A stretch of DNA of 64,000 nucleotides from Mycobacterium branderi. Lineage in GTDB: Bacteria; Actinomycetota; Actinomycetes; Mycobacteriales; Mycobacteriaceae. The notes under the pieces were generated by a model. The model was not told where the DNA came from. It saw nothing but the letters and a program-made list of their open reading frames with translations, and ran no database searches. Below, one piece after another: positions 1-64,000 of the stretch. The number at the start of each line of letters is the position of its first letter. The stretch's first letter is position 1. The position numbers were made by a program, and so were the translations under genes. The DNA lies in contig NZ_AP022607.1 in assembly GCF_010728725.1 (NCBI RefSeq), forward strand, positions 248,001 to 312,000, in the 5' to 3' direction.

Positions 1-1
1 C

Positions 2-295
2 CGGGCGCTGGAGACCATCGGCAAGCGGGTCAGCCGTGCCGGCGACGCACTCGAGGTGTGGACGGCGCTGCAGGAATGGAGCAACGGCGCGCCGGCCGGA
101 AAAACCTTCGGTGGCGCCGGCGGTTCCATCGCGGGCGGCTTGGGCGGCGGCTGGGTCGGCGGTGCGGCACTTGGGTCATTCGCCGGGCCCGAAGGCGCGC
201 TTCTCGGCGGCATCCTGTTTGCGGCAGCCGGCAGTGCCGGCGGAAAATGGGTTGGCGAGCACGTCGGCGAGCTGATCGATGAGCTGGCGCATTAA
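2..295 (+). CDS. C-terminal end of a glycine-zipper protein (5' end outside window)
   Basis: The reading frame is open from the first bases and ends at the TAA at 293-295, so this is the 3' end of a gene that starts before the window. The visible 97 residues hold a short helical stretch followed by a run of Gly/Ala with GxxxG spacing (about residues 38-82), typical of a glycine-zipper membrane-inserting helix pair, and an acidic tail. In mycobacteria such tails occur on type VII-secreted or toxin-like proteins, but the N-terminal domain that would identify the family is missing. The next gene starts 45 bases later on the same strand. Function is not assignable from this fragment. Confidence 0.6.
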   Translation, partial: RALETIGKRVSRAGDALEVWTALQEWSNGAPAGKTFGGAGGSIAGGLGGGWVGGAALGSFAGPEGALLGGILFAAAGSAGGKWVGEHVGELIDELAH

Positions 296-340
296 CTCCA
301 CGCACAACCAGCCGGCGGCCAGGTTCGGGAGAATGAGGAC

Positions 341-1135
341 GTGCTACCACCGATCGATCTGGTGATCATGCAAGCCGCCGGCTCGGCTCAGGCTCACCCC
401 AAGCCTTCGTGGACTGAACCGCTGCTGATCGCCGGCATGGCGGTGATCGGTGTGGGGTTCGTCGCGACCGATCGTGTCGAGGACCGGCGGGCGCAGCGCC
501 GCATCTACTGGGCGGCGTGGACGCTGGCCGGCGTGTTGTTCGCGGTGGCGCTGGCCTTTCGCGGCTGGGCTGTCATGGTCGCGGCGTTCGCCCTGGCAGT
601 GTTCGCCGCCCTCGTGTATGCCTATTTCCTCACCGGATACCTCAAAATCGGCCGGCGCATTGTCGCGTTTTCCAACCGCAACACCCGCCCCGACCCGCCG
701 CGCGATGGCAGTACTGCCCAGCCACCGCGGATCCGCGATCGCGACGCGTACCCCGGCGATATTCCGGCATCGAGGGTGTGGTGGGTGATTGCCCTGCTGA
801 TGGCCGGCCTGGCCGTGGGGGTTGTGCTTGGCGGTTGGACAGCCTGGCAGCCGTTCGCGTTTGCCGCTTTCCTGGTCGTACTGGGGGCGATCTGCGGTAT
901 CGACGACGCGACTCGCCGGCTGCCGGTGGTGCGGGGCCAGTACGTGCAGGGGTTCATCGCGATGGTGTGCTCGATCCCGGCGTTCGGGCTGCCTGCGCTC
1001 GCCTACGGACTGGGGTATCTGATCGGCCGGCGCCGCCCGATGGGCCGCGGACGCCACGACGCGGCGGCCCGCCACTACTGCGACCTCGATGGGCGCCGCC
1101 GCGATAGTGAAGCAACCAACCGTGACGACCGCTAA
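341..1135 (+). CDS. Multi-pass membrane protein, paralogue of the gene at 54941-55651
   Basis: This is a 264-residue protein with about six hydrophobic helices in two groups (residues about 28-45, 58-95, 145-185 and 200-225), separated by a polar, Pro/Arg-rich loop. The C-terminus is very basic and could be a cytoplasmic tail. Its layout matches the protein at 54941-55651. Shared features are a DRxxxRRxYW motif after the first helix, FRGW, a Y(L/I)KIG(R/G)RI motif after the third, RGQYVQ and YGLGYL near the end. The family is not one I can name. The 3' end overlaps the start of the following lipoprotein gene, so the two are probably co-transcribed. No enzymatic motif is visible. Confidence 0.75.
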   Translation: MLPPIDLVIMQAAGSAQAHPKPSWTEPLLIAGMAVIGVGFVATDRVEDRRAQRRIYWAAWTLAGVLFAVALAFRGWAVMVAAFALAVFAALVYAYFLTGYLKIGRRIVAFSNRNTRPDPPRDGSTAQPPRIRDRDAYPGDIPASRVWWVIALLMAGLAVGVVLGGWTAWQPFAFAAFLVVLGAICGIDDATRRLPVVRGQYVQGFIAMVCSIPAFGLPALAYGLGYLIGRRRPMGRGRHDAAARHYCDLDGRRRDSEATNRDDR

Positions 1136-1874
1136 CCGCCACCGCCGCAAGGTATTTGGGCGGGCGGCGGCAACCGCGTCGGCTGCCGTTCTGATCGGGG
1201 GCTGCGCGGCCAGCGTTCCGGGAACGCCCCGGGCCGGCCAGACGGCGTCGCCGACCAGCTCGGCCACCAGTGCGCCGCCACACTCCTCGCTGAACGCGAT
1301 TCTTCCGGATGCCGATGAGCTCAAGCGCCTGCTCGGGTATCGCCCGCCCGACTACGCACCGCCGCCGGTCGGCGGCGTCGAGCAACTGGGCTTGCAGGAT
1401 CAGTTGGGCGAGTGGACCGAGCGGCAATGCCTGGGCGTCGTGTTGCCGGCGCTGAAATCGGTGTACACCGGCGCGCCGGTGCGCGGCGTCGTCGGTGTAT
1501 GGCAGGGCGACATGCAGTACGGGGCGGTGCAGCTTGCCTCAAGCGCCGACGCGCAAGCCTTGTTCGGCAGATTCGCCGACCAATGGCAGCAGTGCCGCGG
1601 CAAAACCGTGGAGCACCACGTAGGCGGCGACACCATCACCGACGAGATCACGGACGTGGACGCCACCGACACCTTGCTGACTGCCGACGTCACCACCACC
1701 TCGCCGCCGAACCCGCCGGTGCCGGAGCAGCGGGCCCTGGCACTGGCCGGCAGCTGCGTCATCGACGTCGGTGTGACGGGTGATCAAAGGGCAGGCAATT
1801 ACCTGGCCGGAGAGAAACTGGGTGTGAGCATTGCCAAATTGATGCAGTCCAAAGCGCCCAACGCGAAATGCTAA
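1089..1874 (+). CDS. Lipoprotein with PknH-type sensor domain
   Basis: The N-terminus has a basic stretch, a hydrophobic segment and the lipobox LIGGC with Cys39, so it should be exported, lipidated and anchored outside the cytoplasmic membrane. A Ser/Thr/Ala-rich linker follows. The rest (about residues 75-261) resembles the extracellular sensor domain of the kinase PknH and related mycobacterial lipoproteins, with spaced cysteines (RQC, QQC, GSC, final C) suggesting disulfides. The start could instead be the GTG at 1122, which gives a shorter signal peptide of more usual length. The 5' end overlaps the upstream membrane-protein gene by 47 bases. A lipoprotein of the same type lies at 46613-47326. 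The ligand is unknown. Confidence 0.75.
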   Translation: MGAAAIVKQPTVTTANRHRRKVFGRAAATASAAVLIGGCAASVPGTPRAGQTASPTSSATSAPPHSSLNAILPDADELKRLLGYRPPDYAPPPVGGVEQLGLQDQLGEWTERQCLGVVLPALKSVYTGAPVRGVVGVWQGDMQYGAVQLASSADAQALFGRFADQWQQCRGKTVEHHVGGDTITDEITDVDATDTLLTADVTTTSPPNPPVPEQRALALAGSCVIDVGVTGDQRAGNYLAGEKLGVSIAKLMQSKAPNAKC

Positions 1875-2085
1875 GCACAGCCACGATTTTCGGGACCGAC
1901 CAAGGGACGCCGTCCAGGTAGTCGTCTCCAACGCCACACATGCCAAGCTCGAGGAGCTCGCCCGCCGCTGCAAGGTGAGCTTGTCCACGCTGCTGCGCCC
2001 CGTACTCGACGGGTTCGTGGAGCGCGAGACACGCACCGGTTTCGCCACCACCGGGGCGACGGCTGAGTCCGACAACCGGACCTAA
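1843..2085 (+). pseudogene. Ribbon-helix-helix-like fragment without a start codon
   Basis: The frame open from 1843 to the TAA at 2083-2085 encodes, in its second half, a plausible small DNA-binding protein: a beta strand VQVVVS, then HAKLEELARRCKVSLSTLL and a helical continuation ending VERETRTG. This is the strand-helix-helix pattern of ribbon-helix-helix regulators. No ATG or GTG lies between the upstream stop at 1840 and the strand. The only in-frame GTG (1975) is inside the first helix. It therefore looks like a decapitated gene or one using a non-standard start. Evidence is pattern only. Confidence 0.3.
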
Positions 2086-2177
2086 GTACACGTAATCGTA
2101 CGTTAGTTCACTAAATCGCTGCGGGCAGGAGCGCCGCCGGGCTACGCTCTGCTGGCTCCCGGATCGGCGCCGGGCAG

Positions 2178-3347
2178 TTGAATACCGGCCATACGGATAA
2201 CAGGAAAAATGCGCACAGCCATAGCCACTCGCGCATCGGCCACAAGGCCTTGCCGCAGCCTGACTCTGCCCCCAGCAGCATGAGCGGCCCCTTCGCCACT
2301 GTGACGGAATTCGGTAAGAAGCGGCCGGTTCTAACCGCCGCAGCCGTCATCGGCGCGCTGTTATTGATCAGCGGGCTGGCTCATACCGACCACGCGGATT
2401 CGGTGTCCACCGCGTCGTCCACGTCCCGCACGACGGCCTACCCTTCCTCGACACCCGCGTGGACGATGCCGCCGGAGGCGGTCTCTGCATCGCCTCCCGC
2501 GCCGTTATCGGTCGCGTCCAGCCCCCCGGCACAGCCAGAGTTCGCGGTTGACGCCGGGTCCGCATCGGCGAAGCTCGCCGCGCTGCCCATCAAGGGACGC
2601 GCGCCGAAAACCGGGTATGAGCGCAGCCTGTTCGGGCAGCCGTGGAGCGACGACGTGACGGTGCCCGACGGGCATAACGGCTGCGACACACGCAACGACA
2701 TCCTGCGGCGTGACCTTGTCGAGGTCGAACTCAAACCCGGATCGCACGGATGCACCGTGCTCACCGGGGTACTAAACGATCCCTACACCGGTACCACGGT
2801 CGAGTTCCACCGCGGGCAGGGCACGTCCTCGCAGGTGCAGATCGACCATGTGGTCGCGTTGTCGGATGCGTGGCAGAAGGGGGCGCAGCAGTGGGACGCC
2901 GACAAACGCCGCAACTTCGCCAACGACCCGGCCAACCTGCAAGCCACCACCGGGGCCATCAACGAGCAGAAGGGTGACGGCGACGCCGCAACGTGGTTGC
3001 CGCCCAACAAGTCCTACCGGTGCACCTATGTTTCCCGCATCGTCGATGTGAAGGCCACCTATGGGCTGTGGGTGACGCAGGCCGAGCACGATGCGATCGC
3101 CCGGATCCTCAGCAATTGCGGAGCACCCGCCGCCGCCCCGGCGCCGCTCCCCTTGGCGCCACCGCCGCCGGAAACCAGTTCCGAATACGTTCCGCCGCCT
3201 CCTGCCCCGCTGCCCGATGCCGGATCGTCGGTCTACTACCCGAATTGCAAAGCAGCCCGGGCTGCCGGCGCGACGCCGATCTACGCCGGGCAGCCCGGAT
3301 ACCGGCCCGGGTTAGACCGCGACGGCGACGGCGTTGCCTGCGAATAG
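2178..3347 (+). CDS. Membrane-anchored HNH nuclease-like protein (DUF1524) with excalibur domain
   Basis: A hydrophobic anchor lies at about residues 52-68, followed by a Ser/Pro/Ala-rich linker, so the catalytic part is probably outside the membrane. Residues about 155-300 match the DUF1524 HNH nuclease fold common in actinobacterial secreted proteins. The motif IDHVVALSDAW carries the metal-binding Asp-His, and FANDPANL and NEQKGD follow with W-P further on. The last 35 residues form an excalibur calcium-binding module (YYPNCKAARAAG, then DRDGDGVACE). The first in-frame start is TTG at 2178. The ATG at 2280 gives a protein beginning MSGPF with the anchor close to the N-terminus and is equally likely. 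The probable role is extracellular nucleic-acid cleavage. Confidence 0.8.
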   Translation: MNTGHTDNRKNAHSHSHSRIGHKALPQPDSAPSSMSGPFATVTEFGKKRPVLTAAAVIGALLLISGLAHTDHADSVSTASSTSRTTAYPSSTPAWTMPPEAVSASPPAPLSVASSPPAQPEFAVDAGSASAKLAALPIKGRAPKTGYERSLFGQPWSDDVTVPDGHNGCDTRNDILRRDLVEVELKPGSHGCTVLTGVLNDPYTGTTVEFHRGQGTSSQVQIDHVVALSDAWQKGAQQWDADKRRNFANDPANLQATTGAINEQKGDGDAATWLPPNKSYRCTYVSRIVDVKATYGLWVTQAEHDAIARILSNCGAPAAAPAPLPLAPPPPETSSEYVPPPPAPLPDAGSSVYYPNCKAARAAGATPIYAGQPGYRPGLDRDGDGVACE

Positions 3348-3532
3348 GGATCGCCGGGCGGGCGAGTCGACAAGCGTGTACAACGGGGCGGTCAAGATGG
3401 TGAATCGGCTACCTGCGCCGGCCCCTCAGGCACAGGCGCTGGCGCGATCCCGCCCGGAAAATACGCGCGGGAGCGCGTCGGAAACCTGTGCAATCATGGC
3501 CAGACTGGCCCTGTCAAGCAAAGGTGGAGCAC

Positions 3533-4123
3533 GTGGTCGTCGCCGTAATCGTCATCGTCGTAGTGCTGGCACTCCTCGTGGTATTGCTGGTGAGCCTGTA
3601 CAACTCGCTCGTCCGTGCGCGCAACGGCTACAAGAATGCTTTCGCGCAGATCGACGTCCAGCTGACCCGCCGGCACGACCTGATCCCCAACCTGGTCGAA
3701 ACCGTCAGGGCCTATCTGGCCCATGAGCGCGGCACCCTCGAAGCGGTCATCCAGGCGCGCAACTCCGCCATCAGCGCACAGGCCGCAGCCAGCGCCAGCC
3801 CCGGCGACCCGCGCGCAATGGGACAGTTGGCGGCCACCGAAGGTGCCCTGACCGGGGCGCTGGGAAGGCTGTTTGCGCTCAGCGAGGCGTACCCGGACCT
3901 CAAGGCCAACCAGAACATGATGCAGCTCTCCGAGGAGCTGACCTCCACCGAGAACCGCGTTGCTTTTGCCCGCCAGGCCTACAACGACGCGGTGATGTCC
4001 TACAACAACAAGCGCGAAGTATTCCCGGCCGCAATGGTTGCGGGAATGTTCGGCTTCACCCCTGCGGCCCCGCTGGAGGCGGCGGGCCCGGAGGCGCGTG
4101 AAGTGCCGCGTATTCAGTTCTGA
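3533..4123 (+). CDS. lemA: LemA family protein
   Basis: One strong N-terminal transmembrane helix (residues 1-22) is followed by the LemA helical core. Recognisable landmarks are YNSLVRARNGYKNAFAQID, RRHDLIPNLVETV, the pair LKANQNMM / LSEELTSTENRVAFARQAYNDAV, and a short hydrophobic MFGF stretch. The length (about 196 residues) is normal for the family. I chose the GTG at 3533 because AAAGG lies just upstream and the protein then begins directly with its anchor. GTG at 3524 or 3488 is possible. The gene is followed 8 bases later by an M48 protease, the classic LemA-HtpX pairing, although the biochemical role of LemA is still unclear. Confidence 0.88.
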   Translation: MVVAVIVIVVVLALLVVLLVSLYNSLVRARNGYKNAFAQIDVQLTRRHDLIPNLVETVRAYLAHERGTLEAVIQARNSAISAQAAASASPGDPRAMGQLAATEGALTGALGRLFALSEAYPDLKANQNMMQLSEELTSTENRVAFARQAYNDAVMSYNNKREVFPAAMVAGMFGFTPAAPLEAAGPEAREVPRIQF

Positions 4124-4131
4124 CCTAGGTC

Positions 4132-6021
4132 ATGGATTTCTTCGAGCGCCAGCGCCAGGTACGTGCGGCGTCGAAAAGGCTCGTGTTCCTTTTCGTTTTG
4201 GCGGTACTCGGCATCACCGCGATGGTGAACGTCGCCGTCATCGGCGCAACAACGTTGCGCGAACCGGCCACACCGGCGCAGTTGATCGCGGAATCGGTGC
4301 TCGTCAGCGGCGCGGTGCTGCTGATGATCGCCGCGGTGTCGACCGTCAAGACGCTGATGCTGCGCCAGGGCGGCGGTGTCAAGGTCGCCGAGAGTCTCGG
4401 CGCGATCCGGGTACCGGATATGCCGACAGACCCGCGGCTCAAGCGGTACCGCAACGTCGTCGAAGAGATCGCCATCGCATCGAGCACCCCGGTGCCGGTG
4501 CTGTACTACCTGCCCGACGAGAGCGGCATCAACGCGTTCGCAGCCGGGTACACCCCGGCCGACGCGGCCGTGTGCGTCACCGGCGGCTCCCTCGAGCGGC
4601 TCAACCGCGACGAACTGCAGGGCGTGATCGCCCACGAGTTCAGCCACATCGTCAATGGCGATATGCGGTTGAGCCTCAAGCTGATCGGCGTGCTGGCCGG
4701 GATCACGGCATTGTCGGTCATCGGCCGGATGCTGTGGTACTCGGGTGGTGGACGCGGTCGCGACCGCGGCAACAGCCTGCCGTTGTGGGCCCTGGGGCTG
4801 GTTGTTTTGGCGGCGGGCTGGATCGGGGTCTTCTTCGGGCGGTTGATCAAGGCAGCGGTCTCCCGGCAGCGGGAGTATCTCGCGGATGCGTCGGCCGTGC
4901 AATTTACCCGGCAGACGAGCGGGCTGGCCGGCGCACTGAAGAAGATCGGCGGCCTCGAGGCGGGCTCTCGGCTGCATACCCCCAAGGCCGAAAACGTCAG
5001 CCACATGCTCTTCGGCGAAGGCATGAAATTGTCTGCGCTGTATGCCACTCACCCGCCGCTGATCGATCGCATCCGGGCGCTCGAACCCGGTTTCACACCC
5101 ACCAATCTCGAGGAGCTGCGGCACCGCTGGTCCTATCAGCCGCCGGACGGTTTGGCCGAAGATTCCCGGTTGGGTTTTGCCGAAGCTCGAGGGCCACACG
5201 TCGCCCCGCGCCGCTTCGATCCACGCGAATACACCGCGGCTGTTGGCAATCCGAGTGTCGCTTCGTATCAGGCCGGGGTGCGGATGCGCGAAGCGATCCC
5301 GCCTGAGGTGGCCCGTCGTGCCCACGATCCCGCCGCCGCGGTACCGCTGATCTATGGTCTCGTTTTCGACCGCAAGCAGAACATCCGGCAAATCCAGCAC
5401 GGAATCGTCGCCCGGTGTCACGGCCCGCAAATCGCAGATGAGGCGTGGCGGTGCGGCGCGGAGCTCGCGCGCCTCGACCCGAGTTTGCGTTTGCCCGTAG
5501 CATCTATCGCATTTCCCGCGCTGCGTGCCCTGCCCGAGCCGCCAAAGCGGCTGATGATGTCGGTTCTCGGCCAGCTGATCAACGCCGACGGTCAGATCGA
5601 GGTGTTCGAATATTGCCTTGGCACACTCGTTTTCGTCGGCCTGAACGAGACACTGACCTCGGCGGCGCCGTGGAAAAGCCGACGCCAGACCCTTACCAGC
5701 GCCCAAAATGCCATCTGCTGCCTTCTTGCGGTGCTGGCGCAAGCGGGTAACAGTGATCCCCGGCAAGCGGCTGCGGCATTCCAGGCGGGCATCCGCGTGG
5801 CCTACCCGCAGGCGCGGATCCCGTTCCTGCCAGTCGATGGCGTATTGGCGCTCGAGCAGGTGTGGCCGGTGATCGACGGGCTGGAGGGCACCGACAAGGC
5901 CACTGTTGTCGCGGCTGTGATGACCACGGTAACCGCCGACAGAGTTGTCACCGTCGAAGAGTCGGAGCTGGCCCGAACCGTGTGCGCTGTGCTGCACTGT
6001 CCCGTGCCACCTGCGCTCTAA
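4132..6021 (+). CDS. HtpX-like M48 membrane metalloprotease with C-terminal extension
   Basis: The zinc-protease signature HEFSHIVNGD places the catalytic motif at H168-E169-H172, and a third ligand is expected in REYLADASA about 80 residues later. Two N-terminal helices (about residues 19-40 and 54-73) and two more after HExxH give the usual HtpX topology with the active site facing the cytoplasm. At 629 residues it is about twice the size of HtpX. The extra C-terminal half contains a helical region rich in Ala and acidic residues (INADGQIEVFE, TADRVVTVEE), which resembles a TerB-like metal-binding fold. It probably degrades damaged membrane proteins, working with the LemA protein encoded just upstream. 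Confidence 0.85.
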   Translation: MDFFERQRQVRAASKRLVFLFVLAVLGITAMVNVAVIGATTLREPATPAQLIAESVLVSGAVLLMIAAVSTVKTLMLRQGGGVKVAESLGAIRVPDMPTDPRLKRYRNVVEEIAIASSTPVPVLYYLPDESGINAFAAGYTPADAAVCVTGGSLERLNRDELQGVIAHEFSHIVNGDMRLSLKLIGVLAGITALSVIGRMLWYSGGGRGRDRGNSLPLWALGLVVLAAGWIGVFFGRLIKAAVSRQREYLADASAVQFTRQTSGLAGALKKIGGLEAGSRLHTPKAENVSHMLFGEGMKLSALYATHPPLIDRIRALEPGFTPTNLEELRHRWSYQPPDGLAEDSRLGFAEARGPHVAPRRFDPREYTAAVGNPSVASYQAGVRMREAIPPEVARRAHDPAAAVPLIYGLVFDRKQNIRQIQHGIVARCHGPQIADEAWRCGAELARLDPSLRLPVASIAFPALRALPEPPKRLMMSVLGQLINADGQIEVFEYCLGTLVFVGLNETLTSAAPWKSRRQTLTSAQNAICCLLAVLAQAGNSDPRQAAAAFQAGIRVAYPQARIPFLPVDGVLALEQVWPVIDGLEGTDKATVVAAVMTTVTADRVVTVEESELARTVCAVLHCPVPPAL

Positions 6022-6517
6022 AAGCCAAAGCCCGTCCGGGATCACTGCAGGTGGTGTCAGTGCGGGTGGGAGTCGAATCCCCAATCACCCGACCGCTCAA
6101 ACGTTTCCGCTGCCGGGCACTTTCGGGCCATCAAATTCCACCCCGCTCCGATTAGCTGGACGGTTCGCGAAATCAAGAGCAGCAGAAGGGATTCCGATAT
6201 CGCCGCGCGAGACATTTTGTGCAGATACCCCTCAGCGCACCCCCTTACGCTAGACGGATGGATTCGACCACTGGAGATGATCAGGCACGGTTTCGAATTT
6301 TCTTATCCGGCAATCGAGTAGGAGGTCAATACTGTCGACCGGCAGTGGGTGCCCATCGGATGGCCCCGCGGTTTTCGGCCGGTGCGTTGCGAACAGGCTG
6401 CAATGGTATGCGAATTCATGTGGCAAGCGCTCAACTCGGCGCACATGCCCCCGCAAGGACGGATAGCGAGGTGACTTACGTTGCCCCGTCAGCGATTTGC
6501 CAGGAATTCGGGGCCAC
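6022..6517 (+). other. Intergenic stretch without a convincing gene
   Basis: No open frame here has a ribosome site and a protein-like composition. The longest frames (about 100 residues on either strand) are rich in Arg, Pro and Cys in irregular order and look like non-coding translation. It separates the protease gene from the T7SS-like gene at 6518 and may hold that gene's promoter. Confidence 0.4.
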
Positions 6518-7063
6518 ATGGTAGCGGGCGGCGCAGGCTGGGAGATGCCGGCGCGGCTGTATTCATCGCAAATCCTCAGCGAGTTGTGGCCGCAAACCGA
6601 TCCCGATACCTGGTCGGAGCTGGCACAGCACCTCCGTGACCAATCCCGGCAGCTGGAAAACGAGGCGGCTGAGATCCGGTCCTCCCGCGACGATCTCCCC
6701 CCGCACGGCGCAGTTCAGGGGACCGCCGCTGACGCCGCGTGCAGGCGACAAGCGCAGATCATGTTGGACCAATCCGTGCAGTATCGGAGCATGGCTGACA
6801 CGGCCGACGAAGTGGCGCACCTGATTTCGCACACATGCGCACGGCTCGATGACATCGATCGGGCAGCGAATGAGCAAATTGAGTTGCTGTACGCGGCCAA
6901 CGCCGGTTGCGGTCTGCGCGCTTTGGGCGCAAGCATTCTCATGGACCTCATCACCGGGATTGTTGCTCGCGCTCGCGCCCGCGCAAATACTGTGGCCAGC
7001 TGCACGGCAGCGAAAATCATGCGCCACGCGCAACGCATCGCCACCATGCAGGACGGCATGTGA
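6518..7063 (+). CDS. Short protein resembling the N-terminal helical domain of T7SS-exported toxins
   Basis: The start ATG at 6518 gives a 181-residue protein. Residues about 12-130 contain WPQTDPDTW followed by two long amphipathic helices rich in Ala, Gln and Glu, the arrangement found in the WXG100-like N-terminal domain of large mycobacterial exported proteins such as CpnT. The C-terminal part has a small hydrophobic helix (GASILMDLITGIVARARARAN) and stops without any effector domain. It could be a truncated exported toxin or a stand-alone helical partner. It lies next to the ESX-associated cluster but on the opposite strand. The assignment is inference from pattern. Confidence 0.5.
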   Translation: MVAGGAGWEMPARLYSSQILSELWPQTDPDTWSELAQHLRDQSRQLENEAAEIRSSRDDLPPHGAVQGTAADAACRRQAQIMLDQSVQYRSMADTADEVAHLISHTCARLDDIDRAANEQIELLYAANAGCGLRALGASILMDLITGIVARARARANTVASCTAAKIMRHAQRIATMQDGM

Positions 7064-7146
7064 AAGTCGGCTCCGTGCCAAGGTGATTAAGACGGGTGGC
7101 GCAAACTCACCAAGGTGCCGTGGCTTCCGGCCGGTGCAGGCCGACA

Positions 7147-7173
7147 CCGGTTGCGGCCTGCGCGCTTTGGGCG
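7147..7173 (+). repeat. 27-bp direct repeat of 6903-6929 (one mismatch)
   Basis: The 27 bases here repeat 6903-6929, differing only by C/T at one position. The first copy lies inside the T7SS-like gene; this copy is in the gap between that gene and the convergent YbaB-like gene. The copies are 244 bases apart. It may mark a small duplication that left the 3' end of the upstream gene partly repeated. Confidence 0.6.
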
Positions 7174-7353
7174 GAAAAGGCTGAACCGTGCGACTGCCGT
7201 CGAGGGGCGGTGGGCACGGCGCTGACACGGATCAGCCTCTCGCCAGTCTACGCATTCGACGAGGGCCTTTCCCCATTTCGCCGACCAGACAGTCGTGAAG
7301 TGGTTTGAATCGGCCCGATGCGTCGGCGCGCCGGCTCCGGCACCGACCCGTGT

Positions 7354-7701
7354 TCAGGTTTCAGGTCCATCGTCAACGAAATCGCCTATGTTTTCCCAGA
7401 ATTCGCGGCGCGACAGGCGCATGGCCCGGTTGCCTGCCTCGAAGAGGTCGTTGAGTTTCTTCTCCAGTGCGAGGTTGGTCAGCCTCGTGCCGACCGAGTC
7501 GTCGATGAACAGGCTCAGCAGCCGCCCGTCCTCGCCGAGGGTGAATCGCACCAGGCCGTCGGGGTCTTCGACCTCTGTTCGCAGCGCTGCCAGCCGCGCG
7601 ATCATGTCGTCGAGTTTTCCCAGTGTGGCGGAGAGCTCGGCCTCGCAGAATTTGACTTTGTCGCTGTCATCGAGGTCGTCGAACCCGAAATCGCTTGTCA
7701 T
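7354..7701 (-). CDS. YbaB/EspL-like small protein of the ESX-associated cluster
   Basis: This is a 115-residue acidic protein with an N-terminal coiled helix (KLDDMIARLAALRTEVE), then beta-rich DGLVRFTLGEDGRLLSLFIDD and a C-terminal helix, the helix-sheet-helix order of YbaB/EbfC proteins. ESX-1 clusters encode a similar protein, EspL (also about 115 residues as I recall), directly after EspB. Here too it directly follows the EspB-like gene, with a 4-base ATGA overlap, so the two should be translationally coupled. The likely role is cytoplasmic: a chaperone or stabiliser for the exported partner, not nucleoid binding. Confidence 0.65.
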   Translation of the reverse strand: MTSDFGFDDLDDSDKVKFCEAELSATLGKLDDMIARLAALRTEVEDPDGLVRFTLGEDGRLLSLFIDDSVGTRLTNLALEKKLNDLFEAGNRAMRLSRREFWENIGDFVDDGPET

Positions 7702-9326
7702 TCCTCGTCCCTGGGCCGCGCTGTGGTGATGCGGCGGACGATGGGGGCCGGCCCGCGCGGGGCCTGATCGTCGCCCGGCGGATCGGGCGGCTTGGGTGAG
7801 GTCGTCGACACCGCGATGCGGTCGGGGCTCATCTTGCCGGTCACCGACTCGGTATGCGGGGTGGGGGGCACCACAAGCGTCTTCGGCCGTGTCGGCCCGT
7901 CTTTGGCGCCGGTGCCACGCCCGCCGGGCATCATGCCGCCCAGTGGCATGCCCATCGGCACGACCCCTGACGCCGCGCCCGCCGGCTGCGCCGGGTCGGG
8001 CGGTCCGCCCGGCGGGACGGTCGGCGGGGTGGGCGACCCGCCGGTCGACGGCATGACCGGTAAAAGCGGCGACGTCGGCCCACCCGCCGCCGGGGTCGTG
8101 TCAGCTCCGCCGGTGTCGCCCTCCCCGGCCTCGCCGGGCACGTCACCGACCGGCTGTCCCTTCCCGGGGTCACCTGAGCCGTCGTGCGGCTTCGGCGAGC
8201 TCAACCCCGACAACCCCTGGGTGGCCGCGCTGGCCGCCTGCGAACCGGCCTGCATGAGCGCCGCCGGAACCCGGCCGACCGTCGCCAGCGCGCCGCCCAC
8301 CAGCCCGCCCGCAGCACCGAGCACCGAAGGAAGCATGCCCGGCAGTTGACCCGCGAGCTCGCCCGCCGCTTCCGGCGGCACGGCCGCGCCCGGCGCATCG
8401 GCGCCGGCAAGGTCAGGGTCTGCTCCGGCCGGATCACTGCCCGCATCGCCGGCGGACCCATCCGCTGGGTCGGCATCGCCGGCGGTGGTGGCATCGGTGG
8501 CCATGTGATAGGCGCCGTAGCCCTGCGCCGCCCGCGCATCCAGCTCGGCCTTGCGGGCGTTCAACTCCGCCAACCGGACCGCGTAGGCGCCCCCGGACTG
8601 GGCGTTGGCCACCCCCAGCACCCGCAACTGGTTGTTGACGGCGGTAAATGTCTGCGGCGTGGGGATGTCGGAGCGGGCCTGCACCGCCTGCTCGACGTGG
8701 CGGTTGGCTTGTTCGACCAGCGTGTTGGCCCGGGCCGCCGACGTGTCCAGCGCAGCGGCATAGCGCATCAGGTGGGCCCGCACGACCGGTGTCGATATCG
8801 GGCTGTCCCAGGTGGCCGGCAGGTGGGCGGCGATCGTGCGCACCACCCCGGCGGCCTCCTCGGCGGCGGCCGCGACCCGCGCCCATGTGGTGATGAACGG
8901 CTCGCCCACATTCGGATCCCCGGAGTGCACCGCGGCCGCGATCGCCTCCCCCGGCAGCGTCGGCGGCGGCCCCAGCGGCGGGCGGACATCCGGCGGGGGC
9001 GGCACCGAGGGCGGCGCCCAGCCCGTGACCTGCGGTGTGCCGCCGAGCGGGTTGAGGGAGGAGATTTTCGCCGCGTTGGCTTCGTCGGTGGCGGCGAATC
9101 CCGTTGCCACGGTTTGGAGTTGCTCGGCGGTGGCGGCCAGGCCGGCCGCTTGCTGCGCGAGCGCGGCCGCCAGTGTCGAGCCCGCGGCCGACAACCGGGC
9201 GGCGCCACCGACGGAGGCGGGGTCGGCGCCCAGCGGCGGATGCACCGGGTCACCGCCGGCGAGGTCGGCCAGGGCCGCGGTGATCCGCTGCGCGGCCGAC
9301 ACCAGCCCCGACGGATCGACTTTCAT
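7698..9326 (-). CDS. EspB-like exported protein (fused PE-like and PPE-like helical domains)
   Basis: The 542-residue protein starts with a PE-like helical hairpin (about residues 1-95, MKVDPSGLVSAAQRI then Ala-rich repeats). A Pro-rich connector follows, then a PPE-like helical bundle (about 140-285) containing TTWARV and LPATWDSP. The remaining half is low-complexity Gly/Pro/Ala/Asp and probably disordered. This domain order is that of EspB, an ESX-1 substrate that oligomerises on export. By position it corresponds to Rv0029 of M. tuberculosis (recalled synteny). The downstream gene overlaps by 4 bases; the upstream one ends 4 bases before. It should be exported by an ESX machine encoded elsewhere, since no core components are in this window. 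Confidence 0.65.
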   Translation of the reverse strand: MKVDPSGLVSAAQRITAALADLAGGDPVHPPLGADPASVGGAARLSAAGSTLAAALAQQAAGLAATAEQLQTVATGFAATDEANAAKISSLNPLGGTPQVTGWAPPSVPPPPDVRPPLGPPPTLPGEAIAAAVHSGDPNVGEPFITTWARVAAAAEEAAGVVRTIAAHLPATWDSPISTPVVRAHLMRYAAALDTSAARANTLVEQANRHVEQAVQARSDIPTPQTFTAVNNQLRVLGVANAQSGGAYAVRLAELNARKAELDARAAQGYGAYHMATDATTAGDADPADGSAGDAGSDPAGADPDLAGADAPGAAVPPEAAGELAGQLPGMLPSVLGAAGGLVGGALATVGRVPAALMQAGSQAASAATQGLSGLSSPKPHDGSGDPGKGQPVGDVPGEAGEGDTGGADTTPAAGGPTSPLLPVMPSTGGSPTPPTVPPGGPPDPAQPAGAASGVVPMGMPLGGMMPGGRGTGAKDGPTRPKTLVVPPTPHTESVTGKMSPDRIAVSTTSPKPPDPPGDDQAPRGPAPIVRRITTARPRDEE

Positions 9327-9330
9327 TGCT

Positions 9331-9639
9331 TTACAACCGCCTCAATCGTTCCCGTGCTGCGGCCAGGTCTTGCTCGGTGGGCATGTCCTCGAAGCTTTCC
9401 GGCGAGAGGTTGGCGCGCTCCCACTCGGATCGCACCGCCACTTGCCCTTGAAGGTATGCGACGTCGGCGCAGGCCATGATCCGCTCGGCGATCTGATGGC
9501 CGGGTCGGCGCATCACCACGGGCTCGAGCTGAACCCCCAGCACATGCCCGCGCACGGCGACCCGCACGAACACCGATCCGTCCGGGGTGGAGGCGGTGAA
9601 CGACTGCTCGCTGAGCGGAACGGTGGGGTCGGTGCTCAA
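9331..9639 (-). CDS. Small YbaB-like/DUF2694-like ESX accessory protein
   Basis: This 102-residue protein has a beta-rich first half (SFTASTPDGSVFVRVAVRGHVLGVQLEP) and a helical second half (HQIAERIMACADVAYLQGQ), ending with a charged helix. Proteins of this size and pattern sit between EspC-like and EspB-like genes in ESX-associated clusters. By order it corresponds to Rv0028 (101 residues, from memory). Its start codon overlaps the stop of the EspC-like gene by 4 bases, which implies coupled translation. The biochemical role is unknown; a chaperone for its exported neighbours is a reasonable guess. Confidence 0.6.
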   Translation of the reverse strand: MSTDPTVPLSEQSFTASTPDGSVFVRVAVRGHVLGVQLEPVVMRRPGHQIAERIMACADVAYLQGQVAVRSEWERANLSPESFEDMPTEQDLAAARERLRRL

Positions 9640-9938
9640 AACCGCAGCCGCTCGGCGTTGATCTCATCCGCGGTGGCGTAGTTGGTGGCCTCCCGGCGGA
9701 GCGCCGCCGCCGCGGCACGGTGGGTTTCGCCGTGCTCGAGCAGCGCTTGCTCGCGTTGCGCCAGCAGATCGGACACCGCGGCCTTGACCTGGTGCATGAT
9801 CGCCCCGTAGGTGCTGACCGCGGCGTGGATGACCTCGCCGGCCAGCCGGGCCTGGGTGATCATCTCGGCGACGTCGTCGTGCTGGTCGGCGACCTCCCGC
9901 AGCACCTGGGGGCTGATCTGGATCGGCTCGCTCATCAC
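9636..9938 (-). CDS. EspC/EspF-like ESX secretion-associated protein
   Basis: This 100-residue, almost entirely helical protein begins PIQISPQVLREVADQHDDVAEMI and continues in two long amphipathic helices. This is the pattern of the T7SS EspC family (formerly DUF2580), which adopts a WXG100-like hairpin. The turn contains AAVSTYGAIMHQVKAAV, where a Gly replaces the W-x-G. An AGGAGAG ribosome site lies 5 bases upstream of the start. It lies downstream of the DUF4226-like gene and overlaps the next gene by 4 bases. It is probably co-exported with the EspB-like or DUF4226-like protein, as EspC is with EspA. Confidence 0.7.
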   Translation of the reverse strand: MMSEPIQISPQVLREVADQHDDVAEMITQARLAGEVIHAAVSTYGAIMHQVKAAVSDLLAQREQALLEHGETHRAAAAALRREATNYATADEINAERLRF

Positions 9939-9998
9939 ATCTCTCCTCCGGATTTAGGGCAATTGTGCACGCAGGCGCGGTTTGCGTCAGCGCAATAG

Positions 9999-11942
9999 TT
10001 AGCCGGTCGGGGCGGGCGCCGGTTGTTGTGCGGGCGGTAGGGGCGTACCCGGTGGTGGCTGTGCGGTGCTCTGCTGTGCGGTCGGATCGACCCAGCCCAG
10101 AAAGTCCGGGCTGGAGGCCACCGACGACAGCGGCACGACCTGGCCGTCCTGTAGTGCTTTCACCGAGCTCAACGCCACCACGTAGTGGTCTTTGAACATG
10201 CCGATCAGCCCGCACGACAGCTGCGAGGGATTGACCGGATTGGTCACCGGGGTGCCCGGCGGGGGCAGTTCGATGCCGGCCTGCCGGTAGGCGGCATCCA
10301 CCGGGTTGCCGGCCAGGTAGGCCTTGACGGCCTGGGCCAGCGTCGGGGTCCGCGCATTGGCCGTCGAACCGTCGGGCAACGCCACGGTCGTGTGCGCAGG
10401 TGCCGGCACCGGCGCGGCCTCCGGGACGCCGTCGCCGGGGTTGCCGCCGGGCTGCGGTGCACCGGGAGGCTGCGACGGCGGGTCGGTGTCGGGTTTGTGT
10501 TGGTGCTGTTCGTCTTTCGTGGCGTGGTCTGGCTCGTCGTTGTTCTTGTCGGCGGGCTTGTCCGTGCTGTCCTGGGGTTCGTCGTGGCGGGCGGAATCGC
10601 CCAGCGGGCCGCCCAGGCCGGCCAGCGATGCGGGCAGACCCGCCATACCGGGCAGCGAATCCAGTGGGGCCGAACCCAATCCGCTCATCGCGGGAACCGC
10701 CCCCATTGCCGCCGGCAGCGCCGACGCCAGCGTCCCCAACGGGTCGGCGCCCACCGGCACGCCGGAGCCGCCGAGTCCCGGATCTGATAGTGCGGGATCG
10801 GGCAGCTGCTCCCCCGGCCAGGACCCGGCGTCGTCCACCGGTGCAGCCGCGGCGGGCTCGAGCGGTGCCGGGCCGGATTGTTGCGAGGGCTGAGCCGGCC
10901 CCGCCGCGGCCGGGTTGTCGGGGGCCATTGCGTACAGGCCGGCAAGTGCCGCAATCGTTTTGGACTGATCGTCGGCCGCCAGTGACCCGGACTGCACCAC
11001 GTCGGCGATCGCAGCGACCTGGCCACGCAGGAACTTCAGGAACGCTTGCTCCCCGGGCGGGCTGTCCAGCGATAGCGACGGATTGTTGATCGCCTCGATG
11101 ATCTTTTGCTGAATCGCGTTGAGTTTTTGCTGTCCGTCGGTGGTGGTGGCGTGCGCATTCAGCAAGGCCTCGGACAGTTTTTCTTCGGCCTCGCTGAGCT
11201 GGCTGTAGCGGTTCTGCAGTTCCCCGTGCAGCTTTTTCACCGCGTCGGCTGCGCGCCCGGATTGCTGCTCATCGGTCGGCAAGGCTTGCCCGCCGGGCGG
11301 TTTCGGCGAGCGAGAGCTCTCGGCGTTGTTGAATTGCTGTTCGCTGATCGGCTGCCCGTCGGAGCGGAAGTATTGTTTGGTGCCGGTCGCCGGGTCGAAC
11401 GTGTAATAGTCGCCCGCAGCGTTTTTCGGTGTCAGGATCCCGGTTTTCGGGTCGGTGTAAAAGCCATGGTCGCTGGTTGGCATGCCGCCGGTGAGCGGGG
11501 CGACCTGGTTGCCGTGGGCGTCGAGCGGGGCGTAGCTGCCCTGCGAGGTCGGCCGGTAGCCTGCTGGCTTGATTGCGGGACCCGCTGTGCCGTCGAAGTT
11601 TTGCCGCGATACCGTGCCGTCGACGTTTTGGATCCAGTTCGTGTGGTTGACCGAATCGTGGTAGACGATCGTGCCGTTGCTCGGCAGCGGGGTGCCGTCA
11701 CCGAAGACCAGGCTGCGCTGCTGGCCGACGTTGGTGTCGGTGTTGTAGTGGATGTTGGGATCGCCGTAGGCCGTGCGTGCCTTGTCGAGCACGTGATTCC
11801 AGTAGGTGTCATCGCGGCTGATGTATTTGGAGTTGTCGGAGGGCAATGCCCACCCCGGTTGTGACCAGCCCTCCGTGCCGTGGCGGCGGTCCCAGACGTC
11901 CCAGTGGGTGAGTTCGTCGAATGTGCGCGCCTTGCCCGTCAT
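9999..11942 (-). CDS. DUF4226-like large protein of the ESX-associated cluster
   Basis: The 647-residue protein has three parts. Residues about 1-215 are rich in Asn, Asp, Gly and Tyr with repeated short beta units (YWNHVLDKARTAYGDP, GTPLPSNGTIVYHD), possibly a repeat domain. Residues about 230-345 are a helical block (QNRYSQLSEAEEKLSEALL, LKFLRGQVAAIADVV) that I recognise as DUF4226-like. A long Pro/Ala/Asp/Gly-rich linker follows. The last 120 residues form a compact domain (AHTTVALPDGSTANARTP, LSCGLIGMFKDHYVVALS). No signal peptide is visible, so export would use type VII secretion. It is preceded by the 50-residue gene and followed by the EspC-like gene. By order it matches Rv0026 (recalled). 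Confidence 0.6.
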   Translation of the reverse strand: MTGKARTFDELTHWDVWDRRHGTEGWSQPGWALPSDNSKYISRDDTYWNHVLDKARTAYGDPNIHYNTDTNVGQQRSLVFGDGTPLPSNGTIVYHDSVNHTNWIQNVDGTVSRQNFDGTAGPAIKPAGYRPTSQGSYAPLDAHGNQVAPLTGGMPTSDHGFYTDPKTGILTPKNAAGDYYTFDPATGTKQYFRSDGQPISEQQFNNAESSRSPKPPGGQALPTDEQQSGRAADAVKKLHGELQNRYSQLSEAEEKLSEALLNAHATTTDGQQKLNAIQQKIIEAINNPSLSLDSPPGEQAFLKFLRGQVAAIADVVQSGSLAADDQSKTIAALAGLYAMAPDNPAAAGPAQPSQQSGPAPLEPAAAAPVDDAGSWPGEQLPDPALSDPGLGGSGVPVGADPLGTLASALPAAMGAVPAMSGLGSAPLDSLPGMAGLPASLAGLGGPLGDSARHDEPQDSTDKPADKNNDEPDHATKDEQHQHKPDTDPPSQPPGAPQPGGNPGDGVPEAAPVPAPAHTTVALPDGSTANARTPTLAQAVKAYLAGNPVDAAYRQAGIELPPPGTPVTNPVNPSQLSCGLIGMFKDHYVVALSSVKALQDGQVVPLSSVASSPDFLGWVDPTAQQSTAQPPPGTPLPPAQQPAPAPTG

Positions 11943-11957
11943 CGTGCCCGCGCTGCG

Positions 11958-12110
11958 TCAGAACCGGCCCAGGCCCAGGTTGTGTTCGAGATCGGGGGGC
12001 GGCGCAAACGCCGGCGGGTCCGCGGGCGCAGTATCGCCGCCGAAAACCTTCTGTGCCCGCGAGAGAACGTTGAGCACTTCGCTTGCCTGCCGTTGCAGCG
12101 CGCTGTCCAC
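11958..12110 (-). CDS. 50-residue helical protein upstream of the DUF4226-like gene
   Basis: The GTG start at 12110 has a good ribosome site (GAAGGGG, spacing about 7). The protein begins with a regular amphipathic helix, DSALQRQASEVLNVLSRAQ, followed by a Pro/Ala-rich stretch and a short tail, DLEHNLGLGRF. The gene ends 15 bases before the DUF4226-like start, on the same strand. By position it may correspond to Rv0025, which I recall as longer (120 residues), so this version could be shortened or simply a different gene. A role as a small partner or chaperone of the downstream protein is inference only. Confidence 0.6.
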   Translation of the reverse strand: MDSALQRQASEVLNVLSRAQKVFGGDTAPADPPAFAPPPDLEHNLGLGRF

Positions 12111-12187
12111 AATCGCAGCCCCTTCCTGGGATCGGATTCGAGCCTAACGCCGCCCGAATAGCGGTTTTTGCACGATTTTTCGGCGGC

Positions 12188-13204
12188 TCACCGAAGCGGC
12201 ACCGGGCGGAGCGCCACATACGAGGACGGCATCGGCGCCACGCGCACCACATCACCGGATTGGGGGGCGTGCACCACCTCGGTGGGTGATATCGCCAGCT
12301 GCACATGGCCCGGTCCGCGCCCGTCGAACGAGTATTTCGGGAAGATCAGGTCCCCTGCGCGGATCTGGCCCGGCGGCACCGGAATCCCTTGGCGGAACTG
12401 CGTGTAGGTGTCCGGGCCGAGCTGCACACCGGCTTGGCGCCACGCCCATTCGGTCAATCCGGAGCAGTCAAATCGGTTGGGGCCCTTCGCTCCCCACACA
12501 TACGGGGCCCCTTGGCGGCTCAGCGCTGCGTGTGCCGCCATCCCGCCGGGCCCGGCCGGCAGTGCCGCGGCGCGCTGGTGCGCATAGCCCCGACTGGTGA
12601 GAGTGGTGGGCGGACGGTGTGTCGGCCGGCTAAGGGCAGGCAAGCCGGGTAGGCCCGGCGGCGAGAGCGAAAATCCCCTGCCGTGCGCTGTCGACACGCC
12701 GCTGTGGCCCGGGTAGGTCATGGTGCGCAGCAGCGCCGCCAACCGGGCATCGCGGGCCCGGTAGGCGGCCACCACCTTGTGCTGCTGGGCCACCCGGGCC
12801 CGCAACGCCACCAACAACGCCCGCTGCCCGGCCGGGGTATTGGCCAGCGGTGCCAACCCCGCTGCATCGCCGGCTGCCGCATCCACCACCGCCCCCGACG
12901 CCGACCGCCCACCACGATCGGCACCCGCCGCCTCCCCCAGGCGCGCACCCAGACCCTCATCGGCACCGGCCCAGCGATCCAACGCCTGCCCCGACCCCGC
13001 CGCGAACACCCCATACTCGCCGGCCAGCCGCCCCGAGGATCCCGCCATCCGCACCCGCCCCGAACCCACCACGTCTCCCGCGTCGGCCAGCCGTGCACCG
13101 GAGCCTGACGCCGCCGAGGCCCCCGATGACGGCGGATCACCAAACAACGCATGCGCGCGCCCCAACACCCGGCCCACCCGCGCCACCACCACACCCACCG
13201 ACAC
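12188..13204 (-). CDS. NlpC/P60 peptidoglycan endopeptidase with helical N-terminal domain
   Basis: The C-terminal 120 residues form an NlpC/P60 domain: catalytic Cys in RFDCSGLTEWAW, His in GPGHVQLAIS, and the third polar residue in EVVHAPQSGD. It should cut the stem-peptide bond of peptidoglycan. The first 170 residues are a helical Ala/Gly-rich domain identical, down to the DNA, to that of the next gene upstream. I chose the GTG at 13204 because it gives the N-terminus SVGVVVARVGRVL, matching the start of the protein at 14426-14908. There is no Sec signal peptide, so type VII export is likely. It is the counterpart of Rv0024 by order. The linker is rich in Pro and Thr. Confidence 0.78.
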   Translation of the reverse strand: MSVGVVVARVGRVLGRAHALFGDPPSSGASAASGSGARLADAGDVVGSGRVRMAGSSGRLAGEYGVFAAGSGQALDRWAGADEGLGARLGEAAGADRGGRSASGAVVDAAAGDAAGLAPLANTPAGQRALLVALRARVAQQHKVVAAYRARDARLAALLRTMTYPGHSGVSTAHGRGFSLSPPGLPGLPALSRPTHRPPTTLTSRGYAHQRAAALPAGPGGMAAHAALSRQGAPYVWGAKGPNRFDCSGLTEWAWRQAGVQLGPDTYTQFRQGIPVPPGQIRAGDLIFPKYSFDGRGPGHVQLAISPTEVVHAPQSGDVVRVAPMPSSYVALRPVPLR

Positions 13205-13217
13205 CCACCCAGTATCA
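12711..13217. repeat. 507-bp perfect direct repeat, copy 1
   Basis: These 507 bases are identical to 13863-14369 (offset 1152), as far as I can check by eye line by line. The repeat begins within the linker of the NlpC/P60 gene and ends just before its start codon, so it covers the whole N-terminal helical domain and the bases immediately upstream. It includes the ribosome-site region TGGGTGGGTG. Perfect identity, including third codon positions, points to very recent duplication or gene conversion. Confidence 0.95.
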
Positions 13218-13264
13218 GGGCAGCCGGAACGCTGCTTGACCGCAGATTTCGGCGCCAACGCCGG

Positions 13265-14356
13265 TTAGTAGCCGTGTGGTGGGCGCCCTGGGTCGGTCTG
13301 CTGCACCTTGGCCTGAAGATCCGAGGCGTCCGGGCTAACGCCGTAGTGGGTCAGCATGCGGTTCATGGATGCGGCGATGTTGGCCACCTGGTCATAGATG
13401 TTGGTCGACGTGCCCGACTGATGATTTTCGGCGAACGCCCCGGGGGTCATCTGGGTCCAGCCGCGCGAACACCCCAGCCTGGCACCGTCGGCGACAACCG
13501 GGCCGCGATTATTGATGTCGTCTGTGTTGACCGCGTTCGGGTCGAACCCCGATTCGCGTCGCATCAAGGTCAGATAGCCCCGCATCCAATTGCGCCGTGC
13601 CGCGGGCTCGTTGACTCCACGCACATCCAGCGCCGCACCGATCGCGCCTTTTGCGGCGCGTGGACCTCGTTGGGCCGCAGTCTTATCGAACCGCACGTCA
13701 CGGAGGTCGATGGCGGATACGTTCGACACTGGGGCGCGGCCGTGGTGCGCGGTGAGCATGGTGTGCGGGTGGCCCGGATGAGTCAGTCCCGCCAGGCCAC
13801 CCGATGACGGTAGGAATCCGCGAGCGGTGCCGCCGGGCGGTGTCGGCGCACCCACTTGGGCGGGGTAGGTCATGGTGCGCAGCAGCGCCGCCAACCGGGC
13901 ATCGCGGGCCCGGTAGGCGGCCACCACCTTGTGCTGCTGGGCCACCCGGGCCCGCAACGCCACCAACAACGCCCGCTGCCCGGCCGGGGTATTGGCCAGC
14001 GGTGCCAACCCCGCTGCATCGCCGGCTGCCGCATCCACCACCGCCCCCGACGCCGACCGCCCACCACGATCGGCACCCGCCGCCTCCCCCAGGCGCGCAC
14101 CCAGACCCTCATCGGCACCGGCCCAGCGATCCAACGCCTGCCCCGACCCCGCCGCGAACACCCCATACTCGCCGGCCAGCCGCCCCGAGGATCCCGCCAT
14201 CCGCACCCGCCCCGAACCCACCACGTCTCCCGCGTCGGCCAGCCGTGCACCGGAGCCTGACGCCGCCGAGGCCCCCGATGACGGCGGATCACCAAACAAC
14301 GCATGCGCGCGCCCCAACACCCGGCCCACCCGCGCCACCACCACACCCACCGACAC
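13265..14356 (-). CDS. SLT/lysozyme-like peptidoglycan hydrolase sharing the same N-terminal domain
   Basis: Residues 1-165 are the same helical domain as in the NlpC/P60 protein. The C-terminal half (about residues 220-363) has the signs of a soluble lytic transglycosylase: a catalytic Glu in LMRRESGFDPNAVN, followed by GWTQMTPGAFAEN and YDQVANIAASMNRM in the usual order. It would cleave the glycan strands between MurNAc and GlcNAc, complementing the endopeptidase encoded 60 bases downstream. There is no signal peptide. The GTG start at 14356 is chosen as for its partner. The pair looks like one export-targeting module with two exchangeable catalytic ends. Confidence 0.72.
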   Translation of the reverse strand: MSVGVVVARVGRVLGRAHALFGDPPSSGASAASGSGARLADAGDVVGSGRVRMAGSSGRLAGEYGVFAAGSGQALDRWAGADEGLGARLGEAAGADRGGRSASGAVVDAAAGDAAGLAPLANTPAGQRALLVALRARVAQQHKVVAAYRARDARLAALLRTMTYPAQVGAPTPPGGTARGFLPSSGGLAGLTHPGHPHTMLTAHHGRAPVSNVSAIDLRDVRFDKTAAQRGPRAAKGAIGAALDVRGVNEPAARRNWMRGYLTLMRRESGFDPNAVNTDDINNRGPVVADGARLGCSRGWTQMTPGAFAENHQSGTSTNIYDQVANIAASMNRMLTHYGVSPDASDLQAKVQQTDPGRPPHGY

Positions 14357-14369
14357 CCACCCAGTATCA
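13863..14369. repeat. 507-bp perfect direct repeat, copy 2
   Basis: This is the second copy of the repeat described at 12711-13217, covering the N-terminal domain of the SLT-type gene. Immediately outside the repeat the two sequences have nothing in common, so the boundaries are sharp on both sides. Homologous recombination between the copies would delete 1152 bases and leave a single NlpC/P60 or SLT gene. Confidence 0.95.
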
Positions 14370-14425
14370 AGGTGCTGCAAGGCCGTTCGGGCCGCTAAAT
14401 TTCGCCGGCGCCGGCTGTGTGACGG

Positions 14426-14908
14426 CTATTGCCCGTAGCCCAGGCTGCGGATCTGGCTCGCGGTGCGCACCGCCTCCTGCCGGTGCTGGGCCAGGAGTTG
14501 CTGCATGCGGGCCACCCGGTCGCGTAAGGCCTTCAGGCCGGTGATTTCGCTGGCCGGCAGCCCGGCCCAGGCATCGAGCCGCGGGCCCACCTCGGCGGCC
14601 TCGGCGCGCAGCGCGCTGGCCTGCGATCGCGCCTCGGCATGAGTTTGGCCCGCCCGCGCCACCTGCTCGGCGAGGTGCGCGTCGGTGTCGGCGGCGTGTT
14701 CGAGGCGCTGGGTGGCGGACGTCGCCAGGTCTCGATGTGCGGTGATGGCGGCACCGGATAATTCCGCGCTGCGCGCGGCGAGCCCACGGCTGGCCTCGGC
14801 GGCTGCATCCAGCTGCGCGGTGGTCGCCGCCTCGGCCGGAGTGGTGAACAGCGACTCGGCGCGCGCGAGCACCTCCACCACACGGGCCCTCACCAGCGCC
14901 ACCGACAT
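14426..14908 (-). CDS. Helical protein related to the N-terminal domain of the two hydrolases
   Basis: From the ATG at 14908 this is a 160-residue, almost wholly helical protein rich in Ala, Arg and Glu. Its first residues, SVALVRARVVEVLARAESLF, align with SVGVVVARVGRVLGRAHALF at the start of the two peptidoglycan hydrolases. Its C-terminal LRDRVARMQQLLAQHRQEA aligns with LRARVAQQHKVVAAYRARDA. It thus looks like the free-standing form of their export or oligomerisation domain, resembling a WXG100-type helical protein without the W-x-G. It precedes the SLT gene by 69 bases and probably heads that operon segment. The function is inferred from this relation only. Confidence 0.65.
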   Translation of the reverse strand: MSVALVRARVVEVLARAESLFTTPAEAATTAQLDAAAEASRGLAARSAELSGAAITAHRDLATSATQRLEHAADTDAHLAEQVARAGQTHAEARSQASALRAEAAEVGPRLDAWAGLPASEITGLKALRDRVARMQQLLAQHRQEAVRTASQIRSLGYGQ

Positions 14909-15063
14909 AGCTGCATTATCCGCCACGGTGCAGGCGCCGATGATCACTGATCGGCCCGCGGATCACCACAGCTCGTCGTTGGTCCGCCACCGCGATGTCC
15001 TTACTTGAGAGCGGCTGAGTAGTGATCACGGCCGCGGCCACCACGGTCGCCGTGTTCTGTTCA

Positions 15064-15564
15064 TCAGCGCTGGTGTGCGCGGATGTAGTCGATGGCCTCG
15101 GGCGGAAGTAGCGCCGATGGCAGCACGCTCAGCACCTTCTTCTGTTTGGTGTTGCGTGTTTTGAGCACAACGGCGTCGCCTCGAGGTATGACCGCGGCGA
15201 TATTGCTGTAGGGCCAAAAGGTGGGCTCTCCCGTTGGACCCACGGTCAATCCGTGCTCGTTGAGACCGCTGACCCACATCGCGCCGTCACCCATCTTGGC
15301 GTGGAGCACGAAATAGGCCATGCCGTAGACCATCGCCAGCACGGTGAGCAATGTGATGACACCAATGAGCACCAAATAGATTTTGCCCATCACGATCCCC
15401 GCCGCGGCGGCTGCCACGGGCATCACGGCGTACAGCAGGATCGTCGTGGAGAGGATCGTTTGGAGTGCCAGTACCCGGGCGAAATGGTGAGCGTCACCTT
15501 TGCGCGCGGTCCAGCGATGCTGTACCGGCGGCACTGCAGCGGGAGGCTGGTCAGCCTGTGTCAT
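15064..15564 (-). CDS. Small membrane protein (PH-like cytoplasmic part)
   Basis: The ATG at 15564 has an AGGAGA ribosome site 6 bases upstream. The 166-residue protein has two hydrophobic helices (about residues 32-62 and 68-98). A soluble C-terminal part alternates beta strands: GAMWVSGLNEHGLTVGPTGEP, WPYSNIAAVIPRGDAVVLKT, KQKKVLSVLPSALLP. It resembles a bacterial PH-like or YcxB-like domain, but I cannot assign a family firmly. It lies in the ESX-associated cluster between the regulator and the helical protein. Its role is unknown. Confidence 0.65.
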   Translation of the reverse strand: MTQADQPPAAVPPVQHRWTARKGDAHHFARVLALQTILSTTILLYAVMPVAAAAAGIVMGKIYLVLIGVITLLTVLAMVYGMAYFVLHAKMGDGAMWVSGLNEHGLTVGPTGEPTFWPYSNIAAVIPRGDAVVLKTRNTKQKKVLSVLPSALLPPEAIDYIRAHQR

Positions 15565-15628
15565 CGGCTCTCCTAAAGGGCAGCGGACCGCATCGGCAGC
15601 CGCAGAGTACTTGGGCCACAAGCAGTTT

Positions 15629-15856
15629 CTAATCGAGGCCGTCGGGCGGTTCGATGTTTTCCTCTGCGACGATGGCGGGAGGCTGCTCTATCGGCGGCGT
15701 CCAGTTGCCCGCCATGACGCGGCCGTACCTGGCATCGAACGGCTCGTGGAAATCGGGGCTTCTGCGAGTGACATACCAGCGCCGAGCGCCGGTCAGCACG
15801 ACCGTTGCGAGACCGCCCACGATGAAGAGGATCAGCCCGGCTTGCCACCAAGTCAT
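15629..15856 (-). CDS. Single-pass small membrane protein
   Basis: The ATG at 15856 gives 75 residues: an N-terminal helix WWQAGLILFIVGGLATVVLTG, a basic segment RRWYVTRR that should lie in the cytoplasm, and a tail rich in Pro and acidic residues. The ribosome site is weak. The gene sits between the XRE regulator and the membrane protein at 15064-15564, on the same strand, so it is probably part of the same transcript. I do not recognise the family. Confidence 0.5.
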   Translation of the reverse strand: MTWWQAGLILFIVGGLATVVLTGARRWYVTRRSPDFHEPFDARYGRVMAGNWTPPIEQPPAIVAEENIEPPDGLD

Positions 15857-15948
15857 TTTCTCACTGTAAAGCGTGTTGAACCGCTCGCAGGGCAGGAAAA
15901 GTTGGGCCCCTGCGGATATGAGTGCCGCGTCGAGCCGTCGTCGGCGCC

Positions 15949-16650
15949 TCACCCGAGTTCGTCGATCAGCGCCTCGATCCGGTGCGCGGTGGCGGGATCG
16001 AGTGCTTGGTCCGCCTCGACGGCCTCGACGAATTCGGTTGTCATACCCAGCGCGGCGGCAATGTCGGCCAGCGTCAGGTTGGCCGCGCGGCGCGCGGCAT
16101 ACAGCCGCTGCCCGAGCGTGGCGCCCGGGGCGCTCGCGGCGCGCCGCATCAACTCGTCATAGCGGCTGCGTACCACACCGAGCGCTTTGACCACCGGCGT
16201 CGACCCGCCGCTGTGGCGCACCGCCCGCGCGGTGATCCCTTCCAGCCGTCGCAGATCCGCCAACACGATTGCGATGCGTCGCGGCCAGGCGGCATCCGCC
16301 GGGGGCGGCAGTTCCTCGATCGCGTCATCGACGCGGGCCAGCGCCAATTCGACAGCGTCGGCCACCACGGACGCGTCAGCGCCGTCGCCCCCCGGGGTGG
16401 GCGGCTCCCCCACCTCGGCGCCTGCCCGGATCCGCGCTATAGTTCCGGCCGGCCACTGCAAAAGTTCCTCGAGGGTGTGCCGGGTGCGCTCCCGCGGCCA
16501 GGCACGCCCCTTCTCGAACGCGATCAGGGCCGCGGCCGTGATCACCTTGCGTCGGGCGAGCTCACGCTGCGAGATGCCCAATTCATTGCGGCGAGCAGCC
16601 ACGGCGGCTCCCGCCCGGGCTATCCCGGGGTCGACCGCGCCCTCGCCCAC
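15949..16650 (-). CDS. XRE-family transcriptional regulator (Rv0023-like)
   Basis: Two helix-turn-helix segments are visible: one near the N-terminus (RRNELGISQRELARRKVITAAALIAFEKG) and one near the C-terminus (QRLYAARRAANLTLADIAAALGMTTEFVEAVEAD). They are joined by a helical linker, so a protomer could contact two half-sites. The GTG start at 16650 is chosen because earlier codons would run under the divergent whiB promoter; 233 residues fits the recalled size of Rv0023 (256). It is divergent from the WhiB gene and upstream of the ESX-associated genes, so it probably controls one or both. The inverted CAATAGCA/TGCTATTG arms in the intergenic region are candidate operators. Confidence 0.72.
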   Translation of the reverse strand: MGEGAVDPGIARAGAAVAARRNELGISQRELARRKVITAAALIAFEKGRAWPRERTRHTLEELLQWPAGTIARIRAGAEVGEPPTPGGDGADASVVADAVELALARVDDAIEELPPPADAAWPRRIAIVLADLRRLEGITARAVRHSGGSTPVVKALGVVRSRYDELMRRAASAPGATLGQRLYAARRAANLTLADIAAALGMTTEFVEAVEADQALDPATAHRIEALIDELG

Positions 16651-16835
16651 CGCGTCAGTGTAGCCAGCAACGCCGCGCCTACAGCTTCGTTCAAGGCGGT
16701 GTCTGGTGCGCCGGCGGGCGCAATAGCAACGTAAGTGCCGCAGTCGGCGGAATTTATCGCTAACTATTGCGGTGCTAAAGAATGGTGCTATTGTTTGGTG
16801 CGTTGGTAGCACCGGCTCAGTGGGAGGAGCGGCAC
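16651..16835. promoter_or_regulatory. Divergent promoter region with inverted CAATAGCA / TGCTATTG
   Basis: This region separates the XRE gene (minus) and the whiB gene (plus) and is visibly more AT-rich than its surroundings. CAATAGCA at 16721-16728 and TGCTATTG at 16786-16793 form perfect 8-base inverted arms 57 bases apart, and the intermediate sequence repeats parts of them (CTATTGCGGTGCTA). This looks like multiple half-sites for the adjacent XRE protein, allowing autoregulation and control of whiB. Confidence 0.5.
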
Positions 16836-17117
16836 GTGGCAGTGACACTGGATGCGCCCCGGGGGCTGACCAGCCCGCCATGCTTGTCCGATCCCGACCG
16901 GTGGGCCGCCGGCGGAGACGACCCCGAACTCAAGGCGCTGTGCCGGGCCTGCCCGAGGCGCTGGCTGTGCGCCAGAGAGGCCCTGAAGACACCGGGCGCT
17001 CAGGGCATGTGGTCGGCGGTGCACATCCCCAAAGCCGGCCGCGGGCGCACTTTCGCGCTGCGACAGCTGCGCTCCCTGGCCGCCCACGGCGGATACCAAC
17101 TCGACGACAGCGCCTAG
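16836..17117 (+). CDS. WhiB-family iron-sulfur regulator (WhiB5-like)
   Basis: The GTG at 16836 has a perfect GGAGGAG ribosome site 6 bases upstream. The 93-residue protein contains the four WhiB cysteines (PPCLSD, then CRACPRRWLC) that bind a [4Fe-4S] cluster. The conserved turn is GMWSAVH instead of the usual G(V/I)WGG, and a basic tail follows (KAGRGRTFALRQLRS). WhiB proteins act with sigma factors as redox- or NO-sensitive regulators. It stands head to head with an Rv0023-like gene, as whiB5 does in M. tuberculosis (recalled). It is shorter than WhiB5 there, so I give no symbol. Confidence 0.85.
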   Translation: MAVTLDAPRGLTSPPCLSDPDRWAAGGDDPELKALCRACPRRWLCAREALKTPGAQGMWSAVHIPKAGRGRTFALRQLRSLAAHGGYQLDDSA

Positions 17118-17769
17118 CCCCGCCCGGCGTGGCTTACCCGAATTGGCAGCCGATGACGGCGCCACCGCTGGGCGCTCACCCCGCGCCCAACCATTCACCA
17201 TGCCCAGCGCACAGGCGTTTAGTCACTGATAGCGGTTGTGCTGAGGCCCGGGACGTCAGGCCCGGGCGCGGCCGGACGAGCGCGGCGTCCGGGCTTCGCG
17301 CTTGTGCGCCGCCGAGCACTCATCCGCCATCGCCCTGGAGCATGACCCAACGATGCCGCACAAGTTCACGCCCCGGTCCGGCGCTCACCCCGCGGTGGCG
17401 CAGCGAACCATCCCGTGTATCAGCCGAATTGACCGTCCACGGTGTTCCGGGCCGCCGACCACGATTGCGGGCACGGCTGCACCATGCACCACCACCACGT
17501 GCGCGCGGTGGTGCGTCCGGTTCCGAAGGCTGCGCTTTGCCGGCATCGGTTGACGACCAACCGGACGCGATTCGGTGCGGCAGGCGGCCGGCAGCGCGTT
17601 GCCGGCGCACCAAAACCCCAGCATTGGTACGGAATTTGGCCCCGGGTGAGCATGACGTCACCGGCGGTTCTGCGCCGGCATGGCGTTTCGGGCGCGAAGA
17701 CCGCCCGCGATGCTCTGCGGCGTGTCATCAACGAAAAGTGCTGCCGCTAAGGCATGCTCCCCCACAGGG

Positions 17770-17812
17770 TGACGGATATCCGTCCCCGGCCGGACATGAC
17801 GGATATCCGTCT
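17770..17812. promoter_or_regulatory. Two copies of the 14-bp palindrome GACGGATATCCGTC
   Basis: The perfect palindrome occurs at 17771-17784 and 17798-17811, start-to-start 27 bp (about 2.5 helical turns), each preceded by T. The half-site TGACGGA reappears as an inverted pair at 20743-20749/20758-20764, in front of the regulator gene at 19965-20726. A dimeric DNA-binding protein could bind both places. Rep, ParA partner, or that regulator are the candidates. Confidence 0.6.
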
Positions 17813-17933
17813 GATGGCACGCAGCGCCACGAAAGGAGGTCCACCACAACAGCCCACCGGAGCGGCTGCATACCGAAACCCACTCCAGAGGTTCATCTGA
17901 CAACGCGGCGTTAGCGCCCTTAAGAACGGCAAA

Positions 17934-17956
17934 ACCCTCGGCCATTGACCGAGGGT
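17934..17956 (+). terminator. Stable hairpin (8-bp stem) upstream of the rep-like gene
   Basis: ACCCTCGG and CCGAGGGT flank a 7-base loop; the stem is perfect. A second perfect hairpin (GTCGAG/CTCGAC around a 6-base loop) follows at 17964-17981. There is no T-run, so intrinsic termination is uncertain. The tandem arrangement 45-90 bases ahead of the rep-like start could also serve attenuation or antisense-RNA control. Confidence 0.4.
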
Positions 17957-18025
17957 CCACCGTGTCGAGTTGCAGCTCGACGACAGGTGCTTTCGCGGAC
18001 ACCCCCCACGCCTGAAGGGAATCGC

Positions 18026-19246
18026 ATGAAAGGCAGATTCCACGGTAGCGCACGCCCTGCACCGGGTCTAGTCACCACACACCGTGAATCCACGCCCACC
18101 ACGATCATCCACCCCTACCGGGGCTCGAGCCGGCACACCCGGCGCCGCGGTACCGCCCACACCGCACCGGTGTGGATCCGGCGAATCAGCGCGAGCTGTG
18201 CCGATCGGGTTCCGGCGATCACGCTCGACACCGAGGCGCCCTGGGCGGCGATCCCGTGCTGGAGCGGCGGCGCTGACGAGTGGGCGCGCACCACCGTCAC
18301 GCATGCCTATCTGCAGCACTACGACACGCTCGTGCGGCCCCAGATGCCGGGTAACCCCATCAGTCTGGAAACGCTGGTCAAAGTCGCGGCGGCGCGCGCA
18401 CGATTCGCCGATCATCGCACCGGGCGGCAATGCCGGCCCACCAATGCCACATTGGCCGAAATCACCGGGGTTTCGGTCCGCACCGTTCAGCGAGCCTCCA
18501 CGGCGCTGCGGCTGCTTGGCGTGGCCACGGAGGTGCTGCGGGGTCGTCAGCGGACGCGGGCGGAGCGCTACGCCAGCTGGCGGGTCGGTGATAGCGGGCG
18601 CGGCTGGGCGTCGGTGTGGGCGTTGCACGACTTGCGATTTCGGGTGCTGTCACCCCATCCCGGAGGGTCATCAGTTAAGAAAAAACCCTCTCGTAAAACA
18701 AAAATCACTACCGCACCCCGGCGCCCCGGCGCCGGTCGGGGCGCCGCCAAGCGGCGCCCTAACCCAGACGGCCCTGGCCTCGCCCTGGCAAACCGATGGG
18801 TCAACGACCAGCAAAGCCCGCCCTGGGCCCGGCGGTACCACACGGGCCGACCGTGGGCCCGGATCCTGGCTGGTCCGGCACGGCACGGCTGGTCGCCGCG
18901 GGACATCAATCAGCTGATCACGGACTGGATCGGTACCGGGCACTGGATGCCCGATAGCCCTCACAAGCCGATCGGCCTGTTGGGTGCGATCTTGGCCTGG
19001 CACGACAACCTCGATGAACGTCCGGCGGCGGCCGATGTGGCCCGCGAGCTGGCGGAATTGGCAGCGGCGCGTGCTCGCGTCGCCGAGCAGATCGCCCGGC
19101 GCGAGCAAGCCGAGCGAGCGCGTGAAGCGGGCCGCGAGGCGCTCAACGGGCCGGGGCATGCCGCCGCCCGCGAGGCGCTCGCCCAGATCGCACAGCGAGC
19201 CAAAAGGCGCCGATCCGGCGGTTGTGGACGGGAGCACACGCCGTGA
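18026..19246 (+). CDS. Putative replication initiator (Rep-like, helix-turn-helix)
   Basis: The ATG at 18026 has GAAGGGA 6 bases upstream. The 406-residue basic protein has a helical domain with a clear helix-turn-helix (NATLAEITGVSVRTVQRASTA) at about residues 147-167. A Lys/Arg-rich linker and a C-terminal helical region with an Ala/Arg coiled coil (AELAAARARVAEQIARREQAERAREA) follow. This resembles Rep-type proteins of actinobacterial plasmids and integrative elements. Support comes from context: regulatory palindromes upstream, a parA pair downstream and other plasmid genes nearby. Its stop overlaps the start of the WhiB fusion gene by 4 bases. A large transcriptional regulator is the main alternative. 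Confidence 0.55.
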   Translation: MKGRFHGSARPAPGLVTTHRESTPTTIIHPYRGSSRHTRRRGTAHTAPVWIRRISASCADRVPAITLDTEAPWAAIPCWSGGADEWARTTVTHAYLQHYDTLVRPQMPGNPISLETLVKVAAARARFADHRTGRQCRPTNATLAEITGVSVRTVQRASTALRLLGVATEVLRGRQRTRAERYASWRVGDSGRGWASVWALHDLRFRVLSPHPGGSSVKKKPSRKTKITTAPRRPGAGRGAAKRRPNPDGPGLALANRWVNDQQSPPWARRYHTGRPWARILAGPARHGWSPRDINQLITDWIGTGHWMPDSPHKPIGLLGAILAWHDNLDERPAAADVARELAELAAARARVAEQIARREQAERAREAGREALNGPGHAAAREALAQIAQRAKRRRSGGCGREHTP

Positions 19247-19920
19247 CCGCGGCGGACGAGACGGCTGCTGGTTCACTGCCGGGGCCGTCGTGGCGCGATG
19301 AGCCCGCGTGCCGGCGCGACCCCGATCGCTGGTTCGACAAGCGCAACCGACGCTACGCACTCGAACAGTGCCTGTATTGCCCGTGGCGAAGTTGGTGTGC
19401 CGGCCAGGCCCTCGCCGACAAACGCAATTGGGGCATGTGGGCCGGGATCTGGATCGACGTCGGCAAGCACCGCGCGGTGGCGGATCGCCTGCGCGCGATC
19501 GCCAATCCCGGCACCGACCCGCGCCATGCAGGTGATGCAGCGCACTCCCCCACTCCCCCACTCCTGGGGGTCAGTTCGCTGGAGATCGCCCCGCCGGTAT
19601 CGGTGGCCGCCCTGGTCGAAATGCGTTGCGCCGGGCACTGCGAAGTCATGGCATCGCGCTGCCGCTACACCCACGACCGGATCCGTTCCCGGATAACGGA
19701 TTGCGAGTGGCGGCAGGCAGGCGATGCGTCGCTGGCCTACGCGGTGTGCGTCGAATGCGACGCAGAGCTGGCCGGACTGGACCGCGCGCAGGCACGGCGA
19801 CTGGGCTATCTGGTCGATTCGGGGTCCGATGCGGCCGACGTCCCGTTCTTTTGGCGGCAGACGCACTGGAGGCTGCTGAAGCCCAACGGCACCCTCGCGA
19901 AGACCGCGGCGGCGGCTTGA
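19243..19920 (+). CDS. WhiB-like protein with a Cys-rich C-terminal extension
   Basis: The GTG start overlaps the stop of the rep-like gene (GTGA). Residues about 15-85 are a WhiB domain: Cys in DEPACRRDPD, then CLYCPWRSWC and GMWAGIWI, giving the four cluster ligands and the usual turn. After a Pro/Ser linker the last 110 residues form a second, unfamiliar domain with several cysteines (RCAGHC, SRCRY, TDCEW, VCVEC) that could bind zinc or a second cluster. At 225 residues it is more than twice the size of normal WhiB. It is presumably a regulator belonging to the plasmid backbone. Confidence 0.75.
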   Translation: MTAADETAAGSLPGPSWRDEPACRRDPDRWFDKRNRRYALEQCLYCPWRSWCAGQALADKRNWGMWAGIWIDVGKHRAVADRLRAIANPGTDPRHAGDAAHSPTPPLLGVSSLEIAPPVSVAALVEMRCAGHCEVMASRCRYTHDRIRSRITDCEWRQAGDASLAYAVCVECDAELAGLDRAQARRLGYLVDSGSDAADVPFFWRQTHWRLLKPNGTLAKTAAAA

Positions 19921-19964
19921 TGCAGTTCGGCCCGACACAGCCAACGATGGGACTCGACGGCCCG

Positions 19965-20726
19965 TCAACGCGGAGAAGTTGTGCGGCCCAGCTCGGCGAA
20001 TTGGTTACGCAACTTGTCGATTCGTGCCAGCAGGTGATGCACCGCATGCGGTCGCGGACCCTGCAGTGCGATGACAGCCGGCGCCGTGCGCAATTCAGCG
20101 GCCGCCAGGCCGAGAATCACCATGGTGGCCGGCGTCAGCTCGCCGTCGCGAGCGTCGACCGCCAGCTCGTCGAGCCACTCCCGGCCCTCCCCCTCCAGTT
20201 CGTAGCGGTCGGCGGCGGCGGTCAGGCTGCTGATCGCCTCGCTCAGCTCCGCCCGGTTGTGATCTATCCACGCATGCTCGGCGGCGGCGCGCTCCTGGCC
20301 GTCGCGATTCGCATGTCGCGCTGCGCGCGTGATCTTCTCGTCGGGGCGGTCGTAGCGCAGCAGCGCCTCGAGCCGGTCGATGCGGTCCAGGACTCCCTGC
20401 TTGCCGACGCCGATCTGAGCGCCGAGCTGGGCAAGGGGCAGGCCCCGCGCGCGGCCCGCCTTCAGCAGTTGCAATTCGCGCCGCCGGTCCTCCCACCAAA
20501 GCCAGGTGAGCAGGATCAGCGCATCGCACACCTCGGCCTGCAGTACCCATGTCGGGATCTGCGGTCCGCTGTAAGTGCGCAGGTAGTCCAGGATTTCGCG
20601 GGGATCGGAATCGGGCGCGTCGGGAAGCATTTCCCGGTGCGGGTCGTCGATTTTCGTGCGCCGGCCGGCGATCCTGGCGATCGTTCGCTCGACCTCGCAG
20701 CGATGGATCCTGGGTCGCGTTGCCAC
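19965..20726 (-). CDS. Putative DNA-binding regulator of the plasmid-like backbone
   Basis: This is a 253-residue helical, strongly charged protein. A likely helix-turn-helix is RGLPLAQLGAQIGVGKQGVLDRIDRLEALL (about residues 93-122). The flanking regions are long helices with many Arg and Glu. It converges with the WhiB fusion gene and starts with GTG just beside a nested inverted repeat (20730-20764) whose outer half-sites match the palindromes upstream of the rep-like gene. That makes it a good candidate for the protein binding both. I do not recognise a named family. Confidence 0.6.
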   Translation of the reverse strand: MATRPRIHRCEVERTIARIAGRRTKIDDPHREMLPDAPDSDPREILDYLRTYSGPQIPTWVLQAEVCDALILLTWLWWEDRRRELQLLKAGRARGLPLAQLGAQIGVGKQGVLDRIDRLEALLRYDRPDEKITRAARHANRDGQERAAAEHAWIDHNRAELSEAISSLTAAADRYELEGEGREWLDELAVDARDGELTPATMVILGLAAAELRTAPAVIALQGPRPHAVHHLLARIDKLRNQFAELGRTTSPR

Positions 20727-20729
20727 GCC

Positions 20730-20764
20730 GTCAGTATTTCACTGACGGATAGAAACCTCCGTCA
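20730..20764. promoter_or_regulatory. Nested inverted repeats at the promoter of the regulator gene
   Basis: GTCAGT-ATTTC-ACTGAC (20730-20746) overlaps TGACGGA-8 bases-TCCGTCA (20743-20764). Both are perfect. The second carries the same half-site as GACGGATATCCGTC at 17771 and 17798. It lies immediately upstream of the minus-strand gene's GTG start, so autorepression is plausible. Confidence 0.55.
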
Positions 20765-21954
20765 ATTGCGCCGGAATGCGTTGGGCGCCGCCACAAATGG
20801 GGCTCTCAGGGCGGCCGGCATCGGCTTGGTGGGCGCATAGAACGTGCCTGAATGCCCTTGCCGCTCCCCTTCTTTCGTCACGTGACGCATTGTTTGCGCT
20901 GGTGACGCCCTGCCGCACCGCTCTGAAGTTACCATGGGTGACATCCGTAGAGCCATACCGACCACCGGTTCGGTGCGGGTTTACGGGGTTGCGCGGCAGA
21001 CGATTGCGTCGCGTGCTCTCACCGCAATTTCGGCGCGGGTCCGGGGCCAGACAGTGACCATTGCAACAGCGCCTATGGACTACAGTGCCGATGCGCGACC
21101 ACTCGCTGCAATGGCCTACCCTGCATGCGAGCACATTCCGGCCACCGCCGCTAACGCAACAGAGTGGCCGACTCCGGTGTGTACTTGGGTCGCAACCGAT
21201 CCCAGCATGGCATGCGCGGCTACGTACTGTGTGGCGAGGATTACGGAGCCGACGGTGGCGGCCGCGATGGTGGTTGTTACGTGGGCCCAAAGTCGACACG
21301 CTGTAACTGCCATCGCACGCGATTGGGTTGTCGGGAAAATGGTGCCGCCAATCGGGCTGGCAGCATGCGTGCAAGTGCGGCGCAACGCCGACAAGCGGAT
21401 GTCCAATGCAGTTTGCTCTGTCATGATGGTGCAGGTCTGCTCCATGGTTGCATACCTGGCATCGGCCGCCATTGCAGCCATGGTATCGGATCAGGTATTC
21501 GATCAGGTATCGGACCAGGTGTGTATCGCAGTGATGGCTAAGGCGTTGGATGCCATTGAGTCCGAGGTCATACCGCAGATTAACGCCGCCGGGCGGGACG
21601 GGGTGGACACCTCCACAACCGGCGAAACGCGGTGCGCAGCTGCCTTCACAGCCGGCTACCACGCACCGGGGAGCACTCGGCACGGAGCCCGTAATGCCAC
21701 TTTGCGGGAGGTGTGGAGCCGTACGTAGGGGAGTAGCCAGGCCGCGCCAGACCCAGGAATGGGTGCGCGAACCTGCGTCGCCATTGCGTGTCTCAGTTTG
21801 GTGAACGTTGCGGCAACAGTGTGTCGCCGAATTGCGCACCGCGCGTGGCCCGCTACGCTGGGGTGGCCATGAACGACTATGTAGCAGAACGCCATACGGC
21901 GTATTGCCTGCCATGGCTTAGTCCGTTCTCATTCCAGCTGGTGGAGGGCCTAGT
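20765..21954. other. 1.2-kb region of unclear content before parA
   Basis: A plus-strand frame of 264 codons (20934-21728) is open throughout but its translation is an irregular mix of Ala, Met, Cys and Val with no family resemblance. The opposite strand holds overlapping frames of the same quality. ATG/CAT-containing short words (GCATG, CCATGG, GGATGCC) recur often, and a three-unit 12-bp tandem repeat lies at 21483-21518. It may be a centromere-like or replication region, or a rapidly evolving gene. I cannot support a CDS. A ribosome site GGAGGG near 21943 belongs to parA. Confidence 0.35.
21483..21518. repeat. Three tandem 12-bp repeats (iteron-like)
   Basis: The units gtatcggatcag, gtattcgatcag and gtatcggaccag lie end to end, each differing from the first at one or two positions. 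They are about 440 bases upstream of parA. If translated they read VSDQVFDQVSDQ. Short tandem repeats next to a partition operon are often binding sites for the partition or initiator protein. Confidence 0.7.
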
Positions 21955-22926
21955 ATGTCGGACAGCATAGCCGCATGGGCCCCCACCGAGCCCGCTATCG
22001 ATTGGTCGCGTCTCGGCCATGTTTATGTGGTGGGCAATGGAAAGGGCGGAGTGGGCAAGACGACGACGAGTGCTCACCTGGGGGCGCTCGTGGCGTCGGA
22101 CGGCGTGCGCACACTGATCATCGACCTCAACGGGCAGGGCAACATCGCCCGGCTCCTGGGATTTGCCAACACAGACGACGACGACAAGGGCCGCAACCTG
22201 TTCAGCGCGGTGACGGCCGGCGCCCCGCTGACCCCGGTGCGCAACGTACGCCCGAATCTCGATGTCGTTCCCGGCGGCCAGTATGTGCGCAGGATCGGCT
22301 CGGTACTGTCTGCCGAGATGGGCAGCCGAGAGGACGCAAGAAGGGTCTTGCTGTCGCTGGCCGATTGCCTTCAGGCGGTCGCCAGTCAGTACCAGCTGAT
22401 CATCGTCGACTCTCCGCCGGAGAACCCGTTGTTGCTGCAAATCGCGCTATGCGCAGCTCGATTCGTCATCGTACCGATGCGAACTGACGGGACGTCGCGC
22501 GATGGATTGCGTGAACTGGCAATCGACATCCGTGCGATGCGCGAACACAATCCGTATCTGATGCTGCTCGCGGTGTTCGTGTTCGCCTCTGGTACAGGAG
22601 CGAGGAATATCCGGCGTGAGCTAGGCGAGGCCGTCTCGCAAGACCTCGGCCGTAACAGCGATCTCATGTTGAAGAGCTTCATCAGACAGTCCGAAGCTGT
22701 CGCGAAAGACATCGTCAAGTACGGCCGGCTTGCGCATGAGTTGGAGCAGGAAATCCAGAACAATCCCAGGCACTGGGAGCTGCGTCGCGGCACCGCAAGC
22801 ACCGCCACTGTTGTCAGCAGCACATCGCGCCCTGTGGCCGAGGATTTCGCGAAATTGGCGACCGAAATCTTCACGCGTGCCGGAAAACGACGGGCCGAAA
22901 TGATTGAGCGAGGAGACTGGCCGTGA
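21955..22926 (+). CDS. parA: ParA-family partition ATPase
   Basis: The deviant Walker A motif KGGVGKTTT lies at residues about 30-38, the Walker A-prime region reads LIIDLNGQGN (usually DxDPQGN), and Walker B is LIIVDSPP. The length, 323 residues, is normal for plasmid ParA without a long N-terminal HTH domain. ATP-dependent DNA binding and partner-stimulated hydrolysis would move plasmid copies to daughter cells. A GGAGGG ribosome site precedes the ATG. The stop overlaps the start of the next gene (GTGA), the usual arrangement for a two-gene partition operon. Confidence 0.9.
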   Translation: MSDSIAAWAPTEPAIDWSRLGHVYVVGNGKGGVGKTTTSAHLGALVASDGVRTLIIDLNGQGNIARLLGFANTDDDDKGRNLFSAVTAGAPLTPVRNVRPNLDVVPGGQYVRRIGSVLSAEMGSREDARRVLLSLADCLQAVASQYQLIIVDSPPENPLLLQIALCAARFVIVPMRTDGTSRDGLRELAIDIRAMREHNPYLMLLAVFVFASGTGARNIRRELGEAVSQDLGRNSDLMLKSFIRQSEAVAKDIVKYGRLAHELEQEIQNNPRHWELRRGTASTATVVSSTSRPVAEDFAKLATEIFTRAGKRRAEMIERGDWP

Positions 22927-23555
22927 CCAATCTGAAGCAACAAGACGTGCCGGCCGAGGACCTTTCGGACCTCGGCGCACCCGCCCCGCGAGGCGCCGGT
23001 CTGGCGGGACTTCTGAGCGGGCCACCGCCCGCGACGGAGCGCACCGACGCGCCGGCCGCCAACCGGGTGCCGGTCAACAGCATGGAAACCGCGCCGCCGC
23101 CGGCGCCCCCCGAGTCGGCGCGCGCGGAGGAATCTGCCCCGCGCCGGGGCCGCAAACCGGGCCGGCCCCGTACCCGGATGCGGCCGACATCTGCCGTCTA
23201 CGTCAGTCCCGGCGTCAAACAGCGGTTCGAGGCCTACCGCCACAAGCAGAAGGCCACCAACCTTCAGGTGGTGCTGGAAGCGATCAGCAGCAAGCACGAC
23301 CAGCTGGCCGAGATCATCCGCGACGCCACTTTCAACACCGCCCCGGTCAATCCACTTTTTCCGGCGGACCCTGCGGCGGTGCGCTACGTCGGCGGCGGCA
23401 GCGTGCAAATCGGCTTTTCGCCGACCCCCGAGCAAGAGGAAGTGATCGACCGGATCGGACGTGAGTTGGGTTTCGACACCCGGTCCACCTGGATAGCGCC
23501 GGTCCTCAACGCATTCCTGCCCGGCCGCAAGGACTCGCACCCGCAGCGTCCGTAG
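22923..23555 (+). CDS. Partition partner (ParB-like / centromere-binding protein)
   Basis: This 210-residue protein begins with a disordered Pro/Ala/Glu-rich part (about residues 1-70). A basic patch follows (RRGRKPGRPRTRMRP), then a strand-helix-helix segment SAVYVSPGVKQRFEAYRHKQKATNLQVVLEAI, which fits a ribbon-helix-helix DNA-binding fold. The C-terminal 80 residues have a beta element and helices. Its start codon overlaps parA by 4 bases. From the position and basic DNA-binding core it should bind the centromere and stimulate ParA. It lacks ParB-type CTP-binding motifs, so it is not a canonical ParB. Confidence 0.65.
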   Translation: MTNLKQQDVPAEDLSDLGAPAPRGAGLAGLLSGPPPATERTDAPAANRVPVNSMETAPPPAPPESARAEESAPRRGRKPGRPRTRMRPTSAVYVSPGVKQRFEAYRHKQKATNLQVVLEAISSKHDQLAEIIRDATFNTAPVNPLFPADPAAVRYVGGGSVQIGFSPTPEQEEVIDRIGRELGFDTRSTWIAPVLNAFLPGRKDSHPQRP

Positions 23556-23667
23556 CGGCGGGCGAACCGCCGCTCGCGCACAGGCGACCGGCCGGGGGAG
23601 AGGCGCGCAATCAGCACCGCCGCAGCATGCACCCGCCCCCGCAAATTGCGGATTGTGGGGCCCGCTT

Positions 23668-24003
23668 ATGACGATTAGTGCAAGTGAAGCCCGGAAGCGC
23701 CTCTTTCCGCTCCTCGAACAGGTCAACACCGACCATGAGCCCGTGCGCATCACATCCAGAGCTGGAGATGCGGTGCTTATGTCGGCCGCCGACTACGACG
23801 CGTGGCAAGAGACGGTCTACTTACTGCGTTCACCTGAAAATGCACGCCGCCTCATGGAGGCTGTAGCCCGGGACAAGACCGGCCGCGCCGGCCCGACGGG
23901 CTATACGAAGTCGATCGACGAACTCAAGGAGTTGGCCGGCGGCCAGGAGTGCGGGGTATCAACTTCGATCCTGATGCCTGGGACGATTTCCTGTTTTGGT
24001 TAG
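23668..24003 (+). CDS. relJ: RelJ/YefM-type antitoxin with lost stop codon
   Basis: [39 protein letters not shown] and [19 protein letters not shown] are the Phd/YefM antitoxin core, very like mycobacterial RelJ. It normally binds its operator and wraps the toxin. The expected end is LAGGQE followed by TGA; here the codon at 23950-23952 is TGC, so translation continues for 17 extra residues into the toxin gene and stops at 24003. The extension (CGVSTS...) is out-of-frame toxin sequence and unlikely to be functional. The ATG at 23668 is the conventional start. Confidence 0.85.
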
Positions 24004-24257
24004 CCTCCGACCGCAAGATGGCGCGTCGCATCACCCGACTCATCGGCGAAATCCAGCGCGAACCGTTCATGGGGATTGGAAAACCGGAACCGCTCAGGGG
24101 GGAACTGTCCGGGTACTGGTCCCGGCGGATTGACGACGAGCATCGGCTTGCGTACCGAGCAGACGACAACGAAGTCAAGATCTCAAAGCCCGATACCGCT
24201 ACTAATGGGTGCCGCCACGTTGCCGCTGCCCCAGATTCGATGAGAACAGACAAGTGA
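23949..24257 (+). pseudogene. relK: RelK/YoeB-type toxin with 3' frameshift removing the catalytic end
   Basis: From GTG at 23949 the sequence follows the Txe/YoeB/RelK family: [55 protein letters not shown]. After EVKI the frame slips. One missing base at about 24179-24182 replaces the expected KAR-Y-aromatic ending, which carries the catalytic His/Tyr, with an unrelated tail to 24257. Reading one frame over gives KARYRY and a TAA at 24203-24205, exactly the family ending (with Arg where RelK has His). The mRNA-cleaving activity should therefore be lost. Confidence 0.8.
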
Positions 24258-24288
24258 ACCCGCATTGGCCGGATGGGCAGATGCCCGG

Positions 24289-24729
24289 TTAGCTCAAACC
24301 CAGGTCTCCCAGGTGTCCGGGCGTGACGAACTGCGATAACGCATCCAGGTATTGCTGGGCGGCGGCACGGTACCGTTCGGCGGCACCACGGGTGTTCTCG
24401 TCGGCTGCCAGCAATTCCTGCTGCGCAGCGATCAGCAGACGGTTGGCTTCCATCTGACTGACGAGCTGGGCGCGAAGGTCATCGACGAGCGCGTCCGAGA
24501 CCGGGGGAGGGGTGGGCGCCGGGCGGCCCGGCAGCTCGTCTTCATAGACATACCAGCGCAGGCGCTCGGGACGCGGTAGCGCGCCGCCGCGGATCCGGCC
24601 CGTCGTGATCGCCCGGATTACCGTGCGCGGGTCTTTGTTGAGTCGGGCCGCAGCCTCGGACAACGGCACCACACGACCCTGCGGGGTCGTCTCAACCCCG
24701 GGGGGCGGCCGCTTCGGCTCCGAGGACAT
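24289..24729 (-). CDS. Excisionase/MerR-like DNA-binding protein with coiled coil
   Basis: The ATG at 24729 gives 146 residues. VVPLSEAAARLNKDPRTVIRAITTGRIRGGAL, followed by WYVYEDEL, is the winged helix-turn-helix of excisionase/MerR-type (helix_turn_helix_17) proteins. A Pro-rich joint leads to a long helix (LVDDLRAQLVSQMEANRLLIAAQQELLAA) that probably dimerises. It is divergent from the MobC-like gene at 24893, and the space between them contains inverted ACGACA (24786) / TGTCGT (24830) half-sites. It may regulate that promoter or take part in element excision. Confidence 0.7.
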   Translation of the reverse strand: MSSEPKRPPPGVETTPQGRVVPLSEAAARLNKDPRTVIRAITTGRIRGGALPRPERLRWYVYEDELPGRPAPTPPPVSDALVDDLRAQLVSQMEANRLLIAAQQELLAADENTRGAAERYRAAAQQYLDALSQFVTPGHLGDLGLS

Positions 24730-24892
24730 ATGGCTCCGCCCAGCTCACGCGCATAACATCACACTAGGGACATATTAGCGACATCACGACAAACGCATTG
24801 GCCCAGATGCCGCAAATTAACGGCATTCATGTCGTAAACTAGCGGCAAGCACCAATCGGGATAGGCCAGATCAACGCGGCGAAGGAGCGAAT

Positions 24893-25081
24893 GTGGGGCG
24901 ATCGAAGTCCGAGGCTGTCAGCCGGCGCAAGTCCGAGACCCGTCGGCTGACCGAACTGATTGCCGTGCGCTTCACCCCGGCGGACAAGCTCGAACTCGAA
25001 CAAGTCGCTGGCCAACGCGGCATCACCGTGCAACAGCTGCTGCGCGAAAGCGTCCTGACCAGTGCCCGCGCGGCATCGTGA
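24893..25081 (+). CDS. Small ribbon-helix-helix protein (MobC-like)
   Basis: The GTG start has AAGGAG 6 bases upstream. After a basic N-terminus the 62 residues show strand ELIAVRFTPADKLELEQVA followed by two helices (QRGITVQQLLRESVL), the compact RHH layout of plasmid mobilisation or relaxosome accessory proteins and of CopG regulators. The converging DUF2637 gene and the nearby Rep/Par genes support a plasmid origin. A pure regulatory role is equally possible. Confidence 0.65.
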   Translation: MGRSKSEAVSRRKSETRRLTELIAVRFTPADKLELEQVAGQRGITVQQLLRESVLTSARAAS

Positions 25082-25093
25082 CGGCCGTGCCGG

Positions 25094-25791
25094 TCAGCCG
25101 GTGAGGCGCCGGGCTGCGGTCAAGATCCGCCCGACTGTGCTGTGATGGACTTCCAGTCGCCGGCCGATGGTGCTGGGCGGTGTCCCGGCGGCGTGTGCGG
25201 CCAGCACCGCGGCGACGATCGCTGGATCCTTCGACGTGACCCCGCTGCGGACCAGCTCGTCGGCGGCGGGCCTCCACCGCACCACCGCCGCTGAATCCAC
25301 CGAATCCCCGGCCGTGTCCGGAACCGGGGCCAGCAGCCGTTCAGCCGGCTTCGACGATGCGGGCTGCTCGGTGCGCGCAACCTCGCGCCCGGCGCTGCGG
25401 GATTGCGGGCCCGCGGATGGAGCGGCGTCCGCATCTTTCGACATCGTCGACCTGCGGTCGCCGCCCGCGCCACTGCGCTGCCTGCCGGCCGGCTTCGCGC
25501 GGCGCGCGTCGACAGATGCTTTTCGCGGGGGAGTGAGCGACAACAATCCCAACGTCGCGTTGGCGATCGACACATCGATCGCAACCGGCCCCAGCCATGC
25601 CCGATCCGGCAGCATCCCTAACGCCACCGCAAGGTCGCGCAGCGCGTCAAACGACAACACGAATGCACAACCCGTCAAGGCGATCGTCATCGCGAGCGCA
25701 CACCAATAGATGACGCCGGCTCGCCGAGTCTTGACCAGCAGAGCCACCGAATGGGTCGAGGCCAGCAGCACCGCCGGCGGGAACCACGCGG
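25094..25791 (-). pseudogene. 3' part of an interrupted DUF2637 membrane protein gene
   Basis: The sequence encodes the last transmembrane helices of a DUF2637 protein (FPPAVLLASTHSVALLV, YWCALAMTIALTGCAFVLSF, then DRAWLGPVAIDVSIANATL). A charged linker and a C-terminal helix-turn-helix follow (TPPSTIGRRLEVHHSTVGRIL). The first transmembrane helix and start are missing: the frame meets a stop just upstream at the junction near 25791. The missing 57 codons lie at 40381-40551 in the same orientation. DUF2637 proteins are common on actinobacterial plasmids and integrative elements. A short product could start at GTG 25771. Confidence 0.8.
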
Positions 25792-25942
25792 AATTGCATC
25801 AGATGCATGATGTGCTTGGGATGCGAAGTCGATGTTCGACATAGGGAGCGTACTCCAGCGTGATGTGCACGGGGGCTTCCGAACTGCGGGTTTCTGACGT
25901 AGATTGCATGTGATGCACGTTTAGTGCATTGGAAGGTTGGGG

Positions 25943-27064
25943 GTGGTGGGCAGGAAACGCGAATTGCCGGCGCCCGGTTCGGCGCATCTGGAGTTGGCGC
26001 CTGGTGTGCGGCATCTTCATCCCGAGGACGACATGGTGCGGGCGATGTTGTCGGGGTGGGCCAAGCAGCAGTTGGGTGGGCGGTTGTGTGCGGAAAACAC
26101 GGTGAAGGTACGGGCCTCGTGCGTCGGTGAGTTCATCGAGTTTTCGGGAGCGTATCCGTGGGAGTGGACGGCCCGGATGATGGATGAGTGGAGCGCGCAT
26201 CTGGTGGGGTCGCTTTCTCGGGCGAAGTCCACGATCCGTCAGAAGCAGGGCGCGGTCCGGCTGTTCTGTAGCTTCATCACCTCGCCCTATTACGACTGGC
26301 CGACGCAGTGTGAACTGTGGTTCGGCGATCATCCGACGCAGATCTGTCACGAGTGGAACACCTCGGCGCATCTTGTCGATTACGAGGGTGATCCGGGCCG
26401 TCGGCCGTTCACCCGCAAGGAGCTTCAGGATTTCCTTGATTGCGCCGACGCGCAGGTCGAGAAGGCTCGCCGGTCGCGGCGTAAGGGCACGTTGGCCGCC
26501 TATCGGGACACGACGATGTTCAAGGTGATGTACGGCTGGGGTTTGCGGATCAACGAGCTGTGTCGGCTCGATCTGGCCGACATGTATCGCAATCCGCACG
26601 CTCCCGAATTGGGGCAGTGTGGGTTTCTGCATGTCCGGTACGGGAAGGCCTCGCGAGGGTCGCCGCCCAAGAGGCGGACGGTGCCGACGTTGATGCCGTG
26701 GGCGGCGGAGGCACTGTTGGACTATGTCAACAACATTCGACCGTTGTATGAGCCTGGGCAGAAGCAGGCGCTGTGGCTGACCGAACGGCGCTCGCAGGTG
26801 AAGGTGCGGACGTTGACCGGCACCTTCGACGACATCCGGGATGAGGTGGGCTTGGATCGCAAGCTCACCCCGCACTGTTTTCGGCATTCGTTCATCAGCC
26901 ACATGACCGAGGACGGCGTGGATCCACGGTTCCTGCAGGAAATTTCCGGTCACCGGTTCGCCAGTACCACCGGCATCTATACCCATGTCACCGGCGAGTT
27001 CATGAACAAGATGCTCACCGACGCGCTGGGGCGGGTGTCCAGCTTTGGAGAGGGACACCAATGA
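25943..27064 (+). CDS. Tyrosine recombinase/integrase, first gene of the recombinase module
   Basis: The catalytic set is complete: Arg in YGWGLRINELCRLD, a Lys in the VRYGKASRG strand, HCFRHSFISH (H-x-x-R), GH in QEISGHRFAST, and the nucleophile Tyr in GIYTHV. The N-terminal 120 residues form the core-binding SAM-like domain. The GTG at 25943 has GGAAGG 6 bases upstream; 373 residues is normal. Its stop overlaps the next gene (ATGA). It sits 151 bases from the left junction of the inserted block, as integrases usually do, so it is the likely agent of that insertion. Confidence 0.9.
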   Translation: MVGRKRELPAPGSAHLELAPGVRHLHPEDDMVRAMLSGWAKQQLGGRLCAENTVKVRASCVGEFIEFSGAYPWEWTARMMDEWSAHLVGSLSRAKSTIRQKQGAVRLFCSFITSPYYDWPTQCELWFGDHPTQICHEWNTSAHLVDYEGDPGRRPFTRKELQDFLDCADAQVEKARRSRRKGTLAAYRDTTMFKVMYGWGLRINELCRLDLADMYRNPHAPELGQCGFLHVRYGKASRGSPPKRRTVPTLMPWAAEALLDYVNNIRPLYEPGQKQALWLTERRSQVKVRTLTGTFDDIRDEVGLDRKLTPHCFRHSFISHMTEDGVDPRFLQEISGHRFASTTGIYTHVTGEFMNKMLTDALGRVSSFGEGHQ

Positions 27065-27405
27065 CCGCCGATTACCACTGGCATCTGCGCAGGCTGATGG
27101 CCGAACGCGGACTGTTCAACACGACAGCGTTGCGGCCACTGCTGGCCGAACGCGGGGTGCAGCTGTCGGCCAGCCAGGTCTACCGGCTCGTGACCGAGAA
27201 ACCGGAACGGTTGAGCCTGCCCACCCTGGTGGCCCTCGTGGACATTCTGGGGTGTGCGATGGACGAGTTGATCGAGATCGTGCCCGCCACAGCTGCCTCG
27301 GCGAAGAAGGCCGCGGGCGCAGCGGAGCGCAGCAAACCGGTCAGGACGCGGGAACTTGGTGGCCACCGCCCCGTCCGGGCCAAGATCGTCGACGCGGATT
27401 CCTAG
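27061..27405 (+). CDS. XRE/Cro-type small regulator of the recombinase module
   Basis: The N-terminal 80 residues form a Cro/C1-type helix-turn-helix domain: WHLRRLMAERGLFNTTALRPLL, QLSASQVYRLVTEKPERL, then TLVALVDILGCAMDELIEI, which is the common C-terminal cap of this family. The remaining tail is basic (KKAAGAAERSKPVRTREL) and could contact DNA or the large partner protein. The start overlaps the integrase stop by 4 bases. It may act as a directionality or accessory factor of the module as well as a repressor. Confidence 0.8.
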   Translation: MTADYHWHLRRLMAERGLFNTTALRPLLAERGVQLSASQVYRLVTEKPERLSLPTLVALVDILGCAMDELIEIVPATAASAKKAAGAAERSKPVRTRELGGHRPVRAKIVDADS

Positions 27406-27413
27406 GCCGGCGG

Positions 27414-29918
27414 ATGCGCGGAAACCGCAGCGAGTTCGTGACGGTGATCGTCACGGCAGTGGGCGCGATCGAGCCGCACCTGAGCCACGACGATGTCCGC
27501 ACCGCGATCGAGGGGATGGGCCTGTCGGCCGCGCAGTTGCAGAGGCTGTCTAGAACGCTGCGGCGCGACGGTAGCGTGCTCACCGGGCCCGGCGGCAGCG
27601 ACTGCGCCGCCGACATCGAGCCGCTGATCCTGTGTCTGCGCCAACTCGGCGCCATGCGTGTTCGAGCGCCGCGGTGTGCCCTGTGCGGCAATGATTCGGA
27701 AATCTATTCGCGCAAGCTCAAGAAGCGCATCTGCCGAGCCTGTTCGATGCAGGGTTGGCAACCGGCTGTCGGTGAATGCCCGGGCTGCGGCGCGGTGGAC
27801 AAGTTGATCTACCGGCCGCGGCACGGCGATGGCCTGTTGTGTCGGAGGTGCAAGCCCGAACCCGACGTCGATCACGCCGCCAAGGTTCGTGACGGTATCG
27901 CGCAACTGCGGACCGGGCTGTCGGCCACTGAGGTTGACCGGGTGGCGTCGGTGTTCGGCACGGCGGTCGCGCAGCGCGAGCTTAACTGGATCTTGCAGGA
28001 CACCCCCGGAGTGTTTCGCGGTGAGATCGCCCACCGCTCGGCGGTCTCGGTGCGGCTCGCCGAACTACTTGTCGCTGCCGGTGCCGACAATGTGCGCCTT
28101 CCGCAGTGCCCGTTGTGTTTTCGCACCGTGAAGCTCGGCAGCCAGATTGACGGGTTGCGCTGCTGCCATACCTGTTGGGGTCACCACTTCAGCCGCGGCA
28201 CCTGCGCTCGTTGCGGTCGCCAGCGTCACCTCATCAATTATCACGGTGCCGGCGAGCGCCTCTGTCACCGTTGTTTCGAGCATGATCCGGTCAATCATGA
28301 GCCGTGTACACGGTGCGGTCGGGTGGACTTCATCAACCACCATGACGGCCAAGCGAAGCTCTGCCGGCGCTGCTACCCGGCACCCACCGCGGTCTGCAGC
28401 TCGTGCGGACGTACTCGCCCATGCACCCGCACCCGGACGGGAAAGCCCATCTGCGGCACCTGCTCCGCCAAACAACGCCCACCCCAACCCTGTTCGGTAT
28501 GCGGCAACATCCGCTCCGTGCACACCCGGACTGACGCCGGTGAGCCGGTGTGTAACCCGTGCGCACGAAGTCGGGAACCGTGCGCGCGGTGCGGCAAAAC
28601 CCTGGCGGTCTCGGCGCGGCTTGCCGGGGTCGGGCCGCTGTGCTCGGCCTGCCTACTACGTGAACCCGCCTACTTCACCGACTGTGCGCAATGCGGCGCC
28701 CATGGACGCACGTACCACCGTGGGCTGTGCCCGGCCTGCGCCTGTCCCGGTGAGCTCCGCGAATTGTTCGCCAAGAACGGCGAATTGAGCGGCGCCGCCA
28801 GCCGCATCGTCGAGGCGTTGCTGCAATGTGACGCCATGCCGGTGCTGCGATGGGTCAGGCGCATGCGATCGAACAGTGAACTGCCCGCGCAGCTCGCCGA
28901 ACTCGGCGACACCCTCAGCCACCACGACCTCGATGACCTACCGGCCAGCAAATCCGTGGAATGGCTGCGCAACATCCTGGTGAACGCCGAGGTGCTGCCA
29001 CCCCGCGACCCCTATCTGCACCGCACCGAGCAGTACATCGCCGCCCGGCTGGCCACTATCAGCAACCGCGACGATCGTGCAGCCGTCCGCGCATTCACCG
29101 AATGGAATCACCTGCGTAAACTGCGGGCCCGCGCCGACCAAGGACCACTCAAACGCAACCACGGGCTGGCCGCCCAAGCCATGACTGCCGCCATCGTCGA
29201 CTTCGTGTCCGAACTCAACGCGCACGGACTGGCGTTGGCCTCATGCCAGCAAGAGTTTGTCGACGACTGGTTGGTGCGCAACCCCACGCGCCGCCAGATC
29301 CACCAATTCCTCGCCTGGGCGGTCCACCGTGGCTACGCCCACGACGTCGCGGCTCCCGTACCGCAAACCCGCCGCACCCGCCACACCCTGCCCGGCGACG
29401 ACGAACGATGGCGCCTGATCCAATACCTGATCGAACACCCCGATTTGGAGACGCGCGATCGGGTCGCCGGGCTGCTCGTGCTGCTCTACAGCCAACCCGC
29501 AGCCCGCCTGGTCACCCTCAAGGTTGCCGACGTCACCATCACCGACGACGCGGTCCAACTCACCCTCGGCGCGGTCCCGCTCACCGTGCCCAGCCCCGTC
29601 GACCGCCTGCTCGCCGATCTCGTGCAGCAGCGCCGCGGATACGCCGCGGTCACCGTGGGCACCAATCCATGGCTGTTTCCCGGAGGACGCTCCGGTGGGC
29701 ACCTGTCCGCCAACCAAGTGGGGTTGCGGCTCAAACGAATTGGCATCTCCCCCCGGATCGCCCGCAACACCGCGCTGATCGACCTCGCCGGTGAACTGCC
29801 CGCTGTCGTGCTCGCGAAACTCCTCGGGTTCAGCGTCAAACGCGCCGTCACCTGGAGCGAAGAAGCTGGCAACACTCGCCCCCGCTACGCCGCCGAGGTC
29901 GCCCGCCGCAACTCGTGA
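27414..29918 (+). CDS. Large zinc-ribbon protein with a degenerate tyrosine-recombinase domain
   Basis: The 834-residue protein begins 9 bases after the HTH gene. Residues about 80-450 contain a long series of CxxC pairs (CALCGN, CRAC, CPGCG, CRRC, CPLC, CARCGRQRHL and many more), consistent with about eight or more zinc ribbons. The last 200 residues follow the tyrosine-recombinase fold: QPAARLVTLKVADV carries the first Arg and SPRIARNTALIDLA the second. However, LGFSVKRAVTW has Phe where the GH histidine, and Trp where the nucleophilic Tyr, are expected. It is probably a catalytically inactive DNA-binding partner of the first recombinase. Confidence 0.75.
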   Translation: MRGNRSEFVTVIVTAVGAIEPHLSHDDVRTAIEGMGLSAAQLQRLSRTLRRDGSVLTGPGGSDCAADIEPLILCLRQLGAMRVRAPRCALCGNDSEIYSRKLKKRICRACSMQGWQPAVGECPGCGAVDKLIYRPRHGDGLLCRRCKPEPDVDHAAKVRDGIAQLRTGLSATEVDRVASVFGTAVAQRELNWILQDTPGVFRGEIAHRSAVSVRLAELLVAAGADNVRLPQCPLCFRTVKLGSQIDGLRCCHTCWGHHFSRGTCARCGRQRHLINYHGAGERLCHRCFEHDPVNHEPCTRCGRVDFINHHDGQAKLCRRCYPAPTAVCSSCGRTRPCTRTRTGKPICGTCSAKQRPPQPCSVCGNIRSVHTRTDAGEPVCNPCARSREPCARCGKTLAVSARLAGVGPLCSACLLREPAYFTDCAQCGAHGRTYHRGLCPACACPGELRELFAKNGELSGAASRIVEALLQCDAMPVLRWVRRMRSNSELPAQLAELGDTLSHHDLDDLPASKSVEWLRNILVNAEVLPPRDPYLHRTEQYIAARLATISNRDDRAAVRAFTEWNHLRKLRARADQGPLKRNHGLAAQAMTAAIVDFVSELNAHGLALASCQQEFVDDWLVRNPTRRQIHQFLAWAVHRGYAHDVAAPVPQTRRTRHTLPGDDERWRLIQYLIEHPDLETRDRVAGLLVLLYSQPAARLVTLKVADVTITDDAVQLTLGAVPLTVPSPVDRLLADLVQQRRGYAAVTVGTNPWLFPGGRSGGHLSANQVGLRLKRIGISPRIARNTALIDLAGELPAVVLAKLLGFSVKRAVTWSEEAGNTRPRYAAEVARRNS

Positions 29919-30162
29919 TGACGCGATGTCAAGGCCGCCACGGACTGGGCCTCGTCCCCGGGAATGGAACCCTTGCGCAAGGCAGGCGCCGATTATCAGC
30001 CACCTCCTCCTAAGCGGATGGCTCTGTTCCGACAGTCCCGACGAAGTGCAGCCTCGGGATCGTCGTCTCTGGCCGCACCGCTCCGAGGAGCGCGCAGGGT
30101 ACTGTGGAGGGTGTTGAGCGGCATCTCGGTTGAGTGAACACGCTTGACGGAATGGGAAAATC

Positions 30163-30321
30163 ATGAACGGCCCCACGACGTTTCGCACGCCCTACGAAAA
30201 GCGCGTTGAACTCGTCAAACAAACACTGATCACATCGGCGATATTCGACGACGATAGTGCTGGCAAGCTCGCCGTCCAGGTGCTACGTGCGCTGGACTCA
30301 ATTCCTGAGAAGATCCGCTAG
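30163..30321 (+). CDS. Small hypothetical protein, 52 residues
   Basis: ATG 30163 to TAG 30319-30321 encodes a regular, helix-forming peptide with normal mycobacterial codon use: an N-terminal TPYEKRVELVKQTLITSAIF, an acidic turn DDDSAG and a second helix KLAVQVLRALDSIPEKIR. GGGA lies 7 bases upstream of the start. The pattern of two amphipathic helices could fit a small regulator or toxin partner. I do not recognise it. It lies in the gap following the recombinase module. Confidence 0.5.
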   Translation: MNGPTTFRTPYEKRVELVKQTLITSAIFDDDSAGKLAVQVLRALDSIPEKIR

Positions 30322-31685
30322 GCGATTCGTCGACATGCCAGGGGAATCCGACGCGGTGCGATGCTGAGCGCTGTCCGCAGCGTCCGGCCCTGACCCGCCT
30401 GTGTAGGGCATGAGCACGACCGACACGACGGATTGGTTTGGGGCCGGTGTCGGCGGGAACCCGTGGTGCAGCGGCGGATGAGTGGTCGTAATCGAAGTTC
30501 GCCGTTAGGCGTCACAGAAAAAAGCGACCTCGGGTTAAGCAGTCAGCGCGGTTCTGTGGCGTCGCACTTGAATGTCGCGGTCGCGGTCGCACAACGTGTC
30601 AGTCAACCGGGGCCGGTGCCAGAAGAGTCGGCCCCGGTGGGCCGGACCGTTGGTTGACTGGTTGCGCCTGGCTGGGCCCGGGGATAGTACCGGCGATGAC
30701 TGGGAATCGTTGCTTCGCAATACATCTTGGAGAACAGGACACTGCGCGCGATGTCGCACTGTTTCACGTTGGGCTGCCGGGATTGTTCGACGAGTAGGTC
30801 CAGGAGTTTGCTGGGCGTCTAGATTTGGGGTGTTGGCTGACGGCAGCAACAACTGAACAGTGTGTTCAACGTGCAGTCGGAGCTGTTTGCTCGCCTATCA
30901 TCGAGTGATGCATTTATCGGCGCGGTTCGCAGGCGGCGGCACCAGAGGCCACCATTACTGCGGAGCAGGTGCTCGGATCGATGATTTGCATCAATTTGCG
31001 GGGCAACTCAAAACGGGTCGAGGGCCAGGAGACCGATCCGCCGGCGGTGTGGATGCGCCTGGTCGTTCTCGGAGTGAAGTTTCGTGAGGCCTACGGTGTT
31101 GATGCCCGGGTGACCGATCCCGACGTTGAGGGGACGGGCAGCGGCGACGCCAGTCCGGCGCCCGTGTCCTGAACCGGTGATCCGCCGCCGGCTGTTCTGG
31201 ATGTGTTAACGGAAGGTGTTCTCCGACACCGTATTCATCGGACTCTCCCTGTGTGGATGGGTGATCTGAATTCCCTGGGCACTTGCGGCGACGCACTCAG
31301 GGTGGGCCGTTGTCGAGGAGTCGGCAGGGCGGCGTCGGCGTAGTGTGGCCTTTGATGGGTGAGCTGCCGTGCGCCAAAGTGGATGTCGGCTGGTCGGTCG
31401 GTGTGCACCGCGGCCGGCACCAGCGCGACGCGGTGTTGAGGGGGGTGGCTACGGTGGCGGCGTCGCGGTAGTCGAAGGGTCAAGCCCGCCTGACGCCAAC
31501 AGCTATTTGTAAGGCGCCCTTCGTGGTTCCTTCGCACAATCCGTCATATGCGTCCTCGCCTATCGCTATTTTGTGTGACTGCGAGTATCGTTAAACATGT
31601 TGGTGTTCGGTCGTGCAGATTGCCCATGGGGTTTGGAGCATCGATTCATAGATCGATTGGCTCGGCCATAGACGGGAGCGTTCAT
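30322..31685. other. 1.36-kb stretch without a clear gene
   Basis: Base composition drops slightly and no strand keeps a protein-like frame for long. The best candidate is a 64-codon plus-strand frame from ATG 30981 to 31172 (ICINLRGNSKRVEGQ..., VWMRLVVLGVKFREAYGVDA), which could be a small gene but has no good ribosome site. The rest looks like decayed sequence. The promoter of the DUF5994 gene should be at its right end (GGGAG at 31674-31678). Confidence 0.35.
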
Positions 31686-32276
31686 ATGACGCTACGAGCG
31701 GTCGAGAATCCGCAACGGAAGCAGGGCCCGTTCCGTACTCCGAGATTTCGGTTGAAACCCACGGAACCCCAAAGCGGTTATGTTGATGGGGCCTGGTGGC
31801 CCCGCAGCGATGACCTCAGCGCAGAGCTGCCAGACCTGTTGGCAGTGCTCTCGGTGCGCCTGGGCCGCATCGAACGGGTACTCTATCGATTGTCGGACTG
31901 GCGGTCTGCGCCGCGAAAACTCGACGCTGGTGGCGGTCCGGTCAAGTTGGATGGATATGAGCGCCAACCTATCTCAACCGTCAGCCTGCTAGGATCAGGA
32001 TTCCGTCGACTCGATCTGCTGGTCGTGGCTGTGTGCGCGGATGCCTCCGATGCGCATGCGACGATGATGAGGGCCGCACATCCCAGCGACGAGACGTGTG
32101 TAGATCGGCTTCTGGGGATCCAACCGCGCGTCCGAATCAGCTTGGATCGGGCTGGCGTTGCCCAGCAGCGCTGGGCTTCAGGGATCTCCAAACCACGCAG
32201 TGCTTTCCCGAATTCCCATCCGGCGAAGGCTTCTGAAGAATGGGATGCTGGCGATATCGCCAGGGATCGGATTTGA
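31686..32276 (+). CDS. DUF5994 family protein
   Basis: The ATG at 31686 has GGGAG 7 bases upstream. The 196-residue protein contains the family core PRFRLKPTEPQSGYVDGAWWPRSDDLSAELPDLLAVLSVRLGRIERVLYRLSDW. A second conserved region (KLDGYERQPISTVSLLG, then DLLVVAVCADASDAHATMMRAA) follows. It is cytoplasmic and soluble; the function of DUF5994 is unknown. The last 60 residues differ from the paralogue at 32533-33078. A 67-residue gene follows after 2 bases and is presumably co-transcribed. Confidence 0.8.
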   Translation: MTLRAVENPQRKQGPFRTPRFRLKPTEPQSGYVDGAWWPRSDDLSAELPDLLAVLSVRLGRIERVLYRLSDWRSAPRKLDAGGGPVKLDGYERQPISTVSLLGSGFRRLDLLVVAVCADASDAHATMMRAAHPSDETCVDRLLGIQPRVRISLDRAGVAQQRWASGISKPRSAFPNSHPAKASEEWDAGDIARDRI

Positions 32277-32278
32277 CC

Positions 32279-32482
32279 ATGACTGTGCAAGTAACCCGCA
32301 ACGATGGGCTCACTGATGAGTTTGCGCGCTTCGGTGACCGCTACGTCAAGCACGCCGACGGGTCGTTGGAGGTTGTCCGTGCTGGAACAATGCAGCCCGT
32401 GACCTATCCGGTGGGCGGCTGGACTGAGGTGGCCGGTGACGAGAAGCGGAAGCGGCACGGGCTGTTTCGTCACCGCTCATAG
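32279..32482 (+). CDS. Small hypothetical protein downstream of DUF5994
   Basis: This 67-residue protein starts 2 bases after the DUF5994 stop, so translation is probably coupled. It has a beta-rich middle (FARFGDRYVKHADGSLEVVRAGTMQPVTY) and a strongly basic tail (KRKRHGLFRHRS). I do not recognise the family. The pairing with DUF5994 suggests a shared role, but nothing more can be said. Confidence 0.6.
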   Translation: MTVQVTRNDGLTDEFARFGDRYVKHADGSLEVVRAGTMQPVTYPVGGWTEVAGDEKRKRHGLFRHRS

Positions 32483-32532
32483 TGCCCGGCATGTCCTCCC
32501 TCGGATGCGGGGCCGCGGGCGAGGTTCCGGCG

Positions 32533-33078
32533 TCAGCCGGGGAGCTGCGCCAGCCGTGGGGAAGCTGTAGTTCCGCCTTCTGATTCCCAGCGTTCTTGTG
32601 CGGTGGAGGCCTGGGTGCGGCTGTCCCGGTCTCGCTGGCTGATCGTGAGCAATCCGTCGACGGTCGCGGCGTTGCGAGGTTGTGCCGCGGTCATCATGGT
32701 GCGGTGGGCGTCGTTCGCGTCGGTGTCGGGCGGAATCACCAATAGCGTGAGTCGGTCACCCTCGAGCCCGAGAACTTCGATGGTGTTGATCGGCTGAAGC
32801 CGGTACCCGTCTAGGCGTACCGCCCGTCCTCCGGTGGCGAGCTTTCGTGGCGCGTCCGCCCAGGCGTTCAGGTGGTATAGCACTCGGTCGATGCGGCCCA
32901 GGCGCACCGAGAGCACTGCCAACAGGTCTGGCAGCTCTGCGCTGAGGTCATCGCTGCGGGGCCACCAGGCGCCATCGACATAGCCGCTTTGGGGTGCTTT
33001 GGGTTTTAACCGGAGGCGCGGCGTGCGCGCCGGCACGATGGTGTTCTGATCGTTTCTGCGTGTCTGCTGTGGCGTCAT
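32533..33078 (-). CDS. DUF5994 family protein, second copy
   Basis: The ATG at 33078 has GGGAG 7 bases upstream. The 181-residue protein shares long identical stretches with 31686-32276 (GYVDGAWWPRSDDLSAELPD, LLAVLSVRLGRI, then RKLATGG, VRLDGY, NDAHRTMMTAAQP) and diverges elsewhere. The two genes face each other with the 67-residue gene and about 50 bases between them. This arrangement suggests an inverted duplication followed by divergence. Its function is unknown. Confidence 0.8.
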   Translation of the reverse strand: MTPQQTRRNDQNTIVPARTPRLRLKPKAPQSGYVDGAWWPRSDDLSAELPDLLAVLSVRLGRIDRVLYHLNAWADAPRKLATGGRAVRLDGYRLQPINTIEVLGLEGDRLTLLVIPPDTDANDAHRTMMTAAQPRNAATVDGLLTISQRDRDSRTQASTAQERWESEGGTTASPRLAQLPG

Positions 33079-33252
33079 GGCGACGCTCCCATCTGGACCG
33101 CGTGATGCGGCCATATCACTTCGAATCAGCGATGCCACACTCGAACTGGCTGTGTGTACGAAATACCACCGATGGTGTTGATCCTACGCCGGTCCAGCTC
33201 CGAATGGAGGCCGCGGTCTAGCGATTTGTTTGCGCCGTGCCGACGGTGGCTC

Positions 33253-34407
33253 TCAGCCCCCGTCAGATCCATTACGACGGGTTGCCAACGTACCGTGGGC
33301 GCCGGGCGCGACGGCGGCGGTCTCGGCGATGAGGTGATCCACGACGTCGAACAGGTCATTGCGCGTGCGCATGGCGCGACGCTGCCTGGCCGCCGAGCTG
33401 CCCTGCGTAAGAGCCTTGCGCGCCAGGCCCTCAACGGCCTGCCAATCCCCGGATGCCTCCAGCTGTGGGCGGAGCATCTGGACCAAGTCGGTAACCACAT
33501 CGCCGGCGGGGCGACTCGCCGGATGTATCAAGTCCACCAGGTCACCTTCCAGTCCTGACCGGACGGCTCGCCACAGCGCGGCACGGCCGAGCGGGGGCAC
33601 CACTATGGCGGCAGGCACTCCGGTGCGTAGTCCCTGGATCTCGCGTTCGACGAGCGCGCGGAATAGCGCCGTGATGAGCACAATGGTGTCGGCGCGTGGA
33701 CAGCTATCGCACACGCGCAGTTCCAAGGTGGGAGTTCGCAGGGCGGGGCGAACGTCGAAATACGACATCCCCGCATCGGTGATCACTCCGGTCGCAATGA
33801 GATTGGAGATCAACGTGTCGTACTCCGCGGCTGACGTGGCCGGAGGCGCTAATCCGGTGGTCGGCCATCGCTGCCATACCAATGTTCGGACGCTGCTGTA
33901 GCCGGTGTCAGATCCGTCGGACCAGAACGGCGAACTCGCGCTCAAGGCAAGCAGAGTGGGAACATAGGCGGCTACCCGACCGGCCACCAGGACAGATTCA
34001 TCACGGTCGTCGATTCCCACGTGTATCTGGGTTCCACAGATCAGTTGTTCGCGTGCCAACAGCTGATAGTCGGCAAGCATCTGCTGATAACGGGAAGTCT
34101 GGGTCACGTGCATCTCGCTGGGCACCGACAACGGAACCGCCCCAGCGGCAACCACGCCCAACCCGAGCGTAGCGGCGGTATCGACGAGGACTCGACGCCG
34201 CTCAGTCAGATCGGCCCGCAGTTCCGCAAGCGTACTGACCACACTGCCGTTGGTCTCCACGACACAGCTCTGCAATTCGGCCACATAACCGTCAGACAGC
34301 AGTCCAAGCAGCTCTGGTGCCCGCGGTGCCAGCCGCCGGGTGGTGAGGTCGACAAGGTGGAACTCTTCCTCTATGCCGACCGTCCGGGGCATCGTGGATA
34401 ATGTCAA
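33253..34407 (-). CDS. Carboxylate-amine ligase / glutamate-cysteine ligase type 2 (YbdK-like)
   Basis: RTVGIEEEFHLVD is the ATP/metal-binding signature of the GCS2 family. VVETNGSVVSTLAELRADL, GTQIHVGI and DVRPALRTPTLELRVCDSCP follow in the usual order. Length (384) matches bacterial YbdK-type proteins and the M. tuberculosis homologue I recall as Rv0433. These enzymes form gamma-glutamyl or other amide bonds with ATP; the true substrate in mycobacteria, which make mycothiol instead of glutathione, is not known. It stands in a run of minus-strand genes with small stress-type proteins. Confidence 0.85.
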   Translation of the reverse strand: MTLSTMPRTVGIEEEFHLVDLTTRRLAPRAPELLGLLSDGYVAELQSCVVETNGSVVSTLAELRADLTERRRVLVDTAATLGLGVVAAGAVPLSVPSEMHVTQTSRYQQMLADYQLLAREQLICGTQIHVGIDDRDESVLVAGRVAAYVPTLLALSASSPFWSDGSDTGYSSVRTLVWQRWPTTGLAPPATSAAEYDTLISNLIATGVITDAGMSYFDVRPALRTPTLELRVCDSCPRADTIVLITALFRALVEREIQGLRTGVPAAIVVPPLGRAALWRAVRSGLEGDLVDLIHPASRPAGDVVTDLVQMLRPQLEASGDWQAVEGLARKALTQGSSAARQRRAMRTRNDLFDVVDHLIAETAAVAPGAHGTLATRRNGSDGG

Positions 34408-34623
34408 TTGTCTTGGCTTTCCTTGTGATCGGCATTCACATGCTCATGGGGCGCATGTCGGAAAGTATCCATCGTGTCCGCTCGGTCCCATTGGGTCGTC
34501 GAGCTGCTCAGGGAGGTTCGGCGACGCGTTGTGGCGGACGCCGTCCCGTTGAGGCAGGCCCCATGCTGGGGTCGCTCAGATGTCGGCTTCTGACCGCGCG
34601 CAGTGCTGAGGTCGGCGGCCTCG

Positions 34624-34809
34624 TCAGCCCACGCCTCGCGCTGTCGAAATCGCGGTGGGTCTCCCTGTTTGACGGATTGGTGGGTGTTGTCGGGCGCCGC
34701 AGGGGCGAACTTTGCGGTGTTTGTTGCCCGCTACCCATGCGAAGATTGCGATGGGCACGGTCGTGGCGAACACGACGAGTACGACGAAAACGGCACTGCT
34801 GGTGGACAT
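34624..34809 (-). CDS. Small single-pass membrane protein
   Basis: The ATG at 34809 has AAGGAG 6 bases upstream. The 61-residue protein has one N-terminal helix (SSAVFVVLVVFATTVPIAIFAWVAG) and a basic, Pro/Arg-rich cytoplasmic tail. It resembles other very short mycobacterial membrane peptides that cluster with CsbD and DUF6131 genes. Function unknown. Confidence 0.6.
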   Translation of the reverse strand: MSTSSAVFVVLVVFATTVPIAIFAWVAGNKHRKVRPCGARQHPPIRQTGRPTAISTARGVG

Positions 34810-34976
34810 ATCGGCTCCTTGCGAGTTGGTGAGGCATGAGTTCTGCACGCAGCGTGGCGGTTTGGTCGGTGCCATCTGCGGCTGTGCAGTCTCGAAGTGG
34901 TAGTGCTCGACTGTCGGGTCACGGGGCCGATCGTGGCCGTCGACTCGATGCCGTCGGCCACCGACCCACGGGCCGG

Positions 34977-35156
34977 TCAGTAGTAGTGACGCCGGCCGCC
35001 GATGGCGTGACCGGTGCGCCCCATCAGCATGAGTAGCAGGCCCACGACCAGCAGGATGACCCCGATGACCAGGACAACATGGGCGAACGCGAATGTGGGG
35101 GCAAGGCTCGGGAGGAGCAGCCCCAAAACAATAAGGACAATTCCGAAGATGATCAT
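34977..35156 (-). CDS. DUF6131-like two-helix membrane peptide
   Basis: ATG 35156 to TGA 34977-34979 encodes 59 residues with two hydrophobic helices (IIFGIVLIVLGLLLPSLAP and HVVLVIGVILLVVGLLLML) and the C-terminus GRTGHAIGGRRHYY. This pattern is the one I know as DUF6131 in mycobacteria. TTAGG lies 6-10 bases upstream of the start. It is located between the carboxylate-amine ligase and CsbD genes, a typical stress-associated neighbourhood. Confidence 0.75.
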   Translation of the reverse strand: MIIFGIVLIVLGLLLPSLAPTFAFAHVVLVIGVILLVVGLLLMLMGRTGHAIGGRRHYY

Positions 35157-35205
35157 GATAGTTACCTAAGTCTCGTGGAGATGATCGGGGCGGATGTGCC
35201 CGGGA

Positions 35206-35379
35206 TCAGTGTTTGAAAGCGTCATTGAGCTTGTCGCCTGCCTGTTTGGCGTTGCCTTTGACATGGCCGGCGCGTCCCTCGGCCCGCATGCCGGTGTTGC
35301 CGGTGGCGCGGCCGAAGACCTTCTTCGCGCTGCCCTTGGCGGCTTCGAACTTGTGGGCAATCTTTGCAGCCACTCTCAT
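35206..35379 (-). CDS. CsbD family stress protein
   Basis: The ATG at 35379 has AAGGAG 6 bases upstream. The 57-residue protein is the CsbD pattern: a Lys/Ala-rich helix KFEAAKGSAKKVFGRATGN followed by AEGRAGHVKGNAKQAGDKLNDAF. CsbD proteins are small, soluble and induced by general stress. The ATG overlaps the TGA of the upstream minus-strand frame (35376-35720). Confidence 0.85.
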   Translation of the reverse strand: MRVAAKIAHKFEAAKGSAKKVFGRATGNTGMRAEGRAGHVKGNAKQAGDKLNDAFKH

Positions 35380-35720
35380 TGCGGACTCCTTGGGTTCTCG
35401 GTGTTCATAACCCGCGAACGCGGGATGAAGACATGGGCGAGACTGGTTGCCGGGCGAGCCAGCGACATCTCCAGATCGTGGCGGGCGGCTCGCCCTGTCC
35501 CGCGGAACGCCGTACACCGGCTGGCTGCACGCTCAAGCCGAGCGTCGAAATGCGCCAACGAAGACCCCGAGGACGGAGGGGTGCGCGTCGGCGCGGTGAT
35601 GTCATCGCCGAATGCGGCGCCATTCGCGGCCGATAGGCCAGCGAGCCCGTGTTGGTCAGCACCCCGGTGAACCCCACGACCACCGGCGAGCAAGGCAACC
35701 GGTCCAACGATGTCGATCAT
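35376..35720 (-). pseudogene. Possible frameshifted small gene ahead of csbD
   Basis: The frame from ATG 35720 starts plausibly (MIDIVGPVALLAG), then becomes irregular. The next frame over continues with a membrane-like VVVGFTGVLTNTGSLAY. A small membrane peptide broken by a one-base shift explains this. It overlaps csbD by ATGA, but that may be chance. Confidence 0.3.
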
Positions 35721-35844
35721 GGCGGCGCCTCTACTGATGCTTAGAAGTCCAGTACACGCCACATCGTCGAGCTTGTCAACGGTGTATATCTACGGCATAG
35801 ACATACTGTGTCAACAGCCTGGAGGTGACTCGGCATTGCGATGT

Positions 35845-35861
35845 CTACAGTGTAGGCCTAC
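35845..35861. promoter_or_regulatory. Palindromic operator candidate of the TetR gene
   Basis: CTACA-G-TGTAG (35845-35855) overlaps the perfect palindrome GTAGGCCTAC (35852-35861), 46 bases before the TetR start. Related words (TATCTACGGCATAGACATA) occur about 60 bases upstream. This is a typical place for an autoregulatory TetR site. Confidence 0.5.
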
Positions 35862-35906
35862 GGTGGAGATCAACACTGGAGATACGCCCGGAAGGCGGCA
35901 GCATCC

Positions 35907-36680
35907 ATGACCCAACCACCAGCAGGCCTTGCAAGTTCCGCGCCCGAATCCCGCAACAACGAGGCCGACGGTGAGAGCAGGCCGATCACCCGTGCGGCGG
36001 TCCTGGCCAGCGCCCTGGAGATCATTGACCGCGACGGCGTCGACGGGCTCTCGATGCGGCGGCTCGGCGAGGCCGTCGGGCGCGACCCGATGGCACTGTA
36101 TCGGCATGTGCCGAACAAGGCCGCGGTGCTCGACGGCGTCGTCGAGATGGTCTTCGAACGGCTTTCGCTGGACACCACAACGCCGGACTGGGCCGCTGCA
36201 CTACGCAAGCTCGGCCACGAATTCCGAGATCTGGCACGTGCGCACCCCAACGTGGTGCCGTTGTTGGTCACCCGGCCGCTGGCCACACCGCTTGGGATGC
36301 GCCCACCGGGAATCCTGCGGCATCTCGAAGAGGTTCTGACCCTGCTCATCGGGGCCGGGTTCACCGGGGAGGACGCGTTGCACGTCTACCGGGCGTTGTT
36401 CGGGTTCCTGTACGGGCACGTACTTACCGAACTGCAGGAAATCGTCGAGCGGCCGGAGGAAACCGACCACGTCTTGCGGCTGGGTCTACACCGGCTTCCG
36501 ATCGACCAGTTTGGGCACCTACGCGAACTCGCACCGGTCTGGGCTTCCTACGACCCACTGGCTGAACTCGACCGCGGACTCGACATTCTGCTCAGCGGAC
36601 TGGCCGTGCGCCTCACGATCCCCGGCGCCGCTCCCGCGGACACCACCGAGCCTCAACAAGGCGACCACGAACGGACGTGA
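35907..36680 (+). CDS. TetR/AcrR family regulator
   Basis: The N-terminal domain (about residues 25-80) has the TetR helix-turn-helix: ITRAAVLASALEIIDRDGVDGLSMRRLGEAVGRDPMALYRHVPNKAAVLDGV. The C-terminal helical ligand-binding domain (GLHRLPIDQFGHLRELAP) is of the TetR_C type. A GGAAGGCGG site precedes the ATG. The fatty acid desaturase gene begins 55 bases downstream on the same strand, so the regulator probably controls it together with itself in response to a lipid or other hydrophobic ligand. Confidence 0.88.
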   Translation: MTQPPAGLASSAPESRNNEADGESRPITRAAVLASALEIIDRDGVDGLSMRRLGEAVGRDPMALYRHVPNKAAVLDGVVEMVFERLSLDTTTPDWAAALRKLGHEFRDLARAHPNVVPLLVTRPLATPLGMRPPGILRHLEEVLTLLIGAGFTGEDALHVYRALFGFLYGHVLTELQEIVERPEETDHVLRLGLHRLPIDQFGHLRELAPVWASYDPLAELDRGLDILLSGLAVRLTIPGAAPADTTEPQQGDHERT

Positions 36681-36735
36681 CCTCGATGACACGCAGCAAG
36701 CTTTCCAAACTCACCGTCGTTCTGTGCGAATAGGT

Positions 36736-37923
36736 ATGACCCCCAAACTATTTGCAGACTTGGGCAAGACGACGATGGCGATAACAGACGCAGCCGAATA
36801 CGCTCACCTGCGGGAGGTGGACCTCGAGGCGCTTGGTGTCGCACTGGAGGCAATCCGTCGCGACATCGAGAATTCGCGCGGTGAACAAGATCGGACATAC
36901 ATTCAGCGGGCCATCGCGTTTCAGCGCGGCCTCGACCTCGCGGCACGGCTTGTGATCGCCGCCAGCCGAAGCGGGCCCGGCTGGGCACTGGGAACCGCCG
37001 CGCTGGCCACCGCGAAGAGCATCGAGAACATGGAGCTCGGTCACAACATCTGCCACGGTCAATGGGATTGGATGAACGACCCGGAAATCCACTCCAGCAC
37101 CTGGGAGTGGGACATGGTCGGCGTCTCCTCACAGTGGCGCTATGCCCACAACTACCGCCACCACGTGTTTACGAACGTCATCGGCGAGGACGACGACCTC
37201 GGATACGGCATCATGCGGGTCACCCGTGATCAGCAGTGGCGGTGCAGCAATCTATTGCAGCCGCTACGAAGCGTATTGCTGGCCATCATGTTCGAGTGGG
37301 GCATCGCGCTGCAGGGTTGGGAGTCGCAGCAGAAGCGCGCCGCCAAGTCCGCGCTCACCCGAGCCTTGGTGCAGAAAGTGGCGTGCCAGGCCGGCAAGGA
37401 CTATCTGATCTTTCCCGCGCTGAGTCTTCGACGATGGCGCCGCACGCTCACCGCGAACGCGGCCGCCAACCTGCTGCGAAATGTGTGGGCCTACGTGGTG
37501 ATCTGCTGCGGACACCTCGGCGAGGACACACAGAAGTTCGCGCCCGACGCACTGAACGATGAGTCCAAATCCGAATGGTATCTGCGACAAATGCTTGGCA
37601 CTGCGAACTTCCGCGCCGGGCCGGTGTTGGCATTCCTCAGCGGAAACCTCTGCTACCAGATTGAGCATCACCTCTTTCCGGATCTCCCGAGCAACCGCTA
37701 CGCGCAGATCGCACCACAAGTGCGGTCCATATGCGCACGCTTCGACCTGCCGTACACGACCGGTCCGCTCGCACGCCAATACCTAGGGACCGTGCGCACC
37801 ATCTTCAAGCTCGCACTCCCGGATCGGCTTCCCGCCCCCGATGCTGACGGAATGGACGCCCACAAACCTGACCACCTCGATGACGCACACCAGACAATGA
37901 AGGTCGGATCCACCGCTATTTAG
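36736..37923 (+). CDS. Membrane fatty acid desaturase
   Basis: All three histidine boxes are present: ELGHNICHGQWDW, RYAHNYRHHVFTN and QIEHHLFPDLPSNRY. They bind the di-iron centre that inserts a double bond in an acyl chain. The ATG at 36736 gives 395 residues. Hydrophobic segments around residues 70-92 and 175-188, plus those between boxes two and three, fit the usual membrane core. It resembles acyl-CoA desaturases of the DesA3/linoleoyl-CoA type. It follows a TetR gene, as mycobacterial desaturases often do. The substrate chain and position of desaturation cannot be read from sequence. Confidence 0.87.
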   Translation: MTPKLFADLGKTTMAITDAAEYAHLREVDLEALGVALEAIRRDIENSRGEQDRTYIQRAIAFQRGLDLAARLVIAASRSGPGWALGTAALATAKSIENMELGHNICHGQWDWMNDPEIHSSTWEWDMVGVSSQWRYAHNYRHHVFTNVIGEDDDLGYGIMRVTRDQQWRCSNLLQPLRSVLLAIMFEWGIALQGWESQQKRAAKSALTRALVQKVACQAGKDYLIFPALSLRRWRRTLTANAAANLLRNVWAYVVICCGHLGEDTQKFAPDALNDESKSEWYLRQMLGTANFRAGPVLAFLSGNLCYQIEHHLFPDLPSNRYAQIAPQVRSICARFDLPYTTGPLARQYLGTVRTIFKLALPDRLPAPDADGMDAHKPDHLDDAHQTMKVGSTAI

Positions 37924-38123
37924 ACAGTCCCAGCCTCTCGGATTCGGGTGCGTACTGATGTTCCCGCTCGTCGAGGTGATGCGGCAGGGCTGTTTCGAGG
38001 AACGCCGTTTGATGACACGGCCTAGTCTGGGTCTCAGGTTCATGTGGACGTGGCCAAGCTCGGAGGCAGGCAGCGCAGCAGGCCCGGCGCACTCGAAGTC
38101 GGCCCGATCCCAGGAGGGCACAA

Positions 38124-38648
38124 ATGTTTACATTCCTCAAACCCATCGCGGGTTTCCGCGTGACGTTTTCGGCGATGTTCAAGAAGCCAGTCACTGAGGG
38201 GTATCCGGAGAAGCCGGGCCCGGTGGCGCCGCGCTACCACGGCCGCCATCAGCTCAACCGATGGCCCGACGGGTTGGAGAAGTGCATCGGGTGTGAGCTG
38301 TGCGCGTGGGCCTGCCCGGCCGACGCGATTTTCGTGGAGGGCGCCGATAACACCGAGGCCGAACGTTTTTCGCCGGGCGAGCGCTACGGGCGGGTGTATC
38401 AGATCAATTACCTGCGCTGCATCGGCTGCGGGTTCTGCATCGAGGCTTGCCCGACGCGGGCCCTGACGATGATCAACGACTACGAAATGGCCGACGACAA
38501 CCGCGCCGACCTGATCTACGGCAAGGACCAGCTGCTGGCGCCACTGCAGCCCGGTATGGCGGCCCCGCCGCACCCGATGGCGCCTGGCAGCACCGAACGC
38601 GACTACTACCTCGACAACATCGCCGCGGCGAACAGGGAAGCCCGGTGA
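38124..38648 (+). CDS. nuoI: Orphan NADH-quinone oxidoreductase subunit I (NuoI)
   Basis: The two 4Fe-4S motifs [12 protein letters not shown] and [12 protein letters not shown], plus the N-terminal [25 protein letters not shown] and the C-terminal LLAPLQPG, are those of complex I subunit NuoI. The ATG has GGAGGG 5 bases upstream. At 174 residues it is full-length, somewhat shorter at the C-terminus than chromosomal mycobacterial NuoI as I recall it. No other nuo gene is intact here, so it cannot make a complex alone. It is either a relic of a transferred operon or a spare subunit. Confidence 0.9.
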
Positions 38649-38830
38649 CCACGTCGTTGACCGCGGACACGCGGACCCGTACCTCCGCCAAACGAAGTGA
38701 TGCTGTTGGCGTCGGGCGTTGCGCTCTGTTGGCCGTCGCTGAGTATGCAGATGATGCCGTCACTGTCGGTGCGGACGTGATATCGGGAGTTGGTCTGCAA
38801 AGTGACGGGTTGGTCGGCGCGGCGACGTGA
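38645..38830 (+). pseudogene. Possible remnant of a gene that followed nuoI
   Basis: A GTG overlaps the nuoI stop (GTGA), as expected for the next gene of a nuo operon. The first residues ([17 protein letters not shown]) might derive from the start of NuoJ, but no membrane helices follow and the frame ends at 38830. This is a weak inference: the break would mark where the transferred nuo segment ends. Confidence 0.25.
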
Positions 38831-38988
38831 TGGTCGTCGTGGTGACGGGCGCCGGCGGGGTGCCGAACGGCGCTCCCGATGGCTCGCGGGGGCCATGATG
38901 AGGCTCAGGCCGGTGGCGACAAGAGGCGACCTCGGGTGTAGGCCCGATCAGGGTCCAGGGCGGGTCGTCGATGCCCTACCGGTGGCGT

Positions 38989-39493
38989 TCACAGTAGGCG
39001 GCTGCCGACAGGATCGACAACGCGTGATGCAGCAGGTTGCGGTGTTGCGCAGCGAACATCAGGGTCCAGTTCCAGTGGCTGTCGGGTGGCGCCTTGGTAG
39101 ATGCGTTCCAGGTGTGCCGCTGGTAGGCGCCGCAGCCAGCGCCGCACCGTGGACACGGGCCGATCGACGGCGACCGCGATGCGCCGGGTGTCGAAGTCCA
39201 TTTGGCTTGTGCAGCAATGCTGTTCCGATCGCCGCGGTGGTGTCGGCGTGACGTGGTTGCAGGGCTGCGGGTATCACGCTATGCGTTGATGAGCACGATC
39301 GCATCGGGTGCGAGGGGGTCGCACCGTCACCGTGGTGCTGTCGCGGTCGCGCACGGTGCGCCGCCGGCCCGTATCCCCAGGCGACCAGCTGGCCGGGGCG
39401 GCAGCGCGGGCAGCGTAGTTCGCCGTCGGCGAGTAGGTGCTCGGCGAGTTCGGCGGTGCGGGCAACGATCACCGTGCAGCCAGTCCATGACAC
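38989..39493 (-). pseudogene. Frameshifted Cys-rich/helix-turn-helix protein (DUF6431-like transposon gene)
   Basis: Read on the minus strand, three frames in turn give a coherent protein. First comes VIVARTAELAEHLLADGELRCPRC...GQLVAWGYGPA, then STHSVIPAALQPRHADTTAAIGTALL, then DTRRIAVAVDRPVSTVRRWLRR, a helix-turn-helix. The order of zinc ribbon, CxxC-less beta part and HTH is that of DUF6431 proteins that accompany transposases. At least two one-base shifts disrupt it. A further piece at 38606-38860 on the same strand (VTLQTNSRYHVRTDSDGIIC) may belong to another decayed gene. Confidence 0.6.
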
Positions 39494-39643
39494 ATCAGCC
39501 TTGCCTATCGCCCGCGGGCGGGTACAGGGGTCAGTTCGTGTTGGACGACACCAGATTTGGATCAGCCGCCGTCACTGCCGCCGACGACCAGACGAATCTC
39601 CACTGCGCCGAGACCGAATCGGCAAGTTGGTGGCGCCGCCGGA

Positions 39644-39729
39644 CAGCCGGGCCGATCGTGGGCACAGTGATGATGCAGACGACGGTCAGCCGGGCCGATC
39701 GTGGGCACAGTGATGATGCAGACGACGGT
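39644..39729. repeat. Perfect 43-bp tandem duplication
   Basis: The 43-base unit beginning CAGCCGGGCCGATCGTGGGC occurs twice end to end (39644-39686 and 39687-39729), followed by the first bases of a third. It lies between decayed genes and looks like a recent slippage or VNTR-type event. Confidence 0.9.
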
Positions 39730-39818
39730 CAGCCCCGACATCGGTTATCGGCAAGACAAATGATAAATATCCCGCCGTGGTCGTCACACACAGGGACGGT
39801 CAACAATCGTGTCGGAGC

Positions 39819-40130
39819 TCACCGTCTCGGATCGCCACGATTGAGCGGACAGCAGCTGTCCGAACGTGTCCGCGAAGTCGCGGGAACCCAGGTCGAAATC
39901 GATATGGCTGGCCGACAATGCCATCCCCAGCAGCGCTGCCAACAGCATCTCCACAATCGTGGCAGGCTCGGTTTCGAGGACAGCTCACCGGTGTCGAGGG
40001 CATCGGTGAGCGCCCACGACAAGAACCGTCTGCGGCCGGCCACCAGGCCGTGCTCGGCGGCGACGAGTTCGGGGTGGCGCCGCGACTCGAGCGCCGAGGT
40101 CACAAGGAACGCCGCCCCGGACCGATCCTC
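39819..40130 (-). pseudogene. C-terminal fragment of a TetR-type regulator
   Basis: The minus strand encodes VTSALESRRHPELVAAEHGLVAGRRRFLSWALTDALDTGELSS, a helical segment typical of TetR ligand-binding domains. One frame over it continues TIVEMLLAALLGMALSASHIDFDL and FADTFGQLLSAQ. A frameshift near 39975 separates them, and no DNA-binding domain is found upstream. It is a decayed regulator at the right end of the inserted block. Confidence 0.5.
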
Positions 40131-40353
40131 GGACCGCGGGTGCCGCTACACACGCTCCACGCTCAGCTGTCGCGGATCCACGCCTTCAGGTAACCCGGCT
40201 GCCGAACGGTGCTCTGAATCCGTTGTGCAACAAGAACATCGATGGCCATAACCGCACGCCCCACCGTTAGCAGGTTGTACACGAAGGGCGGAGTCCGCCG
40301 ACACGGCCATGCCAGTACCGGGATATCTGCCCGAACGCGCTATTCGGACGATT

Positions 40354-40551
40354 TCAATAACGCCAGTTACCAATTACCACCGCGGCGGCGGCCGCGAGCT
40401 TCACCATTCCGCTCGGCGCGTTCAAGATTGCATGCGCCACATTGCCCGCCACCGAGACACCCGCCGCCAGGATCAGCCACGCCCAGAAAAAGCGCGCCGC
40501 ACCACGTGTCGTGGCGTCGATCCCCCGCGTGCCGTCGGTCGCCGTGCTCAT
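40354..40551 (-). pseudogene. 5' part of the interrupted DUF2637 gene
   Basis: The ATG at 40551 has AAGGAG just upstream. The sequence encodes a polar N-terminus and the first DUF2637 transmembrane helices (ARFFWAWLILAAGVSVAGNVAHA, then MVKLAAAAA). After codon 57 (GCG at 40381-40383) the homology stops and a foreign tail of 8 residues follows. The continuation, starting TGG-TTC-CCG, is at 25786 in the same orientation. Confidence 0.8.
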
Positions 40552-40923
40552 CAGTCTCCTTCCCGCCTGCCGAATTCGCCTGCTGCAATACCGATCTGCA
40601 CAGCCGGCCACTGCCATCGACCCGCGGCCCGTTAGCGCACCACACCCACACGAGCGGCCTTTCCTCAGCGTATTCACCCGCCCGGGATGCTTTGTGCACA
40701 AAATTGTCGTGCGCGCCGCCACGCCCGACCCGCGCCGAGCTGGTCGGTGTAGCCAATCAAGACCGTGGCACACCGGCGCCAAACGGTGAACAACGAGGGC
40801 GGGCGAAACAAGCGCTCTCACAACATCAACAAGCGGCGGACCGCCGAAATCGCCTGCGGCACTGAGACCTCAGCACTGCCAGACCCGGGCAGACTACGCC
40901 GCCGGAGGTATATCTGGAACGAC

Positions 40924-42150
40924 TTACAATCCCAGGGCGGCCGCCCACCTGTCGTTGATGGCAACCAGCTCATCTATGCCTACATGTTCGCCCACCGGTC
41001 GCGGGGATGTCACGGTCGATCGGGTCGGCGGTGCGTGCGTGTCTGTGCGCGGCGCCGCCCGGCGCTGGACCCCGGCCTGGACACCGTCGCCGGTGCTGTC
41101 GGTGACCGGCGTCGCCGACGGCGCATTCTTGCGGTCCGCGTGCAGCCGGGCGTAAACCGTGCGAGCGATGCGCCGTTTGACCCTCTGCATCGCTGCACCG
41201 TGGGTGTCGTGCTCATCATCGCGCCGCCGTCGGTAATACGGTTCCGCCGGCCCGCCCTTTTTGATTTGGATCATGCCTATCTGATGCAGTGCGGCGTTGA
41301 GCGCTCTGTTGCCTGACTTATAGGACCGCAGCCGACGGGGGCCCGACCCGGACCAATGTGGGCTCGGTGCCAGACCACAATAGGCGGCGAATGCCGCCTC
41401 GCTCTTAAACCTGTTGAGGTCCGCCGCTTCTCCGATGATGCGGGCTGCCATCAGCGTGCTGCATCCATATAAGGCGATCAGTGACGGCGCCGTTTCCCGG
41501 ATCGTCGCGGCCAGCCGCCGCTCGAGGGCGTTGATAGTCGGGGTCACGGCGATGATATCGGCCAGTTCGTCGCGGGCAATCTCGGCCACCAGTCCGGGCT
41601 GGTTGTCCAGCCACTGTGCCAGCGCGTCTTGCTGCGTGCGCCAAATCAACGCCCCCCGACGAAGTCGATGTGTTGGATCGAGTTCGTGTACCCGCCACAA
41701 AAGCCGCTGGATCATCCCGGTTCGGTAGTGCACGAGGTCGTCTCGTCGATCGGCGAGCAACCGTAGCTCACGCGACAACGGATCATGGGTGGCGACCGGA
41801 AGGTCGGGTTCCTGCAGCGCGGCGCGGGCCACCGCCAAAGCATCGATGGGATCAGATTTTCCGAAAGTGCGCGCCGACTTGCGGGTTCCGGCCATCAACT
41901 TCGTCGGCACCCGGATCACGCGTTGGCCACCGGCGGTCATCAGGTCCCGTTCCAGGCGGGCGGTCATGGCGCGAACATCCTCGACAGCCCACACGACATC
42001 GGTGCCAAAGTTGGTGTGCGCCCAGCGCATGGCGGCAAGGTGGCCTGCGGTCGTCGCATCGACAGTCTTCTCGCCAAGCTTGCGGCCACGATGGTCTATG
42101 GCGACCATCGTGTGGGTGCGTTTGTGCGCGTCGATCCCAATGACGATCAC
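40924..42150 (-). CDS. IS110-family transposase
   Basis: The N-terminal DEDD (RuvC-like) domain is visible: VIGIDAHKRTHTMVAID, AVEDV and KSDPIDALAVARAAL carry the acidic residues. The C-terminal Transposase_20 domain follows, with ALYGCSTLMAARIIGEAADLNRF and SGSGPRRLRSYKSGNRALNAAL carrying the serine and the GN signature. At 408 residues it is normal size and looks intact. IS110 elements have no terminal inverted repeats and use a bridge RNA transcribed from a non-coding end to choose target and donor. The GTG start is at 42150. Confidence 0.92.
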   Translation of the reverse strand: MIVIGIDAHKRTHTMVAIDHRGRKLGEKTVDATTAGHLAAMRWAHTNFGTDVVWAVEDVRAMTARLERDLMTAGGQRVIRVPTKLMAGTRKSARTFGKSDPIDALAVARAALQEPDLPVATHDPLSRELRLLADRRDDLVHYRTGMIQRLLWRVHELDPTHRLRRGALIWRTQQDALAQWLDNQPGLVAEIARDELADIIAVTPTINALERRLAATIRETAPSLIALYGCSTLMAARIIGEAADLNRFKSEAAFAAYCGLAPSPHWSGSGPRRLRSYKSGNRALNAALHQIGMIQIKKGGPAEPYYRRRRDDEHDTHGAAMQRVKRRIARTVYARLHADRKNAPSATPVTDSTGDGVQAGVQRRAAPRTDTHAPPTRSTVTSPRPVGEHVGIDELVAINDRWAAALGL

Positions 42151-42574
42151 AAGCGCTGCTCCTCTTCGCCGGTGCGTCGATCACGACCGAGGCTCGTGAT
42201 GGCGCGATCGGATGACCGTGAGTCCCTGCACCTGGGCCGGCACGATGATGATCTAGCCAGCCACTTGGCGGCACCGGAAAAGGTGCGCAGCCCAGGCGAC
42301 ACGGCACGGCGCTGCCTCGCGGTCGCACCAGTCCCGTCGAATCGCCAACGCCGACAAAATCTGCGGAGGGCTCCTGCATGAGCCAGATTGTTCAACAGCC
42401 AGGCGCGGCGACCAGGGCGCTATCAGCGTAATCCGCAAAGCGACTGCAGCGGAAGCCTTCGGAACATTTGTCCCGATCCGGCACGTCGTGCAGCGCATTC
42501 CGCGGCTCTCACCATGGCCGGGTATGGGCGGCACACACCCATTGCAAGGGGTGCACACATGCCGAACGCTGGCA
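42151..42574. other. Non-coding flank of IS110 and intergenic region
   Basis: No gene is visible. The bases next to the transposase start (about 42151-42400) are the expected location of the IS110 left end and bridge RNA on the minus strand. Short inverted words are present, but I cannot define the element end or fold the RNA by eye. The rest separates the IS from the membrane-protein gene, which ends at 42575. Confidence 0.35.
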
Positions 42575-44188
42575 TCACACCGGGGACGGTTCACGGTCAC
42601 CCACCGCTGCCGTGAGGTAAGGCCTGGACAAGGCGAGGGCGCAGCTCACCACGAGCACCAGCACATACACCGGCAGCAAGTGGACGAAATGGGTGTAACC
42701 AATGGCAAAGTGGATCGCCAGCGCGGGTGCGGTGCCGAACAAGCAGCCAATGAGCAGCGACCACCAGACCCAGCGTTGCCCGCGGCGCCACCCCCACAGG
42801 CTGATCAGCGACACGGCCAGCCCGGCGCCGATCAGGGCGCCGCCGAACCCGGCGCGATCGTGCGCGATGAACGGCAGCAGATGCGTGTCGACCGATCGCA
42901 GGCCGGCGGAACTGGTGGCGAGGAATTCCAGATCGGTGGGAACGAAAACAGTTGTCAGACCCACCGCCGAGATCACGATCCCGGCCACGGCTAACCCCGC
43001 ACCGACACCGATCATCAGCAGCTGTCCCCACAACGCCCGGCGCCGTTGCAGCTCATGACCCTCCGCGATCGGTGGCCAGTGCGCACCCGACGGCGCCCGC
43101 CAGACAGCGCCCATGAACATCGGCAACAAGGCGGCGACAACCAGCGTGTGCAGCGGTTCGATGAAACCGGTGGCCAGGAAATAGAAAAACGTGAGAAACG
43201 TGATCAGACCGGAGACAAGGAACGCGTTGCGCGCCCAGCGGTGCCCCTGCCTGATGCCGCCCCACGACAGCCCGAGGTAGAGCACGCCGATGCCAATCAT
43301 GTTGCCGGCCATGGTGAGCCGGTCATGCTGCAGGAATCCGATCAGATGCTCATTGATGTGATGCAGCTGCGCCACCGACCGCCCGAGGTAGTCGCGGTCA
43401 TACCACAACAGCACCGGCCCCAGCGCGATCGCAGCTGCGCCCAGGCCAGCGACGATCATTCCCAGGCCCACCAGGATGCCCCACACCCATGCCGGCCACC
43501 GCCACGGTCTGACTGGGACGTCGCGCCACCGCGGCGGCGGCGACGTTGGGATGGCTGCTTCGATCACCCGGTTAAACCAGCCGGGCCCCGCGGCGATCAA
43601 CACTGACGGACGCGCCAGCACGATTACCGACTCGTCACTCAGCGCAGCCAGCGCGATGCGGATCTGCGGGGTCTCGAGACGGACAATGCCCGGGCCGGAC
43701 CCATCCGTCACCGTGTCGACATAGGGCGCGATGGCCTCGCGCACCTGCGCCGTGGCTGCGGCCGCGATGACTCGGCATCGTCGATCAGCCGCCGCGGCGC
43801 GAACCGCTTCGACCTCGCCGGGTCCCACCGGGCCGATTTCGATCACGCTGGCGCCCTGCACGGGAAGCACCGCGATGGCTTCCCGCGCCACCGCCGCCGG
43901 CACGGACGCGCCGAACCGGCCGATGAACTGCGGCGGGACGGGGGGATGGTCAAACACCCGCGGGATCCAGCGCCGCCCGCCAAAACGAGTGACCAGCAAA
44001 GCCAAGAAACGCAACGCCAGTAACTGGGTGCGCCGTTCGCCCAGAACGGCATTGGAGATCGGGCGCAACGGATGGTAGGTCCAATCCGGCACCCCAGAAG
44101 TCTCGCACGGATTCCACTGCGCGTTCCGCGCCAAACTGCAACAGGCCATCGCGCGGTCGGCTCCGGACAGCGTCAGCAGCCATTTCAC
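42575..44188 (-). CDS. Polytopic membrane protein with a soluble N-terminal domain
   Basis: The 537-residue protein has a soluble N-terminal 200 residues followed by about eight hydrophobic helices (from about residue 233 to 525). The N-terminal part contains HPLRPI and ASVIEIGPVGPGEVEAVR, which distantly recall dihydroorotate dehydrogenase (HPLRP, SIEIGTV), but the active-site residues are not evident. Between helices lie motifs LLWYDRDYLGRSVAQLHHINEHLIGFLQHDR and VDTHLLPFIAHDRAGF, an internal repeat. The two membrane halves therefore look like a duplicated four-helix unit with an extracytoplasmic loop. The enzyme-like part may now be only structural. The family cannot be named. Confidence 0.7.
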   Translation of the reverse strand: MKWLLTLSGADRAMACCSLARNAQWNPCETSGVPDWTYHPLRPISNAVLGERRTQLLALRFLALLVTRFGGRRWIPRVFDHPPVPPQFIGRFGASVPAAVAREAIAVLPVQGASVIEIGPVGPGEVEAVRAAAADRRCRVIAAAATAQVREAIAPYVDTVTDGSGPGIVRLETPQIRIALAALSDESVIVLARPSVLIAAGPGWFNRVIEAAIPTSPPPRWRDVPVRPWRWPAWVWGILVGLGMIVAGLGAAAIALGPVLLWYDRDYLGRSVAQLHHINEHLIGFLQHDRLTMAGNMIGIGVLYLGLSWGGIRQGHRWARNAFLVSGLITFLTFFYFLATGFIEPLHTLVVAALLPMFMGAVWRAPSGAHWPPIAEGHELQRRRALWGQLLMIGVGAGLAVAGIVISAVGLTTVFVPTDLEFLATSSAGLRSVDTHLLPFIAHDRAGFGGALIGAGLAVSLISLWGWRRGQRWVWWSLLIGCLFGTAPALAIHFAIGYTHFVHLLPVYVLVLVVSCALALSRPYLTAAVGDREPSPV

Positions 44189-44262
44189 CCGGGAAGGTTG
44201 ATCGCGACATGACCGGCGTTAGACTCAGCGCACAGCCAGCCACGTCCACGTTGGGGAAACTT

Positions 44263-44697
44263 ATGAGCCGCCGGTACTTCAGTCGCAGGAACTGCCGCCA
44301 CGCGGCGATACCCCTCGCCTTCGCCGCTGCAATCAGTGGAGTCGGGCTGCTGGTACCTGCACCGGCACATGCCGTTCCATCACCGGACGTGGATTACCTC
44401 TACAACGTGACGGTGCGGCGCGCGTACAACTTCCCGAATAACGACCCCATCGGTTACGGCCACACGATTTGCGACAAGGTCACCGGCGGCGAGGGTTTTG
44501 CCCAGGTGATGGGGGATGTGAAGAACGACGTCACCCCCAACGACGAGTATTCGGCCAACTACTTGGTCTCTTACGCGGTCAGTCAGTACTGTCCGGAGCA
44601 AATCTGGCAGCTGCGAAACTCCGCGGCCGGCTACCAACCGCCGCCGGGAACCGAGAGCCCGACCAGCGGGCTTCAAGGCGACGTAGCCGGAAAGTGA
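44263..44697 (+). CDS. DUF732 secreted protein
   Basis: The ATG at 44263 (GGGGAAA upstream) gives a Sec signal peptide (basic RRYFSRRNCRHAA, a hydrophobic core, cleavage after PAHA). A mature domain of about 100 residues follows with the DUF732 pattern: DVDYLYNV, Cys in HTICDKV, and Cys in YAVSQYCPEQI, forming the family disulfide. DUF732 proteins are small secreted helical proteins of mycobacteria with no proven role. It stands divergent from the large membrane protein gene. Confidence 0.8.
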   Translation: MSRRYFSRRNCRHAAIPLAFAAAISGVGLLVPAPAHAVPSPDVDYLYNVTVRRAYNFPNNDPIGYGHTICDKVTGGEGFAQVMGDVKNDVTPNDEYSANYLVSYAVSQYCPEQIWQLRNSAAGYQPPPGTESPTSGLQGDVAGK

Positions 44698-44886
44698 CGT
44701 AGGCTCGGTTTGCGCTCGGCATTGACGCGTGCCGAGTGTCGGGCGGGTCTTGCTATCAGGGGCGCGTGCGTCACTGTGACGAATGCTCAGACGTGGATCC
44801 CGGAGCGAGCGGCACGAGTGCCGACGCGCCTGCTCACAGTTTTTTCGCCGCTCGGATCAACAGCGCCCCTTGGCACTCAGCGTCCG

Positions 44887-45213
44887 TCAAGCGGTCGGCG
44901 TGATCTCAACCGGGTGTTCACTCAACGGTTCAATTACAATTCCCACGTTTTTCATCAACTCAATTGAGCGATTCGTCTCCAGCACACTCTCTATGTCGCC
45001 CTCAAGTATCATGTACCCGGCGCGGTTCATTCGCTCGTAAAATTCGATCATCGACTCCCTGCTGCGAAAAACAGGAAAGAACTGCATACCGTCGCGCCCC
45101 AGCAGAAAAAGCTTTTGTTTGCCGTCTTTTGTATCGCCGAAAGGGGTGGAGTAGTAAACCTTAGTATCTCCGGCAGCTGGTTCGGTTTGCTTGTTTCTTT
45201 TGAATAGGCTCAC
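44887..45213 (-). CDS. SseB-like small protein, possible immunity protein
   Basis: The GTG at 45213 has AAGGGAGA upstream. The 108-residue protein starts with a basic SLFKRNKQ, then shows the SseB-type order: strand KVYYSTPFG, QKLFLLGRDGMQFFPVFRSRESMIEFYERM, and a helical end. Codon use is less GC-rich than that of neighbours (many AAA, AGT, ATT), a sign of horizontal origin. SseB-fold proteins often act as immunity or accessory proteins of toxins. No toxin gene is adjacent. Confidence 0.6.
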   Translation of the reverse strand: MSLFKRNKQTEPAAGDTKVYYSTPFGDTKDGKQKLFLLGRDGMQFFPVFRSRESMIEFYERMNRAGYMILEGDIESVLETNRSIELMKNVGIVIEPLSEHPVEITPTA

Positions 45214-45291
45214 GATGTCTCCCTTAATGGCGGTTGCTTCCGACGATCTGCGGCGCCCTGCGCTCCGGGAAGCTGGATGGCTCTATCTGTA

Positions 45292-45675
45292 CTACGTGTG
45301 GAGGGCAATCGCATAGCCGACCGGAATCATTGCGAAATACACGGCCAAGCCGACCGGGATCCCGAGCAAAGGCGTCCAGCGGAAGCGTGCAGCGATGCCC
45401 GCGCCCGCGACGGCGCCACAAACGCCGGCGAACAGACACCCCCACGGAATCATGACCAGCACGTTCTGGCCGGTCGCTGATAGCTCGCACACCTTCTCGG
45501 TGCTGCCCTCATGGCATACGTCGGTGGCCATGGCCAGGGGAAACATCGCCACGACGGCGAACAGGAACCCGAGCAGCCCCAATGCGGCGAGGATGCCGAT
45601 GAACCACATCCAATGCTTTTGGAACCGGTTCACCGACCGCGGCGTCGCGCCGGGCCGATCGGTGGGGGACTCCAC
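45292..45675 (-). CDS. Small membrane protein with four helices
   Basis: The 127-residue protein has four hydrophobic segments (about residues 21-48, 72-98 as two, and 105-124). The first extracytoplasmic loop carries two cysteines (DVCHEGSTEKVCELS) likely to form a disulfide. The GTG start is at 45675. It follows the SseB-like gene on the same strand and may be co-transcribed with the gene at 45785-46156. Function unknown. Confidence 0.6.
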   Translation of the reverse strand: MESPTDRPGATPRSVNRFQKHWMWFIGILAALGLLGFLFAVVAMFPLAMATDVCHEGSTEKVCELSATGQNVLVMIPWGCLFAGVCGAVAGAGIAARFRWTPLLGIPVGLAVYFAMIPVGYAIALHT

Positions 45676-45784
45676 AGAGACAAGGGTAAGCAGCTACCGG
45701 CCTCGGGTGCTGAGAATCGCGCGACCCCGGCGATTGCACGCGCCGAATCCTGAGCACCAACAACGAAAATCGTTGACACATCAT

Positions 45785-46156
45785 CTATTCAGTAGTTGGC
45801 GTCCCGCCAAGCTCGGCGGTCCACACGTGATGCTTGTTGTTCCAGATCGCGGCATCGACAGGGTCGGTGATGCGGGTGTCGCCGGGACCGAAGGTGTCAT
45901 AGACCTCGACGGCCAGCTTGAAACTGGCCACCATGCTTGGTAGCGCCGCCTCATACCAGTTGCGCTCGAACTCGTTGAACGCATCTATTACCTGTTGGGT
46001 CTCAGCCGGAGCGGCCGCGGCTACCTTCTTGGCGCTTTCGACGGTGCGGCGCATCGTGGCCAACGTTTGCTGGCCGCGGATCAGTGTGCGGGCCAGCTCC
46101 CACACCACCTCCTGAGGATTCATGAAAAAGACGCTCTCCGCGTCGCGGTCGGCCAT
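45785..46156 (-). CDS. Helical hypothetical protein
   Basis: The ATG at 46156 has GAGGGGA upstream. The 123 residues are mostly helical: QEVVWELARTLIRGQQTLATMRRTVESAKKVAAAAP and QQVIDAFNEFERNWYEAALPSMVASFKLAVEVYDTFG, ending with a Trp-containing tail. Two antiparallel helices recall T7SS-associated proteins, but no W-x-G turn is visible. It could be a chaperone or small exported protein. The family is not recognised. Confidence 0.5.
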   Translation of the reverse strand: MADRDAESVFFMNPQEVVWELARTLIRGQQTLATMRRTVESAKKVAAAAPAETQQVIDAFNEFERNWYEAALPSMVASFKLAVEVYDTFGPGDTRITDPVDAAIWNNKHHVWTAELGGTPTTE

Positions 46157-46404
46157 GGCTTGATCCCCTCGGTGTCCGGTTTTGGCGCTGACGGAGGACC
46201 ATAGCGGTGCAAGCCCGCAGCAAGGGGCGTTTCCTGTTGATTGGCCGGCTCGGGCAGGGGGTCAGTCAGCGGAGGATTTTGGAAGCGGCAATGCCTACTT
46301 GTTTATTCTGCCCGCGGCGCGTGCCCCGGAGTTCGGCGTCTGGCCAGTGGCAGGCAACCGTGTCCGGGGCGGCCCGCGGCCCGGCGGGCGAACAGGAAGG
46401 CATC

Positions 46405-46545
46405 GTGTCGTTGTGGCGGAGACGAAAAGGCCGTTCCGGCAACGAGGCGACGCCGGCGCCGCGCAGTCAACCCGCCGGCGGCGCACCACCGATCACCGTC
46501 ACTGCCAACTCAGCTGATGGCCGCCGACTAAGCACCCGGCCGTGA
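46405..46545 (+). CDS. Very short basic protein (46 residues)
   Basis: The GTG at 46405 has AGGAAGG 5 bases upstream. The peptide begins SLWRRRKGRSGNEATPAP, similar in style to the N-terminus of the SseB-like protein (SLFKRNKQTEPAAG), then ends after ITVTANSADGRRL. It may be a shortened relative whose folded domain has been lost, or a genuine small gene. It ends 67 bases before the lipoprotein start. Confidence 0.35.
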   Translation: MSLWRRRKGRSGNEATPAPRSQPAGGAPPITVTANSADGRRLSTRP

Positions 46546-46612
46546 AACCATGTGTCCGGGCCAGATCCACCGGGCCCGGCCGACTCGTTGGGGGAGGGAC
46601 GATGACAGCACA

Positions 46613-47326
46613 GTGGGCTCAACGGTGCGTCGGTCACTAACGGCTCTGACACGCCTGCTCGTAGCCGTGCTGGCCGCCGGGTGCACCTCGACCGTCCAGG
46701 GCAGGGCCGTCCCCGCCGACACGTTAGGCCCGTTGCCGCCACCTCCGGTCGCGGCGAGCGCGCTCGATGGGCTGCTGCTGGGGGCCGACCAGATCAATGC
46801 CGCCATGCAAGCGACCGACATGACGGTCTGGATGGCTTTCGACAGCACCACCGAGGAAGATGTCGCTGATATTGATTGCCGGGCGGTGGCCATGCCGGGG
46901 GAGGGCAAGGTCTATGCAGGCACCGGATGGAGCGCCATCCGCGGCCGGCAACTCAATGAGCCGGGCGAGGTGGCCCAGTGGGATCACGTCGCCATCCAGG
47001 TGGTCGTCGCGTTCCGATCGGCTCGGCTGGCGACCGAGTTTTTTACCGCATCGACCGACAGTTGGCGTCGTTGCGCGAACCGGCGATTCTTCGATCCCAA
47101 GGAAAACCAACCCGATCTGGCATGGAGTGTGGGATCCGTCGCCACCACCCAGGGCGCCTTGACCACGTCGAAAACCCAAGAGCCCGGACCGGACTGGTTC
47201 TGCCAGCGGGCGATGATGGTGGCCAACAACGTCATTGCCGACGTCGAGACGTGCAGCGGCGACAAGACCGACCGGGCGGCGCCACAGATCGCCCACCAGA
47301 TCGTTGCGAAAATCCCCACCCGGTAG
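46613..47326 (+). CDS. PknH-sensor-type lipoprotein
   Basis: The GTG at 46613 gives a signal peptide with lipobox LAAGC (Cys at residue 23). The exported domain has the cysteine pattern of the PknH extracellular sensor: DIDCRAVA, SWRRCANRRFF, WFCQRAMM and DVETCSG, and the Trp-rich region SVWDH-like QWDHVAIQVVVAF. Compared with the lipoprotein at 1089-1874 the linker is shorter. It lies upstream of the Clp-N gene. It probably binds a small ligand at the cell surface. Confidence 0.75.
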   Translation: MGSTVRRSLTALTRLLVAVLAAGCTSTVQGRAVPADTLGPLPPPPVAASALDGLLLGADQINAAMQATDMTVWMAFDSTTEEDVADIDCRAVAMPGEGKVYAGTGWSAIRGRQLNEPGEVAQWDHVAIQVVVAFRSARLATEFFTASTDSWRRCANRRFFDPKENQPDLAWSVGSVATTQGALTTSKTQEPGPDWFCQRAMMVANNVIADVETCSGDKTDRAAPQIAHQIVAKIPTR

Positions 47327-47378
47327 GCCCCCGAATTTGGTGCTGCTGCACCCCTGAGCAGGGGCGCATGATGAGTGG

Positions 47379-48086
47379 ATGTTCGAGCGGTTCACCGACC
47401 AGGCGCGGGCCGCGGTCGTGGCGGCCAGCGAAGCTGCGCGCGAACTGCGGCACGATTACATCGGCACCGAGCACATCCTTTTGGGTCTGCTGCGCCGGCC
47501 CGAGACGCAGGCCGCCCGGGCGCTGGCCGGCCTGGGTGTTTCGGAGGACACAGCACGCCGCGATGTCATCGAGCAGGTCGGCACAGGCCATAACGCGGTC
47601 ACCGGGCACATCCCGTTCACACCCCGCGCCAAGAGCACGCTCGAGCAGTCGCTCAGCGAAGCCCTCGCCCTGCAGCACCCATACATCGGCACGGAGCACC
47701 TGCTGCTCGCCTTGGTCAGCCAGCCCGACGCCCGTGGCGCCCAAGTTCTTGCCGACCGGGTCGACGATCTGCTCGAGGTGCGTGCGGCGGTGCTCGACCG
47801 GTTAACGGCGGCGCCGCGAACCGAGGAAGATCGGGCAGTGCCGGAGGCGGAGGCGGGGCGGCGCACCATGCGCATCCGCGCCGCCGGCGACCTGTTGACG
47901 CTGGAGGTCACCGACCCCACGCTGGTCGAGCTTGCGCGCGCCGCCGCCACCGACCTTGGCGACCAGGTCGACGAGCCGGGCACCATACCCGGTGAGCTGC
48001 CTGCCGCCGCCAGCCTGGCCGCGGTGTGGCTTGCGCTGCGCGACAGCCTGGCCGACATCCGTCACCGCGCGGCAGGCCCGGCCTAG
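47379..48086 (+). CDS. Clp N-domain protein without ATPase domain
   Basis: FERFTDQARAAVVAASEAARELRHDYIGTEHILLGLL and, 70 residues later, FTPRAKSTLEQSLSEALALQHPYIGTEHLLLAL are the two repeats of a Clp N-terminal (substrate/adaptor-binding) domain. After residue 140 comes a helical, acidic part with no Walker motifs, so it is not a ClpC unfoldase (about 850 residues) but a stand-alone domain. Such proteins may compete for ClpC adaptors or protect against ClpC-targeting toxins, as proposed for ClpC2 of M. tuberculosis. Confidence 0.82.
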   Translation: MFERFTDQARAAVVAASEAARELRHDYIGTEHILLGLLRRPETQAARALAGLGVSEDTARRDVIEQVGTGHNAVTGHIPFTPRAKSTLEQSLSEALALQHPYIGTEHLLLALVSQPDARGAQVLADRVDDLLEVRAAVLDRLTAAPRTEEDRAVPEAEAGRRTMRIRAAGDLLTLEVTDPTLVELARAAATDLGDQVDEPGTIPGELPAAASLAAVWLALRDSLADIRHRAAGPA

Positions 48087-48167
48087 CGTGACCGCTTTGG
48101 ATGTGGAGGATCAGCCTTGCCTTTCGCCGAGCGTGCCTGCGGCCACCCACGGCAAGATTGGCGTCTG

Positions 48168-49334
48168 ATGATCGGCACCAAGGAGTGGTCTGCGGCGTTC
48201 CGACGGGCGTGCCGGCGGCACGGGATGCGCTTCGTGTCCGACGAAGGATTCCTCGTCGACGACGTTTACATCAGTTCCATCGGGCTGTACTTGCGCACAG
48301 CGAAGGCCGGCTGGAACCCGGAGGAAGTGGGGTGGACGATCGAGATCAAACCCCTCGCGCTTGATGAGGTGCTGTGGGCGGCGTTCATGCCCGAGGTGTC
48401 GATGGGCCCGCGGATGCGGGTCAACCGCCGCATCAACGGAGCCTTCCAGATTCGGGCGCGCACCATTGACACCGGTAATCGCTCGGTGTCGAAGGCAGAT
48501 CAGCCCGACCAGGTATGCGACGAGATCGTTGAGCATTACCTGGCGGTGCGCAGCGAGTTCATCACACGCCACCCCACGGTCGCCGATTTCCTCACCGTCG
48601 TCCACGCCCCCGGCGATGACCCGGCCCGCCCCATCCATCTGCAACGCGAGATCACCACCCTGATCGCCGCTGGCAACGGGCAGCGTGCCGCCGAGCTCGC
48701 AGAGGCCGCCCTGGCCCGCGGTGAACACGGCACCATGTCCAACAGCCGGGCCAACGTGCTCGAACTGCTCGCCGCCTACGCCAAAGGCCCAGACGCCTAC
48801 GCCGCGTTCATGAAAAGCCTGACACCCACCCACCGCCTTCAGTGGATCCGCGAAGACCGGCCCTCGGTCTGGGTCGAACTGGTCCGTGGCCGGCACCGAG
48901 GCAACTTCGCCGCCGATCTGCTGCAATTCGACGGGACCAACACGTGGGCCATCGTCCTCGAACAATGCCCGCCGGACGGCGCCGAACACGACCAAGCCGC
49001 CGTGCGATATTTACAAGCCGCTGGCACGGCCGAGGCGATGACCGTCGAAGTCCGCCAGCCCGGCGGACAGCAGTGGGGCGCGGTCTCGGTCCGCTCAGCA
49101 CTGGGCCACCCCGCGCCGCCCGGAGCGGCCCGCGATGTGGCGATCGTGCTGCCGCGAAGCACCGAAACGGTCTGCCAGTCCGAGGTTTTCACCGCCGAGG
49201 AGGCGGCTTGCCTGTTCGACACCTACTATCAGACCGGTGTCGTCTCCGATGACTACACGTTGCGGCCGATCGAGGGCTATGCCGGCGACGGAGGTTATGT
49301 GCAACCGCCATCCCAGGGCGGGCAGCTGACGTGA
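48168..49334 (+). CDS. Hypothetical protein, about 388 residues
   Basis: The ATG at 48168 is preferred; a TTG at 48117 would add 17 irregular residues. The N-terminal 110 residues are alpha/beta with WSAAFRRACRRHGMRF and YISSIGLYLRTAKAGW, VGWTIEIKPLALDEVLW. A helical middle follows (DQVCDEIVEHYLAVRSEF, AAELAEAALARGEHG). The C-terminal part ends with FTAEEAACLFDTYYQTGVVSDDYTLRPIEGY. The N-terminal pattern resembles DUF4304-like or other immunity-related folds, but I cannot assign it. It follows the Clp-N gene after 81 bases on the same strand. Confidence 0.65.
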   Translation: MIGTKEWSAAFRRACRRHGMRFVSDEGFLVDDVYISSIGLYLRTAKAGWNPEEVGWTIEIKPLALDEVLWAAFMPEVSMGPRMRVNRRINGAFQIRARTIDTGNRSVSKADQPDQVCDEIVEHYLAVRSEFITRHPTVADFLTVVHAPGDDPARPIHLQREITTLIAAGNGQRAAELAEAALARGEHGTMSNSRANVLELLAAYAKGPDAYAAFMKSLTPTHRLQWIREDRPSVWVELVRGRHRGNFAADLLQFDGTNTWAIVLEQCPPDGAEHDQAAVRYLQAAGTAEAMTVEVRQPGGQQWGAVSVRSALGHPAPPGAARDVAIVLPRSTETVCQSEVFTAEEAACLFDTYYQTGVVSDDYTLRPIEGYAGDGGYVQPPSQGGQLT

Positions 49335-50151
49335 GTCGCCCCAGAATTCGGGCACGCGCCCGAAGCCGAAAAACGGTGTCGATGCCCACGCGCCCACGGT
49401 GAGCGCCGCAGACACCGCATCGCCAAGGCGATGTGACCATCAGCCGCCACCACGGCCCCACCCTGGAGGTCAGCGAAGCCACCGAAATCCACAGGCCTGC
49501 AGCGGATCCGATCCGCAACGGCAACCCAGTCACGTGCACTGGCCGTCGACCCAGGCAATGATCCATCGCCGGCCGGCGCCTCGACCGGGATGGCGCAGTC
49601 GCCGTGTTGTCCGGTGACTACCTCCACCGCCACATTCACCACGGGTAGGCGGTCACCGTGCGCCCGGCCGAGCGTCACCGCCGGCACCATCCACGCCGTG
49701 CTCGGCGAAACCACCAGGTCCCCACTGGGACAACGTCCGGATCAACGACTTCCAACCCACAGGGAAGGATCCGCACCGCCGCGCTCGGGCACGGTCGGTA
49801 CCTCGCCCGCAACTCCCGGCGAGAAGGCACCGCCGGCCCGGCCCGCTGCGCCGCGCGTCGAGCCGGCACCCGTTGAGAAGTCGAGTAGAAATACCTTGAA
49901 GGCTGTCTCCGTTGTGCGAGAACACAGCTCGCCGCTCTAGCCTGGCATAAGACGCGCCACCGCCTACCGTTGCCGCGTACAGAAGGCCCCGTTGAAAATC
50001 CGGAACACGGCCTCGGGAGGTCAGCCTTTGTCACGAGGCATGGTAGCAATATGTTAGCTTCATCGTTCGCCGTGACCTCGAAAGCAGCTGCTGTGGCGCA
50101 GCATTTCCGCATAACCGGCTCAGGAAGTGCCGATCCGTTTCAAGGCGAGTC
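49335..50151. other. 0.8-kb stretch with decayed coding sequence
   Basis: No intact gene is visible. On the minus strand a 139-codon frame (49295-49714) has a few protein-like stretches (VVNVAVEVVTGQHGDCAIPVEAPAG, VDFGGFADLQGGAVVAADGHIAL) and is continued upstream in another frame, which suggests a degraded gene. It overlaps the end of the preceding gene and cannot be named. The right end is more AT-rich and should hold the promoter of the lipoprotein at 50152. Confidence 0.3.
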
Positions 50152-50718
50152 ATGATCCTGCGCCACGGTTCGGTCAATGCCTTATCCAAAGTTGGGACGC
50201 TACTGCTGGCGTTGCAGTTAATTGCGGGGTGCGCGGACATCGGCAAGCAATCGCTGAAGGTGATTCCGCCCGCCGAAGCTGTGAAAAAGATCGACGCGCA
50301 GACGAAAGGCTTCTCGATACCGAGCTCATTTCTGCCGATCAAGGCCTGCGAGCTACACACAGCACTCGGCTCAGCGAACATCAGCATCAGCGGCGCGTTC
50401 AAAGCTCCGACAAGAGATGTCAATACATATGTCGCCCAAGCCCACGCTCAGGGCGGAGTGCCGTTTTTTCGGCCCGCGGGATGTCCACCACCACCGCCAT
50501 CACAGCAAGGACCAGTAGCCGACCTATCCCCATCCTTTGTTGAGATGTGGTATGACTCTGGGGTATTCGCGCAGTGCACCACCCTCGAGTACTTGGAGAT
50601 TCCCAGCTCTGAATTGAGAAGCGAACGCGCAAGCGGCGGTGTTTACCGCCAGGTGGGCTCCGGCGCGAAAAACGATGACGAATCCACGGGCTTCGTCGTG
50701 CAATTCGTCATTCCCTGA
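50152..50718 (+). CDS. Lipoprotein of unknown family
   Basis: The ATG has AAGGCGAG upstream. Residues 1-27 are a signal peptide ending in the lipobox LIAGC (Cys27). The mature protein is about 160 residues with cysteines in IKACEL, PAGCPPPPP and AQCTT, and ends with beta-rich FVVQFVIP. The poly-Pro stretch probably separates two parts. It is not one of the well-known Lpp families I can recall. It lies alone, between two decayed regions. Confidence 0.7.
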   Translation: MILRHGSVNALSKVGTLLLALQLIAGCADIGKQSLKVIPPAEAVKKIDAQTKGFSIPSSFLPIKACELHTALGSANISISGAFKAPTRDVNTYVAQAHAQGGVPFFRPAGCPPPPPSQQGPVADLSPSFVEMWYDSGVFAQCTTLEYLEIPSSELRSERASGGVYRQVGSGAKNDDESTGFVVQFVIP

Positions 50719-51296
50719 AACCGCACCACACGAAGCCAGGCGCCACAGCCTTACACCCACGCTGCATCCAGCGCACTGCACGCCCGTCGAGCGTGCTGAT
50801 GGTGTCATTTTTCGACGCGGGTTACTGGCCAGCCAAACGAGGCTGAGGTGCGCCTCGACCGGCTTGTGCCTGGCGCAATTGAGTGCTGCGGTTGAACTAC
50901 TCACCCTCTTGGGGAGTGCCCGCCCATCGTCGACTGGGCAGTCGGCCACGTCGACACGAAGGCGTCGACCTCATCGGGGATTCCATCTTGGCTTCTTGTA
51001 GATCTCAAGCTTGACGCGTGGGGGTCATTGCTGAAAATACGGCACGCGCAACTCTTTCGCAGAGTGACCGTTACCGAACTTCGTTGCTGATGTCGACCGA
51101 CAGTATGGAATGGTCGGAACGGTGGTCGAACGTGTCGCGGCATTGGCCGTACAGGTGAATCCCGACATGGCTGCCGACTTTGACTGCTGCAGGCGGGCGC
51201 GGCGCCACGCCGACGATGGCCCCGAAATCCGCGCCCGTCGTAGCCCAGGACCCGATCGTGCGGATTGGTCATCGCATCCATGGCGCCACCGGCCCC
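50719..51296. other. 0.58-kb gap with a possible gene fragment on the minus strand
   Basis: The minus-strand frame ending at TAA 51071-51073 has about 65 protein-like codons (GADFGAIVGVAPRPPAAVKVG, then QCRDTFDHRSDHSILSVDI) but no start codon, suggesting the tail of a decayed gene. The next frame carries TNPHDRVLGYDGRG just upstream. Nothing else can be supported here. Confidence 0.3.
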
Positions 51297-51785
51297 TTAA
51301 GGTCTGGAGAGTTTGATGTATGCAGTGGTGGTGCCGCCGCCGTCCGGTTGGAGTATGACGTCACGTTGGACGCCGCCCGGGCGACGGTCGCGCACGCATA
51401 CCGACTCTGCGGTCTCGGTGATCGTGCGGTCTGGCCAGTCCGCCGCCAACCCACGGCAAGTGCTCATGGTCTGGCTCGGGTTGGGGGTGTTGAGGTCGAT
51501 TTCGGATTCCGTGAGGAACGCGGCAGTAGCACGGGTGCCAAAGGTTGCGACGAGGCTGATATCGACACCGCCCTGTGGGTCTTCAGTCATCGTGGCCATG
51601 GTGATCTTCGCATCGGCGGGAAGGTGGACATCACCCGTTTGACTAACGGCGGCACGTACTTTCCCCGCATCGGCGATGTGGCGAATCCCGCTGTGGTCGA
51701 ATGCCAGCCATAGGACCAGCACTGTCCCGATAACGGTGAGAGCCACCGCCGGTGCCATCCACAGATATCTGGGTTTAACCACCAT
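51297..51785 (-). CDS. Membrane-anchored partner of the T7SS-like substrate
   Basis: The 162-residue protein has one N-terminal helix (LWMAPAVALTVIGTVLVLWLAF) and an extracytoplasmic domain with DVHLPADAKITMATMTEDPQGGVDISLVATF and two cysteines (STCRGL, ESVCVRD). It starts 11 bases inside the end of the upstream gene, so the two are co-translated. The anchored, externally exposed domain fits a partner or immunity protein for the exported neighbour. This is inferred from arrangement. Confidence 0.6.
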   Translation of the reverse strand: MVVKPRYLWMAPAVALTVIGTVLVLWLAFDHSGIRHIADAGKVRAAVSQTGDVHLPADAKITMATMTEDPQGGVDISLVATFGTRATAAFLTESEIDLNTPNPSQTMSTCRGLAADWPDRTITETAESVCVRDRRPGGVQRDVILQPDGGGTTTAYIKLSRP

Positions 51786-52833
51786 ATGTACCCGTCAGTG
51801 ACGAGACACCCGACGATCCATACACCCGGTAGCTTTTCGCCCAGCCGGCGGATTCAAGTTGTCGCATATCGGAATCGACGGACTGCTTTGCCCCGTGCAG
51901 TGGGTCGCCGCTGCCCCAATTTTCGGACTGGTGGAAGTAGTAATAGTCATAGACATTGGTTCGATAACTCATCGAATAGGTGACGCGACCTTCGGCATCA
52001 GGCGGGTTCACTGTCACGAGCGCCGAGGTCGATACGGAGAAATGCCCGATTCCACAAGTGATGTCCGGGTCTTGCGCGAGCACCGAGGAATACGGAGTCG
52101 TGATGGCTTGCGGTTTCCCGTACAACGTGGGATCACTCGCAGCGTTGGCAACAGCCTGCTGCACCGAGCTATTCACGTCACGCCGGATAGTCGGCACCAC
52201 ACCCGCATCGTTGACAATCGTGTTCATCGATGAGTCCGGCAGCGTGAACGGATTGCCGGTGTTGGCAAGGTAGTGGTCCATCATGGAATTTGAAAGCTCA
52301 TAACCATGAGCATTGAAATACCCTTTGACCAGTGCTTCGGCTTCTGCTTTATTCATTGTCGCCTTGAACTTATCGAAGGGTCCGGTCTGAGAGCCATACT
52401 TTGCAACGTCATCGGGCACGGGAGGGTCGGCCGGTGGTGGCGGCAAGTCGAGATTCGGTGACTGTGGAGGAGTTTCGGGTCTTAGCCCGGCGGGTGACTC
52501 CGGCTTGGTGCCATAGTCGGCTGCCCGCACCGTGTCGTCGCGGCCTTGGCCGTTGGTGGTTGACGCCTGCGATTGGGTGCCTACTTCCGCTATCAGGGCC
52601 GCGTTGTCGGTGTCTTGGGCCTGCAATGCCTGGACGGCTGCCTGCGCTGTGGTCTGCAGTTGTGGTCCCTTTCCGGCCAGCTGCGCCGACATCGTCGCCA
52701 CCTTGGTCTGAACCGCCTGCGCCACACCGGCTGCTGCCGCGTCGATCGGTGAGGCCCCACTAGTGGCGACGGGGACGGGCCCGGGCTGTGCGGCCCGCTC
52801 CAAGCGCTCAGCCACAGCCGCCCCCACCTGCAT
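51775..52833 (-). CDS. T7SS-like exported protein with C-terminal effector-like domain
   Basis: Residues 1-75 are two Ala/Gln-rich helices (VGAAVAERLERAAQ, VQTKVATMSAQLAG) as in EspC/WXG100-type export domains. A Pro-rich linker and a C-terminal domain of about 200 residues follow: FDKFKATMNKAEAEALVKGYF, ITCGIGHFSVSTSALVTV and a Tyr-rich VYDYYYFHQSENWGSG. The start at ATG 52833 lies directly on a stop (TGATG) of another frame. That frame, from GTG 52871, encodes SGGGISVQAEH, the usual beginning of this family, so a single-base deletion may have split off the N-terminus. It overlaps the membrane partner by 11 bases. Confidence 0.6.
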   Translation of the reverse strand: MQVGAAVAERLERAAQPGPVPVATSGASPIDAAAAGVAQAVQTKVATMSAQLAGKGPQLQTTAQAAVQALQAQDTDNAALIAEVGTQSQASTTNGQGRDDTVRAADYGTKPESPAGLRPETPPQSPNLDLPPPPADPPVPDDVAKYGSQTGPFDKFKATMNKAEAEALVKGYFNAHGYELSNSMMDHYLANTGNPFTLPDSSMNTIVNDAGVVPTIRRDVNSSVQQAVANAASDPTLYGKPQAITTPYSSVLAQDPDITCGIGHFSVSTSALVTVNPPDAEGRVTYSMSYRTNVYDYYYFHQSENWGSGDPLHGAKQSVDSDMRQLESAGWAKSYRVYGSSGVSSLTGTYGG

Positions 52834-52871
52834 CAGTGTTCAGCCTGAACACTGATTCCACCGCCGGACAC

Positions 52872-53575
52872 CTGCGCCGTGCCAGGCAGTGTATGCGCCA
52901 TGCCCCAAACGTCCCGGGCCAGTGGCGATCGGGTTCGGGCGATATCAGCCGAGCCAGTCCCGCAAGGACTCGTTAAGTAGGCCCTTGCATCGGCCACCCT
53001 TCGAGGGTTAGGTGTAGCACCTTTCGCGCCAATTCGCGCTCTGTACGGAAATTAACCCGTTGTGGGGGCACTTGGCTCTGACTTGCCGGTAGTGCCGGTT
53101 GCTGGGGTGGCGGGTCCGTCCGCGCCTCAAAGGGACTCGGCGGATGTGTCGTTGCACGCGCCCAGCGAGGTGATCGCGCTCAACACCGCGATGCGGCCAT
53201 CACCCAAGACGTTGACCCACAGGTCATCAAACAGGCGGGCGACGCCTGACGGCAAGTCCACAACGACGCCGGTGCGGACGGCCACCCGTTGGCCGGGTGC
53301 TCAAAGGTTCAGCCGGAATGGCAGGCACCGATAACCGGGCGCATGCTTGGGCTGCGAAGTACGACCTCTTGAGTGGGGGCGTGATGGTGCCAGCGGTGTT
53401 ATGGAGTCGGCTTCTGCGGCGATGATCGCTGCAGGACAAGCCAGATTCGAGACGGTCCATCCGGGAACACCGCACCCGCCGACAAGAGATCGAGTACTAC
53501 AACCAGCCAGGGCTGTACCGGATCGAGATGCGCCCGGCAACGAGAATCACAAATACGAACTACCAGGGAGGGCTG
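52872..53575. other. 0.7-kb stretch with gene remnants
   Basis: A minus-strand frame from GTG 53285 to TGA 53127 encodes 52 regular residues (AVRTGVVVDLPSGVARLFDDLWVNVLGD, then SAITSLGACND), without a ribosome site, probably the end of a lost gene. Close to the right edge, plus-strand frames give EIEYYNQPGLYRIEMR in one phase and PGNENHKYELPGRADEDQSA in another. These look like the broken C-terminus of a toxin gene that overlapped the ankyrin gene. No intact gene is present. Confidence 0.35.
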
Positions 53576-54064
53576 ATGAAGATCAATCAGCGTGACCGGG
53601 CGGGCCGAACGGTATTGCACTATGCCGTCGGAGACACACGGCATGATCTGCAATACATTGCGGCGCAGACCGATCCGACACTCGCCGCGGAGAACTTCCG
53701 CAAGAACAATGAATTCAAGATCGCGGACACCACTAAGCTCCTCAACGAAGGTGCGGACGTCAACGCCGCCGACTTCGAAGGACTCACACCGCTGCACGCA
53801 GCCGCTATACGAGACAGCGTAGATGTTGTGCGCATACTGCTCGAAGCTGGAGCCGGCCCCAACGCCGCTGATAACCGCGGGGAAACAGCGCTTTACAAGA
53901 CTGTGCACAACAACACAACACCAGCTGACGTCGCCATCGCACGTCTCCTGCGCGAACATGGGGCCGACCCTCATGCGCAAACATCGAATGGCTCCACCCC
54001 GGTGGAATTCGTACAACGCCTCGGCACACCTGAGACGCGAGAGGTGTTCGCGGACTTGCTGTGA
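53576..54064 (+). CDS. Ankyrin-repeat protein, probable immunity protein
   Basis: The ATG at 53576 has GGGAGGG upstream. The 162 residues contain about four ankyrin repeats: INQRDRAGRTVLHYAV, GADVNAADFEGLTPLHAAAIRDS, GAGPNAADNRGETALYKTVHN and GADPHAQTSNGSTPVEFVQRLG. Small ankyrin proteins are commonly immunity proteins for polymorphic or T7SS toxins and normally lie just downstream of the toxin gene. Here only fragments of such a gene remain immediately upstream. Confidence 0.82.
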   Translation: MKINQRDRAGRTVLHYAVGDTRHDLQYIAAQTDPTLAAENFRKNNEFKIADTTKLLNEGADVNAADFEGLTPLHAAAIRDSVDVVRILLEAGAGPNAADNRGETALYKTVHNNTTPADVAIARLLREHGADPHAQTSNGSTPVEFVQRLGTPETREVFADLL

Positions 54065-54227
54065 TGTAGCTCAGCCGTGTGGGTGGCCGGGAGCGACCGT
54101 ATGGAAAGAGCTGCCAGCGAGGGCTCATGAACGGAGATAGACCCGTGTCGGGCTCAAGTCGGCCGCGCAACGCCACAGCATTGCGCATCCGGAGGCACCC
54201 GCACCGAGCCGCATGTCGTTTTGTTCG

Positions 54228-54908
54228 CTAGACGACCCGCACTCCAAATGCCGCCGCGCACATAGGCATCAGCGTCGAGAGCACCACTGCATTGGGCGTG
54301 GTGGTTTCCAGCCCGGTGACGATGTGCGTTTTGCGATTCGGTGCTGAGCGTGCCCACACCCGTGCCTGCCCGTGCTTTCCCGATAGCACCGTCAGGTTGT
54401 TGAAGACCGGGTTGATCTCGACACCGTCGAAGCCGGACCACGGGTATGTTTTTGTGCGCAGGAATCGTGCGGTGAACCCGTCGCGGGACAGCGTGAGGAA
54501 ACACCGGCCGTCTTTGATCGAGTACTCCTGTCCGGCGCGCAGCGTCGCCAGGATGCGTTGCGCTATGCGCGGTTCGATGAACCGTTGGGAGATGCCGGCC
54601 AGCCCCTGCCACGCCACCTCGTTCTCGGGCACATTTGTTCTGGTCGGGTTGTCCAGATCGAGGGCACTCGTCTGCCCGGTGACATCGGTAACCGAAAAGC
54701 CCCGGTACACATAGATTCCACCGGTATGGTTGTTTGTCGGGCCGGGAACGGCGACGATCGTGTGGTTCCAGTAGGCGACCTCCACGATGTCATCGAGCGG
54801 GATCGGTCTGCCCGCGAGGATCAGATGATCCGCCGTCAGCGATGCCAGCCACCCCTGGCCGTCCCAAAAGCCGGTGCTGATCCCGTCAGAACCGGGATAC
54901 CACGGCAT
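54228..54908 (-). CDS. Beta-rich hypothetical protein
   Basis: The ATG at 54908 has GGAAGG upstream. The 226 residues start PWYPGSDGISTGFWDGQGWLASLTADHLILAGRPIPLDDI and show regular alternating strands (IVAVPGPTNNHTGGIYVYRG), a helix (QRFIEPRIAQRILATL) and further strands (GRCFLTLSRDGFTARFL). The repeated strand-turn-strand pattern resembles PH-like membrane-proximal domains. It lies 33 bases downstream of the membrane protein gene at 54941-55651 on the same strand and may act with it. Confidence 0.65.
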   Translation of the reverse strand: MPWYPGSDGISTGFWDGQGWLASLTADHLILAGRPIPLDDIVEVAYWNHTIVAVPGPTNNHTGGIYVYRGFSVTDVTGQTSALDLDNPTRTNVPENEVAWQGLAGISQRFIEPRIAQRILATLRAGQEYSIKDGRCFLTLSRDGFTARFLRTKTYPWSGFDGVEINPVFNNLTVLSGKHGQARVWARSAPNRKTHIVTGLETTTPNAVVLSTLMPMCAAAFGVRVV

Positions 54909-54940
54909 GACGCCACCTTCCCATAGCGCGGCTGTATTCC

Positions 54941-55651
54941 TCAGTCCGCCGTCGCCGGCGGGTGGGCGGTCGGTGTTCCCACAGGCACCGCGGGCATCTG
55001 ATGCCCGGCCCGCCGGCTGCGTGCGGCCAAATAGCCTAGGCCGTAAGCGATTATCGGCAGCCCCCACGCCGGGATTGACATGAGCAGCGCCAAGACGGCC
55101 TGGACGTATTGGCCGCGGAAGACCGGCGCGCCGGCGGCGGCGTCGCCCGCGCCGTAGATCAGCATCGCCACCGCCAGGAAGGCGGCGGCGCCGATGGTCG
55201 GTGCTGCCCAGCCCGCCAGCAGCACAGCAACGCCCACCGTGGCGATCATGGTGACCAGCAGCCAGTACCGTTTCGTCGGCGAGACGGCGTAGGCCTCGGC
55301 GGCGGTGGTGGCGCGCGGCGCGGGGGTGTCGCCTTCGTCGGGATCGGGGCGGCTGTCCGCGTCCAGCAGCGCGTAGATCCGCCCGCCGATTTTGATGTAG
55401 GGCGTCCGGAAGTAGGCGCGCACGACGACGATGAGCATCGCCAGGCAAAAGACGATCGCCGAGATCTGCCAGCCGCGGAACGACGCGCCCGCGGCCAACA
55501 GGGCCCCGGTCAGCGTCCAGCCGTACCAGTACACGCGGCGCTCCTGGCGCCGGTCGCGGCTGGTGGCAGCCAGCACGCAGCCCACGACGACGACGACGAA
55601 ACCGGCCACGAACAGCGCCTCCGCCCAGACCGGTACGGCGATGCCGTTCAC
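54941..55651 (-). CDS. Multi-pass membrane protein, paralogue of the gene at 341-1135
   Basis: The 236-residue protein has about six helices (residues 10-30, 40-75, 128-168, 185-206) and the same conserved motifs in the same order as the protein at 341-1135: DRRQERRVYWYGW, FRGWQISA, YIKIGGRIYALLD, RGQYVQAVLALL and IAYGLGYL. The polar loop in the middle differs. The pair shows two copies of an unnamed family at both ends of the window. In both places a lipoprotein gene lies close by, but here it is divergent. Confidence 0.75.
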   Translation of the reverse strand: MNGIAVPVWAEALFVAGFVVVVVGCVLAATSRDRRQERRVYWYGWTLTGALLAAGASFRGWQISAIVFCLAMLIVVVRAYFRTPYIKIGGRIYALLDADSRPDPDEGDTPAPRATTAAEAYAVSPTKRYWLLVTMIATVGVAVLLAGWAAPTIGAAAFLAVAMLIYGAGDAAAGAPVFRGQYVQAVLALLMSIPAWGLPIIAYGLGYLAARSRRAGHQMPAVPVGTPTAHPPATAD

Positions 55652-55782
55652 CAGGCACCTGCTTGCGACACGAGCTCATCCTCCGGTACCGCTACGGGAT
55701 GTCCCCGCAGAATTCTGCTGATCGTTCACCGAGCACGGCAGCGCTACAGTAGAACTGTGATCAGATGGAGATTAGCATAGCA

Positions 55783-56331
55783 ATGCTACGACTCAATAGT
55801 CGAATGGCGTGCACAGCGGCGATGATCCCGCTGCTGGCAGCGTGTTCGGCGCTGGGTGCTGTCGAACAACGGCCGGCGCAGCCATCGGCGCCGACCGCAC
55901 CCGCGCAGGGCAGCGGTGGACCGTTCTTTCCACTATGCGGCGGCATCAGCGACCAGGTGGTCACCGCCGTGACTCAGCAGCGCGGCCTGATCAACACCGC
56001 CCAAAGTTCGGTGGGCTGTCAGTGGCTGGCGGGCGGGGACGTGCGCGGCTCACAGTTCAGCTTCTCCTGGTATCGCGGCAGCCCGATCGGGCGCGAACGC
56101 AGGATCATCGCCGTGGACCACACCAGCGTCGAGGACATCAGCATCGACGGCCACGACGGTGTCATCGCCAAGGACAGCCAAAAGGCGTTGGGCGACAACT
56201 TCTGTGAGATCGCGATCGGGTTCGCCGGGGACTTCATCGAGTGGACCGTCGACTTCCAGCAGAAACCGTTCCCTGATCCGTGCGGGGTGGTCAGGGAACT
56301 CACCCATCAATCGATAGCTCACGCGAAATGA
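55783..56331 (+). CDS. lprB: LprB-like lipoprotein (DUF3558 type)
   Basis: The ATG at 55783 gives 182 residues with a signal peptide and lipobox LLAAC. Cysteines lie in PLCGGIS, VGCQWL, FCEIAIG and DPCGVV, the DUF3558-type arrangement. M. tuberculosis LprB (about 185 residues, from memory) is followed directly by LprC, and here the same holds: the next gene starts at ATGA, overlapping this stop by 4 bases. It should be lipidated and anchored at the outer face of the membrane, perhaps by the Lgt-like enzyme encoded in the same operon. Confidence 0.75.
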   Translation: MLRLNSRMACTAAMIPLLAACSALGAVEQRPAQPSAPTAPAQGSGGPFFPLCGGISDQVVTAVTQQRGLINTAQSSVGCQWLAGGDVRGSQFSFSWYRGSPIGRERRIIAVDHTSVEDISIDGHDGVIAKDSQKALGDNFCEIAIGFAGDFIEWTVDFQQKPFPDPCGVVRELTHQSIAHAK

Positions 56332-56879
56332 GCCGGTCCGTTGCACAGCGAGCCCTCGCCGGCGCGGTCATCACAGCAGTGACGGCGTTGGGCGGCTGCA
56401 CCAGGTCGGTGGACGGCACCGCGGTCAGAGCAGGCGCGGGCGGTCAGACAGCGCATAACGGTTCCCGGCAGCAGTATCCCAACCTGTTCAAAGAGTGTGA
56501 TGTGCTCACCACCGATGTCATCGCCAAGGCGGTGGGCGCCGACCCGCGCGATATCCAACGCAGTTTCGTCGGCGCCATCTGCCGCTGGCAGGCCGCCACC
56601 CCGGCCGGACCGGTTGACATCACCCGGTTCTGGTTCGAGCAGGGCAGCCTGGCCAGCGAGCGCAAGGTCGCCGAGAACCTGAAATATCGGGTTGAGACCC
56701 GGTCGATCGCGGGCGTGGCATCGATCGTGATGCGACCCGATGATCCCAGCGGCTCGTGCGGGGTGGCCAGCGATGCGGCGGGCGTGGTCGGGTGGTGGGT
56801 CAATCCGCAACGGCCGGGCGGCGATGCGTGCCGTCAGGCGGTCAAGTTGATGGAGCTGAGCCTGGCCACCAATTACTGA
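56328..56879 (+). CDS. lprC: LprC-like lipoprotein (DUF3558 type)
   Basis: The ATG overlaps the lprB stop. The 183-residue protein has the signal peptide SVAQRALAGAVITAVTALGGC with lipobox LGGC. The core contains FKECDVLT, GAICRWQA, GSCGVASDAAGVVGWWVNP and DACRQAVKLM. The W-containing ends and paired cysteines match lprB in general plan, indicating an old duplication. Both should form paired surface lipoproteins. The Lgt-like gene starts 30 bases downstream. Confidence 0.75.
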   Translation: MSRSVAQRALAGAVITAVTALGGCTRSVDGTAVRAGAGGQTAHNGSRQQYPNLFKECDVLTTDVIAKAVGADPRDIQRSFVGAICRWQAATPAGPVDITRFWFEQGSLASERKVAENLKYRVETRSIAGVASIVMRPDDPSGSCGVASDAAGVVGWWVNPQRPGGDACRQAVKLMELSLATNY

Positions 56880-56909
56880 CTCCGCGCGGACACCTGCGGA
56901 CAACAGTGA

Positions 56910-57725
56910 ATGTGGTTATCAGCCGGATACGCTGTCGGAGTGGTTCCGCAGTGGCGGGTAGGCCCGCTGGTGGTGCCCGTGCACGGGGTGTTCGTCGGGC
57001 TGGGGGTGCTGGCCGCCGGAGTGGTTTTCGTCGCCGAGGCGCGCCGCCGCGACGCGGTCAACGACCAGTCGCTGGTCGCGGTGACCGGTGCGCTGGTCGG
57101 CGGCGCGATCGGCATGCGCCTGTCCGGGTGGGCCCGCCACCTCGATCCTCAGTTCAATCCCAGCCTGGCGCAGGCGTGGGAGTATGGGTCGCGCAGCATT
57201 CTGGGTGGTCTGCTGGGCGCCTATGTCGGTGTGTTGGTCGCCAAGCGCATCGGCGGTTATCGGGGCAAGACCGGTGATTTGTTCGCCCCGGCGGTGGCGC
57301 TGGGCATGGCGGTCGGCCGGCTCGGGTGTCACCTGACCGAAGCGCCGGGGCGGCCCACTTCGCTGCCGTGGGGAGTACATGCACCTATCACCACACCGAA
57401 ATGTCCGGGCTGCCTTACCGGCGCGGCCATGCATCCGTCGTTTCTTTACGAAATCGCGTTCCAGCTGGCCGCTTTCGGCATTCTGCTGTGGCTGCGCGAG
57501 CGGGTCAGCCAACCGGGTGAGCTATTCGTCATCTACATCGCCGGCTACGCGGCGTTCCGGTTCTTCGTCGAATTCGTCCGCGCCAACGAGGTGGTGTGGC
57601 TGGGATTGACACGGCCGCAATGGTTTCTGTTGCCGTCACTGGTCGTCGTGGGCCTGCGGCTGCGCTACGGCTACCGGCGCGGCTACTATGACCGGCTGAT
57701 CGCACGGCAGGAAGCACCCGCATGA
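56910..57725 (+). CDS. lgt: Lgt-like prolipoprotein diacylglyceryl transferase (atypical)
   Basis: The 271-residue protein has about seven transmembrane helices. The signature G-R-L-G-C-H-L-T-E-A-P-G follows the pattern GRxGN(F)xxxExxG of Lgt, but with Cys-His in place of the usual Asn-Phe. HPSFLYE and YAAFRFFVEFVRANE are the other conserved Lgt elements. Lgt transfers the diacylglyceryl group of phosphatidylglycerol to the lipobox Cys. The substitution and shorter length suggest a specialised enzyme or altered substrate. It lies between the lipoprotein pair and the membrane proteins, overlapping the next gene by 4 bases. A GTG at 56940 is an alternative start. Confidence 0.82.
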   Translation: MWLSAGYAVGVVPQWRVGPLVVPVHGVFVGLGVLAAGVVFVAEARRRDAVNDQSLVAVTGALVGGAIGMRLSGWARHLDPQFNPSLAQAWEYGSRSILGGLLGAYVGVLVAKRIGGYRGKTGDLFAPAVALGMAVGRLGCHLTEAPGRPTSLPWGVHAPITTPKCPGCLTGAAMHPSFLYEIAFQLAAFGILLWLRERVSQPGELFVIYIAGYAAFRFFVEFVRANEVVWLGLTRPQWFLLPSLVVVGLRLRYGYRRGYYDRLIARQEAPA

Positions 57726-58177
57726 CCACCCCGCCACCGGATGCGCCGGAGCCGCCCGATCAAAACTGGCCGCCGCCGGGATACCCGCCATATCAGCAAC
57801 CGGGGTATCCGCCGTATCCGCCCGGCCACCCGTACGATCCGCCGACCTATCCCGGTTGGCACTCCCCGCCGCGCCGTAGCTCGCTCGGATATGTCGTGGG
57901 CTTGGCGGCGGCCGGCGCGGTCATCCAGTGGGGAATCAACTTCTGCGCTTTCATCATGCTCCTGGTCACCTCCAACAAGGGCCACAACCACGCGGTCATC
58001 GTGACAGCCGCCGTGATGCTCGCGGTCATCGCATTCGGGGGCGGCCTCGGGCTGATCGTGATGCGCAAGCCTTGGTCGGTGGGGGTGGGACTGGGCCTGA
58101 TAATCGGCTGGGCGTTGGCGTCCATCCTCAGCGGCGGCCTGTGCACCGGGTTGAACCCGGCGGACTACGCCGGATAG
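57722..58177 (+). CDS. Pro-rich N-terminus, three-helix membrane protein
   Basis: The ATG overlaps the lgt stop by 4 bases (ATGA). The first 50 residues are Pro/Tyr-rich repeats (GYPPYQQPGYPPYPPGHP), as in several mycobacterial membrane proteins. Three hydrophobic helices follow (about residues 55-83, 90-113, 121-140). The end, GWALASILSGGLCTGLNP, recurs in the next gene, so the two are paralogues in tandem. Placement in a tight operon with lgt suggests a partner or scaffold for it. Confidence 0.7.
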   Translation: MTTPPPDAPEPPDQNWPPPGYPPYQQPGYPPYPPGHPYDPPTYPGWHSPPRRSSLGYVVGLAAAGAVIQWGINFCAFIMLLVTSNKGHNHAVIVTAAVMLAVIAFGGGLGLIVMRKPWSVGVGLGLIIGWALASILSGGLCTGLNPADYAG

Positions 58178-58223
58178 CGACAACCGCGAATTATCCACTG
58201 ACTCAACGACAGGGACCACGCAC

Positions 58224-58580
58224 ATGACTGCTCCACCACCGGACGAACCCCAAGAGCCGCAGCAGCCGTGGCCGGCGCCGCGGATCTCTGCCGGTGACGT
58301 CCTTGCGGGAGTGTTCGTTTACTTCGTGATCAACTTTGCGGTCGGGGTCGGCGTGCTCAACGCCGGCAACGGCGGGCATCTGTCTATGGGCACGGCGGTA
58401 GGGATCGGCGCCGCGGTGCTCGCCCTGATCAGCTTCGGTGGGGGCGCCGCACTGATCGCACGGCGCAAGCCCTCGACGAAGGCACTGGGCATCGGGCTGA
58501 TGATCGGCTGGGCGCTCACGTCGATCATCACCGTCGGCGTCTGCACCGGTTTGAATCCTGCGATGTACACGGGCGCATGA
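58224..58580 (+). CDS. Small three-helix membrane protein, paralogue of the preceding gene
   Basis: The 118-residue protein shares the second half of the preceding protein: helices, SFGGGAALIARRKPSTKALGIGLMIGWAL, then VCTGLNPAMYTG. The Pro-rich N-terminus is much shorter. Its stop overlaps the start of the radical SAM gene (ATGATG), giving coupled translation. The shared C-terminus suggests a common binding partner in the membrane. Confidence 0.7.
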   Translation: MTAPPPDEPQEPQQPWPAPRISAGDVLAGVFVYFVINFAVGVGVLNAGNGGHLSMGTAVGIGAAVLALISFGGGAALIARRKPSTKALGIGLMIGWALTSIITVGVCTGLNPAMYTGA

Positions 58581-60133
58581 TGGCGGGCATGGAGCTGCGG
58601 GGCGACCGTATCCACCGCTACGTCAACGCGTTTTGCCCGCACTGTCACGCCGAGCAGCCCGATGCTGCGCTGAGCGGCGTCGCCCGGCTGGCCGGCTGGC
58701 TGGCCGTACGCGACGAGCGGGTATGGCTGGAGCGGGGCTGCCCCGCCCACGGGCTGGTGCGCACTCTGTACGACGAGGACCCGGAAATCCTTGCCTACCT
58801 TGAGGAGTGGACGGCCCCCACCAAATCGCACACCCCGGACGTGGCCGGCAACTTCGACCCGCTCCCGGGCGCGTATCTACGGGGACTGCCCGAGATGCAG
58901 ACCCAGCACACCTGCATCCTGCTCGAAGACATCGCCGCGGTGTGCAACCTGCGATGCCCCACGTGTTTCGCCGACTCCTCACCCAAGCTGCGCAACGTGG
59001 TGGCCGTCGGCGACGTGCTGGCCAACGTCGATCAGCGGCTCGACCGGGAAAACGGGCACATCGACGTGCTGATGCTGTCCGGGGGCGAACCCACCCTGCA
59101 TCCCCGGCTGCCGCAGCTGCTGGCCGAGCTCGCCGCGCGACCGATCACCCGAATCCTGATCAACACCAACGGCGTTCGCATCGCCACCGACGACGAGCTG
59201 CTCGACCTGCTCACCGAATATCGCGAACGCGTCGAGACCTATCTGCAATTCGACGGCCTGTCGCCGGCCGCCCACCGCCACCACCGCGGCGGCGACCTGC
59301 GCAGGATCAAGGATGATGCCCTGTGCCGACTGTCCGAGCGGGAAATCTTTTCCACCCTGGTGATGACAGCGGCGCTGGGCGTCAACGACGGCGAGATCGG
59401 CGACGTCGTGCGGGTGGCGCTGGACACACCGTTCGTCGGCGGGGTGTCGATCCAGCCGCAGTTCGGTTCGGGCCGCTCCGATTACCTCGACCCGCTCAAC
59501 CGGCTCACCCACACCGGCGTGCTCAAGCGGCTGGGGCCCCAAACCAACGGTCTGGTCACCTGGCGCGATCTGACCGCGCTGCCCTGCTCACATCCGCACT
59601 GCTGCTCGGTCGGGTACCTGTTGCGCGACGAGGCCGGCCAGTGGCGTTCGCTGGTCGCGCTCATCGGCCACGACAACCTCAAAGACAAGCTGGGACTGGT
59701 CGCCAACCGCATCGCCGACAGCGAGCTTCCGCGCGAGCTGCGGCTGGCGGTGCGCGAATCGCTGCTGGGTTTGCTTTCCGAGCAGTCCTCCCTGTCGCAT
59801 CCGCAGATCGGCGAGGTCTGGCGCAACATCTGCGAAAACTGCGATTTGGGTATGTCCACGCTGCTGACCCTGGCCTCTGCCGCCGTCCCCGGGCGGCGAC
59901 ACAAGCTGCGACGGCTGTTCGGGGAGCGCATCGTGCGGATCAGTGTCAAACCCTTCATGGACATCTCGACGATGATCGAAGAGCGCCTGGTGCAGTGCTG
60001 TGTGCACGTGGGCACCAGATCCTCACAGGACCAGTGCGCCCCGTTTTGCGCCGTGCAGGCCTGGCCGCAGCTGAGCCGGCAACGATTGTCGGTGTCCGCT
60101 GAGCGGCTGCTGCCAGTCGTGACGATGCCCTGA
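58577..60133 (+). CDS. Radical SAM enzyme, resembling the Tes/MJ0619 family
   Basis: The radical SAM cluster motif is CNLRCPTC (C-x3-C-x2-C) at about residues 124-131, with SGGEPTLHP and INTNGVRI as the next signature elements. A CPHC pair near the N-terminus (residues about 20-23) and further cysteines (LPCSHPHCCSVGY, ICENCDLG, VQCCVH, QCAPFC) suggest auxiliary clusters. This layout, with LxCSHPxC after the barrel, resembles archaeal tetraether synthase (Tes) and relatives, which couple C-C bonds in lipids; that is recalled, not proven. The ATG overlaps the previous gene. Operon context with lgt and lipoproteins supports a role on lipids or lipoproteins. Confidence 0.75.
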   Translation: MMAGMELRGDRIHRYVNAFCPHCHAEQPDAALSGVARLAGWLAVRDERVWLERGCPAHGLVRTLYDEDPEILAYLEEWTAPTKSHTPDVAGNFDPLPGAYLRGLPEMQTQHTCILLEDIAAVCNLRCPTCFADSSPKLRNVVAVGDVLANVDQRLDRENGHIDVLMLSGGEPTLHPRLPQLLAELAARPITRILINTNGVRIATDDELLDLLTEYRERVETYLQFDGLSPAAHRHHRGGDLRRIKDDALCRLSEREIFSTLVMTAALGVNDGEIGDVVRVALDTPFVGGVSIQPQFGSGRSDYLDPLNRLTHTGVLKRLGPQTNGLVTWRDLTALPCSHPHCCSVGYLLRDEAGQWRSLVALIGHDNLKDKLGLVANRIADSELPRELRLAVRESLLGLLSEQSSLSHPQIGEVWRNICENCDLGMSTLLTLASAAVPGRRHKLRRLFGERIVRISVKPFMDISTMIEERLVQCCVHVGTRSSQDQCAPFCAVQAWPQLSRQRLSVSAERLLPVVTMP

Positions 60134-60321
60134 ATCGTGCGCCCGAATAGCCGCACCCGAGCTTCCTAACCCGGCCCACCTGCCGGCGGTATCGCGGCAA
60201 GAATGGATGACCGAAATGTTCTTCGGCGCAAGCCCTCGACTGCGGTCGGGGGATAGCCGATCCCGTCTTTTGGTCGCGTAGCGGACTGTCGTTGTCGTAG
60301 GTGTGGTTTAGCGTGAGGTGC

Positions 60322-60735
60322 GTGCAGTACCGGTCGACGCGTACAGCGGTGTTTTCGGTGAAGTACCACGTGGTTTGGTGTCCGAAGTACCGCCACCGCG
60401 TCCTGGGCGGCGCAGCTGAGCTGCGGTTGAAGCAGATCATCGACGAGGTGGTCTGTGAGTTCGGCGGCAGGGTGATCGAGGTCGAAACGATGCCCGATCA
60501 CGTACACGCGCTGGTCGAGCTGCCACCGCAGGTAGCGGTATCGAAACTCGTGCAAATCCTGAAAGGCCGGTCGTCGCGACGGCTGCGGCAGGAGTTCCCG
60601 TGTCTGGCGGGGATGAAGTGCTTGTGGTCGCCGTCGTGGTTGGTCTGCACCGTGGGCGGGGCGCCGCTGGATGTGGTGCGCCGCTATGCGGAGAACCAGA
60701 AACTCGCGGGCGCCCGAAAGCCGACGGCGGCGTAG
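60322..60735 (+). CDS. tnpA: IS200-type Y1 transposase TnpA
   Basis: From GTG 60322 the protein starts QYRSTRTAVFSVKYHVVWCPKYR, then the HUH motif in ETMPDHVHALVEL and the catalytic Tyr in VVRRYAENQK. At 137 residues it is of normal size and without visible damage. It cuts and joins single strands at the element ends. The tnpB gene starts 3 bases downstream in the same direction. Confidence 0.92.
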   Translation: MQYRSTRTAVFSVKYHVVWCPKYRHRVLGGAAELRLKQIIDEVVCEFGGRVIEVETMPDHVHALVELPPQVAVSKLVQILKGRSSRRLRQEFPCLAGMKCLWSPSWLVCTVGGAPLDVVRRYAENQKLAGARKPTAA

Positions 60736-60737
60736 CG

Positions 60738-61967
60738 ATGGCGCACCGCTACCGCATGTATCCGACTGCTCGGCAGGCGGTGTTCATGCTGGAACGGCAC
60801 TGTGCCGATGCCCGCTACATGTGGAATCTTGCCGTCGAGCAGTTCAACTGGGGGCGGTCTGGTCGATCGGCGCCGGGTCCGGCGGCCCGCCAGAAACAAC
60901 TTGCTGAAGCCCGGCGGGCGTGTGAGTGGTTGGCGGCGGGGTCATCGGCGGTGCAGCAGCAGGCCCTGCGGGATTTCGATCGCGCCGTTTCGGGATTCTT
61001 CGATGGTGTGTACCGGCGGCCGACGTGGCGGCGTAAACACGTCGACGAGGGATTCTGCATTCGCGACAGCCGTGTGGAGACGGTGAATCGTAAATGGGCG
61101 CAGGTGTTTGTTCCGAAACTGGGGCTGGTGAAGTTCCGGCTCTCCCGCCCGGTGCCGGATGGCAGGCTTGGCATGGCCCGCGTCACTTATAAGGCGGGCC
61201 GCTGGCACGTCAGCTTCCCGGCTCCCCAGCCAGAGGTGCCGGCCACGCCGGGGCGTGAGGAACGCCTGGTCGGCATCGACCGGGGCGTGAAGACAACGCT
61301 GGCGTTGTCGGACGCCACGATGCTGCGGGCGCCGGTCATGCGCCGCGGCGAGCAGAAGATGCTGGCGCGCCTACAGCGTCAGCTGGCCCGCTGCCGCAGA
61401 GGCAGTGTGCGGCGTGGCAAGGTGAAAGCCCGTATCGCCAAACTGCACGCGAGGGTGGCGGATCGGCGTCGCGACTGGGTCGAGAAGACCACGACGCGTA
61501 TCACCGCGACCTATGGCGTGATCGCGGTGGAGAAACTGCCCACCCGCAATATGGTGCGGGCGCCGAAACCCAAACCCGACCCCGACAACGAAGACGGCTA
61601 CCTGCCGAACGGGAAAGCCGCGAAAGCGGGCTTGAATAAAGGGATTTACGCGAACTGCTGGGGTGTGATCGCCCAGCGTTTGCAACACAAGACGTCCGCA
61701 TTAGGCACCACCCTCATCGAGGTGCCGGCCGCGTACAGCAGTCTGGAGTGCCGCAACTGTGGCCACAGCGTGAAGGAAAACCGTAAGAGCCAAGCGGAAT
61801 TCCGGTGCGTGAAATGTGGCCACCAAGACCACGCCGACATCCAGGCAGCCAGCACCATCCTCGCCCGGGCCACATGGCCCGCGCACACCTCCGGGCCGGA
61901 GGCAACACCCGCCACCACGGGTGTGCTCGCGCAAGCGAGAAGACCCGATGACGCACAAGCGGCATAG
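60738..61967 (+). CDS. tnpB: TnpB RNA-guided nuclease of IS605
   Basis: The 409-residue protein has the TnpB N-terminal domain (YRMYPTARQAVFMLERHCADARYMWNLAVEQF). The RuvC residues follow: Asp in LVGIDRGVKTTLAL, Glu in GVIAVEKLPTRNM and the Asp of GHQDHADIQAA. The zinc ribbon CRNCGHSVKENRK...CVKCGH lies between the second and third. All appear intact. TnpB is guided by an RNA from the 3' end of the element to cut DNA and favours element retention. Confidence 0.93.
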   Translation: MAHRYRMYPTARQAVFMLERHCADARYMWNLAVEQFNWGRSGRSAPGPAARQKQLAEARRACEWLAAGSSAVQQQALRDFDRAVSGFFDGVYRRPTWRRKHVDEGFCIRDSRVETVNRKWAQVFVPKLGLVKFRLSRPVPDGRLGMARVTYKAGRWHVSFPAPQPEVPATPGREERLVGIDRGVKTTLALSDATMLRAPVMRRGEQKMLARLQRQLARCRRGSVRRGKVKARIAKLHARVADRRRDWVEKTTTRITATYGVIAVEKLPTRNMVRAPKPKPDPDNEDGYLPNGKAAKAGLNKGIYANCWGVIAQRLQHKTSALGTTLIEVPAAYSSLECRNCGHSVKENRKSQAEFRCVKCGHQDHADIQAASTILARATWPAHTSGPEATPATTGVLAQARRPDDAQAA

Positions 61968-62003
61968 GGAATCCCGCGATCCGCAGTCGCGGGAGAAGGT
62001 CAA
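61850..62003 (+). ncRNA. Putative TnpB guide (omega/reRNA) scaffold at the element 3' end
   Basis: In IS200/IS605 elements the guide RNA scaffold overlaps the 3' end of tnpB and runs to the right end, with the guide taken from flanking DNA. Here two strong hairpins are present: CTCGC-GCAA-GCGAG (61926-61939) and CCCGCGA/TCGCGGG (61973-61993). The first base after the element would start the guide, i.e. the beginning of the gene at 62003. The boundaries are estimated. Confidence 0.45.
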
Positions 62004-62416
62004 TGATGAACGCGATCCGCATCAAGCACGTCCCCGATTTCAAAGGCGAGGACGTTGTGCTGCTGGCGGTCGACGACGCCGGGCTCGACACCTTTCTGGC
62101 CGCCCTGATCCAGGCGCAGCAGCACGGATCGTCACGACTGCAACGCCGCGGAAGGGTTCACGAGTTCGTCATCGAGGCAGGCGCGGCCGACATCGAGCTC
62201 AGCGATGATCGCGTGCGCTGGCGGCTCGATCACACCAAAGCGGCCGAGATCATCGAGAAATTGAAGGTGTCGAGCAACAGCGAGCACCCGGGTCACCACT
62301 ATGTCGATGACATGCTCAGTCCGGCGCCCACGCTTGTGCTGTCGCACAACCAGTACATATCGCCGAGTTGGCTCACCGCGGGCAAGGAACCGATTTTCGG
62401 CGACGAACCTGAATGA
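62003..62416 (+). CDS. Hypothetical protein
   Basis: The ATG (62003 or 62006) lies directly after the IS right end, so the gene's original promoter and ribosome site were displaced. The 137-residue protein has an alpha/beta pattern: IRIKHVPDFKGEDVVLLAVDDAGLDTFLAAL, EFVIEAGAADIELSDDRVRWRLD, then AAEIIEKL and a less ordered C-terminus. I do not recognise the family. AGAAGG just upstream (in the IS end) could serve as a replacement ribosome site. Confidence 0.65.
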   Translation: MMNAIRIKHVPDFKGEDVVLLAVDDAGLDTFLAALIQAQQHGSSRLQRRGRVHEFVIEAGAADIELSDDRVRWRLDHTKAAEIIEKLKVSSNSEHPGHHYVDDMLSPAPTLVLSHNQYISPSWLTAGKEPIFGDEPE

Positions 62417-62539
62417 GCACACCAACAGCCCGCAGCAATCTGGGGTAGGCGCACCAAGCTCAGGCGCCTTCGCGTCTCGCCCGTTCGGACCTCCGGCGAC
62501 GCCCCGACGGCACCGCGGCGTAGTGCTACAGGCGAATCG

Positions 62540-62971
62540 TCACGCTTGGCTCTGTGGCGGATAGTCCCGCCGGGCTGCTGCGCTCATTGTGGCTTGCACA
62601 GTGGCCAGCCGTCCCTGGCAGATTGCGATCTGGCTATCGATGAAGCCGATGTTCGCGTTCGGAGCGCTGCGGAGGTATTGCCAAAGTTGGATGGCCCTGG
62701 CGCTTCGGTCGACCTCCGTGCGCAATTCGTTGGCCGGTGCGTAGGGAAGCCACTCGCGGGGCCAGCGCTCAACAAAGGCCGCCGAGTCTCTCAACAACTG
62801 GTGTAGCTCGGCGGTCTGCCGGCTTGTGTCGGCCGGTCGTCTCAGGTGCCGTACCAACGCTTTAACGCTCACGATGACAAATGCGATCCCGATGCTGGCC
62901 AGAAATACTGGGAAGGATTTGTCTCCAAGGGCGTCGTTGCGGTTGGCGAGATAGGCGGCAGCGCTGTACAT
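62540..62971 (-). CDS. Membrane-anchored hypothetical protein
   Basis: One hydrophobic helix lies near the N-terminus (FPVFLASIGIAFVIVSVKALV, residues about 20-40). A cytoplasmic helical part follows with RQTAELHQLLRDSAAFVERWPREW and IGFIDSQIAICQGRLATVQATM. The length is 143 residues. It is 10 bases downstream of the gene at 62982 on the same strand, so the two are likely co-transcribed. Function unknown. Confidence 0.65.
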   Translation of the reverse strand: MYSAAAYLANRNDALGDKSFPVFLASIGIAFVIVSVKALVRHLRRPADTSRQTAELHQLLRDSAAFVERWPREWLPYAPANELRTEVDRSARAIQLWQYLRSAPNANIGFIDSQIAICQGRLATVQATMSAAARRDYPPQSQA

Positions 62972-62981
62972 GTCCGAGAGG

Positions 62982-63389
62982 TTATTCGGCAGTGCGGGTT
63001 TGGCCGCCGTGGGGGAAGAGTAGTTCGGGGCGGGCGATGCGGCCGATTTTGCGCTGTAGGCGGCGCAGCAAGCTCAGCCCGTCGATATCGGAGAACTCGG
63101 TCACGATCGCGAAGTCCAGACCCGACCCGACCACATCGCTGGCCCAGGAACACTCGGTCAGGTACAGCACTCGCGTCCAGTCCAGGTCACTGAGTGGTTC
63201 GCCAGCGGTGACGGCGTGGGCAAGGCGGTAGGTGAGTTCGGCGAACTCCTTCCTGGTGGATAAACCCAATACCTGGTAGGGAAACGGTTTGCCGGATGCG
63301 GAGAACTGCCATTGGTACATCGCCTGCCAGATGAACTTCCGCTCGTCGTCGGTCAGTTCGACGCTCAGCAATTCCGGGGACGTTGTCAT
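62982..63389 (-). CDS. Hypothetical protein, paralogue of the next gene
   Basis: The 135-residue protein is helical: VELTDDERKFIWQAMYQWQFS, SGKPFPYQVLGLSTRKEFAELTYRLAHAV, LSDLDWTRVLYLTECSWASDVVGSGLDF, then LSLLRRLQRKIG. It shares this plan and many residues with 63451-63867. Aspartate/Trp-rich motifs (LSDLDW) are conserved in both. I do not recognise the family. The tandem copies suggest local duplication. Confidence 0.7.
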   Translation of the reverse strand: MTTSPELLSVELTDDERKFIWQAMYQWQFSASGKPFPYQVLGLSTRKEFAELTYRLAHAVTAGEPLSDLDWTRVLYLTECSWASDVVGSGLDFAIVTEFSDIDGLSLLRRLQRKIGRIARPELLFPHGGQTRTAE

Positions 63390-63450
63390 CCAGGCAATCT
63401 TATGATTGACGTCGGCCCTGGCATCTGGCGGTGGGCGATGACATCGGTGG

Positions 63451-63867
63451 TTAGCCCTGCGGATACGGCAGGTGTTGAGGGAACAGCAGGTTGGCCCGCT
63501 CGGCTCCGCCGATTTTGCGCTGGATGCGGCGCAGCATGCTCAGCGCGTCGGCGTCGGAGAGCCCCGTGGCGGCCGCGCAGTCTGGGCCCAACCCGATAAG
63601 GCTGCTGGCCCAGCAACACTCCGTCAAAAACAGTGCCCGCGCCCAGTCCAAATCGGTCAGCGGCCGGCCGTCTTCGACGGCGTCTGCCAGGCGCAGGGCA
63701 AGTTGGCTGAGCTCTTTGCCAGTGGATAACCCCAACGCCTGGAAGGGGAACGGCTTCCCGGATTCCGACAATGCCCATTGCGGCGCCCATTGGCGCAGCG
63801 ACTTGGCAACGAATTCGCGTTGGTCGGCGGTCAGCTCGACAGCTTCCAACTCAGAAGAATCTGGCAT
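63451..63867 (-). CDS. Hypothetical protein, paralogue of the preceding gene
   Basis: The 138-residue protein follows the same order of motifs as its neighbour: VELTADQREFVAKSLRQW, SGKPFPFQALGLSTGKELSQLALRLADAV, LTDLDWARALFLTECCWASSLIGLG, LSMLRRIQRKIG and LLFPQ. The gap between the genes is 61 bases. Helical content and conserved buried Trp/Cys suggest a small soluble bundle. Nothing else is coded between 63868 and the end of the window. Confidence 0.7.
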   Translation of the reverse strand: MPDSSELEAVELTADQREFVAKSLRQWAPQWALSESGKPFPFQALGLSTGKELSQLALRLADAVEDGRPLTDLDWARALFLTECCWASSLIGLGPDCAAATGLSDADALSMLRRIQRKIGGAERANLLFPQHLPYPQG

Positions 63868-64000
63868 CAGGACAATCCTATGGCCCTATTGGCCTACGTC
63901 TCCCTGCCGGTCCGGCCCTGACCCCGGTAGTCGCGATGTGGGCAGCCGTGATGATTTCGCTCGGAGTGCGCGCCCGCAGCCGGTCACGGCCTGTTGTCGG

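What the first reader, a model, noticed from the sequence alone, without database searches (positions are those of the whole stretch)
25787..40551. A 14.6-kb block inserted into a DUF2637 gene and restored in frame by its removal
The 5' part (40381-40551) and 3' part (25094-25791) of one DUF2637 gene lie in the same orientation. Both junctions carry CGCGG, and deletion of 25792-40380 yields one continuous 287-codon frame. A recombinase module starts 151 bases from the left end. This defines the ends of a probable mobile island that carries desaturase, TetR, DUF5994, CsbD and carboxylate-amine ligase cargo.
Basis: partly seen in the sequence, partly recalled or inferred. Interest (0 to 1): 0.85.

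Follow-up and report, generated by a model that had tools for sequence, protein, structure and literature searches.

The report
Mobile island splitting a plasmid gene
A block of about 14.6 thousand bases in a probable mycobacterial megaplasmid is a mobile element that has inserted cleanly at one exact point of a gene, and close relatives of it sit at the same point of different versions of that gene in other mycobacteria.

Summary
The split DUF2637 gene is real. Uninterrupted homologues carry both parts with the same spacing (22 of 32 colinear ORFs, nearest ones included). An island 98.8-99.7% identical over aligned pieces sits in a different DUF2637 gene of Mycobacterium parascrofulaceum; two diverged sisters (recombinase 81% and 75%) sit at that codon too. 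These four are the only recombinases of at least 75% identity found in 396 sampled genus genomes. The module is one active-type tyrosine recombinase, a small HTH protein, and an 834-aa zinc-ribbon protein ending in a recombinase-like fold with Trp at the catalytic Tyr position. This trio recurs in 72 of 74 related loci, nearly all actinobacterial, and matches the briefly described 'XER modules' of Arthrobacter plasmids. Corrections: the deletion coordinates in the finding's text are off by five, and CGCGG is not a target duplication. The left junction carries about 8 nt that belong to the element; the right keeps the host's own. A constant tag at the recombinase end suggests strand-biased exchange, mirrored relative to SE/Tn554 elements. 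Cousins insert just after the catalytic-tyrosine codon of other recombinase genes (18 of 66 scorable loci).

The parts
40376..40551 (-). 5' part of the host DUF2637 gene; 40376-40383 are the host's own bases kept at the right junction
   Evidence: matches intact homologues; boundary by comparison with three sister insertions
25094..25781 (-). 3' part of the host DUF2637 gene (membrane segment plus C-terminal HTH-like region)
   Evidence: PF10935 E 6e-8; HTH matches are below Pfam's cut-offs
25782..25789 (+). element-borne left tag AACCACGC, identical in the M. parascrofulaceum copy; coding sense does not fit the host family
   Evidence: length set by the cousin L224/L242 comparison; could be off by 1-2 nt
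25790..25936 (+). left terminus: conserved GGAATTGCATC end, three GATGCA/TGCATC sites, region upstream of the recombinase gene
25937..27064 (+). active-type tyrosine recombinase (375 aa), R-K-HxxR-H-Y residues present
   Evidence: PF00589 E 1e-25; alignment; XerA/XerD chains in PDB
27061..27405 (+). small Cro/C1-type HTH protein (114 aa), ATGA overlap with the recombinase gene
   Evidence: PF13443 E 4e-14
27414..29918 (+). 834-aa protein: CxxC zinc-ribbon array, C-terminal tyrosine-recombinase-like fold with Trp814 where the catalytic Tyr would be
   Evidence: phrog_1 E 1e-5; 38-sequence alignment; AlphaFold model mean pLDDT 84, pTM 0.41; Foldseek top hits XerH/XerA, E 5e-5 to 2e-4, TM by target 0.36-0.46
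31548..32276 (+). cargo: DUF5994 protein
32533..33138 (-). cargo: second DUF5994 protein
33253..34407 (-). cargo: GCS2 / YbdK-type carboxylate-amine ligase
35209..35364 (-). cargo: CsbD domain
   Evidence: G000:C2:283209-283364
35907..36680 (+). cargo: TetR-family regulator
36511..37923 (+). cargo: fatty acid desaturase (ORF as listed; it overlaps TetR, so the true start is probably further in)
38124..38648 (+). cargo: NuoI-like ferredoxin subunit
   Evidence: NF004537, 308 bits over a cut-off of 163
40370..40375 (+). right terminus of the element (CCAATT; shared with the M. parascrofulaceum copy)
21955..22926 (+). ParA-type ATPase near the target gene (probable plasmid backbone)

Best explanation
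25782-40375 is a cargo-carrying mobile element of the 'tyrosine recombinase + HTH + zinc-ribbon pseudo-recombinase' family. Its recombinase recognises a conserved coding motif in DUF2637 genes and inserts the circular element there. Shown: the ends, the recurrence at the same codon in four different DUF2637 genes, the trio, and (in a cousin with a close intact relative) an interruption with no host bases duplicated or lost. Inferred: circular intermediate; the active recombinase does the cutting; the pseudo-recombinase and HTH assemble or orient the complex; the same strand is used for circularisation and integration, so the element keeps its own short tag at the recombinase end and the host bases stay at the other end. 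Removal is inferred to leave the gene in phase whichever junction tract remains, because the two tracts are equally long.
For: Spacing of intact homologues. Copy at 98.8-99.7% identity over aligned pieces in a different DUF2637 gene of M. parascrofulaceum (named). Sisters in M. attenuatum MK41 and a Mycobacterium MAG at the same site. The 4 recombinases of at least 75% identity among 396 sampled genomes (at most 4 candidates scored per genome) are all at DUF2637; the next is 56%, and no DUF2637 part was found in its 19-kb locus. Trio in 72 of 74 loci. Left tags identical while right junctions differ: window and M. parascrofulaceum; M. attenuatum and the MAG; cousin sets (3, 2 and 2 flanks). 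In a cousin, an uninterrupted relative with 96% protein identity (L242) shows the host bases contiguous at the insertion point of L224.
Against: No circle, empty-site PCR or movement was observed. The nearest intact DUF2637 homologue is only about 63% identical, so the exact end in the window rests on codon fit and on the cousin element. One of the four right tracts encodes Cys, a residue not seen at that place in the 27 intact rows. An insertion without target duplication by another enzyme would look alike; an IS110-family transposase gene lies 0.55 kb outside the right end (40924-42150), though it is not inside the element. One of four compared G229 copies was not independent, and the three G150 copies gave no left-end information.
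Confidence: 0.85

Rival explanations
1. Ordinary phage-type integration: identical short core repeats at both ends (CGCGG), conservative double-strand exchange.
For: A 5-base match at both window junctions; a tyrosine recombinase gene next to the end. In register the M. parascrofulaceum junctions also share most positions (6 of 8).
Against: In register the match shrinks to GC in the M. attenuatum insertion, and the junction tracts differ in all four insertions. In cousins the two tracts share little.
Confidence: 0.12
2. SE/Tn554-like copy-out copy-in with the published polarity: host bases at the recombinase end, bases brought in from the donor at the far end.
For: Gene-specific target, unequal spacers, a recombinase relative without the catalytic Tyr in the operon; the SE and Tn552-II papers describe unequal 6-7 bp spacers.
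Against: Polarity is reversed here: the tag at the recombinase end is shared between insertions in different host genes and does not fit the host family, while the far junction fits intact relatives in three of four DUF2637 cases and in the L224 and L225 cousins. No intA-tfp-intB-srap or tnpABC gene set.
Confidence: 0.15
3. A regulated, programmed excision element that switches the DUF2637 gene on, like elements that rebuild a host gene.
For: Same gene family hit four times; the two parts stay in phase.
Against: The four host genes differ, the M. attenuatum cargo differs by DNA comparison, and cousins hit other genes. Selection on the 3' parts was not tested.
Confidence: 0.05

Closest known systems
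XER modules of Antarctic Arthrobacter plasmids (PMC6305408, passages read)
   Same: Core of a tyrosine recombinase, an XRE regulator and a third recombinase-like gene, variable cargo, plasmid-borne, inserted in a gene region (umuCD). pA8H1 has int and HTH in the same order next to a DUF4113 gene (no third core gene is annotated in that PLSDB table).
   Different: Target DUF2637 instead of umuCD; the third protein here has zinc ribbons and lacks the catalytic Tyr; ends and host/element bases were not defined in the passages read.
[quoted passage not shown]
   Same: Gene-specific insertion, unequal short spacers at the two ends, recombinase relative without catalytic residues (Tfp) in the operon.
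   Different: Gene set intA-tfp-intB-srap; reported only in Gammaproteobacteria; host bases at the recombinase end and brought-in bases at the far end, the reverse of what is seen here.
Tn554-related elements incl. Tn552-II (PMC12486829, passages)
   Same: Tyrosine recombinases, unequal spacers at the two ends, 7-bp spacer biased in the circle.
   Different: tnpABC gene set; brought-in spacer on the right.
GInts (PMC5385486, passages) and RIT elements (described in PMC10214605 and PMC8138268, passages)
   Same: Multi-gene recombinase operon; GInts carry cargo, recur in ssb, and GinC lacks a conserved Arg.
   Different: GInts have ginABCD, the archetype RIT three recombinases with catalytic Tyr; here one active-type recombinase plus HTH plus zinc-ribbon pseudo-recombinase.

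Membership tests
XER module | tyrosine recombinase, XRE-type HTH and a third recombinase-like gene in a row | tested here: met
   trio in 72 of 74 related loci
XER module | variable cargo | tested here: met
   window and M. parascrofulaceum share cargo; M. attenuatum shows no DNA match to the window's cargo
XER module | insertion in umuCD | tested here: not met
   target is DUF2637; the published set may simply have another preference; cousins L165, L169 and L178 lie in umuC-like genes (by eye from translations)
SE | intA-tfp-intB-srap operon | tested here: not met
   one active-type recombinase, HTH, 834-aa protein
SE | host spacer at the recombinase end, brought-in spacer at the far end | tested here: not met
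   reverse polarity in the window and cousins
SE | strand-biased circular intermediate | not testable with these tools
   needs circle-joint sequencing
RIT | three recombinases each with catalytic Tyr | tested here: not met
   Trp at the catalytic position in 36 of 38 aligned ORF3 relatives (2 gaps)
Tn554-related | tnpA, tnpB, tnpC | tested here: not met
   no second active-type recombinase in the module; homology to TnpC was not tested
GInt | ginABCD operon | tested here: not met
   three-gene module with an HTH gene in second place; GinC-like degeneracy is only analogous; no direct comparison with Gin proteins was made
ICE/IME | own relaxase or conjugation genes in the element | tested here: not met
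   none among the element ORFs scanned with Pfam (not every ORF was scanned); a TrwC relaxase is elsewhere on the same contig
DUF2637 (PF10935) | profile match of the interrupted gene | tested here: met
   3' part over the cut-off (33.1 vs 22.8 bits); the 5' part has no match alone but hits the same genes

The most novel reading that the evidence does not exclude
A widespread actinobacterial transposon family, with one active and one catalytically dead recombinase, inserts without target duplication using the same strand for circularisation and integration, so that it carries a fixed tag at its recombinase end. It aims at short conserved coding motifs of genes that often belong to plasmids and other mobile elements: DUF2637 in this clade, and in a sister clade the codons right after the catalytic tyrosine of rival recombinase genes.
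Probability: 0.45. Interest if true: 0.78.

Novelty: new variant of a known kind. Interest (0 to 1): 0.58.

Why it matters
It gives exact ends, a target rule and an architecture to an element family that I found described only briefly, in Arthrobacter plasmids. It also shows a spacer polarity opposite to that reported for SEs and Tn554-type elements, so the question of how such multi-protein recombinase transposons choose strands can be tested by sequencing circle joints. A habit of inserting into plasmid genes and rival recombinases would make them parasites of other mobile elements.

Tried and rejected
No tRNA in the window. One plasmid record matched 22000-46000 by megablast, over a 539-bp toxin-antitoxin stretch only. 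No viral contig matched the six peptide patterns used. No terminal inverted repeat beyond a 5-mer, which 497 of 500 shuffles equal or exceed. No anti-phage family hit for the six proteins scanned. Papers: DUF2637 occurs in one paper of the library, seen only as a listing. Searches on the trio, the spacer, SEs, recombinase classes, XER modules, insertion in integrase genes and umuC targets gave PMC6305408 as the only description of this trio that I noticed; that the target rule and polarity are not in print rests on those searches of an open-licence library only. A 5- or 6-nt reading of the tag (notes) was replaced by 8 nt, counting GC. A first regex for the cousin integrase gave nothing and was widened (19 of 26 loci hold the motif, 9 distinct). 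One search counts strict signatures only: 19 of 66 hits, of which 18 at 11 nt; the 19th (L129, 14 nt) is probably spurious. The 18 are not all independent (L138 and L158 have the same host motif), and seven of the 88 loci tried were multi-copy genus loci that I had chosen. 22 of the 88 were dropped for no recognisable left end or too short a flank. Longest-ORF host calls are often the wrong frame and were not counted.
Full report
1. The observation. The window is C2:248001-312000 of a two-contig genome (5.98 Mb; C2 864,257 bp). Both 16S matches are on C1. C2 carries a TrwC relaxase (a second one is on C1) and, in the window, a ParA ATPase, so C2 looks like a megaplasmid (inference). The 3' part of a DUF2637 gene lies at 25094-25791 and the 5' part at 40381-40551, both on the minus strand. 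Searched apart in 198 genus genomes, the 3' part hit 54 genomes (E up to 0.001) and the 5' part 44 (E up to 0.01), own genome included, with largely the same genes on top: G131:C2, G100:C121, G033:C76, G162:C311. Of 37 ORFs holding both parts, 32 are colinear and 22 of those have exactly the expected spacing; 6 are +1 codon, 2 are -1, 1 is -2 and 1 is -30. A search of 396 genomes found nearest intact homologues at about 63%. DUF2637 hits lie on small secondary contigs (for example 113 kb in G131) and also on chromosome-sized contigs (for example G004:C1, G087:C1).

2. Corrections. The part coordinates as printed are not a whole number of codons, and the frame read from 25791 is closed. The finding's own start field, 25787, gives the right register. 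CGCGG is not a duplicated target.

3. Sister insertions. In M. parascrofulaceum ATCC BAA-614 (handle G100, contig C114, 105,475 bp, the same length as the named scaffold) DNA pieces 98.8-99.7% identical match window 25761-27533, 27585-39481 and 40086-40377. By translation the island lies within another, diverged DUF2637 gene: a C-terminal part starts at the same point on the left, an N-terminal part ends at the right (the C-terminal part was too diverged to be found with P0002). A stretch of about 605 bp, 39481-40086, is missing there. Outside the island the 38 kb fetched match the window only over 539 bp (82%, the toxin-antitoxin stretch) and 616 bp (66%). In M. attenuatum MK41 (G057) and a Mycobacterium MAG (G162) diverged sisters, recombinase 81% and 75% identical, are at the same site. 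In G162 the two ends are on different contigs, so their belonging together is inferred. Among 396 genomes (at most 4 candidates scored in each) 40 had a recombinase match at E up to 1e-100, of which only these four are at least 75% identical; the next is 56%, with no DUF2637 part in its locus.

4. Ends. In coding sense the left junction reads GATGCAATTCC-GC-tag-host, and the right junction host-GC-tract-AATTGG or a variant. The tags after GC are shared by the window and M. parascrofulaceum, and by M. attenuatum and the MAG, although the host genes differ; the right tracts all differ. In intact homologues the two residues before the conserved PP were V, L or A, then V, in 20 of 20 scored. Seven more rows where the script's pattern missed PP read VV, IA, AA, TA, TA, VA, VA by eye. 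Three of the four right tracts give a residue seen there and the fourth (Cys, M. parascrofulaceum) does not; the left tags give residues seen in none of the 27. In a cousin, L224, an uninterrupted relative (L242, protein 96% identical) has the host bases contiguous exactly where L224 is interrupted, so nothing is duplicated or lost and 8 bases before GGAATTGC belong to the element. The residues after the catalytic Tyr in nine distinct relatives (19 of 26 loci) agree at their start with L224's and L225's right junctions, not with their left tags. Transferred to the window this puts the ends at 25782 and 40375. Cousins agree on a constant left end with varied right flanks: three distinct flanks of four G229 copies, two of two in G202, two of two in G156, and a set of six (98.1-99.9% to the reference) plus one 81-84% element (L171 and L173 have near-identical flanks and count once). 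The three G150 copies did not show the left end.

5. Machinery. The recombinase has the full R-K-HxxR-H-Y set (residue assignment from general knowledge of the family). The HTH gene overlaps it. The 834-aa protein has a long CxxC array and a C-terminal recombinase-like fold: phrog_1 E 1e-5; model mean pLDDT 84 but pTM 0.41, so domains are better than their arrangement; the Foldseek top hits include XerH, XerA and the Brujita integrase, with modest TM-scores (0.35-0.46 by target among the first nine rows). Trp replaces the catalytic Tyr in 36 of 38 aligned sequences (2 gaps). A profile search of PDB sequences gave no recombinase among 29 matches up to E 1 (best: GATA-type zinc fingers, E 0.0098). 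Of 196 loci found, 80 were kept; 74 of these have 4 kb to the right and 72 hold all three genes (L185 and L186 lack ORF3). They span Streptomyces, Rhodococcus, Nocardia, Microbacterium and others; one is a MAG labelled Acidobacteria.

6. Mechanism. Shown: gene-specific, repeated insertion; clean to the base in the cousin. Inferred: circle, strand bias, accessory role of the dead recombinase. The published SE and Tn552-II patterns put host bases at the recombinase end and brought-in bases at the far end. Here it is the reverse, and the tag seems to be carried for long, since diverged sisters still share it. Using one and the same strand for circularisation and integration would do this.

7. Known kinds. 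The closest is the XER module of Arthrobacter plasmids. SE, Tn554, RIT and GInt gene sets are not met.

8. Sister lineage. In 18 of 66 loci with a scorable left end, the end lies exactly 11 nt after the catalytic-Tyr codon of another recombinase gene; by the L224 comparison 8 of these 11 are tag and 3 are host. This is outside the finding but may be the more striking rule.

Noticed in passing
L132, L137, L138, L139, L147, L151, L153, L156, L158, L162, L163, L167, L175, L219, L221, L223, L224, L225: Cousin elements sit exactly 11 nt (to GGAATTGC or GAAATTGC) after the catalytic-tyrosine codon of other, diverse tyrosine-recombinase genes (18 of 66 scorable loci; L138 and L158 share a host motif).
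   Followed up: partly
L165, L169, L178 and L154, L168, L183: Further cousins are in umuC-like and DprA-like genes (by eye from translations, names recalled, no profile search), echoing the umuCD target in Arthrobacter plasmids.
   Followed up: partly
window 40924-42150: An IS110-family transposase gene lies 0.55 kb outside the right end of the island.
   Followed up: no
window 38124-38648: A NuoI-like gene among the cargo, over the NCBIfam cut-off; no other complex I gene was among the element ORFs scanned.
   Followed up: no
L099 (G087:C1:3296001-3315000): A region of another genome's 7.6-Mb contig carries the ORF3 end and much of the cargo at about 67-94% DNA identity, partly rearranged; no match to the recombinase in that stretch: perhaps a decayed island.
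   Followed up: no
window 39481-40086: About 605 bp near the right end are absent from the M. parascrofulaceum copy; a 43-bp tandem repeat lies at 39640-39734.
   Followed up: no
L101 (G162:C311) 8300-9790: The MAG's right end lies about 450 bp before a second, intact DUF2637 gene.
   Followed up: no
window 4132-14380: M48 peptidase, PPE-like and DUF4226 genes near by, which may point to a type VII secretion region (inference).
   Followed up: no
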